NCBI RefSeq assembly: GCF_000959525.1
Contig: NZ_CP009832.1
Location: 2,976,001-3,040,000, forward strand
Direction of reading: 5' to 3'
Length of the DNA stretch: 64,000 nt
Origin: Burkholderia multivorans ATCC BAA-247
GTDB lineage: Bacteria > Pseudomonadota > Gammaproteobacteria > Burkholderiales > Burkholderiaceae
Positions 1-64,000 of the stretch are shown here, one piece after another; the first letter of the stretch is position 1; each line of letters begins with the position of its first letter. A program made the position numbers and the translations under genes. The notes below the pieces were generated by a model. The model was given only the letters and a program-made list of their open reading frames with translations, ran no database searches and was not told the origin of the DNA.

Positions 1-1
1 C

Positions 2-1540
2 ACGCCGGCCCCTTCCCGCCATCCGACCGGCGAGCCGTCGTCGGCCGCGGACGCGGCGCGCGACGCGCGCTACGCGAATCCGTTCGCCCCGCCCGACGAA
101 ACCGAAACGCCCGAAGCCGCGCGTCCGCGCTCGCTGTTCGGCGAAATCCTCGACTGGATGCTCGCGCCGCTGCTGCTGCTGTGGCCGATGAGCATCGCGG
201 TCACCTACCTCGTCGCGAAGACGATCGCGAACGGGCCGTTCGATCGCGCGCTCGAAACCAACGCGTACGTGCTCGCACGGCAGATTCATCCGGTCAACGG
301 CGTCGCCGAGCTGACGCTGCCGCAGCAGACGCGCGACTTCCTGCGCGCGGACAACATCGACAGCGTGTATTTCCAGGTGCTCGGCACGCGCGGCGAGCTG
401 GTCGCCGGCGAAGCCGACATGCCGCTGCCGCGCGACGAGGATCGCCCGCCGCCGGGCGTCGTCGTGTTCCGCGACGATCTGCTGCGCGGCAACGACGTGC
501 GCGTCGCCTATACGACCGTCGCGCTGCCCGACGCGAGCGGCACGCAGCCGGTGCTCGTGCAGGTCGGCGAGACGCTCGACAAGCGCAACGCGCTCGCCAA
601 CGACATCATCAAGGGCGTGATCCTGCCGCAGTTCGTGATCCTGCCGCTCGCGATCCTGCTCGTGTGGTTCGGCCTGTCGCGCGGGCTCGCGCCGCTCAAC
701 GCGCTGCAGGCGCACATCCGCGCGCGGCGTCCCGACGATCTGTCGCCCGTCGAGGCGCAACGCGCGCCGCCCGAGATCGAGCCGCTCGTCACGTCGTTCA
801 ACGACCTGCTCGCGCGGCTCGAGCAGAGCATGGCGCTGCAGAAGCGCTTCATCGCCGATGCCGCGCATCAGATGAAGACGCCGCTCGCCGGCCTGCGCAC
901 GCAGGCCGAATTCGCGCTGCGTCACGCGGTGCCGCCCGACGTGCAGCGCTCGCTCGAGCAGATCGCGACGAGTTCCGAGCAGGCCGCGCGGCTCGTCACG
1001 CAGCTGCTCGCGCTCGCGCGCGCGGAGAACCGGGCGAGCGGGCTGATGTTCGAGCCTGTCGAGATCGCGGCGCTCGCGCGGCGTGCGGTGCGCGACTGGG
1101 TGCAGGCCGCACTCGCGAAACGGATGGATCTCGGCTACGAAGGCCCGCCCGACGACGCGCCGATCGACGTCGACGGCAATCCGGTGATGCTGCGCGAAAT
1201 GCTCGGCAACCTGATCGACAACGCGATCCGCTACACGCCCGAAGGCGGGCGCATCACCGTGCGCGTGCACGCCGACCGCACGGCGCGGCTCGCGCATCTC
1301 GAAGTCGAGGATACGGGGCCCGGCATTCCGGCCGCCGAGCGCGGCCGCGTCGTCGAGCGCTTCTACCGGATCCTCGGCCGCGAAGGCGACGGCAGCGGGC
1401 TCGGGCTCGCGATCGTGCGCGAGATCGCCACGCAGCACGGCGGCACGCTGACGATCGACGACCACGTGTACCAGACGGCGCCGCGCCTTGCCGGCACGCT
1501 CGTGCGCGTCAGCCTGCCGCTGTCGGTCGCCCCGGATTAA
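2..1540 (+). CDS. Sensor histidine kinase, 5' end outside the window
   Basis: Inner-membrane sensor kinase of a two-component system, TctE/QseC-like. The reading frame is open to the window edge, so the N-terminus is missing; the first ~50 visible residues are Pro/Ala-rich and look cytoplasmic. A first membrane segment (WMLAPLLLLWPMSIAV) begins near base 158, followed by a ~130-residue periplasmic sensor region and a second membrane segment near bases 610-690. The kinase core is complete: H-box AAHQMKTPLAG near base 860, N-box GNLIDNAIRYTPEGG near 1205, G1 EDTGPGIP near 1310 and G2 GSGLGLAIVREIA near 1395. The response regulator is probably just upstream, outside the window. The ligand cannot be told from the sequence. 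The ATG at 158 is internal and should not be taken as the start. Confidence 0.9.
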   Translation, partial: TPAPSRHPTGEPSSAADAARDARYANPFAPPDETETPEAARPRSLFGEILDWMLAPLLLLWPMSIAVTYLVAKTIANGPFDRALETNAYVLARQIHPVNGVAELTLPQQTRDFLRADNIDSVYFQVLGTRGELVAGEADMPLPRDEDRPPPGVVVFRDDLLRGNDVRVAYTTVALPDASGTQPVLVQVGETLDKRNALANDIIKGVILPQFVILPLAILLVWFGLSRGLAPLNALQAHIRARRPDDLSPVEAQRAPPEIEPLVTSFNDLLARLEQSMALQKRFIADAAHQMKTPLAGLRTQAEFALRHAVPPDVQRSLEQIATSSEQAARLVTQLLALARAENRASGLMFEPVEIAALARRAVRDWVQAALAKRMDLGYEGPPDDAPIDVDGNPVMLREMLGNLIDNAIRYTPEGGRITVRVHADRTARLAHLEVEDTGPGIPAAERGRVVERFYRILGREGDGSGLGLAIVREIATQHGGTLTIDDHVYQTAPRLAGTLVRVSLPLSVAPD

Positions 1541-1766
1541 CCCTGAGGCGCGGCCGAACGCGCCGCCGCCGCGACGTCGGAATCGGCGCTTTACCGTCCG
1601 TTCGCGACACGATGGGCGTGCAAAGCGCGCGATTCGGCGCGGGTTAACGTGCAGTCGCTTTGCGCGCGCCAGTCAGTGCGCCGTAAGTTTCCGTGCCAAT
1701 AATCGTCGACAGGCCCGCCCATCCAAGGCGGCCGCACATCTATATCAAGAGACTTGGAGACGATTC

Positions 1767-3425
1767 ATGGCAACGTTAGGCGGGCAAATTGCACACTCGC
1801 CGATGACGGCCGAAGAGAAGAAGGTGATCTTCGCGTCGTCGCTCGGTACGGTGTTCGAGTGGTACGACTTCTACCTGGCCGGGTCGCTCGCGGCCTACAT
1901 CAGCAAGAGCTTCTTCTCCGGCGTCAATCCGACCGCGGCCTTCATCTTCACGCTGCTCGGCTTCGCGGCCGGCTTCGCGGTGCGGCCGTTCGGCGCACTC
2001 GTGTTCGGCCGGCTCGGCGACCTCGTCGGCCGCAAGCACACGTTCCTCGTGACGATCGTGATCATGGGCGTCTCGACATTCGTGGTCGGCTTCCTGCCCG
2101 GCTACGCGTCGATCGGCATCGCCGCGCCGGTGATCTTCATCGCGATGCGGCTGCTGCAGGGCCTCGCGCTCGGCGGCGAGTACGGCGGCGCGGCGACCTA
2201 CGTCGCCGAACATGCGCCGGCGAATCGCCGCGGCTTCTACACCGCGTGGATCCAGACGACCGCGACGCTCGGCCTGTTCCTGTCGCTGCTCGTGATCCTC
2301 GGCGTGCGCACGTTCATCGGTGAAGAAGCGTTCGGCGCATGGGGCTGGCGCGTGCCGTTCGTCGCGTCGATCCTGCTGCTCGCGGTGTCGGTCTGGATCC
2401 GGATGCAGCTGAACGAATCGCCGGTGTTCCTGCGCATCAAGTCGGAAGGCAAGACATCGAAGGCGCCGCTGACCGAAGCGTTCGGCCAGTGGAAGAACCT
2501 GAAGATCGTGATTCTCGCGCTCGTCGGCCTGACGGCCGGCCAGGCCGTCGTGTGGTACACGGGCCAGTTCTACGCGCTGTTCTTCCTGACGCAGACGCTG
2601 AAGGTCGACGGGGCGAGCGCGAACATCCTGATCGCGATCGCGCTGCTGATCGGCACGCCGTTCTTCCTGTTCTTCGGTTCGCTGTCGGACAAGATCGGTC
2701 GCAAGCCGATCATCCTCGCCGGCTGCCTGATTGCTGCGCTCACCTACTTCCCGCTGTTCAAGGCGCTGACGCACTACGCGAACCCGCAGCTCGAGATCGC
2801 GACGCAGAAGGCGCCGATCTCGGTCGTCGCCGATCCGGCGGCGTGCTCGTTCCAGTTCAACCCGGTCGGCACGTCGAAGTTCACGAACTCGTGCGACATC
2901 GCGAAGAGCGCGCTGGCGAAGGCCGGTCTGAACTACGAGAACGTCGCGGCACCGGCCGGCACGACCGCGCAGATCAAGGTGGGCGACACGGTGATCCCGG
3001 CCTATGACGGCAAGGCGGTCGATGCGAAGGCGCAGGGTGCGGCGTTCGACAAGACGCTCGCGTCGACGCTGAAGGCGGCCGGCTACCCGGCGAAGGCCGA
3101 TCCGGCGCAGCTGAACTGGCCGATGACGATCGTGATCCTGACGATCCTCGTGATCTACGTGACGATGGTCTACGGGCCGATCGCGGCGATGCTGGTCGAG
3201 ATGTTCCCGACGCGGATCCGCTATACGTCGATGTCGCTGCCCTATCACATCGGCAACGGCTGGTTCGGCGGGTTCCTGCCGGCGACCGCGTTCGCGATCG
3301 TCGCGGCGAAGGGCGACATCTATTCGGGGCTGTGGTATCCGATCGTGATCGCGCTGGTTACGTTCGTGATCGGGCTGCTGTTCGTCAAGGAGACGAAGGA
3401 CTCGAACATCTACGCGCAGGATTGA
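1767..3425 (+). CDS. MFS transporter, metabolite:H+ symporter (MHS) family, with large insert
   Basis: Inner-membrane proton symporter for a small metabolite, probably an organic acid; the substrate is not deducible. The 552-residue protein carries the MHS signature: TVFEWYDFYLAGSLA near the N-terminus, GRLGDLVGRKHT after TM2, RLLQGLALGGEYGGA in TM4 and SDKIGRKP in the second half. ATG 1767 has a good Shine-Dalgarno (TTGGAGA) 7 bases upstream. MHS proteins are usually 420-460 residues; the excess is one hydrophilic block at about residues 331-450, between a late TM helix and the final TM pair, containing two cysteines. It sits alone, 226 bp after the kinase gene. Confidence 0.88.
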   Translation: MATLGGQIAHSPMTAEEKKVIFASSLGTVFEWYDFYLAGSLAAYISKSFFSGVNPTAAFIFTLLGFAAGFAVRPFGALVFGRLGDLVGRKHTFLVTIVIMGVSTFVVGFLPGYASIGIAAPVIFIAMRLLQGLALGGEYGGAATYVAEHAPANRRGFYTAWIQTTATLGLFLSLLVILGVRTFIGEEAFGAWGWRVPFVASILLLAVSVWIRMQLNESPVFLRIKSEGKTSKAPLTEAFGQWKNLKIVILALVGLTAGQAVVWYTGQFYALFFLTQTLKVDGASANILIAIALLIGTPFFLFFGSLSDKIGRKPIILAGCLIAALTYFPLFKALTHYANPQLEIATQKAPISVVADPAACSFQFNPVGTSKFTNSCDIAKSALAKAGLNYENVAAPAGTTAQIKVGDTVIPAYDGKAVDAKAQGAAFDKTLASTLKAAGYPAKADPAQLNWPMTIVILTILVIYVTMVYGPIAAMLVEMFPTRIRYTSMSLPYHIGNGWFGGFLPATAFAIVAAKGDIYSGLWYPIVIALVTFVIGLLFVKETKDSNIYAQD

Positions 3426-3542
3426 CGGTCAGGCACGGGGACGGCGCCGTGCCGGCGGATCGGCCGGCGCCCCATTTGCCCGCCTTGTGCACCCGTGGTG
3501 CGGCTGCCCGGCGACTTTTTTCGGCCCGGATGAAAAAAGGTG

Positions 3543-3571
3543 TTGACAGCGGGGCGGGCGATCTACATAAT
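3543..3571 (+). promoter_or_regulatory. Sigma-70 promoter of tRNA-Met
   Basis: A consensus -35 TTGACA (3543-3548) and a -10 CATAAT (3566-3571) are separated by 17 bases, ending 10 bases before the first base of the mature tRNA. It is the best sigma-70 match seen in this GC-rich window. Confidence 0.85.
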
Positions 3572-3581
3572 TCAAGTCTTC

Positions 3582-3658
<77 letters not shown>

Positions 3659-3664
3659 AATGCG

Positions 3665-3700
3665 AAAAGCCGCTGTTCCGAAAGGTTCAGCGGCTTTTTT
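3665..3700 (+). terminator. Rho-independent terminator of tRNA-Met
   Basis: A perfect 11-bp inverted repeat (AAAAGCCGCTG / CAGCGGCTTTT) with a 12-base spacer runs into a six-T tract, starting 7 bases after the tRNA CCA end. Confidence 0.9.
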
Positions 3701-3768
3701 CATTGCATCGCGCGCCCAGCGCACCGCCGCGCCCTCCCTGCCCGACAACACACCCGCCACCGTTCCAC

Positions 3769-4737
3769 TCAAGCCGCCACCGACCCTACCGCCTCACCCT
3801 CGACCTTCCCCCGCACATTCCGCCGCCAGTTCTCGCCGCCTTCAAGCGCCGGCGTCGACTCGAACACCTCCGCGATCCAGTCCGCGAACACGCGCACCTT
3901 CGCCGACAGATGCCGGTTGTGCGGATACATGATCGAAATCGGCTTCGGCTTCGGATTGCAGTCCGGCAGCACCTCGACCAGCGACCCGTCGAGCAGATTC
4001 GACACCACCATGAACAGCGTCGGCTGAATCATCCCGAACCCTTCCAGCCCGCAGTTCACGTACGCATCCGAATCGTTGACCGTGACGCTCGCATTCATCC
4101 GCACCTCGACCGGCTTGCCGTCGATCAGGAACACCCACGGCACCGCGCGCCCGCCCTGCGTCGCACGGAAGTTCACGGCGTAGTGCCCGGCGAGATCGGC
4201 GATCTCGCGCGGCTCGCCGTGACGGGCCAGATAGTCGGGCGCGGCGCACGTCACGCGTCTGAGCATCCCGATCCGGCGCGCGACCATCGACGAATCCTCG
4301 AGCGGCCCCACGCGAATCATGCAGTCGATCCCCTCCTCGATCGGATCGACAGGCCGATCGGACAGCCCGAGATCGAGCGTGATGTCCGGATAGCGCTGCC
4401 GGAACAGCGACAGCGACGGAATCACGAGCCGCCGGCCGAGCGAACTCGGCATGTGAACGCGCAGCACGCCGGTCGGCTTGCCCTTCTGGAAACTCGCGTC
4501 CGCTTCCGCGATTTCCGACAGAATCTTCACGCAGTGCTCGTAGTACGCGGCGCCCTCCGGCGTCAGCGACAGCCGCCGCGTCGTACGGTGCATCAGGCGC
4601 ACGCCGAGCAGCGCCTCGAGATTCTGGATGATCGTCGTGACCGACGCGCGCGGCATCGCGAGCGTCTCCGCGGCGCGCGTGAAGCTGTTCGCATCGACCA
4701 CGCGCGTGAAAACTTCCATTGCCTGGATCCGGTCCAT
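3769..4737 (-). CDS. LysR family transcriptional regulator
   Basis: A 322-residue DNA-binding regulator. The N-terminal winged helix-turn-helix (MDRIQAMEVFTRVVDANSFT..., with SVTTIIQNLEALLGVRL as recognition region) spans residues 1-60; the rest is the periplasmic-binding-protein-like effector domain. The start at 4737 is preceded by GGGGAG at a 6-7 base distance; a longer frame to 4794 lacks family similarity. It belongs to the large subgroup with the MDRIQAM(E/R)VF N-terminus, usually encoded next to the gene it controls, but no such partner is adjacent: the tRNA is on one side and a GlxA-type regulator on the other. Target and inducer are unknown. Confidence 0.9.
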   Translation of the reverse strand: MDRIQAMEVFTRVVDANSFTRAAETLAMPRASVTTIIQNLEALLGVRLMHRTTRRLSLTPEGAAYYEHCVKILSEIAEADASFQKGKPTGVLRVHMPSSLGRRLVIPSLSLFRQRYPDITLDLGLSDRPVDPIEEGIDCMIRVGPLEDSSMVARRIGMLRRVTCAAPDYLARHGEPREIADLAGHYAVNFRATQGGRAVPWVFLIDGKPVEVRMNASVTVNDSDAYVNCGLEGFGMIQPTLFMVVSNLLDGSLVEVLPDCNPKPKPISIMYPHNRHLSAKVRVFADWIAEVFESTPALEGGENWRRNVRGKVEGEAVGSVAA

Positions 4738-4887
4738 GCCGCTCCCCTTCGAATCGCCAACGGGACAGGATAGAGCCGCCGGACGGCGCGGCACAAGCCC
4801 CGCTCCATTGTTCTCGTCTCCTGAATAGTCGCGCCGCTTTCGCCCATCGCGCCGCCGATTTTCGTCGGCTCGATGCCGCGCGTCGGT

Positions 4888-5856
4888 TCAGCGCACGAAC
4901 CGTTCGCGATATTCCTGCGGCGACACGCCGAGCACGCGCACGAAACTGCGCCTGAGCGTCTCCTCGGAGCCGAATCCGCAACGCGCGGCGATCCGCTTGA
5001 CCGGCCAGCCGGTCTCGCCGAGCAGCCGCTGCGCCGCCTCGACGCGAATCTGCTCGACCGCGCGCGCCGGCGTGCGGCCGGTGCTCGCGCGATAGTGGCG
5101 CACGAAGCTGCGCTCGCTCATCCGCGCGCGCTCGGCAAGCGCCGGCACCGACAGATCGGCGCTCAGATGTTCGGCGATCCATGCATGCAGTTCGCCGAAC
5201 CGGTCGTCGGTGCGCTGCATCGACAACATCGCGCTGAATTGCGCCTGGCCGCCGGGGCGCTTCAGGAACACGACGAGCTCGCGCGCGACGTCGAGCGCCA
5301 CCGCGCGGCCGAGATCCTCTTCGACGAGCGCCAGCGCAAGATCGATGCCGGCCGTCACGCCGGCCGACGTCCACAGCGCGCCTTCGCGGATAAAGATCGG
5401 ATCGGCTTCGACGCGCACGTTCGGATAGCGCGCGGCAAGCTCGTCGCAACGCGTCCAGTGCGTGACGGCGCGACGCCCGTCGAGCAGCCCCGCTTCGGCG
5501 AGCAGGAATGCGCCGGTGCAGACCGATGCGACGCGTCGTGCGCGGTCCGCCTGCCGACGCACCCAACGCACGAGCCGCGCGTCCCGCGACGCCGCATGCA
5601 CGCCCTTGCCGCCGGCGACGATCAGCGTATCGATGCCGCGCGCGGCCGAGCGCAGCGAGTCGGCAACCACCGCGACGCCCGACGACGTCTCGACCGGCCC
5701 CGCGTCGGCGGCGACGATGCGCGGCACATAGAGCGCCGGCCGTCCGCGCTCGAGTGCGAGTTCGTTGACGGATGCGAACACCTGCAACGGCCCCGATACG
5801 TCGAGCAATTGCGCGCGCGGAAACGCGAGGATCAGGATCGGGCGCGGCGACGACAT
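4888..5856 (-). CDS. GlxA family AraC-type transcriptional regulator
   Basis: A 322-residue regulator with an N-terminal DJ-1/PfpI-like domain (residues about 8-175: ILILAFPRAQLLDVSGPLQVF, later SVCTGAFLLAEAGLLDGR) and a C-terminal AraC double helix-turn-helix (about 215-320: LAERARMSERSFVRHYRAST and IAARCGFGSEETLRRSF). In this family the DJ-1 domain is thought to sense a small metabolite rather than act as an enzyme. The ATG at 5856 gives the usual MSSPRPILI-type start. It is divergent from a free-standing DJ-1 enzyme gene with only 113 bases between, so it most likely controls that gene and itself. Confidence 0.9.
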   Translation of the reverse strand: MSSPRPILILAFPRAQLLDVSGPLQVFASVNELALERGRPALYVPRIVAADAGPVETSSGVAVVADSLRSAARGIDTLIVAGGKGVHAASRDARLVRWVRRQADRARRVASVCTGAFLLAEAGLLDGRRAVTHWTRCDELAARYPNVRVEADPIFIREGALWTSAGVTAGIDLALALVEEDLGRAVALDVARELVVFLKRPGGQAQFSAMLSMQRTDDRFGELHAWIAEHLSADLSVPALAERARMSERSFVRHYRASTGRTPARAVEQIRVEAAQRLLGETGWPVKRIAARCGFGSEETLRRSFVRVLGVSPQEYRERFVR

Positions 5857-5861
5857 GGCGA

Positions 5862-5916
5862 TTGGCGGAAAACGTGGGCGATATGGCAATTTCGCCAAAC
5901 ACTACGCGCCTAGAAT
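5862..5916. promoter_or_regulatory. Candidate operator between glxA-type regulator and DJ-1 gene
   Basis: TTGGCGGAAA at 5862 is mirrored by TTTCGCCAA at 5890-5898, and a second, tighter dyad TGGCAATTTCGCCA lies at 5885-5898. A TAGAAT (5911-5916) could serve as -10 for the rightward gene. The dyads sit where a regulator bound between the divergent starts would be expected. The assignment rests on symmetry and position only. Confidence 0.4.
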
Positions 5917-5969
5917 CGCTCTGTCCATCCCGCGCCGCGGCGTGGCCCTTCTCTTCACGGAGTCCCGGC

Positions 5970-6653
5970 ATGACCCTGCATATCGGTTTTCTCGTCTTTC
6001 CCGGCGTCCAGCAACTCGATCTCACCGGCCCGCACGACGTGCTCGCGTCGCTGCCCGACGCCGCCGTGCATCTCGTGTGGAAATCGCGCGAACCGGTCGC
6101 GTCGAGCAGCGGACTCGCGCTGACGCCGACGCACACGTTCGCGGACTGTCCGCCGCTCGACGTGATCTGCATTCCGGGCGGCAGCGGCATCAACGCGTTG
6201 CTGCTCGATGCGGAAACGATCGCGTTCGTGCAGCAGCGCGCAGCGGATGCGCGTTACGTGACGTCGGTGTGCACGGGTGCACTGCTGCTCGGTGTCGCGG
6301 GCCTGCTGCGCGACCGCCGTGCGACCACGCACTGGCGCTTTCACACGCTGCTCGAGCGGCTCGGCGCGGTGCCCGTGCGCGAGCGCGTCGTGCGCGACGG
6401 CAACCTGATCACCGGCGGCGGCGTCACGGCCGGTATCGATTTCGCGCTGACGATCGCCGCGGAACTCGTCGGCGACGAAGAAGCGCAGGCGATCCAGCTG
6501 CAGCTCGAATACGCACCCGCGCCGCCGTTCGACGCCGGCTCGCCGGACACCGCACCGGCATCGGTCGTCGCGCGCGTGAACGCGCGCACGGCCGCCGGGT
6601 TCGACAATCGCGCGCAAACGATCGATCGTGCGCTCGCGGCCATGGCGCGCTGA
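5970..6653 (+). CDS. DJ-1/PfpI family protein, isonitrile hydratase-like
   Basis: A soluble 227-residue single-domain DJ-1/PfpI protein. The nucleophile-elbow cysteine is Cys101 in SVCTGALLLG, the same position as the catalytic Cys101 of Pseudomonas isonitrile hydratase (InhA), which turns isonitriles into N-substituted formamides. The early glutamate seen in DJ-1 proteases is replaced by Asp17 in QQLDLTGPHDVL, and GGGVTAGIDFAL near the C-terminus is also typical of the hydratase subgroup. ATG 5970 gives the family N-terminus MTLHIGFLVFPG. It is divergent from the GlxA-type regulator and followed 79 bases later by a cupin gene in the same direction. Physiological substrate unknown. Confidence 0.82.
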   Translation: MTLHIGFLVFPGVQQLDLTGPHDVLASLPDAAVHLVWKSREPVASSSGLALTPTHTFADCPPLDVICIPGGSGINALLLDAETIAFVQQRAADARYVTSVCTGALLLGVAGLLRDRRATTHWRFHTLLERLGAVPVRERVVRDGNLITGGGVTAGIDFALTIAAELVGDEEAQAIQLQLEYAPAPPFDAGSPDTAPASVVARVNARTAAGFDNRAQTIDRALAAMAR

Positions 6654-6732
6654 GCGCACGCCGCACCCGACACAACACGGCGCGCGGCCGTCCCGGCCGC
6701 CGCCGCACATCGCGTTGACGGACATCAGGACC

Positions 6733-7044
6733 ATGCAGATCATCCGCAGCAAAGCATTCACGGCAGACCGCGCGTGGGGCGCGCTCGACATCGCGAATCT
6801 GGACGGAATCACCGTCCGCCTGCACTGGACGGACCAACCATATCGATGGCACGTGAACGACGGAGAAGAAGTGTTCGCCGTGCTCGACGGCCGCGTCGAG
6901 ATGCGTTATCGCGAAGCGGGCGTCGAACGCACGGCGATACTCGAGGCGGGCGACGTATTCCACGCGTCGGCCGGCACCGAGCACGTCGCGCATCCGCTCG
7001 GCGAAGCGCGCATTCTCGTCATTGAAAAGGAAGGCAGCGTCTGA
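6733..7044 (+). CDS. Small cupin-domain protein
   Basis: A 103-residue single-domain cupin. The beta-barrel motifs are visible as HVNDGEEVFAVLDGRVEM (residues ~40-57) and GDVFHASAGTEHVAHP (~75-90), which could supply metal-ligand histidines. AGGA lies 3-6 bases before the ATG. It is probably co-transcribed with the DJ-1 gene. Such proteins bind metals or small molecules or act as isomerases or epimerases; no specific reaction can be assigned. Confidence 0.8.
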   Translation: MQIIRSKAFTADRAWGALDIANLDGITVRLHWTDQPYRWHVNDGEEVFAVLDGRVEMRYREAGVERTAILEAGDVFHASAGTEHVAHPLGEARILVIEKEGSV

Positions 7045-7487
7045 GCGCGGATTACATATTCGCGCAGCGATCGATGAAGGGCACGCACGCGTCGCCCGAA
7101 TACGACGAACGCAGCCGCGCGTTCGACCAGGAAGCCGTTGCGCTGCGCCCCGCGCGGCCCGTCCACCGGGCGCGCGCGGATGCAATCGGTATCTGCCCGC
7201 CGATCTCGCACGACGCGTCGCACGCGTGCGATCCGTGCGCGCCGCGCGCTCGCTGCAGCGCCTTTCAAAAAGCCTGCCGCGCACGCGGACAAGCGCCGCA
7301 GATCCGGCACGAATTCCCGTCCAATCGCCGTAGATCGCGCGCCGCCGCGCCGCCCGACGCAGCCGCGGGAATGCGCGTTGCGTCGGCGCATCTCCGTAGA
7401 TGACCGCTCTTGGCAGACCGCCTTTGCGGACTACACTAATCGATAATGGGTGGCGGCCGGAGCCCGCGCCCTCAGGGAGATGCCGCC
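7045..7487. other. Intergenic stretch without a supported gene
   Basis: Several overlapping open frames cross this 443-base GC-rich stretch, including a + frame of 109 codons at 7074-7403 with scattered cysteines, but none has a Shine-Dalgarno, a recognisable domain or a convincing start. I see no tRNA, no riboswitch and no clear terminator. The right end carries the promoter candidate listed separately. Confidence 0.5.
7410..7437 (+). promoter_or_regulatory. Candidate sigma-70 promoter of the penicillin-binding protein gene
   Basis: TTGGCA (7410-7415) and TACACT (7432-7437) are 16 bases apart, about 50 bases before ATG 7488. Each hexamer has four matches to consensus. Confidence 0.45.
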
Positions 7488-10400
7488 ATGAATCGGCCGC
7501 TGAATCGCATCCTGCCGCGCGTGACCGGAGCCGCATCGGTCTGGACGTGGGTCAAGTGGTCCCTGTTGGCCGCGTTGCTGATCGCGGTCGCCATCGTTGC
7601 ACGCGTCGTGCAGACGGAAATCGAAACGTCGCGATTGCAGGCGCATTACCTGTCCGAGCTGACGCGCGACATCGGCTACACGGTCGAGGCCGGCGCGAGC
7701 GACCACATCCGCTTTCCCGCGAACGGCCCGTACGACCGGCGTCTCGGCTATGCGCTGATCCCCGAGTTCCAGCAACGGCTGCTCGCACGCGGCTTCGTCG
7801 TCGGCAAGCAGGCGCGCGACTCCGCGCGCATGATGTCGCTCGCCGAGCACGGGCTGTTTCTCCCGTACGCCGAGAAGGATCAGACGGGCCTGATGCTGTT
7901 CGATTCGACCGGCTCGCCGCTGTTCGCGTCGGTGTCGCCGCAGCGCGTCTACGCGGATTTCGATACGGTGCCGCGCGTCGTCGTCGACTCGCTGCTGTTC
8001 ATCGAAGACCGCTATCTGCTCGACGCAAACGAACCGAACCGCAATCCGGCGATCGACTGGGGACGCTTCAGCCGTGCGCTCGCCGATCAGGCGCTGCACG
8101 TGGTCAACCATCATCAGGCGCGCCCGGGCGGCAGCACGCTCGCGACGCAGATCGAGAAGTTCCGTCATTCGCCGGACGGCCGTACCGCGACGCCGCCGGA
8201 GAAGCTGCGGCAGATCGCATCCGCGTCGATCCGCGCGTATCTGGACGGCCCGCAGACGATGCTCGCGCGCCGCACGATCGTCGTGCGCTATCTGAATTCG
8301 GTGCCGCTCGCCGCGCGGCCCCATATCGGCGAAATCACCGGCATCGGCGACGGGCTCGCCGCGTGGTACGGCCGCGACTTCAACGAGGTGAACCGCATCC
8401 TGTCCGCCCCGACGACCGGCGACAACATCGACGAACAAGGCGAGACGTTCCGCCAGGTGCTGTCGCTGATCATCGCGCAGCGCGCGCCGTCGTACTTCCT
8501 GAATCGCGGCTATCCGGCGCTGCAGCGGCTGACCGACAGTTATCTGCGGCTGCTCGCGAACGGCGGCGTGATCTCGCCGGCGCTGCGCGATGCGGCGCTC
8601 GCCGCGCACATCGAGCTCAGTGCGCCGCCGGCTGCGGCCCGCGTGCAGTCGTTCGTGTCGCGCAAGGCGATCACGTCGGCGCGCGCATCGCTGCTCGCGG
8701 CACTCGGGATCAGCGATCTCTATCAGCTCGACCAGCTCGACCTCGAAGCGACGAGCACGCTCGACAACGGCGTGCAGCGCGCGGTCGCCGAGCGGCTCGC
8801 GCAGGCGTCGACGCGCGACGGCGCACAGGCGGCCGGCCTGTACGGCTTCGAGATGCTCGCGCCGAAGGACGACCCGTCGCACCTCACGTACAGCTTCACG
8901 CTGTACGAACATCGCAACGGCGCCAACCTGCTGCGGGTGCAGACCGACAGCGTCAACCAGCCGTTCGACGTCAATCGCGGCGGCCGCATCAACCTCGGCT
9001 CGACCGCGAAGCTGCGCACGCTGATCACCTATCTGCAGATCGTGGCCGATCTGCATGCGCGCTACGGGCATCTGTCGAATGCCGAGCTCGCGCGCGTGAA
9101 GCCCGATCCGATCGACGGACTCTCGCGCTGGGCGCTCGACTACTTGTCGCATACGCGCGACCGCTCGCTGCAGGCGATGCTCGACGCGGCGGTCGAACGC
9201 AAGTATTCGGCGAGCCCCGACGTGTTCTATACGGGCGGCGGCGCGCAGGTGTTCTCGAACTTCGAGAAGTCCGACAACGGCCGCATCATGACGCTGCATA
9301 CCGCGTTCGAGCATTCGGTGAACCTCGTGTTCGTGCGGCTGATGCGCGACATCGTCCACTATGAAATGGTGCAGACGGCCGGCCCGTCGTCGTCGTGGCT
9401 CGGCGATCCGGAACAGCGCAAGCAGTATCTGCAGCAGTTCGTCGACGGCGAAAGCAGGGTGTACGTGAAGCGCTACTACACGCGCTATGCCGGGAAATCG
9501 CCCGACGACGCGCTTGCGCTGATGCTGCAGGACGTCCGCAAGTCGCCGCCGAAGATCGCGACCGTGCTGCGCAGCGTCGCGCCGAACGAATCGCTCGCGT
9601 GGTTCGAGGCGCAAATGCGTAAGCAACTGAAGGGCACGCCGGCGGCCGCGCTGTCCGACGACGATCTTGCGGCGCTGTATGCGAAGTACGCGATCGATCG
9701 CTTCAATCTGAACGATCGGGGCTATATCGCGAGCGTGCATCCGCTCGCACTATGGACGCTCAACTATCTGCGCGCACATCCGGATGCGCCGCTCGACGAC
9801 GTGCTGCGCGACAGCCGCGACGCGCGCTTCTATACGTATTCGTGGCTGTACAAGACGCGCTATCACGCCACGCAGGACCGCCGCATCCGTCGCATGGTCG
9901 AACTGCGCGCCTACGGCGCGATCACGAAGGCCTGGCGTGCACTCGGCTATCCGTTTGCCGAGGTCACGCCGTCGTACGCGGCGGCGATCGGCGCATCGGG
10001 CGATCAGCCGGACGCGCTCGCGAAACTGATCGGCCTGATCGCGAACGGCGGCGACAAGGCGCCGACGGAAACGATCACGCGCCTGGACTTCGCGAAGGGC
10101 ACGCCGTACGAAACGCGCTTCGTGCGCGCGCCCGCGCAGCCGCAGCCGGTGCTGTCGCCGGAAATCGTCAACGTCGCACGCACGCTGCTGCGCGACGTCG
10201 TGCTGAACGGCACCGCGCGGCGTCTCGCGGGCGGGCTCACGTTGCCCGACGGCAAGACGCTGCCGGTGTACGGCAAGACCGGTACGGGCGACCAGCGCTT
10301 CAACGTGTATGCGCGCGGTGCGCGGCTGATCGAATCGCGCAAGGTGAATCGCAGCGGCACGTTCGTATTCGTGATCGGCGACCGGTTCTTCGGCGTGCTG

Positions 10401-10595
10401 ACCGCGACCGCTCACGAACCGTATGCGGCACGCTACGACTTCACGAGCGCGATGGCCGTGCAGTTGCTGAAGTCGATGGCACCGGCGCTCGCGCCGCTGA
10501 TCGAGCGCCCGGCCAACGCCGGCGTGCGCACCGCCGGGCCGGCGCCGCAGGCGGAGCTGCCCGCGCAGAACGGAGGCGCGACGCAGCCGTCGTGA
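7488..10595 (+). CDS. Bifunctional penicillin-binding protein (transglycosylase/transpeptidase), divergent class
   Basis: A 1035-residue inner-membrane peptidoglycan synthase with a periplasmic catalytic part. One membrane anchor lies at residues ~20-42. The GT51 transglycosylase region shows EDRYLL (~174), DWGRFSRA and GGSTLATQIEKF (~214), matching the family's EDxxF and GGSTxTQQ motifs loosely. The transpeptidase domain has all three active-site motifs: S505-TAK508, S610-V-N612 and K930-TG. The gaps between motifs are much longer than in PBP1A/1B. The ATG at 7488 was chosen over 7446 because the latter adds a non-hydrophobic tail without a ribosome-binding site. It stands alone and is probably an accessory cell-wall enzyme, not the housekeeping PBP1a. 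Confidence 0.85.
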   Translation: MNRPLNRILPRVTGAASVWTWVKWSLLAALLIAVAIVARVVQTEIETSRLQAHYLSELTRDIGYTVEAGASDHIRFPANGPYDRRLGYALIPEFQQRLLARGFVVGKQARDSARMMSLAEHGLFLPYAEKDQTGLMLFDSTGSPLFASVSPQRVYADFDTVPRVVVDSLLFIEDRYLLDANEPNRNPAIDWGRFSRALADQALHVVNHHQARPGGSTLATQIEKFRHSPDGRTATPPEKLRQIASASIRAYLDGPQTMLARRTIVVRYLNSVPLAARPHIGEITGIGDGLAAWYGRDFNEVNRILSAPTTGDNIDEQGETFRQVLSLIIAQRAPSYFLNRGYPALQRLTDSYLRLLANGGVISPALRDAALAAHIELSAPPAAARVQSFVSRKAITSARASLLAALGISDLYQLDQLDLEATSTLDNGVQRAVAERLAQASTRDGAQAAGLYGFEMLAPKDDPSHLTYSFTLYEHRNGANLLRVQTDSVNQPFDVNRGGRINLGSTAKLRTLITYLQIVADLHARYGHLSNAELARVKPDPIDGLSRWALDYLSHTRDRSLQAMLDAAVERKYSASPDVFYTGGGAQVFSNFEKSDNGRIMTLHTAFEHSVNLVFVRLMRDIVHYEMVQTAGPSSSWLGDPEQRKQYLQQFVDGESRVYVKRYYTRYAGKSPDDALALMLQDVRKSPPKIATVLRSVAPNESLAWFEAQMRKQLKGTPAAALSDDDLAALYAKYAIDRFNLNDRGYIASVHPLALWTLNYLRAHPDAPLDDVLRDSRDARFYTYSWLYKTRYHATQDRRIRRMVELRAYGAITKAWRALGYPFAEVTPSYAAAIGASGDQPDALAKLIGLIANGGDKAPTETITRLDFAKGTPYETRFVRAPAQPQPVLSPEIVNVARTLLRDVVLNGTARRLAGGLTLPDGKTLPVYGKTGTGDQRFNVYARGARLIESRKVNRSGTFVFVIGDRFFGVLTATAHEPYAARYDFTSAMAVQLLKSMAPALAPLIERPANAGVRTAGPAPQAELPAQNGGATQPS

Positions 10596-10619
10596 GCGTC
10601 GCGTCGGACGGCGCGCCGC

Positions 10620-10967
10620 TCAGTGCGAGCGGCCGTCGAAATGCGTAATCGGCAGTGCGTCGAGGTCGACGTCGTCGAGACAGCGCACGTTGATCGCGGC
10701 CATCGCGGTGCCGTTCGGATGGACGCCCTCGCCGAACGGATGAATGCCGCAGCGCTTGCAGAAGCGATGACGGATCACGTGCTTGTTGAACGTATACGTG
10801 GCGAGGTGTTCGTCGGGCGTGACGAGTGTCATCCGGTCGCGCGGCACGAACCACATCAGCGCGCCCTTGCGCCGACAGATCGAGCAGTTGCAGGCCATCA
10901 CGCCCTGCAGGTCGCCCTCGACGTCGAACTTCACGTCGCCGCAGTGACAGCTTCCGTGATACAGCAT
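10620..10967 (-). CDS. GFA family protein (Gfa/CENP-V, zinc-binding)
   Basis: A 115-residue GFA-domain protein. The zinc cysteines are arranged as in glutathione-dependent formaldehyde-activating enzymes: CHCGDVKFDVEGD (residues ~8-20), ACNCSICRRKGAL (~26-38) and HRFCKRCGIHPFGEG (~68-82). Most members bind two zinc ions; only some have shown activity with formaldehyde-glutathione adducts. GGGAG lies 6-7 bases before ATG 10967. It is convergent with the penicillin-binding protein gene, 24 bases apart. The function is not certain beyond zinc binding. Confidence 0.88.
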   Translation of the reverse strand: MLYHGSCHCGDVKFDVEGDLQGVMACNCSICRRKGALMWFVPRDRMTLVTPDEHLATYTFNKHVIRHRFCKRCGIHPFGEGVHPNGTAMAAINVRCLDDVDLDALPITHFDGRSH

Positions 10968-11276
10968 GGTCGTCTCCCGGTGGGTTCGGCACACCTCGGC
11001 GGTGCCGTCATAGGTTGCGCACCATGATGCGCATCGCCCGCACGCATCGTCAATCGGCCGACCGCGGCATCGGCGAAGCGGCGCATCCCCGCAAACTGCC
11101 TGCCCGGACAAACCCTCGAAGCGTCCGATCATCGAACGCATACGCGCGATGATCGAACGCGCGCCCGCCGCCTGCGCTTGTCGCGCCCGCCTCGCCACCT
11201 CTAACCTTTCAATTTGTAATGAACGCGATCGATGCGTCGATTCGTGCAGAGAACCTCAACGAAACCGGAGATAGCC
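10968..11276. other. Intergenic control region without a gene
   Basis: This 309-base region separates the divergent GFA and MHS transporter genes. The last ~60 bases are less GC-rich (CTTTCAATTTGTAATG at ~11205) and probably hold the transporter promoter, but no good hexamer pair was found. No coding frame has a ribosome-binding site or family resemblance. Confidence 0.45.
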
Positions 11277-12662
11277 ATGACCGCACGCGCGGCCCGCGAA
11301 CCCCAACCCGGACACCAGCCGAAGAAGGCCGCCGCGAGCGGCTGGATCGGCTCGGCGCTCGAGTACTACGACTTCTTCATCTACGCGACGGCGGCAGCGC
11401 TGATCTTCCCGCAGATCTTCTTTCCGAAAGGCGATCCGACCACCGCGATCGTCGCGTCGCTCGCGACCTACGGCGTCGGCTATGTCGCGCGGCCGATCGG
11501 CGCATTCGTGCTCGGCCACCTCGGCGACACGCACGGTCGCAAGACGGTGCTGCTCTCGTGCATGTTCCTGATGGGCTTTGCGACGATCGGCGTCGGCCTG
11601 CTGCCGACCTACGATCAGATTGGCCTGCTGGCGCCGGTCCTGCTCGTGATCCTGCGGCTGATTCAGGGCTTTGCCGTGGCCGGCGAAATCTCCGGCGCAA
11701 GCTCGATGATCCTCGAACACGCGCCGTTCGGCCGGCGCGGCTTCTTTTCGAGCTTCACGCTGCAGGGCGTGCAGGCCGGCCAGGTGCTTGCGGCGGCCGT
11801 GTTCCTGCCGCTCGCGCACTACATGCCGGCCGAGCAGTTCAACAGCTGGGGCTGGCGCATTCCGTTCCTGCTGAGCGTCGTGGTGATCTTCGCGGGCTGG
11901 GCGATCCGCCGCAACGTGACGGAGACGCCCGCCTTCACGGGCGAGGAAGCACGGCAGACGCGCGCGCTCTCGCCCGTCGTCGAGGCATTCAGGTTCCACT
12001 GGGCCGATATGCTGCGTGTGGTCTGCATGTCGCTGATGAACGTGATTCCGGTCGTCGCGACGATCTTCGGCGCGGCCTATGCGGTGCAGCCGGCCTACGG
12101 CATCGGATTCGCGAAGGACGTCTACCTCTGGATTCCCGTCGCGGGCAACATCGTCGCGGTGCTGGTGATTCCGTACGTCGGCAGTTTGTCCGACCGGATC
12201 GGGCGCAAGCCGCCGATCGTGTTCGGCGCGCTGCTCTCGGGGCTGCTCGCATTCGCTTATCTCTATGCGATCAGCATCCAGAGCGTCCCGCTCGCTTTCG
12301 CGATGTCGCTGCTGATGTGGGGCGTGGTCTACCAGGGCTACAACGCGGTCTTCCCGAGCTTCTACCCCGAGCTGTTTCCGACGCGCACGCGCGTCTCGGC
12401 GATGGCGATCGCGCAGAACGTCGGCACCGCGATCACCGCGATGCTGCCGGCGCTGTTTACGGCCGTCGCGCCGCCCGGCGCGACGCACATCTGGCTGACC
12501 GTCGGCGCGATCGCGTTCGGCATCACCGTGATCGCCGCGCTGGCCGCGCTCAGCGCCCGCGAAACCTATCGCATCGCGATGAGCGAGCTGGGCCGCCGCG
12601 ATGCAGAGCCGGTCGACAAGACCGAGTACGATCGCCGCCGTGCACAGGCGCCAGCGGCGTGA
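11277..12662 (+). CDS. MFS transporter, MHS (ProP/ShiA-like) family
   Basis: A 461-residue inner-membrane proton symporter of normal MHS length. Visible signatures are SALEYYDFFIYATAAAL in TM1, GHLGDTHGRKT after TM2, RLIQGFAVAGEISGASSMI in TM4, SLSDRIGRKPP in the second half and LFPTRTRVSAMAI late in the protein. GGAG is placed 6 bases before ATG 11277. The substrate may be a dicarboxylate, shikimate-like acid or betaine, but cannot be set from sequence. It has no catabolic gene partner nearby. Confidence 0.88.
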   Translation: MTARAAREPQPGHQPKKAAASGWIGSALEYYDFFIYATAAALIFPQIFFPKGDPTTAIVASLATYGVGYVARPIGAFVLGHLGDTHGRKTVLLSCMFLMGFATIGVGLLPTYDQIGLLAPVLLVILRLIQGFAVAGEISGASSMILEHAPFGRRGFFSSFTLQGVQAGQVLAAAVFLPLAHYMPAEQFNSWGWRIPFLLSVVVIFAGWAIRRNVTETPAFTGEEARQTRALSPVVEAFRFHWADMLRVVCMSLMNVIPVVATIFGAAYAVQPAYGIGFAKDVYLWIPVAGNIVAVLVIPYVGSLSDRIGRKPPIVFGALLSGLLAFAYLYAISIQSVPLAFAMSLLMWGVVYQGYNAVFPSFYPELFPTRTRVSAMAIAQNVGTAITAMLPALFTAVAPPGATHIWLTVGAIAFGITVIAALAALSARETYRIAMSELGRRDAEPVDKTEYDRRRAQAPAA

Positions 12663-12769
12663 ACTCGCCCTGGGCCGCCATTGGCCGCGCCGCGCCACGC
12701 GCGTACAGTAGCGTGCAGCTGCGCCGCCCGGCGGCGCAGGCCCCGACCGTCCCGACCAAGGAAACCGCG

Positions 12770-13015
12770 ATGCTCGAACTGCGCCCCGGCTGCGAATGCT
12801 GCGACAAGGATCTACCGCCCGATTCGGTGGATGCCCGCATCTGTACGTTCGAATGCACGTTTTGCGCGACCTGCGCCGACACCGTCCTGAAAGGCCGCTG
12901 CCCGAACTGCAGCGGCGAATTGGTCGCGCGCCCGAGGCGGCCCGCCGCCCTGCTCGAGAAATATCCGGCGTCGACGCAGCGCGTGCTCAAACCGGGCGGC
13001 TGCGCGAACGCGTAG
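12770..13015 (+). CDS. DUF1272 zinc-ribbon-like small protein
   Basis: An 81-residue cytoplasmic protein whose cysteine pattern is its main feature: CECCDKDLPP (residues 7-16), CTFECTFCATCADTVLKGRC (~25-45) and a following NCSGEL. This is the DUF1272 pattern, probably a zinc-binding fold. A basic tail follows, RPRRPAALLEKYPAS. The ATG at 12770 has AAGGAAA 5-11 bases upstream. It lies 107 bases after the MHS transporter and may be co-transcribed. Function unknown. Confidence 0.85.
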   Translation: MLELRPGCECCDKDLPPDSVDARICTFECTFCATCADTVLKGRCPNCSGELVARPRRPAALLEKYPASTQRVLKPGGCANA

Positions 13016-13042
13016 CGAACGGTGCGAAGGGCGAGTGCTCGT

Positions 13043-13192
13043 TGCCGGGCGCCGTTAGCGGCGCGCTTCTAGCCGGGCGCCCCTAGCCGGGCGCCCCTAG
13101 CCGGGCGCCCTTTCCGGGCACCGATCTCCGAGCGCCCTTAGCCGAGCGCCCCTCGCCGAGCACCGCTCGCCGGCGCCCCTAGCGGGGCGCCC
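13043..13192. repeat. Degenerate 14-bp tandem repeat array
   Basis: The unit AGCCGGGCGCCCCT is repeated exactly at 13071 and 13085, with one change at 13099, and decayed copies continue to about 13192 (AGCCGAGCGCCCCT at 13140, others with indels). It fills the gap between two convergent genes. There are no unique spacers, so it is not CRISPR. Confidence 0.85.
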
Positions 13193-13195
13193 CCA

Positions 13196-13906
13196 TCACG
13201 ACTGCTCGATGCGCGCGCGCGTCACCGCGAGCAGCGCCGCCATGGCGCGACGCGCGCCGTCCGCGTCGCCCGCGCGAATCGCATCGCCGACCGCCGCATG
13301 CTCGGCCAGCGATGCGTTGTACACGTGCGCGCGCCGCGCATTCAGATGCAACTGCGCTTCGAGCGTGCGATCGATCAGCGCGCCGAGCGGCACCAGCAAC
13401 TCGTTGCCGCCCGCCTCGAGCACGCTGAGATGAAACCGCAGGTCCGCGCGCACCCATTCGTCGACGTTGCGCGCGGCGGCCATCGCGCCCAACGCTTCGT
13501 CGATCGCCGCGATCGCATCCACGGCCCGCGCACGCGCGGCCATCGCGGCCGCATGCGGCTCGATCATTTCGCGCATCTCCTGCAGCTTCAGCGCGAACGA
13601 CAGCGCCGGCGCGACGCGCGCATACCAGTCGAGCAGATCGGCATCGAGCAGATTCCACGCGCGACGCGGGCGCACGCGCGTGCCGACCTTCGGACGCGAT
13701 TCGACGAGCCCCTTCGACGTCAGCGTGCGCAACGCTTCGCGCAACACCGTGCGGCTCACGCCGAACATCGCCATCAGGTCGGGCTCGCGCGGCAGCAGCG
13801 AGTCGGGCGGATAGTCGCCGCGCAGGATCGCCGTCGCGAGCCGGAAGGCCGTTTGTCCATGCAAATCGCGTTGAATGATCGTTCTCCGTCGGGCGCGGTT
13901 GCCCAC
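13196..13906 (-). CDS. GntR/FadR (FCD) family regulator, probable repressor of dgoD
   Basis: A 236-residue regulator. The N-terminal winged helix (LATAILRGDYPPDSLLPREP, then MAMFGVSRTVLREALRTLTS and KGLVESRPKVGTRVRP) is the GntR type; the C-terminal all-helical FCD effector domain begins near residue 90. E. coli DgoR, repressor of galactonate catabolism, belongs to the same class. The best start in frame is GTG at 13906, giving MGNRARRRTIIQRDLHGQ; no strong Shine-Dalgarno precedes it, so the start is uncertain. It is divergent from dgoD across 118 bases holding an inverted repeat, which supports local control. Confidence 0.87.
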   Translation of the reverse strand: MGNRARRRTIIQRDLHGQTAFRLATAILRGDYPPDSLLPREPDLMAMFGVSRTVLREALRTLTSKGLVESRPKVGTRVRPRRAWNLLDADLLDWYARVAPALSFALKLQEMREMIEPHAAAMAARARAVDAIAAIDEALGAMAAARNVDEWVRADLRFHLSVLEAGGNELLVPLGALIDRTLEAQLHLNARRAHVYNASLAEHAAVGDAIRAGDADGARRAMAALLAVTRARIEQS

Positions 13907-13916
13907 TATGTGCGCA

Positions 13917-13935
13917 ATAGTGCTATTAATACTAT
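13917..13935. promoter_or_regulatory. Candidate operator between gntR and dgoD
   Basis: A 19-bp dyad with arms ATAGT and ACTAT around an AT-rich centre (GCTATTAAT), in an unusually AT-rich stretch of this GC-rich window. It is 11 bases from the regulator's start codon and ~90 bases before dgoD. Confidence 0.5.
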
Positions 13936-14024
13936 TTTTTAACGCGCTACGCTAGGATAACGCGAAAGCATGCGGCCGGCGTGGCGCCCATCGGGCACGC
14001 CGGTCAATCCTGGAGACTCGCGAC

Positions 14025-15173
14025 ATGAAAATCACCCGCCTCGAAACCTTCATCGTTCCGCCGCGCTGGCTGTTCCTCAAGATCGAAACCGACGAGGGCA
14101 TCGTCGGCTGGGGCGAGCCGGTCGTCGAAGGCCGCGCGCACACGGTCGAAGCCGCCGTGCACGAACTCGCCGACTACCTGGTCGGCAAGGATCCGCGACT
14201 GATCGAGGATCACTGGCAGGTGATGTACCGCGCGGGCTTCTACCGCGGCGGCCCGATCATGATGAGCGCGATCGCGGGCGTCGATCAGGCGTTGTGGGAC
14301 ATCAAGGGCAAGCATCACGGCGTGCCCGTGCACGCGCTGCTCGGCGGCCAGGTGCGCGAGCGCATCAAGGTCTATTCGTGGATCGGCGGCGACCGGCCGA
14401 GCGACGTCGCGAACAACGCGCGCGCGGTGGTCGAGCGCGGCTTCAAGGCCGTGAAGATGAACGGTTCGGAAGAGCTGCAGATCGTCGATACCTACGACAA
14501 GGTCGAGCAGGTGATCGCGAACGTCGCGGCCGTGCGCGACGCGGTGGGCCCGCACGTCGGAATCGGCGTCGACTTCCACGGCCGCGTGCACAAGCCGATG
14601 GCGAAGGTGCTCGCGAAGGAACTCGATCCGTACAAGCTGATGTTCATCGAGGAGCCCGTGCTGTCGGAGAACGCCGAGGCGCTGCGCGACATCGTGAATC
14701 AGACCAACACGCCGATCGCGCTCGGCGAGCGGCTCTACTCGCGCTGGGACTTCAAGCACATCCTCGCCGGCGGCTACGTCGACATCATCCAGCCCGATGC
14801 ATCGCACGCGGGCGGCATCACCGAATGCCGGAAGATCGCGACGCTCGCCGAAAGCTACGACGTTGCGCTCGCGCTGCACTGCCCGCTCGGACCGATCGCG
14901 CTCGCCGCGTGCCTGCAGCTCGACGCGGTCAGCTACAACGCGTTCATCCAGGAGCAGAGTCTCGGCATCCACTACAACCAGGGCAACGATCTGCTCGACT
15001 ATCTGCGCAATCCGGAAGTGTTCCGCTACGACGACGGCTTCGTCGCGATTCCGCAAGGGCCGGGGCTCGGCATCGACGTGAACGAGGAGAAGGTGCGCGA
15101 GATGGCGAAGACCGGCCATCGCTGGCGCAATCCCGTGTGGCGCCACACGGACGGCAGCGTCGCCGAGTGGTGA
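14025..15173 (+). CDS. dgoD: D-galactonate dehydratase
   Basis: Dehydrates D-galactonate to 2-keto-3-deoxy-D-galactonate in the De Ley-Doudoroff pathway. The protein is 382 residues, the same length as E. coli DgoD, and belongs to the enolase superfamily, mandelate racemase type. Catalytic residues fall at the E. coli positions: Asp183 and His185 in [11 protein letters not shown], the glutamate of [11 protein letters not shown], the next Mg ligand in [10 protein letters not shown] and the late histidine in [12 protein letters not shown]. The ATG at 14025 follows TGGAG by 10 bases. The kinase and aldolase partners (dgoK, dgoA) are not in the window, so the product must be handled from elsewhere. 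Confidence 0.92.
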
Positions 15174-15233
15174 GATGAGAGGCGAGGCGCATCGCGCGCG
15201 GAACGAGTCCGCGCGATGCGTCGAACGCGATAC

Positions 15234-15264
15234 GGCCGCCGGTCGAACGACCGGCGGCCTTTTT
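15234..15264 (+). terminator. Rho-independent terminator of dgoD
   Basis: A 12-bp GC-rich stem (GGCCGCCGGTCG / CGACCGGCGGCC) is followed directly by five Ts. An additional hairpin without a T tract lies just upstream at about 15188-15220. Confidence 0.88.
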
Positions 15265-15289
15265 CATTGTGCGCGCCGCACGCGCGCCG

Positions 15290-16222
15290 TCATCCGAGCG
15301 CCGCGAACCCCGGCACGCTGAACGACAGCACGGCCGCCGCCACGAACACGCCGATCATCGTCAGCGCCTCGAGATGCAGGATGTTGCGGAACGTATGCGC
15401 ATCCTCGGTCGACGCGGTGCGACGCAGCCGCGGCAGCGCCGAGAAGCGGTTCAGCCCGCCGAGCACGAGCGCGAGCGCGACGAGCAGCAGCTTCAGCAGC
15501 AACACGCGTCCCCACGTGCTGCCGTCGAGCGGCGCGAGCGAACCGCCGAGGCCGCGCACCGCATTCAGCACGCCGGTGCCGAGCACGAACACGACCGCGA
15601 TCACCGACGTGCGCGACATCTGCTGGCCGATGCGGATCAGCGCGCCGCGCGCAACCGACGAGCCGAGCACCGGCAACACCGCGAGCCCGCCCGCGAGCAC
15701 GACGCCGCCCCATACGGCGGTGGCGAGCAGATGCACGGTCTGCACGCCGACGGCGGCCGACAGCGCACCCACATCGGCCGCATGGCCGAGCGACGCCTTG
15801 CCGGCCGCGATCACGATCACCGCGAGCCACAGCAGCGCGTGCGCGAACGTGCCGTCCGGCTTCAGCAGCGCGACGATCGCGAGCACGACCGCACCGCCGA
15901 ACGCGACGCTCCACGCGAAGCCCGCATGCGTCTGCGCGAGCACGGTCGGCATCGCCGCAAAAGCGCCGCCGAGCCCCGCACCGCTCATCGACGCGGCTTC
16001 GTAGAGGAGCCAGCCGAGATCCGCGAGCACGAGCGCGAGCGCGGCCGCGACGAGCGAATGTTGCGCGCGCACCCACGCCGGATGCGAGGGCGCGACGACG
16101 GGCCGTGCGCCGTCCCTGCCGAGCCAGCCCTTCAGCAGCGCCGAGCCGACCGCCATCGCAAACGCCGCATCCATCAGCGCGGCAAGCGCGACCTGCCCGA
16201 TCCACAAGCTGTCGATCCTCAT
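15290..16222 (-). CDS. copD: CopD family copper resistance membrane protein
   Basis: A 310-residue integral membrane protein with about eight predicted helices, of the CopD (YcnJ C-terminal) family linked to copper import or resistance. Recognisable parts are the N-terminal helix LWIGQVALAALMDAAFAMAV, the conserved SLGHAADVGALSAAVGVQTVH region (histidines likely near the metal), LLATAVWGGVVLAGG, and LLLKLLLVALALVLGGLNRF in the last third. GGGAGGG lies 8 bases before ATG 16222, which decides the start against a longer upstream frame. Its usual partner copC is not adjacent. It is divergent from the cytochrome pair. Confidence 0.85.
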   Translation of the reverse strand: MRIDSLWIGQVALAALMDAAFAMAVGSALLKGWLGRDGARPVVAPSHPAWVRAQHSLVAAALALVLADLGWLLYEAASMSGAGLGGAFAAMPTVLAQTHAGFAWSVAFGGAVVLAIVALLKPDGTFAHALLWLAVIVIAAGKASLGHAADVGALSAAVGVQTVHLLATAVWGGVVLAGGLAVLPVLGSSVARGALIRIGQQMSRTSVIAVVFVLGTGVLNAVRGLGGSLAPLDGSTWGRVLLLKLLLVALALVLGGLNRFSALPRLRRTASTEDAHTFRNILHLEALTMIGVFVAAAVLSFSVPGFAALG

Positions 16223-16609
16223 CGTGCGCACCCTCCCGCGAACGGCAGGTTCGCCGCACGGCGAACGCAGGACGGGCGGCGGGACGGACAGCGAAAAACG
16301 GGCAACGGCACGGTAAGAAACGTCATCGAGAAATCCGGAAAAACGGGAGAAATGACTGGGTCGGCGGCACGCGGACGCGGCGCGACCCGCGAGTGTACGG
16401 TCTTCGATGGACAAAACGCACGCCGGTTCACGCGGCCTGCGCACGATGCGCGTCAAATTGTCGCAAGTCGGAAACAGACAGGAACCGATGTCCTTTTGCC
16501 AAATAGCCGTCATTACCCATCGATGATAGAATGCCGCGTCGCAGCAGCCCGGCTGTCCTGCCGTCATGCCGAGCCGATCGTAGCCCGGACAGGTCCCCGA
16601 CGAATAAAC
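16223..16609. other. Divergent control region, no gene seen
   Basis: This 387-base region lies between copD and the diheme cytochrome. The part at 16437-16533 is AT-richer than its surroundings and contains TAGAAT at 16527, but no matching -35 at a proper distance. No small coding frame with a ribosome-binding site was found. Confidence 0.4.
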
Positions 16610-17374
16610 ATGGAGTCTCGTGTGTCTTCAAGACGCCTCATCCGTCCGCTGCTCGCCGTTCTGTTGATCGGCGGAGCGGGCCTTACGAGCGCTGCCCAAG
16701 CGCAGACCAAGCCCACGGAGCAAGCCCACGCGCAGCAGGCGCCGCTCAAGGCACCCGATACGATGGCCGAGCGTGTGCGCGGCTGTACCGCATGCCACGG
16801 CGTCCACGGCCAGGGCACGGACAACGACTACTTCCCGCGTCTGGCAGGCAAGCCGGCCGAGTACCTGTACAACCAGCTCGTCAACTTCCGCGACGGCCGG
16901 CGCAAGTATCCGCCGATGAACTATCTGCTCACGTATCTGAGCGACGATTACCTGCGCGAGATCGCCGAGCACTTCTCGGCCGAGCGCCCGCCGTACCCGA
17001 CGCCCGCGAAACCGACGCTGCCGGCCGCGACGCTCGCGCGCGGCAAGCAGCTCGTCACGCAAGGCGATCCGTCGCGCAAGCTGCCGGCTTGCGTCGCCTG
17101 CCACGGCGCCGCGCTGACCGGCATGCAGCCGGCGATCCCGGGCCTCGTCGGCCTGCACGCCGACTACCTGAGCGCGCAGCTCGGCGCATGGCGTTCGGGC
17201 AACCGCCACGCCAAGGCACCGGACTGCATGCACGACATCGCATCGAAGCTTTCCGACGAAGACGTGACGGCCGTGACGGCATGGCTCGCCGCGCAGCCGG
17301 CGCCCGCCAACCCCGTGCCGGCTCCGGCGCGTTCGATGAAGACTCCGCTCGCCTGCGGCAGCGAACCGCAATAA
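16610..17374 (+). CDS. Periplasmic diheme c-type cytochrome (c4-like)
   Basis: A 254-residue exported electron carrier. A signal peptide is visible (RRLIRPLLAVLLIGGAG, cleavage likely after AAQA at about residue 31). Two heme c sites are CTACH (with GVHGQGT after it) and CVACH (with GAALTG after it), one in each half, as in cytochromes c4 and the small cytochrome subunits of membrane dehydrogenases. The start ATG 16610 is the first with a complete signal sequence; its ribosome-binding site is weak. The triheme cytochrome gene follows after 19 bases, so the two are surely co-transcribed. No dehydrogenase subunit is adjacent. Confidence 0.88.
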   Translation: MESRVSSRRLIRPLLAVLLIGGAGLTSAAQAQTKPTEQAHAQQAPLKAPDTMAERVRGCTACHGVHGQGTDNDYFPRLAGKPAEYLYNQLVNFRDGRRKYPPMNYLLTYLSDDYLREIAEHFSAERPPYPTPAKPTLPAATLARGKQLVTQGDPSRKLPACVACHGAALTGMQPAIPGLVGLHADYLSAQLGAWRSGNRHAKAPDCMHDIASKLSDEDVTAVTAWLAAQPAPANPVPAPARSMKTPLACGSEPQ

Positions 17375-17393
17375 GGCAAGGGAGACAGACACA

Positions 17394-18692
17394 ATGAAAC
17401 GCAAGTCCCTGTTTGCACTCTCGGCTGTCGCGATCGTCGCGGCAGCGGCTCTCGTGCCCGTGCTCTGGTCGGGCAACGACACGCTGCATGGCGCTTCCGC
17501 CGTCGCGGCCACGCCGGCCGATCAGGCCGCGCTGATCAAGAAGGGCGAATACCTCGCGCGCGTCGGCGACTGTATCGCGTGCCACACCGTGCGCGGCGGC
17601 AAGCCGTTCGCGGGCGGCCTGCCGATGGCGACGCCGTTCGGCACGATGTACACGCCGAACATCACGCCGGACGACCAGAACGGTATCGGCAAGTGGACAT
17701 CGGACGACTTCTACCGCGCGATGCACACGGGCCGTTCGAAGGACGGCAGCCTGCTGTACCCGGGCTTCCCGTTCGCGAGCTACACGAAGGTCACGCGCGC
17801 GGATTCGGACGCGATCTACGCATACCTGCGCTCGGTCGCGCCGGTTTCGGTGCCGAGCCGTCCGCATGAACTGAAGTTCCCGTTCAACAACCGCAACCTG
17901 CTGATCGGCTGGCGCACGCTGTTCTTCAAGGAAGGCGAGTACAAGCCGGATCCGACCAAGTCGGTCGAATGGAACCGCGGCGCCTATCTCGTCGAAGGCC
18001 TCGGCCACTGCTCGATGTGCCACACGTCGATCAACATGATGGGCGGTCCGGTCAACTCGGCAGCGTTCGCCGGCGGCCTGATCCCGCTGCAGAACTGGTA
18101 CGCGCCGTCGCTGACCAACGACAAGGAACTCGGCCTCGGCGACTGGCACGTGCAGGAGCTGTCCGACCTGCTGCAGGCCGGCGTGTCGAACAAGGGTGCG
18201 GTATTCGGTCCGATGGCCGACGTCGTGCACAACAGCCTTCAGTACATGACCGACGAAGATACGCGCGCGATGTCGACGTATCTGAAGTCGATCCCGCAGA
18301 AGGCCGAAGCGCCGAAGAACATGCAGTACGAGCCGTCCAAGCAGTTCGGCAATGCACTGTTCGAGCAGGGCAAGAAGATCTACGCAGACAACTGCGCGAC
18401 CTGCCACGCCGAGAACGGCGCCGGCAAGCCGCCTGCGTATCCGCCGCTCGCGGGCAACCATTCGATCGTGATGGAATCGGCAGTCAACCCGATCCGCATG
18501 GTGCTGAATGGCGGCTATCCGCCGAGCACGTTCAAGAATCCGCGTCCGTATGGGATGCCGCCGTTCGCGCAGTCGCTGTCGAACCAGGAAGTCGCGGCGG
18601 TCGTCACGTATATCCGGATGTCGTGGGGTAACAACGGTACGCCGATCTCGCCGCAACAGGTCAGCGATCTGCGTTCCGCACCGCTCGACTAA
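17394..18692 (+). CDS. Triheme c-type cytochrome, membrane dehydrogenase cytochrome-subunit type
   Basis: A 432-residue exported protein with an uncleaved or cleaved N-terminal hydrophobic segment (residues ~6-27) and three heme c motifs: CIACH (~62), CSMCH (~205) and CATCH (~335). Length and spacing match the cytochrome c subunits of gluconate 2-dehydrogenase and alcohol dehydrogenase complexes, which pass electrons from a periplasmic dehydrogenase to ubiquinone. GGGAG lies before ATG 17394. The diheme cytochrome precedes it in the same operon. The absence of a catalytic subunit means the electron donor is encoded elsewhere or is another route altogether. Confidence 0.88.
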   Translation: MKRKSLFALSAVAIVAAAALVPVLWSGNDTLHGASAVAATPADQAALIKKGEYLARVGDCIACHTVRGGKPFAGGLPMATPFGTMYTPNITPDDQNGIGKWTSDDFYRAMHTGRSKDGSLLYPGFPFASYTKVTRADSDAIYAYLRSVAPVSVPSRPHELKFPFNNRNLLIGWRTLFFKEGEYKPDPTKSVEWNRGAYLVEGLGHCSMCHTSINMMGGPVNSAAFAGGLIPLQNWYAPSLTNDKELGLGDWHVQELSDLLQAGVSNKGAVFGPMADVVHNSLQYMTDEDTRAMSTYLKSIPQKAEAPKNMQYEPSKQFGNALFEQGKKIYADNCATCHAENGAGKPPAYPPLAGNHSIVMESAVNPIRMVLNGGYPPSTFKNPRPYGMPPFAQSLSNQEVAAVVTYIRMSWGNNGTPISPQQVSDLRSAPLD

Positions 18693-18711
18693 GAAGCGGC
18701 TCACACAAACG

Positions 18712-18747
18712 GGGCGCGGCTGCGGGAAACCGCGGCCGCGCCCTTTT
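18712..18747 (+). terminator. Rho-independent terminator after the cytochrome operon
   Basis: A 14-base stem (GGGCGCGGCTGCGG / CCGCGGCCGCGCCC, one T-G pair) with a GAAA tetraloop and four Ts. Confidence 0.9.
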
Positions 18748-18824
18748 GCTTTTGGCGATGCCGGTTTTCCCCGCGCGGGCCGCGCGACGCGCATCGCCGA
18801 TCATAAAACTCAAGCGTGGTATCT

Positions 18825-20243
18825 ATGTCTTTCGAATCTCTCGGCCTGGCCGAACCGCTCGTCAAGGCGGTCAACGAGCTCGGCTACACGTCGCCGACCC
18901 CGATCCAGCAGCAGGCCATTCCTGCAGTCCTCGGCGGCGGCGATCTGCTCGCCGGCGCGCAGACCGGCACCGGCAAAACCGCAGGCTTCACGCTGCCGAT
19001 CCTGCAGCGCCTGCACACGTTCTACACCGAGCATCGCAGCGCAAGGCGCGCCGTGCGCGCACTGATCCTCACGCCGACGCGCGAACTCGCCGCCCAGGTC
19101 GAGGAAAGCGTGCGTGCGTACAGCAAGTATCTGAAACTGCGCTCGACCGTGATGTTCGGCGGCGTCAGCATCAATCCGCAGATCGATGCGCTCAAGCGCG
19201 GCGTCGACATCGTCGTCGCGACGCCTGGCCGCCTGCTCGATCACATGCAGCAAAAGACGATCGACCTGTCGGATCTCGACATCCTCGTGCTCGACGAAGC
19301 CGACCGGATGCTCGACATGGGCTTCATCCACGACATCAAGCGCGTGCTCGCGAAGCTGCCGCCGCGGCGCCAGAACCTGCTGTTCTCCGCGACGTTCTCC
19401 GACGAGATCAAGGCGCTCGCCGACAGCCTGCTCGATTCGCCGGCGCTGATCGAGGTCGCGCGCCGCAACACGACCGCCGAGACGGTCGCGCAGAAGATCC
19501 ATCCGGTCGACCGCGATCGCAAGCGCGAACTGCTCACGCATCTGATCCGCGAGCACAACTGGTTCCAGGTGCTCGTCTTCACGCGCACGAAGCACGGCGC
19601 GAACCGGCTCGCGGAACAGCTGACCAAGGACGGCATCAGCGCGATGGCGATCCACGGCAACAAGAGCCAGTCGGCCCGCACGCGCGCGCTCGCCGAGTTC
19701 AAGAACAACACGCTGCAGGTGCTCGTCGCGACCGACATCGCCGCGCGCGGGATCGACATCGATCAGCTGCCGCACGTCGTCAACTTCGATCTGCCGAACG
19801 TGCCCGAGGATTACGTGCACCGCATCGGCCGCACGGGTCGCGCAGGCGCGACCGGCGAAGCCGTGTCGCTCGTGTGCGTCGACGAGAAGCAGTTGCTGCG
19901 CGACATCGAACGGCTGATCAAGCGCGAGATTCCGCGTGAAGTGATCGCGGGCTTCGAGCCCGATCCGAATGCGAAGCCGGAGCCGATCCAGCAGCGTCGC
20001 GGCCAGCAGCCGCGCGGCGGTGGCGGCAATGGCGGCGGCGGTGGCGGCAATCGCGCGCCGCGCGCCGGCGGCGCCGCCCAGCAGCCCGGCGCGAAGCGCG
20101 ACGGCCAGGCACCGAAGCCGAAGGCGGCCGCAAAGCCGCGCCCGCAGGGCGGCGGGAACGGCAACGGCGCGCGTCCGTCGAACGGCAACGCCGCGCACCC
20201 GAACCGCAATCGTTCGTCACGCAGCGGCCAGCGCGGTCACTGA
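18825..20243 (+). CDS. rhlE: DEAD-box ATP-dependent RNA helicase
   Basis: A 472-residue RNA helicase involved in RNA remodelling and ribosome or degradosome function. All DEAD-box motifs are visible: Q motif [10 protein letters not shown] (~25-34), motif I AQTGTGKT (45-52), PTRELA, TPGR, DEAD within [23 protein letters not shown] and [10 protein letters not shown]. The C-terminal ~90 residues are low-complexity Gly/Pro/Arg/Asn, typical of RhlE tails that bind RNA. ATG 18825 gives the standard MSFESLGL; a GTG nine bases earlier (18816) is possible. It overlaps by 7 bases with the convergent gene at 20237. Confidence 0.92.
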
Positions 20244-20743
20244 AGCCGTGCAGCCGCGCGTCGCAGGTGCTCGACCTGGCGCTGCCAGCGTGCGAGCACC
20301 GCGGCGCGCTCCCCTTCCAGTGCAAACGTGACACCCGTCGCGAGACGCGCATAGCCCACGCGCTGCGCATCGCCGTGCGCGATCGTCGCAGCGAAGCCGG
20401 CCAATCCGCCGAACGCCCCTTCGAGCGGCACGACGTTGAGTTGCGCCTGATAGAACGCGTCGTCCGCAACGAGCGTCAGCGCGGCCGCACGCCGCTGCGC
20501 GAGCGCGCGCGCCGCACGCGACTGCGGCCATAGCGCGAGCAGCAGCGTGCGCGGATCGCGCGCATAGATTTCGCCGACGCTCAGCAGCGTCGTGCGCAGT
20601 TGGCCGTCGTCGGTGGCGACGAGCAGCGACGCGGCGAAATCGGCGTGACGCTCGAGCGCAGTGCCGTCGAACAGCGAGACGACGGCCGGCGGCCACGCGT
20701 CGAACGTCCATTGTTCAAGCGCGTGGCGATGGGATGCGGTCAT
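20237..20743 (-). CDS. Pyridoxamine 5'-phosphate oxidase-like protein (FMN split barrel)
   Basis: A 168-residue cytoplasmic protein whose segments [22 protein letters not shown] and [21 protein letters not shown] resemble the barrel strands of PNPOx-like flavin-binding proteins. Catalytic or FMN contacts cannot be pinned down by eye, and the substrate is unknown. The start is uncertain: [12 protein letters not shown] at 20743 is chosen, but a frame from 20785 is also open and neither has a strong ribosome-binding site. It follows the ferritin-like gene by 67 bases on the same strand, suggesting an operon. Confidence 0.6.
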
Positions 20744-20810
20744 GGTGGCGAAGCCGGCTGGCAGTAAACGGCGGAACCGCAGCATAGCGGCCGCGGCCCC
20801 ACGTTGTCGA

Positions 20811-21638
20811 TCAGCGGAAGAACACGTGCTGCGTGATCTTCGTGAGCGGATAGTGCACGCCGGGCTGGATCTTCGCGGGCAGATCGAGTGGCTTGAGCAG
20901 CATCTTCACGCACATGTCGGCCGACAGATTGCGGCGCACGAGCGAGTTGATGCGCGCGACACGCGCACGGCTGTATTCGCTGTCGCCGACGCGATCGGGA
21001 TACCGCACCGCGAACACGTGCCGCAGCGCGATCTCGGAATCCTCGTTCTTGATTTCCATCACGCGACGCATCAGCGCGCCGAGCACCGCGAGGCGGCCGT
21101 TGCCTTCGAGCTGGTTGTACTTCTTGAAAAACTTGAAGAAGTGCTTGTAGTGGCGCACTTCGTCGGTGCGGATGTTGTCGGTGATTTCCTTCAGCACCGG
21201 CTCGTCCGAGCACTCGTTGATCGCGCGATACAGCGTGGCCGTGCCCGTCTCGACGACGCAGCGCGCGACCATCTCGAGCGCGCGCGTCTTCTCGAACGCT
21301 TCGACCGAGCACGTCTTCGAATACTCGTCGAAGAAGTTTGCGAACGCCGTATCCCAGTCGAACTCGGGCCACACGTGCGCGATGTAGGCCTTCAGTGCGC
21401 GGCCGTGCTGCAATTCTTCGTGCTCCCATGCATTGTTGAGCCACGCGGACACTTCGGGATCGTCGTTGAAGAACTCGCTCAGATTGCTCGTGTACAGATC
21501 GGAGCCGCTCTCGATGAACGACGCTGCGCACAGCAGCAGCAGCAAGTCCTCGTTCGCGGCCGCGCGCTGACGATCGATCCGGTTGAGGTCGATGTCTTCG
21601 ATTCGCCACGGCATGACATGCGTCGTTTCAGTGTGCAT
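20811..21638 (-). CDS. Ferritin-like di-iron protein
   Basis: A 275-residue helical protein with a complete set of carboxylate-bridged di-iron ligands: Glu43 in FIESGSDLY, Glu75-x-x-His78 in HEELQH, Glu130 in VVETGTATLY and Glu160-x-x-His163 in DEVRH. This pattern is shared by ferritin-like oxidases, AurF-type oxygenases and acyl-ACP desaturases, so an oxidase or oxygenase role is likely, but the substrate is unknown. GGGAG 9 bases before ATG 21638 sets the start. The PNPOx-like protein downstream could be a flavin partner; this is inference from adjacency only. Confidence 0.75.
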   Translation of the reverse strand: MHTETTHVMPWRIEDIDLNRIDRQRAAANEDLLLLLCAASFIESGSDLYTSNLSEFFNDDPEVSAWLNNAWEHEELQHGRALKAYIAHVWPEFDWDTAFANFFDEYSKTCSVEAFEKTRALEMVARCVVETGTATLYRAINECSDEPVLKEITDNIRTDEVRHYKHFFKFFKKYNQLEGNGRLAVLGALMRRVMEIKNEDSEIALRHVFAVRYPDRVGDSEYSRARVARINSLVRRNLSADMCVKMLLKPLDLPAKIQPGVHYPLTKITQHVFFR

Positions 21639-21879
21639 GGTGGTGCGCTCCCAGACGTCGCACCGGGCGGCCCTCCGTGCCTTCGGCACGGCGACCGACC
21701 GCGGGCGGCGTTTTGCTTGCGTTTATAGTAGGCTGGTCCGGCCGAACCATCATCACGGCATCTTAGCCGGACTTTGAAGTTCGTGCTTCAGAGCACTGAC
21801 CATACCCGCCTGACGCAGTTCCGCGACGTCCATTGCCGAATGTTAGACGCGTCATTCGAATCGCGCGCGCCAAGCGAAA

Positions 21880-21901
21880 CGGGCGGCCGTTCGGCCGCCC
21901 G
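21880..21901 (-). terminator. Candidate terminator of the gamma-glutamyltransferase gene
   Basis: A 10-bp stem (CGGGCGGCCG / CGGCCGCCCG) 28 bases after the minus-strand stop codon, followed on that strand by a short GTTTCG; the T tract is weak. Confidence 0.6.
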
Positions 21902-21928
21902 CTCATCGCGACAGCGGAAAGGAATCCG

Positions 21929-23569
21929 TCAGAAACCGGCGGCGAGACCGTCGCGGCGGCTGTCGCTCGCGGCGACGTAGCCGCGATCGGGATCGTCCGG
22001 ATCGAGCCGCCACACGAACTGGCCCGAGCCGAAATCCATGTAAGGATCGTCGATCGACTTGATCGTATGGCCGCGCGCCGCCAGCGCCTCGACGGTCGCG
22101 CGATCCATCGTCGCTTCGACGTCGAGCGTGAAGTCGCGATTGACCTTCCATCGCGGCGCGCAGCACGCGGCCTGCGGCTGCTGCCCGTAGCCGAGCATCC
22201 GGACGATCGTCTGCAGATGGCCCTGCGGCTGCATGTCGCCGCCCATCACGCCGAAGCTCATCACGGCCTCGGTGCGCCCGCCGGCCTCCTCGGTCACGAA
22301 CGCCGGGATGATCGTGTGGAACGGCCGCTTGCCGCCGGCCACCACGTTCGGCGACGCCGGGTCCATCGAGAAGCCGTGCCCGCGGTTCTGCAGCGCGATG
22401 CCCGCGCCGGGCACGACGAGGCCCGAGCCGAAGCCCATGTAGTTCGACTGGATGAAGCTGACCATCATCCCGCGTTCGTCGGCGGCCGACAGATAGATCG
22501 TGCCGCCCGAATGCGGGCGGCCGGCCTCGAAGTGCGTCGCGCGCATGCGGTCGATCTGCTTTGCGCGCGCCGCCAGATAGGCGTCGTCGAGCATCTGCCC
22601 GGGCGTGACTTCCATCGCGCGCGGATCGGCAACGTAGCGGTAGACGTCCGCGAACGCGAGCTTCATCGCCTCGATCTGCAGATGCTGCGAATCGGCCGAG
22701 TCGACGGGCCAGTCCGTCACGCCCGCGTGCTCGGCGATGCCGAGCGCGATCAGCGCGGCGATGCCCTGTCCGTTCGGCGGAATTTCGTGAATCGTATGGC
22801 GACCGAAGCGTTTGCCGATCGGTTCGACCCATTCCGGACGATAGGCGCGCAAGTCTTCCGCGCTCAGCGCGCCGCCGCCTTCGCGCGCGAACGCGACGAG
22901 CTGCTCGGCGAGCGCCCCTTCGTAGAAGGCGCGCGCGCCTTCGTTCGCGAGCGTGCGCAGCGTCTTCGCATGGCCGGGCAGGCACATGCGCTCGCCGACG
23001 AGCGGCGCGCGGCCGCGCGGCATGAAGGTCTCCGCGAAGCCGGGCAGGCCCTGCAGCTCGGGCACGGCGGCCGCCCACTTGTGCGCGACGATCGGCGACA
23101 CCGAATAGCCGCGCTGCGCGATGTCGATCGCCGGCTCGAGCAGGTCGGCGAACGGCAGCGAGCCGAACTTCGCGTGCAGCGCTTCCCAGCCCGCGATCAC
23201 GCCGGGCACCGTGACGGTGTCCCAGCCGCGCGTCGGCTTGCGCGCGATGCCGTGCGCGTCCTCGCCGTGGCGCCGGCGAAAATAGTCGACGCTCCACGCG
23301 GCCGGCGCGACGCCCGACGCATTCAGGCCGTGCAGCTTGCCGCCATCCCAGACGAGCGCGAACGCATCGCCGCCGAGCCCGCACGATACGGGCTCGACGA
23401 CCGTGATCGCGGCGGCCGCCGCGAGCGCCGCGTCGACCGCGTTGCCGCCCTTCCACAGCATCCGCAGCCCGGCCTGCGCGGCGAGCGGATGCGACGTCGA
23501 TACGACGTTGCGCGCGAACACCGGGATACGGGGCGTCGGATACGGGTTGTGCCAGTTGAAATCAGTCAT
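21929..23569 (-). CDS. Gamma-glutamyltransferase family protein
   Basis: An Ntn-hydrolase that removes or transfers gamma-glutamyl groups, for example from glutathione. The 546-residue protein has the nucleophile threonine in HSGGTIYLSAAD, where autocleavage would give large and small subunits; other family marks are GGNAVDAALAAA near residue 41, EPVSCGLGGDAF and GGDMQPQGHLQ near the C-terminus. No signal peptide is present, so this looks like the cytoplasmic YwrD-like type rather than the periplasmic Ggt. GAGG lies 7-10 bases before ATG 23569. It is divergent from glpR; a functional link to glycerol metabolism is not evident. Confidence 0.9.
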   Translation of the reverse strand: MTDFNWHNPYPTPRIPVFARNVVSTSHPLAAQAGLRMLWKGGNAVDAALAAAAAITVVEPVSCGLGGDAFALVWDGGKLHGLNASGVAPAAWSVDYFRRRHGEDAHGIARKPTRGWDTVTVPGVIAGWEALHAKFGSLPFADLLEPAIDIAQRGYSVSPIVAHKWAAAVPELQGLPGFAETFMPRGRAPLVGERMCLPGHAKTLRTLANEGARAFYEGALAEQLVAFAREGGGALSAEDLRAYRPEWVEPIGKRFGRHTIHEIPPNGQGIAALIALGIAEHAGVTDWPVDSADSQHLQIEAMKLAFADVYRYVADPRAMEVTPGQMLDDAYLAARAKQIDRMRATHFEAGRPHSGGTIYLSAADERGMMVSFIQSNYMGFGSGLVVPGAGIALQNRGHGFSMDPASPNVVAGGKRPFHTIIPAFVTEEAGGRTEAVMSFGVMGGDMQPQGHLQTIVRMLGYGQQPQAACCAPRWKVNRDFTLDVEATMDRATVEALAARGHTIKSIDDPYMDFGSGQFVWRLDPDDPDRGYVAASDSRRDGLAAGF

Positions 23570-23648
23570 CGGTCTACCTCGTCGAAAACGAATGGAATGC
23601 GTCCCCGCGCGCGGGGAATCCGCCATTGCATCGCGATCGGCGTAATCG

Positions 23649-23672
23649 CACAAATTCATTTGTGAAATGAAT
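23649..23672. promoter_or_regulatory. Overlapping inverted repeats between ggt-like gene and glpR
   Basis: CACAAATTCATTTGTG (23649-23664) is a perfect 7-bp dyad with a TC centre, and ATTCATTTGTGAAATGAAT (23654-23672) is a perfect 8-bp dyad sharing half of it. A third, GATTCGCATGAATC, lies at 23681-23694. The AT-rich overlapping dyads look like a protein-binding site within the 202-base divergent region. Confidence 0.55.
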
Positions 23673-23771
23673 CCATGTGTGATTCGCATGAATCGGGTGT
23701 ACCCGCGTGCCGGCGGCGCGACGGACACCCTTACAATATCCGCTTCGTTTTCACGCCCCCGACCGTCGAAC

Positions 23772-24551
23772 ATGAGCAGAGATCCCCGCCTCACCCTGAA
23801 CGCGCGCCAGCAGGAATTGCTCGAATGGGTGCAGCGCGACGGCTTCGTGACCGTCGACGATCTCGCCGCGCATTTCGCCGTCACGCCGCAGACGATCCGC
23901 CGCGACGTGAACTGGCTCGCCGACCTGAACCTGCTGCGCCGCTATCACGGCGGCGCGAGCCTGCCGACCAGCTCCGAGAACGTGTCGTACACCGCGCGGC
24001 AGCGGATGTTCCACGACGAGAAGCGGCGCATCGCGGCGCTCGCGGCGTCGCACATCCCCGATCAGGCGTCGCTCTTCATCAACCTCGGCACGACCACCGA
24101 GGAAGTCGCGCGCGCGCTGAACCGCCATCACGGGCTGCGCGTGATCACGAACAACCTGAACGTCGCGTCGATGATGAGCGGCTACCCCGACTGCGAGGTG
24201 CTGATCACCGGCGGCATCGTGCGGCCGTGGGACAAGGGCATCGTCGGCGAACTCGCGATCGACTTCATCCGGCAGTTCAAGGTCGACTACGCGATCGTCG
24301 GCACGTCCGCAATCGAGGCCGACGGCACGCTGCGCGACTTCGATACGCGCGAGGTGCGCGTCGCGGAGGCGATCATCGAGCATGCGCGTACGGTCTACCT
24401 CGTCGCCGATCATTCGAAGATCGGCCGGCCGGCGCTCGTGCGCCAGGGCCATCTGAGCCAGGTCCATGCGCTGTTCACCGACAAGCCGCTGCCGGCCGAC
24501 ATGGCCGATACGATCGCCGCGGCCGGCACGCAGGTGTACGTCGCCGAATGA
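23772..24551 (+). CDS. glpR: DeoR family repressor of the glycerol-3-phosphate regulon
   Basis: A 259-residue DeoR-type repressor. The N-terminal helix-turn-helix is RQQELLEWVQRDGFVTVDDL followed by FAVTPQTIRRDVNWL (residues ~12-55), and the C-terminal sugar-phosphate-sensing domain carries INLGTTTEEVARAL, VITNNLNVA and the SAIEADGTLRDFD region characteristic of GlpR. The inducer in the family is glycerol 3-phosphate. ATG 23772 gives MSRDPRLTLN, with no strong ribosome-binding site. glpD, glpK and glpF follow 1.1-5 kb downstream on the same strand, which fixes the assignment within the DeoR family. Confidence 0.88.
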   Translation: MSRDPRLTLNARQQELLEWVQRDGFVTVDDLAAHFAVTPQTIRRDVNWLADLNLLRRYHGGASLPTSSENVSYTARQRMFHDEKRRIAALAASHIPDQASLFINLGTTTEEVARALNRHHGLRVITNNLNVASMMSGYPDCEVLITGGIVRPWDKGIVGELAIDFIRQFKVDYAIVGTSAIEADGTLRDFDTREVRVAEAIIEHARTVYLVADHSKIGRPALVRQGHLSQVHALFTDKPLPADMADTIAAAGTQVYVAE

Positions 24552-24852
24552 TCGGCGCGATGCTGCGCCGCACCGACAACTTCAAGTGAAATCAAGAAGT
24601 TGGCCGCGCGGCCGAACCGCTTGTGGATGGCCTGCCTGTCAAACGGAAAATTAACGGGGCACGATTTGTCGTTGCCTGCGCACTCGACTAGACTCCAGTT
24701 CCCCGGCCCGTTTGCCGCTCTGCCTGTGCCAGGGCGAGCGCGAACCGCATGGCCGGCGAATGCAGCTTTTCCCCCCAAGCCATCCCCCGCGGGGTACGTG
24801 CGCCGGCATCGATGCCGGCCGCGCGGGCAGACCGGTTGCCATGGAGAGAACG
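24552..24852. other. Leader region upstream of a small gene
   Basis: A 301-base region after glpR. It contains the promoter candidate listed separately and then ~150 bases of possible 5' leader before the small gene. No riboswitch I know was recognised, and no T-tract terminator follows glpR. Confidence 0.4.
24666..24694 (+). promoter_or_regulatory. Candidate promoter of the 65-residue protein gene
   Basis: TTGTCG (24666-24671) and TAGACT (24689-24694) with a 17-base spacer, about 150 bases before the ATG. Confidence 0.45.
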
Positions 24853-25050
24853 ATGCTGAGTCCGCATGAATTCGCCACGCTATTGCTTGTGAAAGACGCA
24901 CCCGACCAGACCAGCATGGATCGGGAAGAACTCGACGCGCTGCTCGAACAACAGCTCGTCCGCCTCGAAGGGCTCGGATCGGGGCGAAAATACTGCGTGA
25001 CCGAAACCGGTGACGCCACGCTGCGGTCGATCAAGTACCGCTATTCGTAA
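24853..25050 (+). CDS. Small conserved-looking protein of unknown function
   Basis: A 65-residue soluble protein, MLSPHEFATLLLVKDAP... with an acidic middle (SMDREELDALLEQQLV) and a C-terminal half (GRKYCVTETGDATLRSI) that reads like a small winged-helix wing. GGAGA lies 5-9 bases before ATG 24853. Codon use is normal for the genome. I do not recognise the family; a DNA-binding role is only a guess from the helix-strand order. Confidence 0.65.
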   Translation: MLSPHEFATLLLVKDAPDQTSMDREELDALLEQQLVRLEGLGSGRKYCVTETGDATLRSIKYRYS

Positions 25051-25140
25051 GTCCCGCCGTTTGTGACCTGCCCGCGGCCGGCCTCCCCGGCCGCGCCGCG
25101 TTTTCAGGCCCACCGCTCCCGTTGTTTCGCTCCGCTCGCT

Positions 25141-25509
25141 TCAGCCGCCGCGCAACGTCGGATCGACCGCCGCGCGCCAGCTGACGGCCTGCGCCCGCGC
25201 GCCGTTCAGATACGCGACCCAGCCGGCGCGGCCCGGCGCGTCCGGCGCCGCGTAATGCGCGGAAAGTTCGTTTACGAACGCGCAGTAGTTCGCCTGGGAC
25301 AGCCCGCGATAGCGCTTCGCGACGTACGCGTCGTACATCGCCGAATAGACCGGCTGCGCGTCCGCGCCCCAGTCGCGCGCGGTGCCGCCGCACGCCGTCT
25401 GTAGATCGACGAACGACGGCGCCCGCCAGTTGCCGGCGAGCGGCGGCGTGCCTGCGCTGCAGGCCGCCAGCACCACGGCGCACGCGCCGATCCCCATCCC
25501 AATACGCAT
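25141..25509 (-). CDS. Putative lipoprotein
   Basis: A 122-residue exported protein with a lipoprotein signal: MRIGMGIGACAVVLAAC, lipobox LAAC with the modified Cys17. The mature part has two more cysteines (TACGG and NYCAF), which could form a disulfide, and tyrosine-rich helices (YSAMYDAYVAKRYRGLSQ). It lies between the small gene and glpD, on the opposite strand. No function can be assigned. Confidence 0.75.
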   Translation of the reverse strand: MRIGMGIGACAVVLAACSAGTPPLAGNWRAPSFVDLQTACGGTARDWGADAQPVYSAMYDAYVAKRYRGLSQANYCAFVNELSAHYAAPDAPGRAGWVAYLNGARAQAVSWRAAVDPTLRGG

Positions 25510-25578
25510 GATTCACCTCGCGAAACGGTCGATCCCGCCAGTATCGTCCGGGAACGCGCGGCGCGCCACCCGCCCCTC

Positions 25579-25667
25579 TTTTTCGAACTTTACTTTTTCG
25601 ATTTCGTTCGTTAAATTTCGAATTCGAACATTTCGTGTTCGATCCATGAACTCGACTCTCGAACGAT
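25579..25667. promoter_or_regulatory. TTCG/CGAA-rich operator-like region upstream of glpD
   Basis: About ten copies of TTCG or CGAA occur within 90 bases, many spaced by 8-11 bases (for example TTTCGAATTCGAACATTTCG at 25616-25635), in an AT-rich island immediately before glpD. GlpR operators in other bacteria are built from TTCG half-sites, so this is probably the GlpR-binding region; it may also reach the divergent lipoprotein gene. Confidence 0.6.
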
Positions 25668-25678
25668 AAGGACAGCAG

Positions 25679-27202
25679 GTGAATCAACCGAATCGCTACG
25701 ATCTGCTCGTCGTCGGCGGCGGCATCAACGGCGCGGGCATCGCGCGCGATGCGGCCGGCCGCGGCCTGTCGGTTTTGCTCTGCGAGCAGGACGATCTCGC
25801 ATCGCACACGTCGTCGGCCAGCACGAAGCTGATTCACGGCGGTCTGCGCTATCTCGAGTACAAGGAATTCGGGCTCGTGCGCAAGGCGCTGCAGGAGCGC
25901 GAGACGCTGCTGCGCGCGGCGCCGCACATCATGTGGCCGCTGCGCTTCGTGATGCCGCACATGCCGAACCTGCGTCCGGCCTGGTTGATCCGCATCGGCC
26001 TGTTCCTCTACGATCACCTCGCGAAACGCGAGCTGCTGCCCGGCTCGCGCGGCATCGACATGCGCCGCCATGCGGCCGGCGCGCCGCTCGTCGATTCGAT
26101 CCGGCGCGGCTTCGTCTATTCGGACGGCTGGGTCGACGATGCGCGCCTCGTCGTGCTGAACGCGCTCGACGCGAAAGAGCGCGGCGCCGAGATCCTCACG
26201 CGCACGAAGCTCGTGTCGGCCGAGCGCCGCAGCGACGAATGGGAAGCGCGGCTGCGGCAGCCGGACGGCGCGATCCGCGTCGTGCGTGCGCGTGCGATCG
26301 CGAACGCGGCCGGCCCGTGGGTCGGCGACGTGCTGCACGGCGCGCTCGGGCGCGGCGCGCATCATAGCGTGCGGCTCGTGAAAGGCAGCCACATCGTCAC
26401 GCGCCGGCTGTTCGATCACGATCACGCCTACATCTTCCAGAACCCCGACAAGCGGATCATCTTCGCGATCCCGTACGAGCGCGACTTCACGCTGATCGGC
26501 ACGACCGACGTCGAATACACGAGCGATCCGGCGCGCGTCGCGATCGATCGCGACGAGACGCAGTATCTGTGCGATTCGATCAACCGCTACTTCAAGCGCA
26601 AGATCTCGCCGGCCGACGTGCACTGGACCTATTCCGGCGTGCGGCCGCTGCTCGAAGACGAAAATGCCGCGAACGCGTCGGCCGTCACGCGCGACTACCG
26701 GCTCGAGATGGACGACGGCGAAGGCGCACCGCTGCTGTCGGTGTTCGGCGGCAAGATTACGACGTTCCGCAAGCTCGCCGAAGAAGCCGGCGACATGCTG
26801 TGCCGCGCGCTCGGCCGCGACGCACCGGCATGGACCGCCGGCGCCCCGCTGCCGGGCGGCGACATCGCGAACGCCAAATTCGATGCGTTCGCCGACGCAT
26901 TCGCGAAGCGCCATCGCTGGCTGCCCGCACCGCTCGCGCGCCGGTATGCGCGCGCGTACGGCACGCGTGCCGCGCGCGTCGTCGGCAATGCGCAGTCGCT
27001 GGCCGATCTCGGCGCCGAGATCGTGCCCGGCCTGTTCGAGGCGGAGCTGCGCTACCTGCGCGATACCGAATGGGCGACCTGCGCGCAGGACGTGCTGTGG
27101 CGCCGCTCGAAGCTCGGGCTGCACGTCGCGCCGGGCACGCTCGACGCGGCGAGCGCCGCGCTCGATGCGTGGTTCGCGGCCGCGCACGCGCCGCACGCGT
27201 GA
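25679..27202 (+). CDS. glpD: Glycerol-3-phosphate dehydrogenase, aerobic
   Basis: Membrane-associated flavoenzyme that oxidises glycerol 3-phosphate to dihydroxyacetone phosphate and feeds ubiquinone. The 507-residue protein opens with the FAD-binding fold YDLLVVGGGINGAGIARDAA (residues 7-26) followed by ASHTSSASTKLIHGGLRYLE, a GlpD signature; FGGKITTFRKLAEEAGD and the C-terminal domain complete it. The start is GTG at 25679, with AAGGA 7 bases upstream. glpK follows after 98 bases. It sits downstream of the TTCG-rich operator region. Confidence 0.94.
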   Translation: MNQPNRYDLLVVGGGINGAGIARDAAGRGLSVLLCEQDDLASHTSSASTKLIHGGLRYLEYKEFGLVRKALQERETLLRAAPHIMWPLRFVMPHMPNLRPAWLIRIGLFLYDHLAKRELLPGSRGIDMRRHAAGAPLVDSIRRGFVYSDGWVDDARLVVLNALDAKERGAEILTRTKLVSAERRSDEWEARLRQPDGAIRVVRARAIANAAGPWVGDVLHGALGRGAHHSVRLVKGSHIVTRRLFDHDHAYIFQNPDKRIIFAIPYERDFTLIGTTDVEYTSDPARVAIDRDETQYLCDSINRYFKRKISPADVHWTYSGVRPLLEDENAANASAVTRDYRLEMDDGEGAPLLSVFGGKITTFRKLAEEAGDMLCRALGRDAPAWTAGAPLPGGDIANAKFDAFADAFAKRHRWLPAPLARRYARAYGTRAARVVGNAQSLADLGAEIVPGLFEAELRYLRDTEWATCAQDVLWRRSKLGLHVAPGTLDAASAALDAWFAAAHAPHA

Positions 27203-27300
27203 TCGATCGCCCGAGCAGTTTGCTTGACCGACGTTGATTCACCGACGCGCCGCGGCATACGGCGCGCATCACAACTAATCCACGGATGGAGATGAGAGAC

Positions 27301-28803
27301 ATGCAGGACCAGTACATCCTCGCGCTCGACCAGGGCACGACGAGCTCCCGCGCGATGCTGTTCGATCGGCAGGGCAATATCGTGTCGATCGCGCAGAAAG
27401 AGTTCGAACAAATCTACCCGCAGCCCGGCTGGGTCGAGCACGACCCGCAGGAAATCTGGTCGACGCAGGCGGGCGTCGCCGCCGAAGCCGTCACGCGCAC
27501 CGGCCTGAACGGCACGTCGATCGCCGCGATCGGCATCACGAACCAGCGCGAGACGACGATCGTCTGGGATCGCGAAACGGGCCAGCCCGTCTACAACGCG
27601 ATCGTCTGGCAGGACCGCCGCACCGCCGACTTCTGCGATTCGCTGAAAAAGCAGGGGCTCGAAGCGAAGGTGCGCGCGAAAACGGGCCTGCCGATCGACT
27701 CGTACTTCTCCGCGACGAAGATCCGCTGGATCCTCGACAACGTGCCGGGCGCGCGCGACAAGGCGCGTCAGGGCAAGCTCGCGTTCGGCACGGTCGACAG
27801 CTGGCTCGTGTGGAACTTCACGAAGCACGAGCTGCACGTGACCGACGTGACGAATGCGTCGCGCACGATGCTGTTCAACATCCATACGCGCCAGTGGGAC
27901 GACGAGTTGCTCGAACTGCTCGACATCCCGCGCAGCATGCTGCCGGAAGTGAAGGCGTCGTCGGAGATCTACGGCCATACGAAAACCACCGTGTTCGCGT
28001 CGAAGATTCCGCTCGCGGGCATCGCGGGCGACCAGCACGCGGCGCTGTTCGGCCAGATGTGCACGACGTCCGGGATGGTGAAGAACACGTACGGCACCGG
28101 CTGCTTCCTGATGATGAATACCGGCGACAAGCCGATCGAGTCGAAGAACAACCTCGTGACGACGATCGCCTGGCAGATCGGCGACGACGTGCAGTACGCG
28201 CTCGAAGGCAGCATCTTCATCGCGGGCGCGGTCGTGCAGTGGCTGCGCGACGGCCTCGGCATCATCAAGACGGCCGCCGAGATCGAAGCGCTCGCCGCGA
28301 GCGTGCCGCACAGCGACGGCGTCTATCTGGTGCCCGCGTTCGCCGGCCTCGGCGCGCCGCACTGGAACGCGCGCGCACGCGGCTCGCTGTTCGGCGTCAC
28401 GCGCGGCACGCGCGACGCGCATCTCGCGCGCGCGGCGCTCGATGCGATCGCGTATCAATCGCTCGACGTGCTGGCCGCGATGGAAGCCGATTCGGGCATC
28501 AGCATCGGCGAGCTGCGCGTCGACGGCGGCGCGAGCGCGAACAACCTGCTGATGCAGTTCCAGGCCGACCTGCTCGGCGTCGATGCGGTGCGTCCGCAGA
28601 TCACCGAAACGACGGCACTCGGCGCCGCGTATCTCGCGGGCCTCGCGATCGGCTACTGGAAGAATCTCGACGAAGTGCGCAGCCAGTGGCAGCTCGATCG
28701 CCGCTTCGCACCGTCGATGCCCAAGCAGCAGGTCGAGCGCTGCATGGCCGGCTGGCAGCGCGCGGTGCGTGCTGCAAAGGCCTGGGCCGACGACGCACAG
28801 TAA
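27301..28803 (+). CDS. glpK: Glycerol kinase
   Basis: Phosphorylates glycerol with ATP to glycerol 3-phosphate. The 500-residue FGGY-family kinase has [13 protein letters not shown] at residues 9-21, the FGGY signature region [15 protein letters not shown], and [17 protein letters not shown] near residue 410. Three ATGs are close together (27286, 27292, 27301); 27301 is chosen because GGAG at 27288 is 9 bases upstream and it gives the family N-terminus. It lies between glpD and glpF in a probable operon. Confidence 0.95.
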
Positions 28804-28884
28804 GCGCCGCGTCGCGAACGACACAACAACAACGCCGGCGGACCGCGCATTGCGCGAGTCCGCCGCGATCTACGAGAGACAAAC

Positions 28885-29601
28885 ATGTCACCCTATATCG
28901 CAGAATTCATCGGCACGGCGATCCTCGTGCTGCTCGGCAACGGCGCGGTCGCGAACGTCCTGCTCGCGAAGACCAAAGGCAAAGGCGCCGATCTGATCGT
29001 GATCGTGATGGGATGGGCGATGGCCGTATTCGTCGCCGTCTACGTGACCGCATCGTTCAGCGGCGCGCATCTGAACCCGATCGTCACGATCAGTCTCGCG
29101 CTCGCCGGCAAGTTCCCGTGGGCGAAAGTCGGCGGCTACGTGCTCGCACAGATGCTCGGCGGGATGGCCGGCGCGCTGCTCGTCTGGCTCGCGTATCGCC
29201 AGCACTTCGCGAAGGAAGCCGATGCGGACCTGAAGCTCGCGGTGTTCTGCACCGCGCCCGCGATCCGCAGCGTCACGCATAACGTGCTGACCGAAGCGAT
29301 CTGTACCTTCGTGCTGATCCTCGGCGTGCTCTATCTCGCGTCGCCGCAGGTCGGACTCGGTGCACTCGACGCGCTGCCCGTCGGCCTGCTCGTGCTCGGC
29401 ATCGGCATCTCGCTCGGCGGCCCGACCGGCTATGCGATGAGCCCCGCGCGCGACCTGTCGCCGCGCATCATGCACGCGCTGCTGCCGATCCCCGGCAAGC
29501 GCGACAGCGACTGGCGCTATGCATGGGTGCCGGTGATCGGCCCGCTGCTCGGCGGCGCCGCGGCCGCCGCACTGTATCTGCATCTGCACACGACGGTCTG
29601 A
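28885..29601 (+). CDS. glpF: Aquaporin-family glycerol facilitator with altered NPA motifs
   Basis: A 238-residue channel protein with six membrane helices, expected to let glycerol enter passively before GlpK traps it. The two half-helix motifs are not canonical: the first is HLNPIVT (NPI rather than NPA) and the second is MSPARDLSPR, where the asparagine is a serine. Arg after the second motif, which lines the selectivity filter, is kept. The start ATG 28885 has GAGA 7-10 bases upstream. It follows glpK by 81 bases. Confidence 0.87.
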   Translation: MSPYIAEFIGTAILVLLGNGAVANVLLAKTKGKGADLIVIVMGWAMAVFVAVYVTASFSGAHLNPIVTISLALAGKFPWAKVGGYVLAQMLGGMAGALLVWLAYRQHFAKEADADLKLAVFCTAPAIRSVTHNVLTEAICTFVLILGVLYLASPQVGLGALDALPVGLLVLGIGISLGGPTGYAMSPARDLSPRIMHALLPIPGKRDSDWRYAWVPVIGPLLGGAAAAALYLHLHTTV

Positions 29602-29619
29602 GCGACGTCGTACGTGCGT

Positions 29620-29654
29620 CGAAGCGCGCGGCACACTCGGGGCCGCGCGCTTCG
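29620..29654. terminator. Candidate bidirectional hairpin between convergent genes
   Basis: A perfect 13-bp stem (CGAAGCGCGCGGC / GCCGCGCGCTTCG) with a 9-base loop between glpF and the convergent reductase gene. No T tract on either side. Confidence 0.55.
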
Positions 29655-29709
29655 GCCACGCACCCTCCTTCCCTGCGCCCGGCGCCGCACGCGCCGCGGC
29701 TCCTTCATC

Positions 29710-30945
29710 TCAGCGCAGCAGCGATTTCAGCTTCACGCCGGTGTCCGCGACGTCGGCCGGCGTCACGTCCGCCGCGCGCTCGACGAGCATCCTCGCGACC
29801 CGCATCTCCTTCACCCACGCGGACGCGCAGCCGAATCCGCTCGCCGCGACGAGCCGCGCCTGCGCATCGAAATGGAAGCGGATTTCCGCGTCGTCGTCGA
29901 GCACGCGCGCGACGGTCCGCTCGCCGAGCGCGGGCTCGCCGACGACCTGCAGTTGCGCGTCGTACTGATCGGACCAGAACCAGCGCACGTCGCGATACGG
30001 TTCGCCGGCGCCCAGCATGTTGCGCGCGGCGACGCGCGCCTGCGTCTCGGCGCCGTGCCACGTCTCCTGCCGCACGCGACGTGCCGACCGGCCGCCAGGA
30101 AACACCGCGACGTCGCCGGCCGCGTAAATGCCGCGCGCCGACGTCTCGAGCCTTTCGTCGACGACGATCCCGCGATCGACCGCGAGCCCCGCGTCGCGGG
30201 CGAGTTCGTCCGCCGGCTCGATGCCGATCCCGACGACGACCGTATCGGCGATCAGCATGTCGCCGTCGTCGAGCATGACCGCGAGCGCGCCGCCCGCCGT
30301 GCGCTCGATTGCGACCGGCGCGCGATTGAGCCGGATCGCGACGCCGTGCCGAACGTGCAGCGCATGCACGCGCGCCGCGATCGTGTCCGGCACCGCGCGG
30401 CCGAGCACGCGCGACGCCGCGTCGAGCACGGTCACGCGACAGCCGCGCTGGCGCGCCGACGCCGCGACTTCGAGCCCGATGAATCCGCCGCCGATCAGCA
30501 CGATGCGCGCATCGCGCACGAGCCGCGCGCCGAGCGCCGCGGCGTCGTCGAGCGTGCGCAAGGCGAGCACGCCGTCAAGATCGGCACCGGGAATCGCGAG
30601 GCGCCGCGCGCGGGCGCCGGTCGCCAGCAGCAGCGCGTCGTACGCGAACGCGCGGCCGTCCGACACGCGTATTTCGCGCGCCGCCGGATCGATCCGCTCG
30701 ACGGTTGCGACGATCGGCTCGATCGCGTCCGCACGCCAGGCGTCGCGATCGCGCAGCGCGCATTGCGCGGCACTGCGCTCGCCGGTCAGCACGCCTTTCG
30801 ACAGCGGCGGCCGTTCGTAGGGCAGATGCGGTTCCGCACCGATCAGCACGATGCGCCCGCGCCAGCCGTGTTCGCGCAGCACCTGCGCCGCACGGCCGCC
30901 CGCGTGGCCCGCGCCGACGATCGCCATCACGCGGTCGTTCGTCAT
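29710..30945 (-). CDS. FAD-dependent ferredoxin reductase, MocF-like
   Basis: A 411-residue NAD(P)H:ferredoxin oxidoreductase of the oxygenase-coupled class. FAD-binding motif AIVGAGHAGGRAAQVLR lies at residues 8-24, then ERPPLSKGVL, typical of putidaredoxin-reductase relatives; the NAD(P)H motif is IVLIGGGFIGLEVAASA (~148-164), and AGDVAVFP marks the second FAD site. Its start is 4 bases after the stop of the Rieske ferredoxin gene, so the two are translationally linked. The likely role is passing electrons to that ferredoxin and on to the membrane oxygenase. In rhizobia the same trio is mocDEF. Confidence 0.88.
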   Translation of the reverse strand: MTNDRVMAIVGAGHAGGRAAQVLREHGWRGRIVLIGAEPHLPYERPPLSKGVLTGERSAAQCALRDRDAWRADAIEPIVATVERIDPAAREIRVSDGRAFAYDALLLATGARARRLAIPGADLDGVLALRTLDDAAALGARLVRDARIVLIGGGFIGLEVAASARQRGCRVTVLDAASRVLGRAVPDTIAARVHALHVRHGVAIRLNRAPVAIERTAGGALAVMLDDGDMLIADTVVVGIGIEPADELARDAGLAVDRGIVVDERLETSARGIYAAGDVAVFPGGRSARRVRQETWHGAETQARVAARNMLGAGEPYRDVRWFWSDQYDAQLQVVGEPALGERTVARVLDDDAEIRFHFDAQARLVAASGFGCASAWVKEMRVARMLVERAADVTPADVADTGVKLKSLLR

Positions 30946-30949
30946 GCCG

Positions 30950-31258
30950 TCATACCTCGATCAGCACACGGCCGTCCTCGATCCGCGCGCGATACGTGCG
31001 CAAGCGCTCGCATGCGGGTGCCGACAATGCGCGGCCGTCGCGCACGTCGAAGCGGCCGTTGTGCTTCGGACATTCGATCACGTGGTCGATCACGAGGCCG
31101 TCCGCGAGATGCACGCGTTCGTGCGTGCACATCCCGTCGCTCGCGTACACGTGTCCGTCGATCCGGTAGATCGCGTACGTGCGGCCGTCATGGTCGAAGC
31201 GCACGACGTCCTCGTCGTCGATGTCGTCGAAGCCGACGGCGTCGATCCATTGCGTCAT
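30950..31258 (-). CDS. Rieske-type [2Fe-2S] ferredoxin, MocE-like
   Basis: A 102-residue electron carrier with the Rieske cluster ligands CTHERVHL (Cys, His) and CPKHNGRFD (Cys, His), spaced as in the ferredoxins of multicomponent oxygenases. It lacks a signal peptide and membrane anchor, so it is cytoplasmic. GGAGAC 8 bases before ATG 31258 sets the start. It lies between the oxygenase gene (35 bases upstream) and the reductase gene (4 bases downstream), the order expected for an oxygenase-ferredoxin-reductase operon. Confidence 0.9.
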   Translation of the reverse strand: MTQWIDAVGFDDIDDEDVVRFDHDGRTYAIYRIDGHVYASDGMCTHERVHLADGLVIDHVIECPKHNGRFDVRDGRALSAPACERLRTYRARIEDGRVLIEV

Positions 31259-31293
31259 GATGCGTGTCTCCTTCGTTGGCAGTTGAATGAACG

Positions 31294-32379
31294 TCATGCG
31301 CGCGCCGCATCGGGCACCGGCCGCACGACGTGATGGGACGGATCGCGCGTCTGCCGGATCAGCGCCGGCACGATCTCCGCGTAGGCCGCGAGCGTGCTCG
31401 GATACGGCGGCGGCATGTCGGCCTTCACGGCGTCGTGCAGCTTCGGCAGCGCGTGGAACGGCACCATCGGAAACATGTGATGTTCGACGTGGTAGTTCAT
31501 GTTCCAGTACAGAAAGCGGAACACCGGATTCATCATCACGGTCCGGCAGTTGCGCCGATGATCGAGCACGTTCTCGGGCATGCCCGCGTGCTGCGTGAGC
31601 CCGAAGTAGAGGTACAGCCACGCGCCGTACAGGCTCGGCAAGCCGACATACAGCAGCGGCAGGATCGTTCGCGCATACAGCGCCGCGCCGATCGCGAGCG
31701 CATGGATCGCGAGGTGGATGCGCGCCTCGCGCACGACCTTCGGCCATTCCGATTCGGGCACGTAGGTCTGCTCCTCAGCGTCGAGCCGGCCCGTGAACGC
31801 GGCCGCGATCATCTTGCGCAGCTCGCTCGCGACATGCTTGAGCGCGATCACGTTCAGCGCGAGCGCGAGCCAGTCGGTCGGCTTCGGTGCGGCGATTTCC
31901 GGGTCGCGGCCGACGACGAGCGTGTCCGTGTGATGGCGTGCATGGCTCCAGCGCCACACGGTTGCGCGGCGAAATACCTGGAACGACGCGACCTGATAGA
32001 GCACGTCGTTCATCCAGCGCGTGCGAAATGCGGTGCCATGCCCGCACTCGTGCCAGCGCGAATCGGCCGGGCTGCAGTAGAGCGTGCCGTACAGGAAGAA
32101 CGCCGGAATCGCCCACGCCGAATGCGCGCGCCACGCGAACCATGCGAGCACGCCGCTCGCGACGATCGACGCGTACCAGGTCAGCGTGTCGCGTATCGCG
32201 CGTGCATCGCTGCGCTGCATCAGCTGCTTCATCAGCGGCCGCGGCACCGCGCACCGGTACCACTCGGCATTGACCAGCCCGGCGGCACGCGCGCGCTCGC
32301 CCGCGCCGCCGATCATGCGGTATGCGTGACGGCGTGCCGCCGCGGGGCGCCGGTGCAGGTCGTCGTCGGTATGGGTCAC
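31294..32379 (-). CDS. Membrane fatty-acid-desaturase-type oxygenase, MocD-like
   Basis: A 361-residue integral membrane di-iron enzyme. Histidine boxes are HECGH (in SRWHECGHGTAF), HARHH (in WSHARHHTDT) and HVEHH (in NYHVEHHMFP), with four hydrophobic helices between them. The fold is shared by fatty acid desaturases, AlkB hydroxylases and the rhizopine oxygenase MocD. Linkage to its own Rieske ferredoxin and reductase, and to inositol-type catabolic genes, favours a MocD-like O-demethylating oxygenase over a lipid desaturase. The start is taken as GTG 32379 because GGGAG lies 7 bases upstream; ATGs further upstream have no ribosome-binding site. Confidence 0.82.
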   Translation of the reverse strand: MTHTDDDLHRRPAAARRHAYRMIGGAGERARAAGLVNAEWYRCAVPRPLMKQLMQRSDARAIRDTLTWYASIVASGVLAWFAWRAHSAWAIPAFFLYGTLYCSPADSRWHECGHGTAFRTRWMNDVLYQVASFQVFRRATVWRWSHARHHTDTLVVGRDPEIAAPKPTDWLALALNVIALKHVASELRKMIAAAFTGRLDAEEQTYVPESEWPKVVREARIHLAIHALAIGAALYARTILPLLYVGLPSLYGAWLYLYFGLTQHAGMPENVLDHRRNCRTVMMNPVFRFLYWNMNYHVEHHMFPMVPFHALPKLHDAVKADMPPPYPSTLAAYAEIVPALIRQTRDPSHHVVRPVPDAARA

Positions 32380-32472
32380 GCGTGTCTCCCGATTCTCGTT
32401 CGCCGGCATGCGCACCTTGCGCACCGGCATGGAAGCGAAATTAGGCGACCGCCCTGCCCCGCTCAATCGAAA

Positions 32473-32494
32473 CGTTGACGAAATTTCGCCATCG
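32473..32494. promoter_or_regulatory. LacI-type operator 1, overlapping the regulator's promoter
   Basis: A 22-bp inverted repeat, CGTTGACGAAA paired with TTTCGCCATCG-type right arm (core palindrome CGAAATTTCG). TTGACG (32475-32480) within it can act as -35, with TAGCGT 17 bases on as -10, giving an autoregulated promoter for the LacI gene. It is 94 bases upstream of the divergent oxygenase start, so it may also control that operon. A near-copy is at 33664. Confidence 0.72.
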
Positions 32495-32552
32495 CTTTAG
32501 CGTTGGCGCACAACGCCACGCGATGCTGGCGACGACAACGATGGAGACGACC

Positions 32553-33614
32553 ATGGCCGACCCTTCCGGTCCGCGCTGGCGCAAGCGCACCGCGCGCTTC
32601 GACGAGATCGCCGCGCTCGCGGGTGTCAGCACGACGACCGTCGACCGCGTGCTGAACGAGCGCGGCAGCGTGTCGGCCCGCGCGCGCGAACGCGTGGTGG
32701 CGGCCGCGCGCCAGCTCGGCGTGCCGCGCCAGCTGCCCGACACGCGGCACGGGCTCGTCCACGTCGACGTGCTGTTGCCCGACACCGACGCGCCGTTCTT
32801 CCACCGGCTGCAGCAGGCGCTGCAGCGCTCGCTGCAGATGCTCGACCGGCGCGTCGTCGTGCATCGAACCATCGTCGCCGCCGCCGACGACGCGCGTGCC
32901 GCCGCGCTGATCGAACGTCCCGCATACCGGCGCGCGGCGCTGATCGTCACCGCGCACGACACGCCGCGCGTGCGCGACGCGCTGACCGCCGCGATCGCGC
33001 GCGGCGAGCACGTCGTGACGATGGTGACGGACATCGGCGGCATTGCTCGCGTCCACTATGCGGGCATCGACAACTACCGCGCCGGACGCACGGCCGGCTA
33101 CTACATCGGCCGGCTCGCCGCGCGGCCCGGGCGCGTGCTGCTGCTCGGCGGCCGCATGGCTTACCGCGCGCACGCGCAGCGCATGGCCGGCTGCATGGAT
33201 CAGCTCGGCGAAGCGTTCGGCGCGTTGCGCTGCGACGCGCCGATCGAAACGCTCGACGAGGACGACCGCTGCTACCGCGCGGTCACGAACGCATTGCGCG
33301 CGGGCGACGAGGTCGCCGCAATCTACAACAGCGGTGCCGGGTCGGCCGGCATCGAAGCCGCGCTGCGCAACGCGGGCGCGGCCGGCCGCGTCGTCTGGAT
33401 CGGGCACGAGATGCTCGATCAGCACCGCGCGTATATCGAGGCCGGTTCGATGGACATCGCGATCGACCAGGACCCGGACGGTCAGGCGATCTCCGCGCTG
33501 CAGCACGTGCTGCACGCGTGCGGCATCGTCGAGCAGCGGCCGCCCGCCGACCCCGTCGAATTCCGCGTGTTCTGCGCCGCGAACGTGCGCACGAGCGCGT
33601 ATCTGCCGGCCTGA
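32553..33614 (+). CDS. LacI family transcriptional regulator of the moc-like locus
   Basis: A 353-residue regulator. The N-terminal LacI helix-turn-helix is FDEIAALAGVSTTTVDRVLN (residues ~12-31), with hinge ARERVVAAARQLG; the rest is a periplasmic-binding-protein type I fold that would bind a sugar or cyclitol. The start is ATG 32553 with GGAG 6 bases upstream; upstream ATGs at 32523 and 32541 fall inside the probable leader. It is divergent from the oxygenase operon and followed by three enzyme genes. Two matching 22-bp dyads, one in its own promoter and one before the next gene, are its likely binding sites. Confidence 0.88.
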   Translation: MADPSGPRWRKRTARFDEIAALAGVSTTTVDRVLNERGSVSARARERVVAAARQLGVPRQLPDTRHGLVHVDVLLPDTDAPFFHRLQQALQRSLQMLDRRVVVHRTIVAAADDARAAALIERPAYRRAALIVTAHDTPRVRDALTAAIARGEHVVTMVTDIGGIARVHYAGIDNYRAGRTAGYYIGRLAARPGRVLLLGGRMAYRAHAQRMAGCMDQLGEAFGALRCDAPIETLDEDDRCYRAVTNALRAGDEVAAIYNSGAGSAGIEAALRNAGAAGRVVWIGHEMLDQHRAYIEAGSMDIAIDQDPDGQAISALQHVLHACGIVEQRPPADPVEFRVFCAANVRTSAYLPA

Positions 33615-33663
33615 CGCGGCCGCGCGGCGCGCGTGATGCAGCGCGCGAAAAAATCGACGGCCG

Positions 33664-33685
33664 CGTTGGCGATTTTTCGTCAACG
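33664..33685. promoter_or_regulatory. LacI-type operator 2, upstream of the isomerase/dehydrogenase genes
   Basis: The 22-bp dyad with arms CGTTGGCGA and TCGTCAACG. Read on the minus strand it matches operator 1 (32473) at all but three positions. It ends 91 bases before ATG 33777. Confidence 0.72.
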
Positions 33686-33776
33686 TTCGTCATGCAATGC
33701 GCGCCGCGCGGCCGTACAGTTGGCAGCCATCCAGTTCAACACGGTTCGACACCGGCTCAACGACGGACGGCAGACG

Positions 33777-34853
33777 ATGGCTGACACGATCCTCATCGGC
33801 GTGAATCTCGACGGCGTGCTCGAGCACGACGGCTTGCCGCCGCCGACGCCGGCCGAGCGGTTCCGGATGATCGCCGACGCGCGCGTGTTCGACTACGTCG
33901 AGAAGAACCCGGTGAGCGGCGAAGATCTGACGCCGTACTTCGCGCTCGTCGAGCGCCATGCGCTGCCGATTCGCGTGATCGGCGGCATCTGGCGCGCGGG
34001 CCGCGACGATGCGCACGTGGCCGAAATCGTCGATGCGGGCGCGCGCTTCGGCAGCACGGTGCTCAACTGCCAGCTGCATGCTCATCACGCCGACGGCCAT
34101 CCGCTGTCGGACCGCGAAGTCGCCGACTTCTACCTGCGCACGTACGAACGCGGCGAGCGCGTCGGCTGCCTGCCGTGCCTCGAAGTGCACGTCGACATGT
34201 GGAGCGAACGCTTCATGCGGATCGCACGCGTCGCGCGGCACGTCGAGCAGGCCGGCGTGCCGTTCCGGCTCACGCTCGACCATTCGCACCTGCTGTTCAA
34301 GATCGGCAATCGCGCGGAACTCGACGCATCGGGATTGCACGGCACGGCCGAGCGCATGCGCGAGAGGCTGGACCCCGCGTCGCCGTCGGCCGTCTACACC
34401 GAATGGATCGCGCGCGGCTGGGTCCGGCATGCGCATGCGCGCAGCGTGATCCCGAACAATCCGGACAACCGCTCGATGCGCCGTGCGGACGGCCGGCCGG
34501 GACGCGGCATCCAGTATCCGTTCGTCGCACCCGCGCCCGGCACCTATCACGATGCCTGGCATGCGGGTGCGCTCGACACGTGGAAGGCCGCGCTACGCGC
34601 GCTGCTGCAGTCGCAGGTGCACGCACGGCCTGTGCAGGTCGAGCAGATCAGCTGCGAATTCATTCCGTTTCCCGACTACGGCGGCGGCGCGCGCTACTCG
34701 ATCTTCGACAACAACGTCGCGTGCGCGCAGTGGCTGCGCGACACATGGCACGCACTCGCCGCGACGCCGGACGATACGCACGGCGATGCGGCCGCGCACG
34801 ACGTCACCCGTTTCGCTCACGCTTCCGTTCGACACCAGAGGACCGCACGATGA
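33777..34853 (+). CDS. Xylose-isomerase-like TIM-barrel protein of unknown function
   Basis: A 358-residue cytoplasmic protein. I do not recognise a named family, but CLEVHVDMW and LTLDHSHLLFKIGN read as the metal-ligand strands of the xylose isomerase-like/AP endonuclease 2 TIM barrel, and EQISCEFIPFPDYGGG resembles the last strand with another acidic ligand. This suggests a metal-dependent sugar or cyclitol isomerase, epimerase or dehydratase. The ATG at 33777 is the first after the operator and fits the normal N-terminus MADTILIGVNLDG. Its last four bases overlap the next start (ATGA), so the two are translationally coupled. Confidence 0.75.
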   Translation: MADTILIGVNLDGVLEHDGLPPPTPAERFRMIADARVFDYVEKNPVSGEDLTPYFALVERHALPIRVIGGIWRAGRDDAHVAEIVDAGARFGSTVLNCQLHAHHADGHPLSDREVADFYLRTYERGERVGCLPCLEVHVDMWSERFMRIARVARHVEQAGVPFRLTLDHSHLLFKIGNRAELDASGLHGTAERMRERLDPASPSAVYTEWIARGWVRHAHARSVIPNNPDNRSMRRADGRPGRGIQYPFVAPAPGTYHDAWHAGALDTWKAALRALLQSQVHARPVQVEQISCEFIPFPDYGGGARYSIFDNNVACAQWLRDTWHALAATPDDTHGDAAAHDVTRFAHASVRHQRTAR

Positions 34854-35677
34854 CGCAAGCCTTCCATTTCTCGCTGAACCGGATCTGCGCGCCGCACATC
34901 CCGTTCGATCGCTATGTCGCGCTGTGCCGGCAGCTCGGCATCGACGCGATCGAGATCCGCAACGATCTCGACGGCGCGGAGCTCGCCGACGGCACGCCGG
35001 CCGCCGCGATCCGTGCGACGGCCGAAGCCGCCGGCGTGACGATCCTGACGATCAATGCGCTGCAGCGCTTCGACCAGTGGAACGCAGCGCGCGCGGACGA
35101 AGCGACGCTGCTCGCCGACTACGCCGCGCAATGCGGCGCACGCGCACTGGTGCTGTGTCCGACCAACAGCCGCGACGATGCGCGCGATGCCGAGACGCGA
35201 CATGCCGATCTCGTGAACGCGCTGCGCGCATTGAAGCCGATCCTCGAAGCGCGCGGGCTGCTCGGCTTCATCGAGCCGCTCGGCTTCGAAGAATGCGCGC
35301 TGCGCCGCAAGTCGGACGCGGTCAAGGCGATCTACGCGGCGGCCGGAGAACCGGTGTTCCGTCTCGTGCACGACACGTTCCATCATCACCTCGCCGGCGA
35401 ACCGATCTTCTTCCCGAATCTGACGGGACTCGTTCATCTGTCGGGCGTCGAGGACGACGACCTGCCGGTCGAGCGGATGCGCGACGGCCATCGTGTGCTC
35501 GTCGGCCGCGCGGACCGGCTCGGCAACGTGCGGCAAGTGCGCGAGCTGCTTGCGCGCGGCTATCGCGGCGCGCTGTCGTTCGAGCCGTTCGCCACCGAGA
35601 TCGCGCAGGCGCACGACATCGCCGCGCGGCTGCGTGCGAGCATCGACTACGTGCAGGGCGAACTCGAGCGCCGCTGA
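34850..35677 (+). CDS. Sugar phosphate isomerase/epimerase family protein, MocC/IolI-like
   Basis: A 275-residue TIM-barrel enzyme of the IolE/IolI/MocC group. Visible ligands are GLLGFIEPLGFEEC (Glu), RLVHDTFHHHLAGE (Asp, His) and the final GALSFEPFATE (Glu). Relatives isomerise or dehydrate inososes in inositol breakdown; MocC does an undefined step in rhizopine catabolism. Its ATG overlaps the stop of the preceding gene by four bases, and the dehydrogenase gene follows after 56 bases that include a pentanucleotide repeat. Confidence 0.82.
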   Translation: MTQAFHFSLNRICAPHIPFDRYVALCRQLGIDAIEIRNDLDGAELADGTPAAAIRATAEAAGVTILTINALQRFDQWNAARADEATLLADYAAQCGARALVLCPTNSRDDARDAETRHADLVNALRALKPILEARGLLGFIEPLGFEECALRRKSDAVKAIYAAAGEPVFRLVHDTFHHHLAGEPIFFPNLTGLVHLSGVEDDDLPVERMRDGHRVLVGRADRLGNVRQVRELLARGYRGALSFEPFATEIAQAHDIAARLRASIDYVQGELERR

Positions 35678-35699
35678 GCATGCGCACATGCGCGCAACC

Positions 35700-35724
35700 G
35701 ACAAGACAAGACAAGACAAGACAA
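35700..35724 (+). repeat. Pentanucleotide microsatellite (GACAA)5
   Basis: Five perfect copies of GACAA lie immediately before GAGAACACG and ATG 35734, so the repeat and the ribosome-binding site are adjacent. The total length is 25 bases. Confidence 0.95.
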
Positions 35725-35733
35725 GAGAACACG

Positions 35734-36720
35734 ATGATCGAATTCGCACTGTTCGGCGCCGGCCGAATCGGCAAGATCCACGCCGCAAACCTCGCGCGCC
35801 ATCCCGGCGCGACGCTGAAGTACGTGGTCGACCGGCACGCACCGTCGGCCGACGCACTCGCACGCGCGCACGGCGCGCAGGCCGCCGACGTCGAACGCGC
35901 GCTCGGCGACGCATCGGTCGGCGCGGTCGTCATCGCGTCGAGCACCGACACGCATGCGGACCTGATCGTCGCGGCCGCGAACGCCGGCAAGGCGGTGTTC
36001 TGCGAGAAGCCGGTCGACCTCGGCGTCGAACGAGCGCGCGAATGCGCGCAACGCGTTCGGCAAAGCGGCATCACGTGCATGATCGGCTTCCAGCGCCGCT
36101 TCGATCCGACCTTCGCCGCGCTGAAGGCGCGCGTCGAGCGCGGCGAGATCGGCGATCCGGAAATGCTGATCGTCACGAGCCGCGATCCGGGCGCGCCGCC
36201 GGCCGACTACATCCGCAGCTCGGGCGGCATCTTCAAGGACATGCTGATCCACGACTTCGATGTGTTCCGCTGGATGCTCGGCGACGAAGCGCAGACGTTG
36301 CATGCGACCGGCAGCTGCCTGACCGATCCTGCGGTGCGCGATGCGGGCGACATCGATTCGACGGCCGTGACGATCCGCACGCGACGCGGGCTGCTGTGTC
36401 AGATCAACACGTCGCGTCGCGCCGCGTACGGCTACGACCAGCGCTTCGAACTGCTCGGCAGCCGCGGGATGCTGCAGGCCGGCAACGTGCGGCCGACCGA
36501 AGTGAGCGTGTGGTCCGCGCAGGGCATCGCGACGGACGTACCCGAGCCGTTCTTCCTCGAACGCTATCGGCATGCCTACGCGGCTGAGCTCGCGCATTTC
36601 GTCGACGCGCTGCGCGACGGCACACAGGTTCGGACGACGATCGACGACGGGCTTGCGGCGCTCGAGCTCGCCGAAGCCGCGACGACGTCGTGGCGCACGG
36701 GGCGCGCGATCGACCTGTGA
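35734..36720 (+). CDS. Gfo/Idh/MocA family oxidoreductase, inositol 2-dehydrogenase-like
   Basis: A 328-residue NAD(P)-dependent dehydrogenase. The nucleotide-binding site is FALFGAGRIGKIHAANLA (residues 4-21), the family catalytic lysine is in FCEKPVDLG (~91-99), and the conserved GGIFKDMLIHDFDVFRW (Asp, His) follows at ~166-182. This pattern is that of myo-inositol 2-dehydrogenase (IolG) and MocA. It would oxidise a cyclitol hydroxyl to a ketone. Only a weak AAGAGA ribosome-binding site separates it from the GACAA repeat. It is the last gene of the probable operon begun at 33777. Confidence 0.88.
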   Translation: MIEFALFGAGRIGKIHAANLARHPGATLKYVVDRHAPSADALARAHGAQAADVERALGDASVGAVVIASSTDTHADLIVAAANAGKAVFCEKPVDLGVERARECAQRVRQSGITCMIGFQRRFDPTFAALKARVERGEIGDPEMLIVTSRDPGAPPADYIRSSGGIFKDMLIHDFDVFRWMLGDEAQTLHATGSCLTDPAVRDAGDIDSTAVTIRTRRGLLCQINTSRRAAYGYDQRFELLGSRGMLQAGNVRPTEVSVWSAQGIATDVPEPFFLERYRHAYAAELAHFVDALRDGTQVRTTIDDGLAALELAEAATTSWRTGRAIDL

Positions 36721-36817
36721 TGTGTGCAGTGCGGGGAAGCGCTCACGGCGCGTCGGCGAAAGCACGTATCATGTGCGGGACGATCGGCGCCGCCGACTCC
36801 CCCGCTTCTTCACCATC

Positions 36818-37504
36818 ATGCTCGATCACCTCATCTGCGACTGCGACGGCGTGCTCGTCGACAGCGAAGTCATTGCCGACCGCGTGCTGCTCGACACGCT
36901 GTCCGCCACGTTTCCCCACCTCGATTTCGAAGCCGCCGCGAAAACCGCGTTCGGCCAGCAGACGTCGCGCTTCCTCGCCGGGCTCGAAGCGCGCTTCGCG
37001 ATCCGGATGCCGGAGAACTTCCTCGAAACGATCGAGCACAACATCGAAGTCGCGCTCGCGCAATCGCTCGCGCCGATCGCGGGCGTCCGCGATGCGTTGC
37101 TGAAGGTCACGCTGCCGGCCGCGGTCGTGTCGAACAGCCGGCTCGCGCGCGTGCGCAATTCACTGAAGCGCGCGTCGCTCACCGAGATCTTCGGCGATCG
37201 CGTGTTCAGCTCCGAACAGGTCGCGCGGCCGAAACCGTACCCCGACGTGTATCTGTACGCGGCGCAGACGCTCGGCGTCGCGCCGGAGCGCTGCATCGTC
37301 GTCGAGGACAGCGTGTCGGGACTGAATGCCGCACGTGCGGCCGGGATGAAGACGATCGCGTTCGTCGGCGCGAGCCACATCCCCGACAATTACGCGGACG
37401 TGCTGCGCGGCATGGGCATGACGCGGATCATGCGCGACATGCGCGAGTTGCCGGCGCTCGTCGAGGCCGGGATGCGCGGCGAATTCGGCGACGTGCAGTC
37501 CTGA
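36818..37504 (+). CDS. HAD family phosphatase, beta-phosphoglucomutase-like
   Basis: A 228-residue HAD hydrolase. Motif I is ICDCDGVLVDSE (residues 6-17; nucleophile Asp8, acid Asp10), motif II is VVSNSR, motif III the lysine in ARPKPYPDVYLYAA, and motif IV VEDSVSGLNAARAAGM. The cap domain is the small helical type of the beta-phosphoglucomutase subgroup, as in sugar-phosphate phosphatases. The substrate is unknown. It lies 97 bases after the dehydrogenase gene, in the same direction, and could belong with the cluster but has its own gap. Confidence 0.87.
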   Translation: MLDHLICDCDGVLVDSEVIADRVLLDTLSATFPHLDFEAAAKTAFGQQTSRFLAGLEARFAIRMPENFLETIEHNIEVALAQSLAPIAGVRDALLKVTLPAAVVSNSRLARVRNSLKRASLTEIFGDRVFSSEQVARPKPYPDVYLYAAQTLGVAPERCIVVEDSVSGLNAARAAGMKTIAFVGASHIPDNYADVLRGMGMTRIMRDMRELPALVEAGMRGEFGDVQS

Positions 37505-37603
37505 TCGGGCGCGCGCCGGCCGGCACAGACGCCGGCGTTGGTCGGCCGCCGTCGGCGCAGGCTGTTTCGATGGGCGCGCGCCGACGCGCGTGCCGTTCCC
37601 GCC

Positions 37604-38314
37604 TCAGGCCGGTTCGCAGCAGCGTTCGCGTGCCGCTGCGAGCGCCGACCGGAATTCGACGAGTTCCGCGATGGTCAGCATCGGCAATCCATGCTGCTTG
37701 GCGAAGCGCTCGACGTCGTCGCCGCGCGTCATCGTGCCGTCCGGATTCATCAGCTCGCAGAGCACGCCGGCCGGCTTCAGCCCCGCGAGGATCGCGAGGT
37801 CGACGGTCCCTTCGGTATGGCCGCGGCGCGCGAGCACGCCGCCCGGTTGCGCGCGCAACGGAAAGACGTGGCCGGGCCGCACGATGTCGTGCGGCTTGGC
37901 GTCGTCGGCGATCGCGGCGCGGATCGTCGTCACACGATCGGCGGCCGACACGCCCGTATGCACGCCTTCGCGCGCCTCGATCGATACGGTAAAGGCCGTG
38001 CCGTTGCGGCTCTCGTTGGTCTGCACCATCGGCGGCAGCTCGAGCGCGCGCACCTTCTCGTCGGTCAGGCAAAGGCAGACGATCCCGCTGCATTCGCGGA
38101 TCAACAGCGCCATCGTTTCGGGTGTGATGCGCTCGGCCGCGACGATCAGATCGGCCTCGTTCTCGCGGTCGTGGTCGTCCTGCAGCACGACGGCGCGGCC
38201 TGCGCGCAACGCGTCGAGCGCGGCGGCGATGCGCGGCGGCACCGGTTCGGCATCCAGCAACGGGAGATCGGCAAAGGCGTCGGCCGGTGCCGACGAAAGG
38301 GACATCAAGGACAT
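37604..38314 (-). CDS. ribB: 3,4-dihydroxy-2-butanone 4-phosphate synthase
   Basis: Makes the four-carbon precursor of riboflavin from ribulose 5-phosphate. The 236-residue stand-alone RibB has [16 protein letters not shown] (acidic loop with metal ligand, residues ~46-61), [19 protein letters not shown] and [16 protein letters not shown] with the second metal-binding histidine. It lacks the GTP cyclohydrolase II (RibA) half found in RibBA fusions. GAGGAG 9 bases before ATG 38314 sets the start. An FMN riboswitch lies upstream, so expression should fall when FMN is plentiful. It is convergent with the HAD gene. Confidence 0.94.
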
Positions 38315-38386
38315 GTGAAACGCTCCTCGCAAATACGATTTGGGCGAAAAACGTTTCAGGGCATTGCAAACAGACAGAACGACAAC

Positions 38387-38411
38387 CCGCTTCGCATGCG
38401 ACGCGAAGCGG
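38387..38411 (-). promoter_or_regulatory. Hairpin between FMN aptamer and ribB
   Basis: A 9-bp stem (CCGCTTCGC / GCGAAGCGG) with a 7-base loop, ~25 bases downstream of the aptamer on the minus strand, followed by the T-rich but interrupted TTGTCGTTCTGTCTGTTTG. It may be the terminator part of the riboswitch expression platform. Confidence 0.5.
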
Positions 38412-38436
38412 CCCTGACGGACGTGACTATCTGCAC

Positions 38437-38576
38437 ATCTTCTCTCATCCGGACTGTGACCGTCGGCTCTGGCATTCGACCAGATCTGCTGACCCCGCGC
38501 GGTTGCACGGGCGCTCGCGGGCTCGTCGGCTGACGCCGACCTACCGCCGGTGGGGAATTTCGCCCCGCCCTGAAGA
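38437..38576 (-). promoter_or_regulatory. FMN riboswitch (RFN element)
   Basis: On the minus strand the conserved blocks appear in order: AGGGCGGGGCGAAATTCCCC, ACCGGCGGTA, the variable stem with GAGCGCCCGTGC, then GGTCAGCAGATCTGGT, GCCAGAGCCGACGGTCA and AGTCCGGATGAGAGAAGAT. These are the hallmarks of the RFN aptamer. The aptamer ends ~120 bases before the ribB start. Confidence 0.93.
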
Positions 38577-38746
38577 CGCACTGATTGCCGGCTGCGGCCC
38601 GCGATCGAACGACGCGGGCCGCAGCCGGCGGGGCCAAGCATACAACAGCCGCGCGCACCGCGCAGCGAATCGCGGACAAAACCCTACCGACGACGACGTC
38701 TAAGCGCGTCGCCCGATCGATCGAGCCTCGTTCCGCGCAACGACAC

Positions 38747-39430
38747 TCAAACGGCAGCGTGTGCGGCGTCCGGCACGAGCCAGCGCGGCGGCACCTCGGG
38801 GCTCACCGTCACGCGGAAGGCGCGCGCATCGCTGTCGCCGGGATTGCGCAGGCTGTACGGCTGATCGGCGTCGAACACGATCGCGTCGCCGGTCGCGAGT
38901 AGCTGGCGCCGGTCGTGCACGACGACTTCGAGCGTCCCCTCGCTGACGACGAGGTTCACGGTCGTGCCCGGCGCGCGACGCACGCCGGGCTCGGTATGCA
39001 GCGGCGCGATCCGCAGTTCGTGGAATTCGGCCGCGACGGGCTCGCCTTCCGGATAGAGCGCGCGCGCCGAAAAGCGGCCGTTCGAGCTGACCACGCGCGA
39101 TGCGCGCTCGGCGGGCAAGTGCTCGAAGCCGTTCACGGCATGACGGCGCAAGAACGCGGCGACCGACACTTTCAGCGCGGCCGCCACTTTGCACAGCACC
39201 TTGATCGACGGCACGCTGCGCGCCGACTCGATCTGCGCGAGCATCGCGCGCGACACGCCGGACAGCCGCGCGAGCGCGTCGAGCGACAGTTGCCGCTCGG
39301 CGCGCAGCCGCGCGAGATTCACGCCGACGATCCGCTCGAGCGCGTCGAACGAAGCGGACGTCTGCGCGTCGGCCGCCGCGCCGGACTCGAAGGAAGACAC
39401 ATCGCGCACGAGCGCCAGGGGTGAAGACAT
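38747..39430 (-). CDS. XRE family regulator with cupin domain
   Basis: A 227-residue regulator with a lambda-repressor-like helix-turn-helix at residues ~33-88 (LARLRAERQLSLDALARLSG then SRAMLAQIESARSVPSIKVL) and a C-terminal cupin sensor (LHTEPGVRRAPGTTVNLVV to GDAIVFDADQPYSLRNPGD). Family members often control small catabolic or export genes. GGAGG 7 bases before ATG 39430 sets the start. It is downstream of the MFS exporter gene on the same strand, 261 bases away, which might be its target or be unrelated. Confidence 0.87.
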   Translation of the reverse strand: MSSPLALVRDVSSFESGAAADAQTSASFDALERIVGVNLARLRAERQLSLDALARLSGVSRAMLAQIESARSVPSIKVLCKVAAALKVSVAAFLRRHAVNGFEHLPAERASRVVSSNGRFSARALYPEGEPVAAEFHELRIAPLHTEPGVRRAPGTTVNLVVSEGTLEVVVHDRRQLLATGDAIVFDADQPYSLRNPGDSDARAFRVTVSPEVPPRWLVPDAAHAAV

Positions 39431-39630
39431 AACGTTGCCTCCGGGCCGCGGCGCGGCCCTGCGAAAGGGTAAGCCGGAATCGACATGGCGCCCGTCAGGA
39501 CGCGTACCGACACGCTATCACCGCGCTTCGCACGGCCAAACGAAGTTATCTTCACACCGTTATCAGCATCGCGGAGGAATGCGTTTCGGCGGCGTCGGTT
39601 TGCCTGCGAAACGGACGCGGGCCGAGCGGG

Positions 39631-39686
39631 CCGCACCTTGCCGGCCGCACCTTGCCGGCCGCACCTCGCCGGCCGCACCTCGCCGG
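39631..39686. repeat. Four tandem 14-bp repeats
   Basis: CCGCACCTTGCCGG is present twice and CCGCACCTCGCCGG twice, in perfect tandem, ending 5 bases before the stop codon of the MFS gene. The reverse complement of the same unit occurs at 57447. Confidence 0.92.
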
Positions 39687-39691
39687 CCGCC

Positions 39692-40867
39692 CTATTGCGC
39701 CGTTGCCGCGCAGTCGCGTGCCGGCCCGCGCGCGTCGAGCCGCATCGCGAGCCACGTGACGACGAGCGCCGAGAACGTCACGGCGACAGCGACCCACGGC
39801 AGCGCATCGAGCGCGAGCCCGTGATCGAGCGCCAGCCCGCCGAGCCACGCGCCGCCCGCATTGCCGACGTTGAACGCGCCGATGTTCAGCGTCGACGCGA
39901 GATGCGGCGCGCTCGCGGCCTTCTCGACGACGCGCGCCTGCAGCGGCGGCACCGTCGCGAACGCGGCGATTCCCCACACGAATACGGTGACGGCGGCCGC
40001 GACGGGCAGATGGCTCGTCTTCGCGAACACCGCCATCACGGCCATCAGCGCGACGAGGATCGCGATCAGCGACGGCATCAGCGCGCGATCGGCGAGCCGG
40101 CCGCCGAGCGTGTTGCCGACCGTGAGCCCCGCACCGAACAGCACGAGGATCAGCGCGACTGCGCGCGGCGAATAGCCGGACACGCTCTCGAGGATCGGCG
40201 CGATATACGTGAACACGACGAACACGCCGCCGAAGCCGAGCACCGTCATCAGCAGCGCGAGCCACACCTGCGGCTCCTTCAGCACGCGCACTTCGTGGCC
40301 GAGCCCGACGGGCCCGCTGTCGTGCCGGTTCGGCACGAGCGCCGCGATGCCGGCCAGCGACAGCACGCCGAGCGCGGCGACGATCCAGAACGACGCGCGC
40401 CAGCCGAGCAGCTGCCCGACGAACGTACCGAACGGCACGCCGAGCACGTTCGACAGCGTGAGGCCCGTGAACATGAGCGCGATCGCGCTGGCCCGCTTGT
40501 CGGCCGGCACGAGCGACGCGGCGACCACGGCGCCGATCCCGAAGAACGAGCCGTGCGCAAACGACGTGACGACGCGCGCGACCATCAGCATCGTGTAGCC
40601 GGACGCGGTTGCGCACAGCACGTTGCCGACGATGAAGATCGCCATCAGCAGTTGCAGCGCGAACTTGCGCGGCATGCGGCTCGTCAGCACGGCCAGCAGC
40701 GGCGCGCCGACCGCAACGCCGAGCGCGTAGCCCGTCACGAGCAGGCCCGCCGACGGCAGCGACACGGCCAGATCGTGCGCGACTTCGGGCAGCAGACCCA
40801 TGATGATGAATTCGGTGGTGCCGATGGCAAAGGCGCTGATCGCAAGCGCCAGCAACGGAATGGGCAT
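39692..40867 (-). CDS. MFS transporter, DHA1 (AraJ/YdhP-like) exporter
   Basis: A 391-residue, 12-helix drug:H+ antiporter-type protein. The N-terminus LALAISAFAIGTTEFIIMGLLP is the signature of the AraJ/YdhP/Cmr group, followed by GVAVGAPLLAVLTSRMPRK and RVVTSFAHGSFFGIGAVVAA. Relatives export sugars, purine nucleosides or drugs; the substrate here is unknown. GGAG lies 6-9 bases before ATG 40867. It is divergent from a LysR regulator across 142 bases containing a dyad, so local control by that regulator is likely. Confidence 0.88.
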   Translation of the reverse strand: MPIPLLALAISAFAIGTTEFIIMGLLPEVAHDLAVSLPSAGLLVTGYALGVAVGAPLLAVLTSRMPRKFALQLLMAIFIVGNVLCATASGYTMLMVARVVTSFAHGSFFGIGAVVAASLVPADKRASAIALMFTGLTLSNVLGVPFGTFVGQLLGWRASFWIVAALGVLSLAGIAALVPNRHDSGPVGLGHEVRVLKEPQVWLALLMTVLGFGGVFVVFTYIAPILESVSGYSPRAVALILVLFGAGLTVGNTLGGRLADRALMPSLIAILVALMAVMAVFAKTSHLPVAAAVTVFVWGIAAFATVPPLQARVVEKAASAPHLASTLNIGAFNVGNAGGAWLGGLALDHGLALDALPWVAVAVTFSALVVTWLAMRLDARGPARDCAATAQ

Positions 40868-40975
40868 GAGGGTTCTCCGGTAAGGGGCGGACGCGGCACC
40901 GGGGCCGATGCCGCATCGCACAAGTTCGTGCGCGCATTGTCCCGAACGCGCCGATATTTGATAATTGGCGCGGCG

Positions 40976-40992
40976 TTTGAACCATTTTCAAA
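40976..40992. promoter_or_regulatory. Candidate LysR-type binding site
   Basis: TTTGAACCATTTTCAAA is an inverted repeat with 6-bp arms and a 5-base centre, fitting the T-N11-A pattern of LysR operators. It is 18 bases before the regulator's ATG. Confidence 0.5.
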
Positions 40993-41009
40993 AGATTCTG
41001 GAAAATCGC

Positions 41010-41942
41010 ATGGATCGACTCGGCGACATCCGGCTGTTCGTGGAAGCGGCCGAACTCGGCAGCCTGTCGGCGGCCGGACGCAAGCTGAACCTGACGCCGG
41101 CGGCGGCCAGCGCGCGACTCGCGAAGCTCGAGGCGAAAATCGCGACGCGGCTGTTCGAGCGTTCGACGCGGCAGCTGCGGCTCACCGACGAAGGGCGGCT
41201 GTACCTCAACTGCTGCCGGCAGGCGCTGCAGGCGCTCGACGACGCCGACGCGATGCTGCAGGAAGGCCGCAACGTCGTCGGCGGCAAGGTGCGGCTGTCG
41301 TCGACATCCGATTTCGGCCGCAACCAGCTGCTCGACTGGCTCGACGAATTCACCGCGCGGCATCCCGACGTCACGTTCTCGCTGACGGCGTCCGATTCGT
41401 CGTCGAATCTCTGGCAGGACGAGATCGACCTCGCGATCCGCTTCGCGGCGCCGCCCGACGGCGCGCTGGTCGCGCGGCGGCTCGCCGCAAACCGGCGCGT
41501 GCTGTGCGCGGCGCCGTCGTTCGTCGAACGCTACGGAACGCCGGCCGACCCGACCGATCTAGCCCGATTTCCGTGCAACGTGATCACGATCGCATCCGGG
41601 CCGATGAACACCTGGCGCTTCACGCGCGGCGACGAGGTGCAGACCTACACGGTGCCGATGTCGAACGCGTTCGAGACCAACGACGGCGGCCTCACGCGCG
41701 AATGGACGCTGCGCGGGCACGGCATTGCGCTGAAGTCGCTGTGGGACATCGCCGACGACGTGCGCGCGGGCCGCTTGCGCGTGCTGCTGCCGGAGTGGCG
41801 CCACCAGGACGCGCCGCTGCACGCGATCTATCACAGCAAGCGCTACATGGCGCCGCGCGTGCGCGTGCTGCTCGATTTTCTCGCCGAGCGCTTCGCGCGC
41901 GAGGAAGCGGCGCTCGAGGATCTGCTGAACGCATGCCGGTGA
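41010..41942 (+). CDS. LysR family transcriptional regulator
   Basis: A 310-residue regulator with the LysR winged helix at residues 1-60 (MDRLGDIRLFVEAAELGSLS, then LTPAAASARLAKLEAKIATRLFER) and a substrate-binding-type effector domain. ATG 41010 is chosen for the family N-terminus; the frame extends 15 codons further upstream through the dyad. It is divergent from the DHA1 exporter and probably regulates it. The subgroup is that of DsdC/PA0477-like regulators only loosely; the inducer is unknown. Confidence 0.9.
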   Translation: MDRLGDIRLFVEAAELGSLSAAGRKLNLTPAAASARLAKLEAKIATRLFERSTRQLRLTDEGRLYLNCCRQALQALDDADAMLQEGRNVVGGKVRLSSTSDFGRNQLLDWLDEFTARHPDVTFSLTASDSSSNLWQDEIDLAIRFAAPPDGALVARRLAANRRVLCAAPSFVERYGTPADPTDLARFPCNVITIASGPMNTWRFTRGDEVQTYTVPMSNAFETNDGGLTREWTLRGHGIALKSLWDIADDVRAGRLRVLLPEWRHQDAPLHAIYHSKRYMAPRVRVLLDFLAERFAREEAALEDLLNACR

Positions 41943-42163
41943 CGGCCCGCGTTCAGCGCACGAAGGGTCGGAACGCCAATGCGGGTGTCGCAGGGCCACC
42001 ACCGGGCGGCCGCGTCGGCCCGCGCGAAAAGCTATAATGGAAGGCTTTCCCGACGGCTTTTCCTGCGCCACGCGCGACCTGCGCAACCGGGCGCCGCGAC
42101 GCGCTGCCGTCCCGATTCACCTTTGACACGCCCCCAGGTCAACCACTGCGAACGGCGAACCCC

Positions 42164-43537
42164 ATGACGAAGAAAGTTTACGTAAAGACCTTCGGCTGCC
42201 AGATGAACGAGTACGACTCGGACAAGATGGTGGACGTACTGAATGCGGCCGAAGGCCTCGAGAAGACCGACTCCCCGGAAGACGCGGACATCATCCTGTT
42301 CAACACCTGCTCGGTGCGCGAAAAGGCGCAGGAAAAGGTGTTCTCCGATCTCGGCCGCGTGCGCGAGCTGAAGGAAGCGAAGCCCGATCTGCTGATCGGC
42401 GTCGGCGGCTGCGTCGCGAGCCAGGAAGGCGCGTCGATCGTGTCGCGCGCGCCGTACGTCGACCTCGTGTTCGGCCCGCAAACGCTGCACCGCCTGCCGC
42501 AGATGATCGACGCACGCCGCACGAGCGGCCGCGCGCAGGTCGACATCACGTTCCCCGAAATCGAGAAGTTCGATCACCTGCCGCCCGCGCGCGTCGAAGG
42601 GCCGACCGCGTTCGTGTCGATCATGGAAGGCTGCTCGAAGTACTGCAGCTACTGCGTCGTGCCGTACACGCGCGGCGACGAAGTCTCGCGCCCGCTCGAC
42701 GACGTGCTGACCGAAGTCGCGGGTCTCGCCGATCAGGGCGTGCGCGAAGTCACGCTGCTCGGCCAGAATGTGAACGCGTATCGTGGCGCGCTGACGGCCG
42801 GCTCGTCGGAGGTCGCCGATTTCGCGACGCTGATCGAATACGTCGCCGACATTCCGGGCATCGAACGGATCCGCTATACAACCTCGCATCCGAAGGAATT
42901 CACGCAGCGGCTGATCGACACGTACGCGAAGGTGCCGAAGCTCGTGAACCATCTGCACCTGCCGGTGCAGCACGGTTCGGACCGTATCCTGATGGCGATG
43001 AAGCGCGGCTACACGGTGCTCGAATACAAGTCGGTGATCCGCAAGCTGCGCGCGATCCGTCCCGACCTGTCGCTGTCGACCGACCTGATCGTCGGCTTCC
43101 CCGGCGAAACGGAAGAGGATTTCGACAAGATGATGGCACTCGTGCACGACATGCGCTACGACACGAGCTTCTCGTTCATCTACAGCCCGCGCCCCGGCAC
43201 GCCGGCCGCGAACCTGCACGACGACACGCCGCGCGACGTGAAGCTCAAGCGGCTGCAGCTCGTGCAGGCGACGATCGAGGAAAACGTCGCGCGCATCAGC
43301 CAGTCGATGGTCGGCAAGGTCGAGCGTATCCTCGTTGAAGGGCCGTCGCGCAAGGATCCGAACGAACTCGCGGGCCGCACCGAGAACAACCGGGTCGTGA
43401 ACTTCCCGGCGCCGCTCGCCGCGCATCCGCGCCTGATCGGCCAGATGATCGACGTGAAGATCAACCACGCGTATCCGCACTCGCTGCGCGGCGAACTCGT
43501 GCTCGTCAGCGACGACGCGAGCGCAGCCACGCACTAG
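42164..43537 (+). CDS. miaB: tRNA-2-methylthio-N6-dimethylallyladenosine synthase
   Basis: Radical-SAM methylthiotransferase that converts i6A37 to ms2i6A37 in tRNAs reading UNN codons. The 457-residue protein has the N-terminal auxiliary cluster cysteines in [20 protein letters not shown] and GVGGCVASQ, the radical-SAM motif [12 protein letters not shown] (~158-169) and a C-terminal TRAM domain (from about residue 380). It starts the miaB-phoH-ybeY-corC-lnt block, which is conserved in proteobacteria. Confidence 0.96.
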
Positions 43538-43606
43538 GCCCGGTGCGCTGAAACGCATGCGTTTCCGCGCCGCCGGCCGCCAGCCCAACAGGAGCCCGAC
43601 GCCACT

Positions 43607-44653
43607 TTGAAGCCCGCTCAAGCACTGGAATTCACCGCGCCGCGCGACGACAACGCGCGCCTCGCGAATCTCTGCGGCCCGCTCGACGAAAACCTGCGGC
43701 AGATCGAACAGGCGCTCGATGTCACGCTCGCGCGACGCGGGCACCGGATCGCGATCCGCGGGCGCGGCGCCAAGCTCGCACTCGCCGCGCTCGAAAACTT
43801 CTACAACCGCGCGCGCGATCCGCTGTCGGTCGACGACATCCAGCTCGCGCTCGTCGAAGTACGCCACACGAGCGGCAACGGCCGCCAGGACACGCTCGAC
43901 GTGCGTTTTCGCGGCGACCCCGATCATCCGTTCGACGAGCCGACCGTCCAGCTCGACGACGACGAGGCGCTCGAGGAGCCGGCGCCGAAGCTCTACACGC
44001 GGCGCGCCGATCTGCGCGGCCGCACGCCGGCGCAGCGCGAGTATCTGAAGCAGATCCTGTCGCACGACGTGACGTTCGGCATCGGGCCGGCCGGTACCGG
44101 CAAGACCTATCTCGCGGTCGCATGCGCGGTCGACGCGCTCGAGCGCGATCAGGTCAAGCGCATCGTGCTGACGCGTCCGGCCGTCGAGGCCGGCGAGCGG
44201 CTCGGCTTCCTGCCGGGCGATCTCGCGCAGAAGGTCGATCCGTATCTGCGGCCGCTGTACGACGCGCTGTACGACCTGCTCGGGTTCGACAAGACCGCGA
44301 AGATGTTCGAGCGCCAGATGATCGAGATCGCGCCGCTCGCGTACATGCGCGGCCGCACGCTGAACCATGCGTTCATCATCCTCGACGAAGCGCAGAACAC
44401 GACGCCGGAGCAGATGAAGATGTTCCTCACGCGGATCGGCTTCGGCTCGAAGGCCGTCGTGACCGGCGACACGAGCCAGGTCGATCTGCCGCGCGGCCAC
44501 AAGAGCGGCCTCGTCGAGGCGCAGCAGGTGCTCGGCGGTGTGCGCGGCATCGCGCTCACGCGCTTCACGAGCGCGGACGTCGTGCGTCACCCGCTCGTCG
44601 CGCGCATCGTCGAGGCGTACGACGATTTCCACGCGCAGCACAAGGACGCCTAA
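43607..44653 (+). CDS. ybeZ: PhoH family ATPase (YbeZ)
   Basis: A 348-residue P-loop ATPase that works with YbeY in rRNA processing. Walker A is [13 protein letters not shown] (~162-174), Walker [21 protein letters not shown] (~256-275), and [12 protein letters not shown] is the family motif after it. The start is a rare TTG at 43607, with AGGAG about 12 bases upstream; no ATG or GTG in frame gives the family N-terminus MKPAQALEF. It follows miaB by 69 bases. Confidence 0.92.
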
Positions 44654-44807
44654 CGGGACGCGTGAACACGCCGAACGCGCGAAGCGCGACCGGACCCGGC
44701 CCGCTGGTGCGCGCCGGGTCTTTTTTCGTCCGCGCACGGGCAGCCGGAATTCGGGCGCAATCGACCGTTTGGTGTATCCTCATCGCGTTCCAATCGCCGT
44801 ACGCGTC

Positions 44808-45584
44808 ATGAAATCCACCCGTTCTCGCAAGTCGGGGCGCGCCGAGTCCGCCGCGTCCGAATCCACCCGCGTGTCGCTGTTCGATGCGAAGGGCAAGGCC
44901 CGCACCGTGAAGGCGCAGGGGCTGCGAATCGACTTTCCGGACGGCCGCAGCCTGATGTTCGACCTGTCGGGCAGCTCGGGCGACGCCGCCGTCGCGATCG
45001 TCGCGCAGCACAACGATCCGGCGATGCGCGCGAAGCTCGCGCTGCAGCCCGAGCATTACGACAGCCTCACGTTGCACGTCGGCGCCGAACCGGCGCCGCG
45101 CGACGAAGACGACGATGGCGAGCAGCGCGAGCAGGAACTCGACCTGTCCGTGCAATACGGCGACGAAATCACGAGCGCGGTGCGCAAGACGCTGCCGAAG
45201 CGCAAGCTGATCGCCGAATGGCTCGCGCCGGCGCTGTTCGCGAACGCGCAGATCACGGTGCGCTTCGTCGGCGAAACGGAAGGCCGCACGCTGAACGCCG
45301 GCTATCGCCACAAGGACTATCCGACCAACGTGCTGACGTTCGCCTACGATCCGGCGCCGGACGGCACCGTGATCGGCGATCTCGTGCTGTGCTGCCCCGT
45401 CGTCGAGAAGGAAGCGCGCGAGCAGGACAAGCCGCTCGCGGCCCACTACGCGCACCTGCTCGTGCACGGCGCGCTGCATGCGCAGGGCTACGATCACGAG
45501 ACGAGCGACGAGGACGCCGCCGAGATGGAAGCGCTCGAAGTCGACATTCTCGCGAAGCTGGGCTTTCCGAACCCGTACCGGTAA
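44808..45584 (+). CDS. ybeY: Endoribonuclease YbeY with N-terminal extension
   Basis: Zinc-dependent RNase for 16S rRNA 3'-end maturation and ribosome quality control. The catalytic domain occupies the last ~150 of 258 residues; its metal motif is [15 protein letters not shown] (HxxxHxxxxxH). Family proteins are usually ~150-190 residues. Here about 110 extra residues precede the LSVQYGD strand that opens the normal domain; they are partly folded-looking ([18 protein letters not shown]...) and end in an acidic linker (RDEDDDGEQ). The frame is uninterrupted from ATG 44808. Confidence 0.9.
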
Positions 45585-45596
45585 TCCGGCCGAACG

Positions 45597-46229
45597 ATGC
45601 AGAACGCCGCGACGCTCCCACCCGCCTACCCGCCGTCGATCGGCGAAGGCCGTCTGCTGACGGAAGAGGAGCTTGCGGCGTCGCTGGCGCAGACGATGCG
45701 CGACTGGGACGGCCGGCAGGATCTGTGGCTGTTCGGCTATGGCTCGCTGATCTGGAATCCCGGCCTGCCGACGGTCGCCGCCGTGCGCGCGAAGGTGCAC
45801 GGCTATCATCGCGGGCTCTATCTGTGGTCGCGCGTGAACCGCGGCACGCCCGAGCGGCCGGGCCTCGTGCTCGCGCTCGATCGCGGCGGGTCGTGCGCCG
45901 GCATCGCGTTCCGCCTCGCAGGCGCGACCGCGCAGCCGCATCTCGAAACCCTGTGGAAGCGCGAAATGCCGATGGGCTCGTACCGGCCCGCGTGGCTGCC
46001 GTGCTCGCTCGAAACCGGTGAACGCGTGACCGCGCTCGCGTTCGTGATGCGTCGCGACGCGCCGACGTACACGGGCAAGCTGCCCGATGCCGTCGTGAAG
46101 GAAGTGTTCGGCTGCGCGGCCGGCCGCTACGGCACCACGCTCGATTACGTGAGCCGCACCGTCGAAGCGCTGCGCGCGAGCGGCATTCCGGACCGCGCGC
46201 TCGAAAGCTTGCTCGCGCGATGCCGATGA
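45597..46229 (+). CDS. chaC: Gamma-glutamylcyclotransferase (ChaC family)
   Basis: Cytosolic enzyme expected to split glutathione into 5-oxoproline and Cys-Gly. The 210-residue protein has the substrate-binding LFGYGSLIWNPG (~44-55), HGYHRGLYLWS, and the catalytic glutamate in LWKREMPMGSY (~122-132). It begins 12 bases after ybeY. Its place inside the usually compact ybeY-corC pair is unusual compared with E. coli. Confidence 0.9.
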   Translation: MQNAATLPPAYPPSIGEGRLLTEEELAASLAQTMRDWDGRQDLWLFGYGSLIWNPGLPTVAAVRAKVHGYHRGLYLWSRVNRGTPERPGLVLALDRGGSCAGIAFRLAGATAQPHLETLWKREMPMGSYRPAWLPCSLETGERVTALAFVMRRDAPTYTGKLPDAVVKEVFGCAAGRYGTTLDYVSRTVEALRASGIPDRALESLLARCR

Positions 46230-46477
46230 TGCGCCGCGCTGCGCGTCCCGCTCGCGCTGCCGCGCCGCTGTGCGCGGACGGCCGCCGTGCGGGGCCGACA
46301 GATGCTGCGGCCCTCAATTCGCGGCGGGTGCGCGCCGGTTTCGCTTTCCGACTGCGCACCGTCGCGCTGATCGCCGCCGCCAGCGTCGCGCTGTCGGGCT
46401 GCGGCGTGTTCGGCTGCGGCGGCGCCGCGACCAACGGCGCGGCCATCGGCGGCTGCTCGGCCGGCATGCGGTTCTGA
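46220..46477 (+). CDS. Small lipoprotein, start uncertain
   Basis: The reliable part is the C-terminal half: a hydrophobic stretch TVALIAAASVALSGCGVFG with lipobox LSGC, then a Gly/Cys-rich tail (CGGAATNGAAIGGCSAGMRF). Burkholderiales encode short lipoproteins ending in similar GC...GMRF or GVRF tails. The frame opens at ATG 46220, overlapping chaC, but a GTG at 46328 would give a signal peptide of normal length and is more likely. Function unknown. Confidence 0.6.
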   Translation: MPMMRRAARPARAAAPLCADGRRAGPTDAAALNSRRVRAGFAFRLRTVALIAAASVALSGCGVFGCGGAATNGAAIGGCSAGMRF

Positions 46478-46815
46478 ACGGTGCGCGGCACGGCGCACGC
46501 GTGCGGCGGAATGTCGCCGGCGCGAGCCGGGCGGCATCCGGCGCGGCACATCGGCCGCCGCCCTGCACCTTTGGCCGGCTTCCCCCGTTCCGCGATTGCT
46601 CGTCGCCGCATGGCGCTGCGGGCTACGCGGGCGCACTTTTCTGAGATAGGATGGGAAGCAGGCCGCCGCCCCGCCCGGCGCGGCCGTTTCCCGAGCGGAG
46701 CAGCGCGGCCGCGCGCATCGGCCGAACGGCCGGCGCGACACGGACCTGCCATCCCCTTGGTGTATCCTTGCCTACTCCGTGACAGCGCGCCCCGGCACGA
46801 CCCGGGCGCACCACC
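46478..46815. other. Intergenic region upstream of corC
   Basis: This 338-base stretch holds no convincing coding frame. The 12-mer TTGGTGTATCCT at 46757-46768, 47 bases before corC, also occurs 27 bases before ybeY (44769-44780), and may be a promoter element. No terminator was recognised. Confidence 0.4.
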
Positions 46816-47703
46816 ATGAACGATTCGTATCCCAGTCGAAAGCCAACCGACAAACCGCAAGAAAAGCGCTCGCTGCTCGAGCGCCTGACCGACTTCATCT
46901 CGCCCGAGCCCGAATCCCGCGGCGAGCTGCTCGAAATCCTCCAGGACGCGCACGAACGCAACCTGATCGACGCCGATTCGCTGTCGATGATCGAAGGCGT
47001 ATTCCAGGTATCCGACCTGTGCGCACGCGACATCATGGTGCCGCGCGCCCAGATGGACGCGATCAACATCGCCGACAAGCCCGAGGATTTCATCCCGTTC
47101 GTCCTCGAAAAGGCGCACTCGCGCTACCCCGTGTACGAGGAGAACCGCGACAACGTGATCGGCGTGCTGCTCGCGAAGGACCTGCTGCGGTTCTACGCGG
47201 AAGAGGAATTCGACGTGCGCGGGATGCTGCGCCCGGCCGTGTTCATTCCCGAATCGAAGCGCCTGAACGTGCTGCTGCATGACTTCCGCGTGAACCGCAA
47301 TCACCTTGCGATCGTCGTCGACGAGTACGGCGGCGTCGCGGGCCTGATCACGATCGAGGACGTGCTCGAGCAGATCGTCGGCGACATCGAGGACGAATAC
47401 GACTTCGACGAGGAAGCCGGCAACATCATCTCGGGGCCGGACGGCCGCTACCGCGTGCGCGCGCTGACCGAGATCGAGCAGTTCAACGAGGTGTTCGGCA
47501 CCGATTTCTCCGACGAGGAGGTCGACACGATCGGCGGGCTGATCACCCATCATTTCGGCCGCGTGCCGCACCGCGGCGAAAAGCTGCAGCTCGGCAACCT
47601 CGTATTCGAGATCCAGCGCGGCGACGCGCGCCAGATTCACGTGCTGCTGGTGCGCCGCAACCCGCTCGCGAGCCGTCGCGCCGAAGCCTCGCACGAGGAC
47701 TGA
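46816..47703 (+). CDS. corC: HlyC/CorC family CBS-domain protein
   Basis: A 295-residue cytoplasmic protein (YbeX/CorC), linked to magnesium and cobalt efflux and to ribosome biology. Two CBS domains lie at residues ~70-190 (ARDIMVPRAQMDAI; HSRYPVYEENRDNVIGVLLA; LAIVVDEYGGVAGLITIEDV), and a transporter-associated C-terminal domain at ~205-280 (RYRVRALTEIEQFNEVFGT). No membrane segment is present. lnt follows 58 bases downstream, as in many proteobacteria. Confidence 0.94.
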   Translation: MNDSYPSRKPTDKPQEKRSLLERLTDFISPEPESRGELLEILQDAHERNLIDADSLSMIEGVFQVSDLCARDIMVPRAQMDAINIADKPEDFIPFVLEKAHSRYPVYEENRDNVIGVLLAKDLLRFYAEEEFDVRGMLRPAVFIPESKRLNVLLHDFRVNRNHLAIVVDEYGGVAGLITIEDVLEQIVGDIEDEYDFDEEAGNIISGPDGRYRVRALTEIEQFNEVFGTDFSDEEVDTIGGLITHHFGRVPHRGEKLQLGNLVFEIQRGDARQIHVLLVRRNPLASRRAEASHED

Positions 47704-47761
47704 TCCGCGCGTCGCGCATCGGCCGCGCCCTTTCCAACCGCTTCGCCCACTTCCGCTTCAC

Positions 47762-49423
47762 ATGGACGATCCGATCCCGTCCCGCCCGGCTGGCGGCATT
47801 CCCGCGTCGGCGCCCGGCCGCGCGTTGCCACGCTGGCACTATCCGGTCGCGCTGCTCGCCGGCGCGGCGAACACGCTCTGCTTCGCACCGACGCCGCACG
47901 GCGGCTGGCTGCAGCTCGTCGTCTTCGTGTGGTTCTTCGCGCAGCTCACGCGCACCGCGAGCTGGCGCAGCGCCGCGCTGACCGGCGGCGCGTTCGGCTT
48001 CGGCAACTTCATCAGCGGCATCTGGTGGCTCTACATCAGCATGCACGTGTACGGCGAGATGGCCGCGCCGCTCGCGGGCGGCGCGCTCGTGCTGTTCTCG
48101 CTGTATCTGTCGCTGTATCCGGCGTTCTCGGCCGGGTTGTGGTCGTTCTGCGCCGGTCATGCATGGCATCGCCGCACGCCCGATCCGCGGCCGTTCTCGC
48201 CGAGCTGGCACGGCGCGTTCGCCTTCGCCGGCGCGTGGGCGCTCGGCGAGTGGCTGCGCGGCACCATGTTTACCGGCTTCCCGTGGCTCGCGAGCGGCTA
48301 TCCGCAGGTCGACGGGCCGTTCGCGGGCTTCGCGCCGGTCGTCGGCGTGTACGGTATCGGCTGGGTGCTCGCGCTGTTCGCCGCGCTGATCGTGCAGGCG
48401 TTCGCGGCCGCACGGCCGGCGCAGTCGCCGGCGGCCGGCGCGGCACCGCGCGCGCGCGTGCGGGTCGTCGCGCCGGCTGCCGTCGCGGTCGCGCTGGTCG
48501 CGCTCGGCGTCGCGCTGTCGCAGGCGACGTGGACGGTACCGGCGAATGCGCCGCTCACCGTGCGGCTGCTGCAGGGCAACGTGAAGCAGGACATCAAGTT
48601 CGAGCAGGCCGGCATCGACGCAGCGATCAAAATGTATCAGCAGATGATCACCGAGAAGCCGGCCGACCTGATCGTCACGCCGGAGACGGCGATCGCGGTG
48701 ATGATCCAGGAACTGCCCGAACCGTTCGCCGTCGCGATCCGCAAGTTCAGCGACACGACGGGCTCGGCGGTGCTGTTCGGCGCGGTCGGCGCGTCGGTGA
48801 CCGAGGACGGCCGCTACGTCGATTACACGAACAGCCTGTACGGCGTGACGCCAAATTCGCGCGACATCTATCACTACGACAAGCATCACCTCGTGCCTTT
48901 CGGCGAATTCATTCCGTGGGGCTTCCGCTGGTTCGTCGATCTGATGAAGATGCCGCTCGGCGATTTCGCGCGCGGCGCGCCGGTGCAGAAGCCGTTCCTC
49001 GTACGCAATCAGCCCGTGATGGCAGACATCTGCTACGAGGACATCTTCGGCGAGGAAATCGCCGCGACGATCCGCGACAATCCGCAGCCGCCCGGCGTGC
49101 TCGTCAACGTGACGAATCTCGCATGGTTCGGCGACACGATCGCGCTTGACCAGCATCTGCAGATCGCGCGGATGCGTGCGCTCGAAACGGGCCGGCCGAT
49201 GCTGCGCGCGACCAATACGGGGATGACGGCCGCGATCGACGCGCACGGTCGTGTGCTCGGGCAGTTGAAGCCGTTCACGATCGGCTCGCTCGACGTGCGC
49301 ATCGAAGGCACGAGCGGTTTCACGCCGTACGTGACGAGCGGCAACGTCACGGTGCTCGTGGTGTCGCTCGTGCTGCTCGCGTTCGGCTTCACGTTCGGGC
49401 CGGGGTTGCGGCGGCGCAAGTAG
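47762..49423 (+). CDS. lnt: Apolipoprotein N-acyltransferase
   Basis: Inner-membrane enzyme that adds the third acyl chain to lipoproteins, needed for outer-membrane sorting by Lol. The 553-residue protein has about six N-terminal membrane helices, a periplasmic nitrilase domain and a C-terminal helix. The catalytic triad is visible as Glu308 (VTPETA), Lys374 (DKHHLVPFGE) and Cys424 (ICYEDIFGEE). The N-terminal ~25 residues before the first helix are Pro/Arg-rich, so the true start could be slightly downstream. Confidence 0.95.
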   Translation: MDDPIPSRPAGGIPASAPGRALPRWHYPVALLAGAANTLCFAPTPHGGWLQLVVFVWFFAQLTRTASWRSAALTGGAFGFGNFISGIWWLYISMHVYGEMAAPLAGGALVLFSLYLSLYPAFSAGLWSFCAGHAWHRRTPDPRPFSPSWHGAFAFAGAWALGEWLRGTMFTGFPWLASGYPQVDGPFAGFAPVVGVYGIGWVLALFAALIVQAFAAARPAQSPAAGAAPRARVRVVAPAAVAVALVALGVALSQATWTVPANAPLTVRLLQGNVKQDIKFEQAGIDAAIKMYQQMITEKPADLIVTPETAIAVMIQELPEPFAVAIRKFSDTTGSAVLFGAVGASVTEDGRYVDYTNSLYGVTPNSRDIYHYDKHHLVPFGEFIPWGFRWFVDLMKMPLGDFARGAPVQKPFLVRNQPVMADICYEDIFGEEIAATIRDNPQPPGVLVNVTNLAWFGDTIALDQHLQIARMRALETGRPMLRATNTGMTAAIDAHGRVLGQLKPFTIGSLDVRIEGTSGFTPYVTSGNVTVLVVSLVLLAFGFTFGPGLRRRK

Positions 49424-49475
49424 GCCGCAACGAGGCCGCGCAATCGTCCGACGCGCGGCGGCCCACGCGCAGGTG

Positions 49476-51125
49476 TCAGCGCGCGGGCGAGCTAGCGTGC
49501 GACTGCGTCGCGGCCAGCTGTTGCAAGTCGCCCGCCACCGCGTCCATCACCGGTTGCCAGTCGCCGAACGTGCGCTGCCGATACAGCGTCGCAGTCGGAT
49601 ACCACGGACTGTCGCTGCGCTCGAGCAGCCACGGCCAATGCGGATTCACGTCGAGCAGCACCCAGGTCCGTGCGCCGAGCGCACCGGCCAGATGCGCAAC
49701 CGACGTGCAAACGGTAATCACGAGATCCAGCGCGCCGATGAACGCGGCCGTGTCGTCGAAACTCTTCAGCTCGGACGTGCAGTCCTCGATCGCGAAACCG
49801 CTCGCGCGCGCGGCCGCGACGTCCGCATCCGCGCCCGGCTGCAGCGAATAGAACGCGACGCCGTCGATCGCGCGAAACGCATGCGCATACCGTTCGACGC
49901 CGACGCGCCGAAACGGATTGCGCTGATGTCCGGCACTACCCGTCCACACGAGGCCGACTTTCAGCCGCCGCTCGCGCGCGAGGCGGGCGCGCCACGCATC
50001 GATGGCGCGCGCATCGGCCCGCAGGTACGGCACCGACGACGCGAGCGTGTCGTGCTCGATCCCGAGCATCAGCGGCAGGCCGATCAGCGGCACTTCGTAG
50101 TCGAACGCCGGCAGCGCCGCGATGTCGCCGCCCGCGCCGAATTCGTCCGCATGCGCGCCGAGGCTGCGCTGCAGGAGCGTGCCGAGCAGCGGGAAGGTGT
50201 TCCACACGAGCCGGCCGCCCTCGCGGTGCACACGTTCGGCAAGCGGCGCGACGAAGCGGCAGAACTGCAGCACGTCGCCGAGGCCCTGCTCGCCCCACAG
50301 CAACAGCGTCTTGCCCTTGAGCGGTTCGCCCTGCCAGCGCGGACCCGGTAGCGCCGGGCGCCGGCCGCGCAACTCGCCCGCGCCGTCCCATCGCGCTTCG
50401 TGCCCACGCCAGCCGGCCGCGTAATTGCCGCGCACGAGGTGAATGATCGCGAGGTTGAAACGGTACGACGGATCGTCCGGCGCGAGTTCGGCGGCGCGCG
50501 CCGCGTAGCGCTCGGCGTCGTCCCAGCGCTGCGCCTCCTTCATCGCCATCGCGACGTTGTTCATCGCGAGCGCATTGTCCGGCGCCAGTTCGACGAGCCG
50601 TGTCGCGCAGACGAGCGCGCGGTCGAGATTGCGCATCGCGAGCTGCGCGACGACGAGATTGATCCACGCCTGCACGTCGCACGGATCGGCTTGCACGGCC
50701 GCCTCGAGCAGTGCGACTTCTTCCGCGCGATCGCCGCCCGACAGCCGCACCGCGATCGCCAGATTGTTGCGCAGCGACGGCCGGTCGGGATCGAGGGCCA
50801 GCGCGGCGCGGTACGGCGCGACGGCGTCCGCATGGCGGCCGGCCATCTGCAGCGCATAACCGTAATTGAAGTGCGCTGCGGCATCCGCATGCACGCGCGC
50901 CGCGCATGCGGCGAGCGCGACCGCGTCGCCGGTGCGCTGCCGCGCGACGAGCGCCGACGTCAGTTGCGACAGCGCGGCCGAGTCGACCGGATGAAGGTGC
51001 GCCGCAGCGGCGAGCCACAGCGCGCGCGCGTCGTGCTCGCCGCGCGACTGCGCATCCGCGGCCCGTTCGAGCAGGGCCGCCAGCGGCGGGAGCAGCGGAA
51101 TCAGGAGGTCGTTCGAATCGTTCAT
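49476..51125 (-). CDS. Tetratricopeptide repeat protein with glycosyltransferase-like C-terminus
   Basis: A 549-residue protein. The first ~270 residues are a run of TPR-like helical hairpins ([42 protein letters not shown] and others); the last ~270 residues look like a GT-B glycosyltransferase half ([56 protein letters not shown]), resembling heptosyltransferase or O-GlcNAc-transferase type proteins. A role in protein or surface glycosylation is likely but the acceptor is unknown. Start ATG 51125 lacks a strong ribosome-binding site. It is divergent from glyQ. Confidence 0.8.
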
Positions 51126-51427
51126 GCAGTCGGAATCGCCGGTCGGATGCGCGATGCGCGCCCCGCAATACGCGCATCTTAACGTCCCCGCGGCATGGGC
51201 CCGCGGCTGCCGCGCGACGCACGCGCACCATCGCGAACGATGTGCGCGGCACCGCGTGCGCGGGCCGCCCGACCCGCTCGGGCAGCGTTCCGGCCGCATC
51301 GGCGCGCCGATCCGGTAAAATTGCGCGTTTCAGCACACTAACAAGCCGCGCCGCCGCGCGAGCCGCCGCTCCGGGCCCCGCCCGGAACGCCGCCCGCAAC
51401 GGAGCGCCAGCGCCACGAAGGCTCTTC
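51126..51427. other. Divergent region upstream of glyQ
   Basis: In this 302-base region a TAAAAT at 51316-51321 may be the glyQ -10, but no -35 is properly spaced. No T-box-like leader or hairpin-plus-T terminator was found, and no coding frame is supported. Confidence 0.4.
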
Positions 51428-52432
51428 ATGCTTACGTTTCAGCAAATCATCCTGACGCTGCAGTCCTACTGGGACAAGCAGGGTTGCGCTCTGCTCCAGC
51501 CCATCGACATGGAAGTCGGCGCGGGCACGTCGCACGTCCACACGTTCCTGCGCGCGGTCGGCCCCGAGCCGTGGCGCGCCGCTTACGTGCAGCCGTCGCG
51601 CCGCCCGAAGGACGGCCGCTACGGCGAGAACCCGAACCGGCTGCAGCACTACTACCAGTATCAGGTCGTGCTCAAGCCGGCGCCGGAGAACATCCTCGAC
51701 CTGTACCTCGGCTCGCTGGAAGCGCTCGGCTTCGATCTGAAGCAGAACGACGTGCGCTTCGTCGAGGACGACTGGGAGAACCCGACGCTCGGCGCGTGGG
51801 GCCTCGGCTGGGAAGTGTGGCTGAACGGGATGGAAGTCACGCAGTTCACGTACTTCCAGCAGGTCGGCGGCCTCGATTGCAAGCCGGTGCTCGGCGAGAT
51901 CACGTACGGCCTCGAGCGTCTCGCGATGTACCTGCAGAAGGTCGAGAACGTGTACGACCTGATCTGGACGGAGTGGGAGGAACAGGGCCCGAACGGCCCC
52001 GAGATCCGCCGCCTCACGTACGGTGACGTCTATCACCAGAACGAAGTCGAGCAGTCGACGTACAACTTCGAGTACGCGAACGTCGATCTGCTGTTCACGT
52101 TCTTCAACAGCTACGAAGCGGAAGCGAAGCGGATGATCGAAGCGCAGCTCGCGCTGCCCGCATACGAGCTCGTGCTGAAGGCCGGCCACACGTTCAACCT
52201 GCTCGATGCGCGCGGCGCGATCTCGGTCACCGAGCGTGCGGCGTACATCGGCCGCATCCGCGCGCTGTCGCGTCTCGTCGCGCAGGCGTACTACGACTCG
52301 CGCGAGAAGCTCGGCTTCCCGATGCTCGGCAACCCGCCGGGCGTGCCGGGCCTCACCACCGATGCCCAGGATGCCGCGCAGCCGGCGTGGGCGCCGCCGC
52401 TGAAGGTCGAACGCAAGATCGATCAGGACTGA
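51428..52432 (+). CDS. glyQ: Glycyl-tRNA synthetase alpha subunit
   Basis: Catalytic subunit of the heterotetrameric (alpha2beta2) glycyl-tRNA synthetase, which charges tRNA-Gly. The 334-residue protein has the class II core: [60 protein letters not shown] and [20 protein letters not shown]. The last ~35 residues are a proline-rich tail longer than in E. coli (about 303 residues). glyS follows 22 bases later. Confidence 0.96.
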
Positions 52433-52454
52433 CGAGACGAGATTTCTTCACACC

Positions 52455-54554
52455 ATGACGCACAATCATCCCGCCCCCCTCCTCGTCGAGCTGCTGACCG
52501 AAGAGCTGCCGCCGAAGGCCCTCGCGCGCCTCGGCGACGCATTTGCCGAAGGCCTCGCGCAACGCCTCGCCGCGCGCGATCTCGTCGAAGGCGAGCTCGT
52601 GTTCGAACGCTATGCGACGCCGCGCCGCCTCGCGGTCGTCGTGCAGAACGTGCGCGCGGTCGCACCGGACCGCCAGGTGCGCGAAAAGGTGCTGCCGGTA
52701 TCGGTCGCACTCGACGCGCAAGGCAATCCGACCGCCCCGCTCGCGAAGAAGCTCGCGGCGCTCGGCCATCCGAACCTGACGATCGCCGAGCTCGAACGCG
52801 CGCAGGACGGCAAGGCCGAAGCGTTCTTCATCAACTATTCGGCCGCCGGCGCGACGCTCGCCGACGGGCTGCAGGCCGCGCTCGACGAGACGCTCGCGAA
52901 GCTGCCGATCCCGAAGGTCATGACCTATCAGCGCCCGGACGGCAGCGACGTGCAGTTCGTGCGTCCCGTGCATCGGCTGACGGTGCTGCACGACGATCGC
53001 GTCGTTCCCGTCACCGCGTTCGGCATCGACGCCGGCGACACGACGCTCGGCCATCGCTTCCTGTCCGACGGGCTCGTCGCGATCCGGCATGCGAGCGCGT
53101 ACGCCGAGACGCTGCGCGACAAGGGCCGCGTGATCGCGCATTTCGGCGATCGCAAGGAAACGATCCGCACGCAGCTGAACGAGCATGCGAACGGCGACAC
53201 GGTCGTGATGCCCGATGCGCTGCTCGATGAGGTGACGTCGCTCGTCGAATGGCCGGTCGTCTATCCGTGCCGCTTCGAGGACGAATTCCTGCAGGTGCCG
53301 CAGGAATGCCTGATCCTCACGATGCAGACGAACCAGAAGTATTTCGCGCTGACCGACATCGGCGGCAAGCTGCGCTCGCGCTTCCTGATCGTGTCGAACA
53401 TCGAGACGAAGACGCCGGGCGAAATCGTCGAGGGCAACGAGCGCGTCGTGCGTCCGCGCCTCGCCGATGCGAAGTTCTTCTTCGAGCAGGACAAGAAGAA
53501 GCCGCTCGCCGCGCGCGTGCCGCTGCTCGCAAACGTCGTCTATCACAACAAGCTCGGCTCGGCGCTGGCGCGCGTCGAGCGCCTCGAAGCGCTGGCCGGC
53601 GAGATCGCGCCCGCGATCGGCGCCGACGTCGCGCATGCGAAGCGCGCCGCACGCCTCGCGAAGGCCGACCTGCTGACCGACATGGTCGGCGAGTTCCCGG
53701 AACTGCAGGGCACGATGGGCACGTATTACGCGCGCCACGACGGCGAGCCCGACGATGTCGCGCTCGCGTGCGCCGAGCACTACCAGCCGCGCTTCTCGGG
53801 CGACACGCTGCCGACCACGCCGGTGTCGACGGCCGTCGCGCTCGCGGACAAGCTCGAAACGATCGTCGGCATCTGGGGCATCGGCCTCGCGCCGACCGGC
53901 GAGAAGGATCCGTTCGCGCTGCGCCGCCACGCGCTCGGCGTGCTGCGCCTGCTGATCGAGAAGCAGCTGCCGCTCGATCTCGTGTCGCTGCTGCGCACCG
54001 CGTACGCGCGCTTCGAAGGCGTGCCGGGCGTTGCGGAATCGACCGACGCGATCGTCGCGTTCTTCATGGACCGCCTGCGCGGCCTGCTGCGCGAGCGCGG
54101 CTACTCGGCCGGCGAAGTCGACGCGGTGCTGAGCCTGAACCCGACGCGCCTCGACGATCTCGTCGCGCGCCTCGACGCGGTGCGCGAATTCACGCGTCTC
54201 GCGGAAGCCGAAGCGCTCGCGGCCGCGAACAAGCGGATCTCGAACATCCTGAAGAAATCGGAAGGCGGCGCGAACGGCGCCGTGCAGCCGACGCTGCTCG
54301 TCGAGGCGGCCGAGAAGGCGCTGCACGAACAGCTCGCGGCCGTGACGCCGCACGTGCAGTCGCAGCTCGAGGCACGCGCGTACACGGGCGCGCTTTCGGC
54401 GCTCGCCGCGCTGCGTGCGCCGGTCGATACGTTCTTCAACGACGTGATGGTCAACGCCGACGATCCGGCGCTGCGCGCGAACCGTCTGGCGCTGCTGTCC
54501 GCCCTGCATCAGCAGATGAACTGCGTCGCCGACATCTCGAAGCTCGCCGCATAA
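52455..54554 (+). CDS. glyS: Glycyl-tRNA synthetase beta subunit
   Basis: A 699-residue beta subunit that binds tRNA and is needed for charging. The N-terminus [20 protein letters not shown], the HGDRKE-like region [14 protein letters not shown], the HD-related core ([40 protein letters not shown]) and the C-terminal anticodon-binding helices are all present at normal length. It is co-transcribed with glyQ and followed by gmhB after 10 bases. Confidence 0.96.
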
Positions 54555-54564
54555 GGGCCGCACG

Positions 54565-55128
54565 ATGCCGACCAGCCCCAACCGCAAGCTCGTCGTCCTC
54601 GATCGCGACGGCGTGATCAACGTCGATTCGGACGCGTTCATCAAGACGCCCGACGAGTGGATCGCGCTGCCCGGCGCGTTCGAGGCGATCGCACGGCTGA
54701 ACCATGCCGGCTATCGCGTGGTCGTCGCGACCAACCAGTCCGGCATCGGCCGCGGGCTGTTCGACATGGCCGCGCTCAACGCGATGCATCTGAAGATGCA
54801 TCGCGCGGCGGCCGCGGTCGGCGCGCGCATCGACGCGGTGTTCTTCTGCCCGCACACGTCCGAGGATCACTGCGAGTGCCGCAAGCCGAAGCCCGGCATG
54901 ATGCAGATGATCGCCGAGCGTTTCGAGATCGATCCCGATCACACGCCCGTCGTCGGCGATACGCTGCGCGACCTGCTGGCCGGCGTCGCGGTCGGCTTCC
55001 AGCCGCACCTCGTGCTGACCGGCAAGGGCAAGAAGACGCTCGCCGCGGGCGGCCTGCCGCCGGGCACGAAGGTCCACGACGACCTGCGTGCGTTCGCGCT
55101 CGATTTCCTTTCACACGACTACGAGTGA
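54565..55128 (+). CDS. gmhB: D-glycero-beta-D-manno-heptose-1,7-bisphosphate 7-phosphatase
   Basis: HAD phosphatase of ADP-heptose synthesis for lipopolysaccharide inner core. The 187-residue protein has VVLDRDGVIN (motif I), VVATNQSGIGRG (motif II with substrate contacts), the zinc-binding CPHTSEDHCECRKPKPGM (Cys-His-Cys-Cys pattern with the motif III lysine) and VVGDTLRDLLAG (motif IV). It is placed between glyS and an acyltransferase gene, as in many Burkholderiales. Confidence 0.93.
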   Translation: MPTSPNRKLVVLDRDGVINVDSDAFIKTPDEWIALPGAFEAIARLNHAGYRVVVATNQSGIGRGLFDMAALNAMHLKMHRAAAAVGARIDAVFFCPHTSEDHCECRKPKPGMMQMIAERFEIDPDHTPVVGDTLRDLLAGVAVGFQPHLVLTGKGKKTLAAGGLPPGTKVHDDLRAFALDFLSHDYE

Positions 55129-55171
55129 TGCGGCCGCCGCGCGCATCCTCCCCAACGCTACACTCACGCCG

Positions 55172-55936
55172 ATGCGCTTCGTCCGTTCGCTGCTGCTGCT
55201 GATCTATTTCATCGTGTACACGGTGCCGTATGCGACCGCATGCTTCATCGCGTTCCCGTTCCTGCGCCCCGACGCGCGCTACTGGATGGCGGCCGGCTGG
55301 TGCAAGTCGACGCTCTGGGTCGTGCGCTGGCTGAACGGCATCCGCTACCGGATCGAAGGGTTCGAGAACCTGCCGGACGGTCCGGCCGTGCTGCTGTCCA
55401 AACACCAGTCGGCGTGGGAGACGCTCGCGTTTCCGGCGCTGATGCCGAAGCCGCTTTGCTACGTGTTCAAGCGCGAGCTACTGTACGTGCCGTTCTTCGG
55501 CTGGGCGCTCGGCATGCTGCACATGGTCCACATCAACCGCAAGGAAGGCAAACACGCGTTCGACTCGGTGATCCGGCAGGGCAAGAAGCGTCTCGCCGAA
55601 GGCGCGTGGGTGATCATGTTCCCCGAAGGCACGCGCACGCCGGTCGGCAAGCAGGGCAAGTACAAGACGGGCGGCGCGCGCTTCGCGATCGAAACCGGCA
55701 CCGCCGTCGTGCCGATCGCGCACAATGCCGGTCATGTATGGCCGCGCAACTCGTTCACGAAGTATCCGGGCGTCGTCACGGTATCGATCGGCAAGCCGAT
55801 CGACGTGACCGGCCTCACGCCCGACGTATTGAACTCGCGCGTCGAAGCGTGGATCGAAGCGGAAATGCGCCGCATCGATCCCGATGCCTATCGACAGGCG
55901 GGCAACGCCGACACGCGCGACGCGGCACGTGTCTGA
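55172..55936 (+). CDS. plsC: 1-acyl-sn-glycerol-3-phosphate acyltransferase (PlsC family)
   Basis: A 254-residue inner-membrane enzyme that acylates lysophosphatidic acid to phosphatidic acid. One N-terminal membrane segment (LLLLIYFIVYTVPYATACFI) precedes the acyltransferase domain: motif 1 is SKHQSAWET, i.e. H-x4-E rather than the common H-x4-D; motif 2 is VFKRELLYVPFFGWAL; motif 3 FPEGTRTP; motif 4 VVPIAHNAG. The start at ATG 55172 is 43 bases after gmhB. Confidence 0.9.
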   Translation: MRFVRSLLLLIYFIVYTVPYATACFIAFPFLRPDARYWMAAGWCKSTLWVVRWLNGIRYRIEGFENLPDGPAVLLSKHQSAWETLAFPALMPKPLCYVFKRELLYVPFFGWALGMLHMVHINRKEGKHAFDSVIRQGKKRLAEGAWVIMFPEGTRTPVGKQGKYKTGGARFAIETGTAVVPIAHNAGHVWPRNSFTKYPGVVTVSIGKPIDVTGLTPDVLNSRVEAWIEAEMRRIDPDAYRQAGNADTRDAARV

Positions 55937-55982
55937 TTCGTCCGGACAGCCGCCGTTGCGTACGACAAAACGAAGCGAACTG

Positions 55983-56888
55983 ATGAAGAAGCGTCCGCGG
56001 CCACGACCCGCCGTCGTGGCACTCGATCATCGCCAGCTCGACCTGCCGCTCTTCGACGGGCCGGCCGCTGCGCCTTCGGCACCCGTGTCGCCGCCGGCGC
56101 CGCCCGACGCTGCGCCCGCGTCGCCGATCGCCCCGCTCGCGCCGCCCGACACGGCGCCCGCGCCCGACCGCTCGCGCATCCGCACGCTCGCGCTCGACAG
56201 CCGCGTCCTCGAATACCGGCTGAAGCGCTCCGCACGGCGCACGATCGGCTTCACGATCGACGGCAGCGGCTTGTCGATCACCGCGCCGCGCTGGGTCACG
56301 CTCGCCGACATCGAGGCCGCGATCGCGGAGAAGCAGCGCTGGATTTTCGCGAAGCTCGCGGAATGGAAAACGCGCACCGAACAGCGCGCGCTGCCGCAGA
56401 TCGACTGGCGCGACGGCGCGCAGCTGCCGTATCTCGGCAAGACGATCACGATCGCGCTCGGTGCGGGCGCCGTCGCGTTCGACGCGCTCGCGCAGCGGCT
56501 GTCGCTGCCGCTGCCCGCGCAGGCCGACGCGCAGCAGATCAAGGATCGCGTGCAGGGCTGGCTGCAGGGCGAAGCGAAACGGATCTTCGTCGAACGCCTC
56601 GCGGTGTATGCGGAAAAGCTCGGCGTCACGTATTCGATGGTCGCGCTGTCGTCGGCCGCGACGCGCTGGGGCAGTTGCTCGAGCGACGGCAAGATCCGCC
56701 TGAACTGGCGGCTGATCCATTTCCCGATGTCGATCATCGACTACGTCGTTGCGCACGAGCTCTCGCATCTGCGCGAGATGAATCACAGCCCGGCATTCTG
56801 GCAGACGGTCGAATCGATCTTCCCCGAGTTCCGCGAAGCGCGGCATACGCTCAAGCACCATCCGCCGGAGCTGCTGCCGTCGCTGTGA
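55983..56888 (+). CDS. YgjP-like (DUF45/M48-type) metallopeptidase
   Basis: A 301-residue zinc metallopeptidase-like protein. The catalytic motif is VVAHELSHLREMNHSPAFWQ (HExxH with a downstream His), preceded by TRWGSCSSDGKIRLNWRLIH, a signature of the YgjP/WLM group. The first ~75 residues are a Pro/Ala-rich low-complexity stretch, probably a disordered linker specific to this lineage. There is no signal peptide, so it is cytoplasmic. It follows plsC by 46 bases. Substrate unknown. Confidence 0.85.
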   Translation: MKKRPRPRPAVVALDHRQLDLPLFDGPAAAPSAPVSPPAPPDAAPASPIAPLAPPDTAPAPDRSRIRTLALDSRVLEYRLKRSARRTIGFTIDGSGLSITAPRWVTLADIEAAIAEKQRWIFAKLAEWKTRTEQRALPQIDWRDGAQLPYLGKTITIALGAGAVAFDALAQRLSLPLPAQADAQQIKDRVQGWLQGEAKRIFVERLAVYAEKLGVTYSMVALSSAATRWGSCSSDGKIRLNWRLIHFPMSIIDYVVAHELSHLREMNHSPAFWQTVESIFPEFREARHTLKHHPPELLPSL

Positions 56889-56911
56889 GGCGGCGCGGCG
56901 CGCGATGCAAA

Positions 56912-56943
56912 ACGGGCGATGCAGGTCGCCCTGCACCGCCCGT
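56912..56943 (-). terminator. Terminator between convergent metallopeptidase gene and gloA
   Basis: A composite stem (ACGGGCG-A-TGCAGG / CCTGCA-C-CGCCCGT, TCGC loop). On the minus strand it is followed by TTTTGC, so it best serves gloA; it may work in both directions. Confidence 0.8.
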
Positions 56944-56984
56944 TCGCGTGCCGCGCACGCGTCGCGGCCCGGCTCGTCCGACGC

Positions 56985-57374
56985 TCAGTGCGTCTTCTTC
57001 TGGATGAACTCGATCTTGTAGCCGTCCGGATCCTCGACGAACGCGATCACGGTCGTGCCGTGCTTCATCGGGCCCGCTTCGCGCGTGACCTTGCCGCCTT
57101 GCGCCTTGATCTTCTCGCAGGCCGCGTATGCATCGTCGACTTCGATGGCCAGATGGCCGAAACCGTTGCCGAGATCGTAGGACGGCGTGTCCCAGTTGTG
57201 GGTCAGCTCGATCACGGTGCCGGTGCTCTCCGCTTCATAGCCGACGAACGCGAGCGTGAACTTGCCTTCCGGATAGTCCTCGCGACGCAGCAGCTTCATG
57301 CCGAGCAATTCGGTGTAGAACTTGATCGAACGGTCGAGATCGCCGACTCGCAGCATCGTGTGCAACAAACGCAT
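56985..57374 (-). CDS. gloA: Lactoylglutathione lyase (glyoxalase I)
   Basis: Isomerises the hemithioacetal of methylglyoxal and glutathione to S-lactoylglutathione. The 129-residue protein has the four metal ligands at the canonical positions: His5, Glu56, His74 and Glu122, and the length of the nickel-dependent bacterial type. No ribosome-binding site as strong as usual, but TGGGG-like GGAGT lies before ATG 57374. It stands alone, convergent with the metallopeptidase gene. Confidence 0.95.
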
Positions 57375-57446
57375 GGGGTGTACTCCTGTGGGGACTTTCC
57401 TGAACCGGAAACTCTACCAGAGTCGGGGGAAATGCGTTGGGCGCGG

Positions 57447-57474
57447 CCGGCGAGGTGCGGCCGGCGAGGCACGC
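57447..57474. repeat. Two tandem 14-bp repeats, inverted copy of the 39631 unit
   Basis: CCGGCGAGGTGCGG is followed by CCGGCGAGGCACGC. The first is the exact reverse complement of the unit CCGCACCTCGCCGG at 39659 and 39673. Confidence 0.85.
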
Positions 57475-57732
57475 ACGACAAGGACCGCCCCCATCCGCCG
57501 CTTCATCGGGAAAGCGCCCCTGCCTGCCGGCGCACCGATCGGGTAACATCGCAGCACCGCGCACCAAAAGCGGGCACGGCCTCCGATACCGAAACATCCA
57601 GGCCGCGCCCTTACCGCGCGATCATCCCCACTCCGCTCACACCGCCGTGCGATACCGTCGATTCGAGCGCGCACGACGCGCCGCCCGCCCTGCCTGTCCC
57701 GAGCCGCGCATGCGCGGCGCCGAGGTACGCCG

Positions 57733-58668
57733 ATGAACGCGCTTGCCGCCGCACCCGCGCGTCGCGCGCTCGATGCGCGCGCCGTCGGTCTGATGCTGCT
57801 CCTGTGCGCGATCTGGGGTTTTCAGCAAGTCGCGATCAAGAGCACGAACGCGGCGATCCCGCCGATCTTCCAGGCCGGGCTGCGCTCGGTGATCGCCGCA
57901 CTGCTGCTGTGGGCCTGGGCGCGCTCGCGCGGCACACCGCTGTTCCGCGCGGACGGCACGTTCGGCGCCGGTCTCGCAGCCGGCGCGCTGTTCGCCGGCG
58001 AATTCATCTGCGTGTTCTTCGGGCTCACGCTGACGAGCGCGTCGCATATGGCGATCTTCCTGTACACCGCACCGTGCTTCACCGCGCTCGGCCTGCATCT
58101 GTTCGCGCCCGGCGAGCGGCTGCAGCGCGTGCAGTGGGCGGGTGTCGGCATCGCGTTCGCCGGCATCGCGCTCGCATTCGCGGACGGCTTCCTGAAACCG
58201 CGCGCGCCCGGCGCATCGGTGCTGGCCGGGCTCGCCGGCGACGCGCTCGGCATCCTCGGCGGCGCGATGTGGGCCGCGACGACGGTGGTCGTGCGCTCGA
58301 CGTCGCTCGCCCGCGCGAGCGCGAGCAAGACGCTGTTCTACCAGCTCGCGGTGTCGGCGGTCGTGCTCGTCGCGCTCGCCGTGCTGCTCGGCCAGGCATC
58401 GTTCGCGCATGTGACGCCGGTCGCCGTGGCAAGCCTCGCGTATCAATCGGTGATCGTGGCGTTCGTCAGCTATCTGTCGTGGTTCTGGCTGCTCACGCGC
58501 TACAGCGCATCGCGGCTGTCGGTGTTCACGTTCCTGTCGCCGCTGTTCGGTGTCGCGTTCGGCGTGCTGCTGCTCGGCGAATCGGTCGGCTGGCGCTTCA
58601 TGTCGGCGGCCGCGCTCGTGCTGACCGGCATCGCGCTCGTCAATGCGCCGACGCGCCGGCGCGTGTAA
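57733..58668 (+). CDS. EamA/DMT family transporter
   Basis: A 311-residue inner-membrane protein with ten helices in two EamA halves (LMLLLCAIWGFQQVAIKSTN at residues ~17-36; second repeat from ~165, ILGGAMWAATTVVVRS). Family members export amino acids or metabolites. The substrate is not deducible. Convergent with rsmA; no regulator or enzyme partner adjacent. Confidence 0.88.
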   Translation: MNALAAAPARRALDARAVGLMLLLCAIWGFQQVAIKSTNAAIPPIFQAGLRSVIAALLLWAWARSRGTPLFRADGTFGAGLAAGALFAGEFICVFFGLTLTSASHMAIFLYTAPCFTALGLHLFAPGERLQRVQWAGVGIAFAGIALAFADGFLKPRAPGASVLAGLAGDALGILGGAMWAATTVVVRSTSLARASASKTLFYQLAVSAVVLVALAVLLGQASFAHVTPVAVASLAYQSVIVAFVSYLSWFWLLTRYSASRLSVFTFLSPLFGVAFGVLLLGESVGWRFMSAAALVLTGIALVNAPTRRRV

Positions 58669-58760
58669 TCAGCCCCAACGCCGCGATCGAAGCACGCGCG
58701 CCGTTCGATGCGGTGCGGGAACACCGCACGCGCATCGCCGCGCGTCACGGCGTCACCGCA

Positions 58761-59588
58761 TCACTGCGCGTTGCGCGCGGCCGCGAGCGCCTGCGCGACG
58801 CCGACGTATTCGGCAACGCTGACGTCCTCCGCGCGTCGCGCGAGATCGAAGCCGAGCGCGTCGAAATCGATCGTCTCGCGATAATCGCCGAGCGTATTGC
58901 GCAACATCTTGCGGCGCTGCGAGAACGCGGCCGTCACGATTTCGCCGAGCAGCACCGGATCGACGTCCGGCAGCTCGTGCGGCGCGTACGGAATCATCCG
59001 GACGATCGCCGAATCGACCTTCGGCGGCGGCTGAAACGACTCGGGCGGCACGTCGATCAGCTTGTCCATCACGTAGCGATACTGCAGCATCACCGACAGC
59101 CGCGAAAAGGCCTTCGTGCCGGGCTCCGCGACCATCCGCTCGACGACTTCGTTCTGCAGCATGAAGTGCTGATCGACGACGACGTCCGCGAACGTCATCA
59201 GATGAAACAGCAGCGGGCTCGAGATGTTGTACGGCAGATTGCCGACGATCCGCAGCGACGGCGCATCGCCGGGCGCGGCGAGCGAGCGGAAGTCGAACGC
59301 GAGCGCATCGCCCGCATGCAGTTCGAGCAGGGCGCCGAAGCGCTGCTTCAGACGCGCGATCAGGTCGCGATCGAGCTCGACTGCATGCAGCGGCGTTTCA
59401 GGCGTCGCGAGCCGCGCGATCAGCGGCTCGGTCAGCGCACCGAGCCCGGGGCCGATCTCGACCATCCGCTGGCCGCGCGCGGGGGCGATCGTCGCGACGA
59501 TCGAGTCGATCACGCCATGATCGACGAGGAAGTTCTGCCCGAAGCGCTTGCGCGCGAAGTGGCCTTGATGCTGTCTGCTGTTCGACAT
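58761..59588 (-). CDS. rsmA: 16S rRNA (adenine1518/1519-N6)-dimethyltransferase
   Basis: KsgA/RsmA dimethylates two adenines near the 3' end of 16S rRNA in late small-subunit assembly. The 275-residue protein starts [11 protein letters not shown] (family N-terminus), with the SAM site [15 protein letters not shown], the acidic motif [10 protein letters not shown] and the catalytic [12 protein letters not shown]. It is the last gene of the lptD-surA-pdxA-rsmA block, 81 bases after pdxA. Confidence 0.96.
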
Positions 59589-59669
59589 CGGCTGAAGAAA
59601 AAACCAAAAATGCGATGAGTAAGGAAGCGGCGGCCGCGAGCGACGCCGGCCGCGTCAGACCATGCCGCG

Positions 59670-60659
59670 TCAGGCCGCGCGCCGATGCCGCGCCATCGTA
59701 ACGGCCGTGTCGAGCGCCGCGACCATGCTGCCGGGATCGGCGCGGCCGGTGCCGGCGAGGTCGAGCGCGGTGCCGTGGTCGACCGACGTGCGGATGATCG
59801 GCAGCCCGAGCGTCACGTTGATGCCTTCGCCGAACGTCGCGTACTTCAGTACCGGCAGCCCCTGATCGTGGAACATCGCGAGCACGCAGTCGGCGTCGGC
59901 GAGATAGCGCGGCTGGAACAGCGTATCGGCCGGATACGGGCCGCGCGCGTCGATCTGCTGCGCCTGGGCGCGCGCGAGCGCCGGTGCGATCACGTCGATT
60001 TCCTCGCGGCCGAGATAGCCGTTTTCGCCCGCATGCGGATTGAGACCCGTCACGAGGATCCGCGGCCTGGCGAGCCCGAAGTCGCGCCGCAGGTCGCGGT
60101 CGATGATTGCGAGCGTCTCGACGAGCCCGTCGATCGTCAGCGCGGCCGACACGTCCTTCAGCGGCAGATGCGTCGTGGCGAGCGCGACACGCAGCGGCGT
60201 TGCGCCGGTGCCCGCGAGCATCATCACGACGCGCGCCGTATGCGTGCGCTCGGCCAGGTATTCGGTATGGCCGGTGAACGGTACGCCGGCATCGTTGATC
60301 GTGCTCTTCTGCAGCGGCGCGGTGACGATCGCGTCGTAGCGGCCGGCCACCGCGCCGTCGATCGCCGCATCGAGCAGCGCGAGGACGTAGCGGCCGTTCG
60401 CCGCGTCGAGCCGGCCCGCATGCGCGGGCGCCGCCAGCGCGTGATGCGCGATCGACACGCGCGAACCGCCGACCAGCGCGGCCCAGTCGGCGCCGACGGC
60501 CGCCGCGCGCGCTTCGAGCAGCGCGGCGTCGCCGAGCACCGTGAACTGCGCATCGGGCCAGCGCTCGCCGGCGTCGCGCAGCGCCTGCACGGTCAGCTCA
60601 GGACCGACGCCGGCCGGCTCGCCGGTCGTGATCGCGATCTGCAAGGCGCGCGCGCTCAT
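59670..60659 (-). CDS. pdxA: 4-hydroxythreonine-4-phosphate dehydrogenase
   Basis: NAD-dependent enzyme of pyridoxal 5'-phosphate synthesis. At 329 residues it matches E. coli PdxA. Start sequence is [20 protein letters not shown]; the metal-ligand histidines are in [20 protein letters not shown] and [14 protein letters not shown]. The ATG at 60659 begins 7 bases after the surA stop, so translation is probably coupled. Confidence 0.95.
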
Positions 60660-60666
60660 CGTCGGC

Positions 60667-62028
60667 TCAGTTCGACGGCAGGCCGCCGATCTTGTACTGC
60701 ACGTAGGACGAATCGCGCAGTTCGCGCAGCCAGTCCGCATACGCCTGCTCGGCCTTGCGCTGGCCGATCGCCTGACGCGCGATGTCCATCTGCTGCTGCA
60801 CCGAGCCTTCCGCCTCGCGGCGGCCGACGACCTGGATCAGGTGATAGCCGTATTCCGTACGAACGGGCTGGCTGATCTGGCCGTCCTGCAGCGCGTTCAT
60901 CGCGCGCTCGAATTCGGGCACCGTCTCGCCGGGGCTGATCCAGCCGAGATCGCCGCCCTGCGACGCGGAACCGTCCTGCGAATAGGTACGCGCGAACTTC
61001 TCGAAGTCGCCGCCGGCCTCGATCTGCCGGCGGATATCGATCAGTTGCTGGCGCGCCTGCCCTTCGGACTTGCCTTCGCCGACGCGCAGTAGGATGTGGC
61101 GCACGTGCGTCTGCACGATCTTCGGCGCCGCGGCCGTCGCGCCCTGGCTCTGCCGGCGATCGACGAGGCGGATGATCTCGAAGCCGTCCGGCACGCGGAT
61201 CAGCGTCGGGTTGACCTGCCCCGGACGCAGCTTCGCCGCGGCGTCGACGACGTCGGCCGGCAGCGCGCTCGGCGACTTGAAGCCGAGATCGCCGCCCTTC
61301 TTCGCATCGTCGGCTTCCGAATTGTTCTTCGCGAGCTTCTCGAAATCGGCACCCGACGTCGCTTGCTGCAGCAGCGCCTCGGCCTTCTTCTGCGCGGCTT
61401 CGATCTGCGTCTGCGGCGCGTTGGTCGGCGCCTTGATGAAGATGTGCTGGAAGCGCAGGTCCTGCTGCTGCGAGGCGTTCGGCCCGCGCTGGCTCGCGAT
61501 GTAGCTCGCGACTTCGGCGTCCGACACGGTGATCTTGCTGTCGACCTCGCGCTCACGCAGCTTCGACAGCATCAGTTCGGTACGCGCATCGGCCGTGAAG
61601 ATGCTCCACGGCACGCCTTGCGCTTCGAGACGCGAGCGATACTGGTCGAGCGTCATCCCGTTCGCCTGCGCGAGGCGCTGCAGCGTGGCCTGCACCGTCG
61701 CGTCGTCGACGCGGATCCCGTCGTCCTTCGCCTTCTGCACCTGGATGCGCTCGAGCACCATCTGGTTCAGCACCTGCGCGCGCAGCTGGTCGATCGGCGG
61801 CACGGGCGCGTTCTGCTGCTGCAGCCGACGCGAGATCAGGCCGACGCGCTGGTCGAGTTCGCGGCCCGTGATCACGTCGTTGTTGACGACCGCGACGACT
61901 TCGTCGGCGAGCTGCGCGCCTTGCGAACCGAGCGCCTGCGCCGCGGCCGGCGCGGCGGCGAGCAGCGCGGCGGACGCGGCGAGGCTGGACACGACTGCCG
62001 CGAAACGAAGGGTTTTCTTCATTGCCAC
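60667..62028 (-). CDS. surA: Periplasmic chaperone and peptidyl-prolyl isomerase
   Basis: Assists folding and delivery of outer-membrane proteins to BAM, including LptD, whose gene lies just upstream. The 453-residue protein has a signal peptide ([20 protein letters not shown], cleavage after AQA), the N-terminal chaperone domain ([20 protein letters not shown]) and two parvulin (PpiC) domains at ~175-285 and ~300-400. Start: GTG 62028 has GGAG at a 5-base distance; ATG 62022, two codons on, is an alternative with an 11-base distance. Confidence 0.95.
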
Positions 62029-62070
62029 TGATACTCCATTGAAATCGGCTGACCGGTCAGACAGGCCGCG

Positions 62071-64000
62071 TTACTCGTAGTTGCTGAAGCGGGACATCGG
62101 CGGCGGTGCCGACGGCAGCGGCGTGTAGCCCGGCACGCCGGCGCGGAACGCCGCGACGAGGCCGTTGTCGACGGTCGACAGCCCCTTGAGCGTGAGCTGC
62201 ATCATGAAGCGCGTCGACGAGTTCCGCTGTCCGGACGAATTCACGCCGTTGGCGAACCGCTGCACGCCGACGCCGAGCGCCCAGCAATCCGCGTCGTATT
62301 GTAAGCCGAGCAGACCGTCGACAAGCCGGTCGCCGGCCAGATCGTAGTTGAAGCGGCCGACCGCGTACAGGCGCCGCGTGAGCGGCCATTGCGCGGACAC
62401 CAGGAACTGGTTGATCGGCTGTCCGTCGAGCGTCGTGCTTGCGCGCGTGTAGCGGTACGCGGCGTTGATCACCTTGCGCTCGCCGGGACTGAAGCCGAAA
62501 CCGATGCTCGACTTCACGAGCTGGTTGTTGTTCTGGTTGTACTGGAACGCCGTTTCCGACATGAAGCCCGAACCGAGCTTCAGCGCAGCGCCGACGATCA
62601 GGTCGGAGTGGCGCGCCTGCGCGGCGGACTGCCCCGTGTTCAGCGTCACGCGCTGATCGGCGAAGTAGTACTGCTGCGCGATCACGAAGCGCGCGCGCTC
62701 GTCGCCGGTACGCGGATCGATGAAGCGCGAGGTCAGGCCGGCCGTGATCCGGTTCGCGTCCGCGACGCGGTCGTTGCCGACGAACGTGTTCGGCTGGTAG
62801 ATCTCCGCGAGGCCGAAGTCGGATTCGGCGGTATCGAACAGCGGCGCGTTCGACTGGTCGCGGTACGGCGTATACACGTAGTAGAGCCGCGGCTCGAGCG
62901 TCTGGATGAAGTCCTGGCCGAACAGGCGCACCGAGCGGTCGAAGATCAGCCCGGTGTCGAAGCTGACGGTCGGAATCGATTCGGTAAAGCGCTTCGGGCT
63001 GTTCGGCGTGCTCGACGACAGGTAGTTCAGGTCGTACGACGCGAAGTGGTACTGCACCTTCGGCACGACGAAGTAGCCGGGTCCGTAGACGCCGTACGCG
63101 ATGTACGGGTTGAAGACGATCCGGTCGCCCTGCGTCGAGTCGGCGGTCGTGATGCGGAATCGCGAGTAGTCGGCTTCCGCGCCGAAGTCGAAGCCGCCGA
63201 CGTTGTACTTCGTGTACTTCACGTTCAACTGCGGCTCGCGGCTGTACGGCGCGATCGACGGCGGCAGCGTCTGCCAGTGCTGGTAGCGCGCGAGCACCGA
63301 CCACGGACCCTTGTTGTACGTGAGGCCCGCTTCCTGCTGATAGAGCGTCTGCGTCCCGTTGATGAACTGGTTCATCGACCCAAGGTCTTCGGGATAGGTA
63401 TTGTCCGAGACCTTGTTGTAGTAGACGTAGCCGCCGAAGCCGCCGCCGAAGTTCTGCTGGTGCTGCCAGTAGATCGCGTAGCGGTTGCGGTGCGCGAGCC
63501 GGTCGTCCGGCAGGTAGTTCGCGGTGAACGTGCCCGAATAGCTCGGCGACAGATAGCGGAACGTCGCTTCGGTCTGCACGCCGCGCCGCGAGATGATGCG
63601 CGGCGTGATCGTCAGGTCGCGGTTCGGCGCGATGTTGAAGTAGTACGGCAGCGACAGCTCGAACCCGTTGTTCGAGTTCATCGAGAACGTCGGCGGCAGC
63701 AGGCCGCTTCTGCGATCGCCCGAGAGCGGGAACGTCATCCACGGGCTCGCGAAGATCGGCACACCCTGGAAGAACAGCACGCCGTTGCGCGCGGTGCCTT
63801 CGTCGGCGCCCGTGTCGAAGTCGAAGCGGCTGCCCTTGATGTACCACGCGGGATGCGTCGCGCACGCGCATGCGGTGTACGTGCCGTTCACGAACACCGA
63901 GCGCTCGCTGTCGAGCATGTCGACGCGCTCCGCGCTGCCGGAGCCGCCCGTCACGTTGAAGTGATACTTCGGCGCCGTCATGAAGCCCTGGCTCGCCTCG
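62071..64000 (-). CDS. lptD: LPS-assembly protein LptD, 5' end outside the window
   Basis: Outer-membrane beta-barrel that inserts lipopolysaccharide into the outer leaflet with LptE. The visible ~643 codons cover the C-terminal end of the periplasmic domain ([20 protein letters not shown], with CxC cysteines used in LptD disulfides) and most of the 26-strand barrel (repeated aromatic/glycine strands such as [20 protein letters not shown]). The frame runs to the window edge, so the start is missing; the ATG at 63981 is internal. surA follows 42 bases downstream. Confidence 0.94.

Follow-up and report, generated by a model that had tools for sequence, protein, structure and literature searches.

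A LacI-linked MocDEF Locus of Burkholderia multivorans, Probably for Growth on Plant O-Methyl-Inositols

Introduction

What does Burkholderia multivorans ATCC BAA-247 degrade with an oxygenase related to that of the rhizobial rhizopine genes? The window (the whole stretch of DNA that was analyzed, 64,000 nucleotides) contains a locus that an earlier note, made from the sequence alone, had called a rhizopine-like (moc) locus for degradation of an O-methyl inositol or inosamine. In Sinorhizobium and Rhizobium, the rhizopine genes are mocCABRDEF, and rhizopine use reportedly requires the inositol pathway. Pinitol-type methyl-inositols are abundant plant solutes. Among the matches listed by our searches of open-licence papers (for one search, 15 of 56), we saw no gene set for demethylating them.

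Results

Open reading frames and Pfam/NCBIfam profile searches placed seven genes at 29710..36720. The inventory and order given in the earlier note stood: a minus-strand operon (D-E-F) is divergent from plus-strand genes for a LacI regulator, two TIM barrels (TIM1 and TIM2) and a dehydrogenase (iolG). The note was also correct that no transporter gene adjoins the locus, whose neighbors are glp-type genes on the upstream side and a HAD phosphatase on the downstream side.

The MocD-like membrane oxygenase D (31297..32430, minus strand; FA_desaturase superfamily, PF00487) has three His boxes, at H127, H163, and H314, and its true start lies somewhere from 32316 to 32430. E (30950..31258, minus strand; 102 aa) is a MocE-like Rieske [2Fe-2S] ferredoxin with a C-x-H...C-x-x-H motif that scored 142.5 bits against TIGR02377, the MocE family, above the cut-off of 136.15. 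F (29710..30945, minus strand; 411 aa) is a MocF-like FAD/NADH ferredoxin reductase with Pfam Pyr_redox_2 and Reductase_C domains. Identities of D, E, and F to their counterparts in the moc-type Rhizobium locus L028 were 52, 60, and 44%, supporting the proposed MocDEF homology. Membership of D in the FA_desaturase superfamily would also suit an enzyme that hydroxylates or desaturates a lipid or some other membrane substrate and has its neighbors by chance. However, the curated NCBIfam lipid desaturase models DesA and DesB scored D at only 18.3 and 42.9 bits, far below their cut-offs of 500; in the Burkholderia loci read, LacI-TIM1 adjoins D, and the operator of D is common to the IolG operon. 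On the model cut-offs we rejected D as a lipid desaturase, an identity that the earlier note had named as refuting its proposal if phylogeny placed D there, and we consider the membrane-substrate reading as a whole extremely improbable.

Outside D-E-F, the locus departs from mocCABRDEF as represented by L028 and L031, which are moc-type by genes alone and for which rhizopine use by either strain is a presumption. The D-E-F order is the same, but the Burkholderia locus has LacI rather than MocR, IolG rather than MocA, and no MocB. The dehydrogenase, which the earlier note had called IolG/MocA-type, was 26-28% identical to the L028 Gfo/Idh/MocA proteins and passed the IolG cut-off, and neither of the isomerase-like proteins, TIM1 and TIM2, matched MocC at E 0.01. 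A search of the whole genome gave one MocA candidate a top match of 33% over ~200 residues; for MocC the top match was IolE, at 47%. A separate cluster at C3:1595-1610 kb encodes IolE, IolD, IolC, IolG, and, at C3:1600709, a MocB homolog (55%).

The oxygenase phylogeny that the earlier note had proposed as a check likewise placed Burkholderia D on a branch separate from rhizopine-type MocD. Grouping the two rhizopine-type MocDs with 7 Burkholderia rows was rejected (p-AU 7.8e-62), as was grouping them with 32 beta-proteobacterial rows (p-AU 0.0005); the groups for these clade tests were chosen after tree inspection. The first clade test, of the window, L021, L028, and L031 versus all remaining rows (p-AU 2.8e-95), divides the Burkholderia rows as well and is therefore weak proof; the other clade tests given here are fairer. 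Among these, joining the beta- and alpha-proteobacterial MocD groups in one clade was not rejected (p-AU 0.117), so a function in common with rhizopine-type MocD may exist. D had the same identity, 52%, to rhizopine-type MocD as to the LacI-linked MocD-like proteins of rhizobia, and both rhizopine-type MocDs nested within a group of LacI-linked alpha-proteobacterial proteins. The tree is unrooted, with two lipid desaturase outgroups on saturated branches (length 10). It omits L127, the short matches L057 and L128, and L001-L020, which are near copies of Burkholderia rows; D sequences with stop codons were either split there and represented by their longest piece (L025, L038, L086) or dropped (L032).

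True rhizopine catabolism, with 3-O-methyl-scyllo-inosamine degraded as by mocCABRDEF, would account for the homology of D, E, and F, for the MocB homolog elsewhere in the genome, and for the beta and alpha clade that was not rejected. It is opposed by the genome-wide MocA and MocC matches and by the Pfam/NCBIfam scan of eight proteins, which found neither an aminotransferase nor a deaminase domain. We judge this explanation very unlikely; the absence of MocA, MocC, and MocR from the locus together with the D tree led us to reject a rhizopine locus proper, and the rhizopine-like label as a whole was not supported.

The regulator (32553..33614, plus strand; 353 aa) is of the LacI family (PF00356) with a Peripla_BP_4 sugar-binding domain (PF13407), in agreement with the earlier claim that LacI replaces MocR, which in L028 has GntR and Aminotran_1_2 domains. 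As a difference from rhizobia, the claim holds against the MocR loci but not more widely: 12 chosen alpha-proteobacterial D loci had 9 LacI-type regulators, 2 MocR, and 1 RpiR. LacI regulation is not peculiar to Burkholderia.

We identified a candidate LacI operator at 32468..32491, in the divergent promoter of LacI and MocD. Its 16-mer, TTTCGTCAACGTTTCG on the minus strand (32468-32483), is the sole exact match in the genome and is part of an imperfect palindrome, with 32476-32491 being one base off TGACGAAATTTCGTCA. The second candidate copy (33675..33690, plus strand), 5' of the TIM1-TIM2-iolG operon, has 2 mismatches, with the first 13 bases of the 16-mer exact. Both operons were preceded by the operator sequence in 26 of 26 Burkholderia loci (some genomes being read twice and L001 being the window), the second copy within 2 mismatches. 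Across the B. multivorans genome there were 27 matches to the 16-mer at 2 or fewer mismatches compared to 4 for the reversed pattern; these 27 are the D promoter (exact), the TIM1 promoter, and 25 others, and no wider regulon is claimed. With 4 mismatches allowed, the palindrome matched at two window positions outside the locus (22775, and 52435 with 3 mismatches) and in 4 of 20 control windows, which makes a 4-mismatch site before TIM2 in L052 weak. In the Paraburkholderia locus L038, the palindrome lies before D (2 mismatches) and before a divergent TIM2-MocB-ABC-IolC run (3 mismatches). No operator with 4 or fewer mismatches was found in the iol cluster of B. multivorans itself (L125). None was found in L167, L056, L058, or L059 either, whose LacI relatives were 60, 55, 48, and 50% identical, respectively.

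IolG (35734..36720, plus strand; 328 aa) scored 413.6 bits against TIGR04380, above the cut-off of 355, and its best PDB match was the inositol 2-dehydrogenase 4hkt. This result, together with inositol genes near D in relatives, upheld the suggested link to inositol. In 3 of the 6 long Burkholderia loci iolG was cut short (L033, L036) or displaced by ~1.4 kb (L037), so it may be dispensable. TIM2 (34850..35677, plus strand; 275 aa) is a xylose-isomerase-like TIM barrel (PF01261) and shares 52% identity with the TIM barrel of L022, a rhizobial LacI-MocDEF locus. Its closest solved chains were 4hgx and 2q02 (PDB sequence match, E 8.5e-37), and we take 2q02 to be a Salmonella inositol-island protein. 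The gene iolI2 is termed uncharacterized in PMC10783015, and our literature search found no paper on iolI2 with inosose.

The cluster is more than a chance association. A close D (E < 1e-200) was present in 23 of 41 Burkholderia genomes of the family sample, B. multivorans included. TIM1 occurred in the same 23, and the other 18 had neither; as D and TIM1 adjoin, their joint occurrence reflects co-inheritance of the cluster and is not independent functional evidence. TIM1 was absent in most of the checked non-Burkholderia family genomes with a close D. Burkholderia copies are annotated as, for example, fatty acid desaturase and xylose isomerase.

Inositol markers were defined as IolG, IolC/D/E, a MocB-type protein, or TIM2, with at least one in the fetched stretch. 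They were found in 30 of 92 D loci overall (24 of 86 minus the six Burkholderia loci) and, among the 25 beta-proteobacterial D loci from other genera, in 9 (L038, L054-L056, L058-L060, L062, L064), seven of these nine having MocB-type proteins (48-59%). Every marker class was found in 0 of 20 unrelated 20-kb control windows, all from Burkholderiaceae. The remaining 62 D loci, including Paenibacillus-type, Verrucomicrobia-type, and nine Caballeronia-type loci, were marker-free (12 were under 15 kb, and the L052 TIM2 match fell below criterion), so the oxygenase family is not tied to inositols. Two loci showed fuller arrangements. The Paraburkholderia locus L166, whose D is only 46-50% identical, has D-E-F-TIM1-TIM2-MocB-ATPase-permease in a single run with LacI divergent, and L167 reads IolG-permease-ATPase-MocB-TIM2-TIM1-LacI. 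The L166 arrangement supplies the transporter "missing" from the B. multivorans locus. PanB-like genes were near D in 14 of 92 loci and PurU genes in 5 of 92, compared to 0 of 20 controls, which fits expectation if a one-carbon unit is released; neither was found in the Burkholderia loci read.

The many marker-free loci would fit demethylation of an O-methylated sugar other than inositol, such as a methyl-hexose, with TIM1 and TIM2 acting as sugar isomerases, and so would the fold of TIM1, which is like those of ketose 3-epimerases and xylose isomerases. Set against this are the curated cut-off by which IolG is an inositol 2-dehydrogenase and the iolC, iolD, and MocB-type genes that adjoin whole-cluster relatives. 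We regard such a sugar as an unlikely substrate.

TIM1 (33777..34853, plus strand), a xylose-isomerase-like TIM barrel by fold, matched no Pfam family at E 0.001, PF01261 included, and no NCBIfam family. Its own branch conserves E136, D168, H171, H220, R222, and E294, residues that appear metal-site-like. Overlapping surveys, each with B. multivorans included, found TIM1 in 3 of 398 phylum genomes (E limit 1e-20), 8 of 399 order genomes (1e-15), and 1 of 369 class genomes (1e-15). Members of the other branch of the family are often found next to oxygenases, including caffeine-type demethylases. Of 16 loci that lie outside the Burkholderia D cluster, 12 had an oxygenase within 6.5 kb of the TIM1 relative (all except L130, L137, L141, and L167), compared to 1 weak match in 20 control windows. 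This count is a lead rather than a test, because several seeds came from the same loci and six loci represent one caffeine-type cluster. That cluster (L131, L132, L136, L163-L165) has a TIM1 relative among its oxygenase genes, but the relative is only 32-34% identical and on the other branch, and the oxygenases are Rieske enzymes accompanied by a xanthine-type permease, not MocDEF; the caffeine-type label derives from these genes and the L132 species name. No paper tying a TIM barrel to ndmC, ndmD, and caffeine was found. We offer as a doubtful conjecture that TIM1 is the founding member of an undescribed family of metal-dependent TIM barrels that assist oxidative demethylation, with one branch serving MocDEF inositol O-demethylation and the other serving Rieske and 2-oxoglutarate oxygenases, some of them caffeine-type N-demethylases, and with all members handling the hydroxymethyl intermediate or the released formaldehyde.

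Discussion

Gene content, homology, the conserved operator sequence in common, linkage to genes of inositol transport and catabolism in relatives, and the iol cluster of the genome itself were seen directly. They favor growth on an O-methyl-inositol, under LacI control, as the role of the locus, and a plant compound like pinitol, ononitol, or sequoyitol is the likeliest candidate. We give this reading a probability of roughly two in three. The best reading of the substrate is an O-methyl-inositol of the pinitol type, its product passing into the iol pathway, which supports the substrate class named in the earlier note. The methyl-inositol would enter by a MocB-type sugar ABC transporter, encoded here in the separate iol cluster, and would release LacI from the two copies of one operator. 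F and E would relay electrons from NAD(P)H to D, a presumed membrane di-iron oxygenase, which would hydroxylate the O-methyl carbon; the resulting hemiacetal would collapse to free inositol and formaldehyde. IolG could then convert inositol to inosose, TIM2 (and perhaps TIM1 too) could isomerize the keto-inositol to the form accepted by IolE, and the iol pathway would complete breakdown.

Several known systems share parts of this locus. Rhizobial LacI-linked MocDEF-PanB clusters (L022-L024, L026, L030) have LacI divergent from D-E-F, as here, and all but L030 also have a TIM barrel. Unlike the Burkholderia locus, their stretches have a PanB-like gene and neither TIM1 nor IolG, and the L022 LacI is only 26% identical. 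In woody-host Pseudomonas syringae, mocDEF lies beside the xylose-isomerase-like xylA2 without mocCABR, and the accessible portion of that report mentions neither LacI nor IolG (PMC5132102). Bacterial myo-inositol catabolism (iol) clusters have in common with the locus an IolG-type dehydrogenase and a xylose-isomerase-like TIM barrel, and, with its relatives, a MocB-type ABC transporter; the Burkholderia locus differs in having an oxygenase and no IolA-E copies of its own. Pinitol, at 145 uM, had the highest concentration of any compound in a Mimosa pudica exudate in which mocDEF homologs of Rhizobium mesoamericanum were upregulated 1.5- to 2.1-fold with iol genes also up; the portion of the source available mentions no formate or formaldehyde genes (PMC5789663).

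The nesting of both rhizopine-type MocDs inside the LacI-linked alpha-proteobacterial group suggests that rhizopine mocDEF is an offshoot of a broader LacI-linked methyl-inositol system. Reading "mocDEF" in annotations or transcriptomes as rhizopine use may mislead. The locus provides a testable candidate gene set for methyl-inositol demethylation, present in the 23 of 41 sampled Burkholderia genomes. Its oxygenase is shared with the rhizobial rhizopine genes, yet rhizopine catabolism is probably not what the locus does; this conserved Burkholderia cluster probably demethylates plant O-methyl-inositols such as pinitol, which would make the ring available as a nutrient.

Genes of the locus

The window spans C3:2976001-3040000, and the genome comprises three contigs totalling 6.32 Mb. 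Genes were called from open reading frames and family scans (Pfam, NCBIfam), and the calls bore out the gene description in the earlier note. The minus strand carries genes for a MocF-like FAD reductase (F, 29710-30945), a MocE-like Rieske ferredoxin (E, 30950-31258), and a MocD-like membrane oxygenase of the FA_desaturase superfamily (D, 31297 to about 32430). The plus strand carries a LacI regulator (32553-33614), TIM1 (33777-34853), which had no Pfam or NCBIfam family, TIM2 (34850-35677), a xylose-isomerase-like TIM barrel, and the IolG dehydrogenase (35734-36720). D retains its three histidine boxes and E its C-x-H, C-x-x-H motif; E scored above the NCBIfam MocE-family cut-off, and the dehydrogenase above the inositol 2-dehydrogenase family cut-off. 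We estimate at about two in three the probability that this locus is a methyl-inositol unit under LacI control, linked to IolG and built around a MocDEF-type oxygenase.

A perfect GACAA repeat (5.4 copies, 35700-35726) lies a short way 5' of the iolG start codon and is a possible slippage site; it was absent from the six Burkholderia loci compared. Upstream, at 23667-29601, are genes judged by eye to be glpD-, glpK-, and glpF-type-aquaporin-like, with a DeoR-type regulator.

Candidate operator

The 13-mer TTTCGTCAACGTT occurs once in the LacI/D divergent promoter and once before TIM1. Both sites were present within 0-2 mismatches in 26/26 Burkholderia loci (L001-L021 and L033-L037), a set in which a few loci are one genome read twice and L001 is the window itself. 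Across the whole genome, a 16-mer had one exact match, in the D promoter, and 27 matches within 2 mismatches, the TIM1-side site included. The site is half of the palindrome TTGACGAAATTTCGTCAA, which was found with at most 3 mismatches before D in 6 of 7 Paraburkholderia-/Trinickia-type loci with LacI of at least 60% (L038, L039, L041, L051, L052, and L166; the exception was L167). A second copy lies 5' of the divergent TIM2 gene in L038 (3 mismatches) and L052 (4 mismatches). Control windows had the palindrome in 1/20 within 3 mismatches and 4/20 within 4. Because the site is conserved, there is good reason to think that one regulator would control both operons, with this site as its candidate operator.

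Comparison with rhizopine loci

Candidates for mocC, mocA, mocB, mocR, mocD, mocE, and mocF, with a few other genes interspersed, were found on a Rhizobium indicum plasmid (L028) and Sinorhizobium meliloti pSymA (L031). These names were assigned here by products, order, and the match between the loci, L031 being unannotated, and the loci are putatively rhizopine-type; their mocC, mocA, mocB, and mocR candidates match at 79-88%. The window resembles L028 in D (52%), E (60%), and F (44%), but its dehydrogenase is only 26-28% identical to the two L028 Gfo/Idh/MocA proteins, TIM1 and TIM2 had no match to L028 MocC, and LacI had none to L028 MocR. Genome-wide, the best match to one MocA candidate was 33% over about 200 residues, and that to MocC was IolE (47%). 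By these comparisons, the D-E-F module is common to the locus and moc and the remaining genes are not. The earlier note's rhizopine-like (moc) reading is supported for D-E-F and for the inositol link and is not supported for the dehydrogenase and the TIM barrels; the note had rightly placed LacI where moc has MocR.

The oxygenase trees (95 rows) were unrooted because the outgroups were saturated. Seven Burkholderia rows, window D included, grouped together (SH-aLRT 99) within 32 beta-proteobacterial rows (support 91 and 92 in two trees). Ten alpha-proteobacterial rows, including both rhizopine-type MocDs, formed a separate group (97). In one of the two trees, pSymA MocD had as its sister the LacI-linked MocD encoded on S. 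meliloti pSymB (97); in that tree R. indicum MocD fell among LacI-linked rhizobial proteins (forks 83-94). The phylogenetic comparison with MocD that the earlier note proposed thus placed window D apart from the rhizopine-type proteins. With groups chosen after the tree was seen, clades uniting both rhizopine-type MocDs with either the 7 Burkholderia rows (p-AU 7.8e-62) or all 32 beta rows (p-AU 0.0005) were rejected, and a single clade joining the 32 beta rows to the 10 alpha rows was not (p-AU 0.117). Because of this last result, we slightly reduced the weight of a methyl-inositol unit (0.68 to 0.66).

In locus L027, a MocD relative (8917-10005) comes after genes for a sterol-desaturase-family protein, a Gfo/Idh protein, a sugar isomerase, and an ABC transporter. 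The locus also has iolD and iolE close by but no ferredoxin match; this is perhaps a two-oxygenase variant.

Spread

A close D was present in 23/41 Burkholderia genomes and TIM1 in the identical 23; the remaining 18 had neither. TIM1 occurred in 5/39 surveyed family genomes outside Burkholderia: adjoining D in G270 (L166), in three caffeine-type loci (L164, L165, L136), and in L167. TIM1 relatives were seen inside caffeine-type N-demethylase clusters (L131, L132, L136, L163-L165). A conjugative 267-kb B. cenocepacia plasmid bears the entire cluster (L021, NZ_CP091015.1 23432-42556), without the HAD gene that trails it in the window. Burkholderia genome G298 has two D copies (contigs C4 and C5), with TIM1 near each, and the TIM1 of G263:C19 has an internal TGA.

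Link to inositol uptake and use

The same contig carries a separate iol cluster with IolE, IolD, bifunctional IolC, IolG, and a TIM barrel. This cluster also encodes ATPase and permease candidates and a binding protein that resembles MocB (55% to L028 MocB). L038 has the run TIM2-MocB-ABC-IolC, TIM2 first. In L166, whose D is only 46-50% identical to window D, D, E, F, TIM1, TIM2, MocB, ATPase, and permease are encoded consecutively on the same strand, no gap exceeding about 120 bases, and LacI is divergent. L167 reads IolG, permease, ATPase, MocB, TIM2, TIM1, LacI. Sphaerotilus L056 reads IolE/MocC-like, IolD, IolC, MocB and ABC genes, LacI, D, E, F, PanB-like, PurU, TIM1, RpiR, LacI, TIM2, IolG. 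These layouts connect the module with the import and use of inositol. They may also account for the adjacent transporter that the earlier note found missing: MocB-type/ABC genes sit in the separate iol cluster here and adjoin the module in L038 and L166.

An inositol marker was absent in 62/92 D loci, and 12 of those 62 were under 15 kb; twelve of the full 92 had been chosen by hand. The iolG gene was truncated or displaced in 3/6 long-flanked Burkholderia loci (truncated in L033 and L036, shifted about 1.4 kb in L037). PanB-like and PurU genes were missing from the window locus, and the palindrome search saw no operator in its own iol cluster. All four observations count against LacI-controlled O-demethylation of a plant O-methyl-inositol feeding the iol pathway.

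Chemistry and substrate

The demethylation step is said to have been assigned to mocDEF by Bahar in 1998. A further paper reports mocDEF as involved in rhizopine use (PMC10107442), which argues for D-E-F as an O-demethylase. Further support comes from PanB-like (Pantoate_transf) and PurU (Formyl_trans_N) genes, whose families both belong to folate one-carbon metabolism; they were near D in 14/92 and 5/92 loci, respectively, and each in 0/20 controls. PanB-like genes, with PurU in some loci, were also seen beside rhizobial and Sphaerotilus MocDEF (L022, L028, L031, L056, and others), where they are a likely one-carbon outlet of the demethylase.

We infer that the substrate of the locus is an O-methyl-inositol. 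The matches listed in open-licence literature on mocDEF, rhizopine, O-methyl inositol, and pinitol catabolism included no description of this Burkholderia cluster. In one study of Mimosa root exudate, pinitol had the highest concentration of all compounds (145 uM). R. mesoamericanum mocDEF homologs rose 1.5-2.1-fold with iol genes also up, which the authors took as rhizopine use (PMC5789663); pinitol fits this response equally well. In woody-host P. syringae, mocDEF is reported to adjoin a second xylose isomerase gene without mocCABR (PMC5132102), so that mocDEF has been met before in a setting other than a rhizopine locus.
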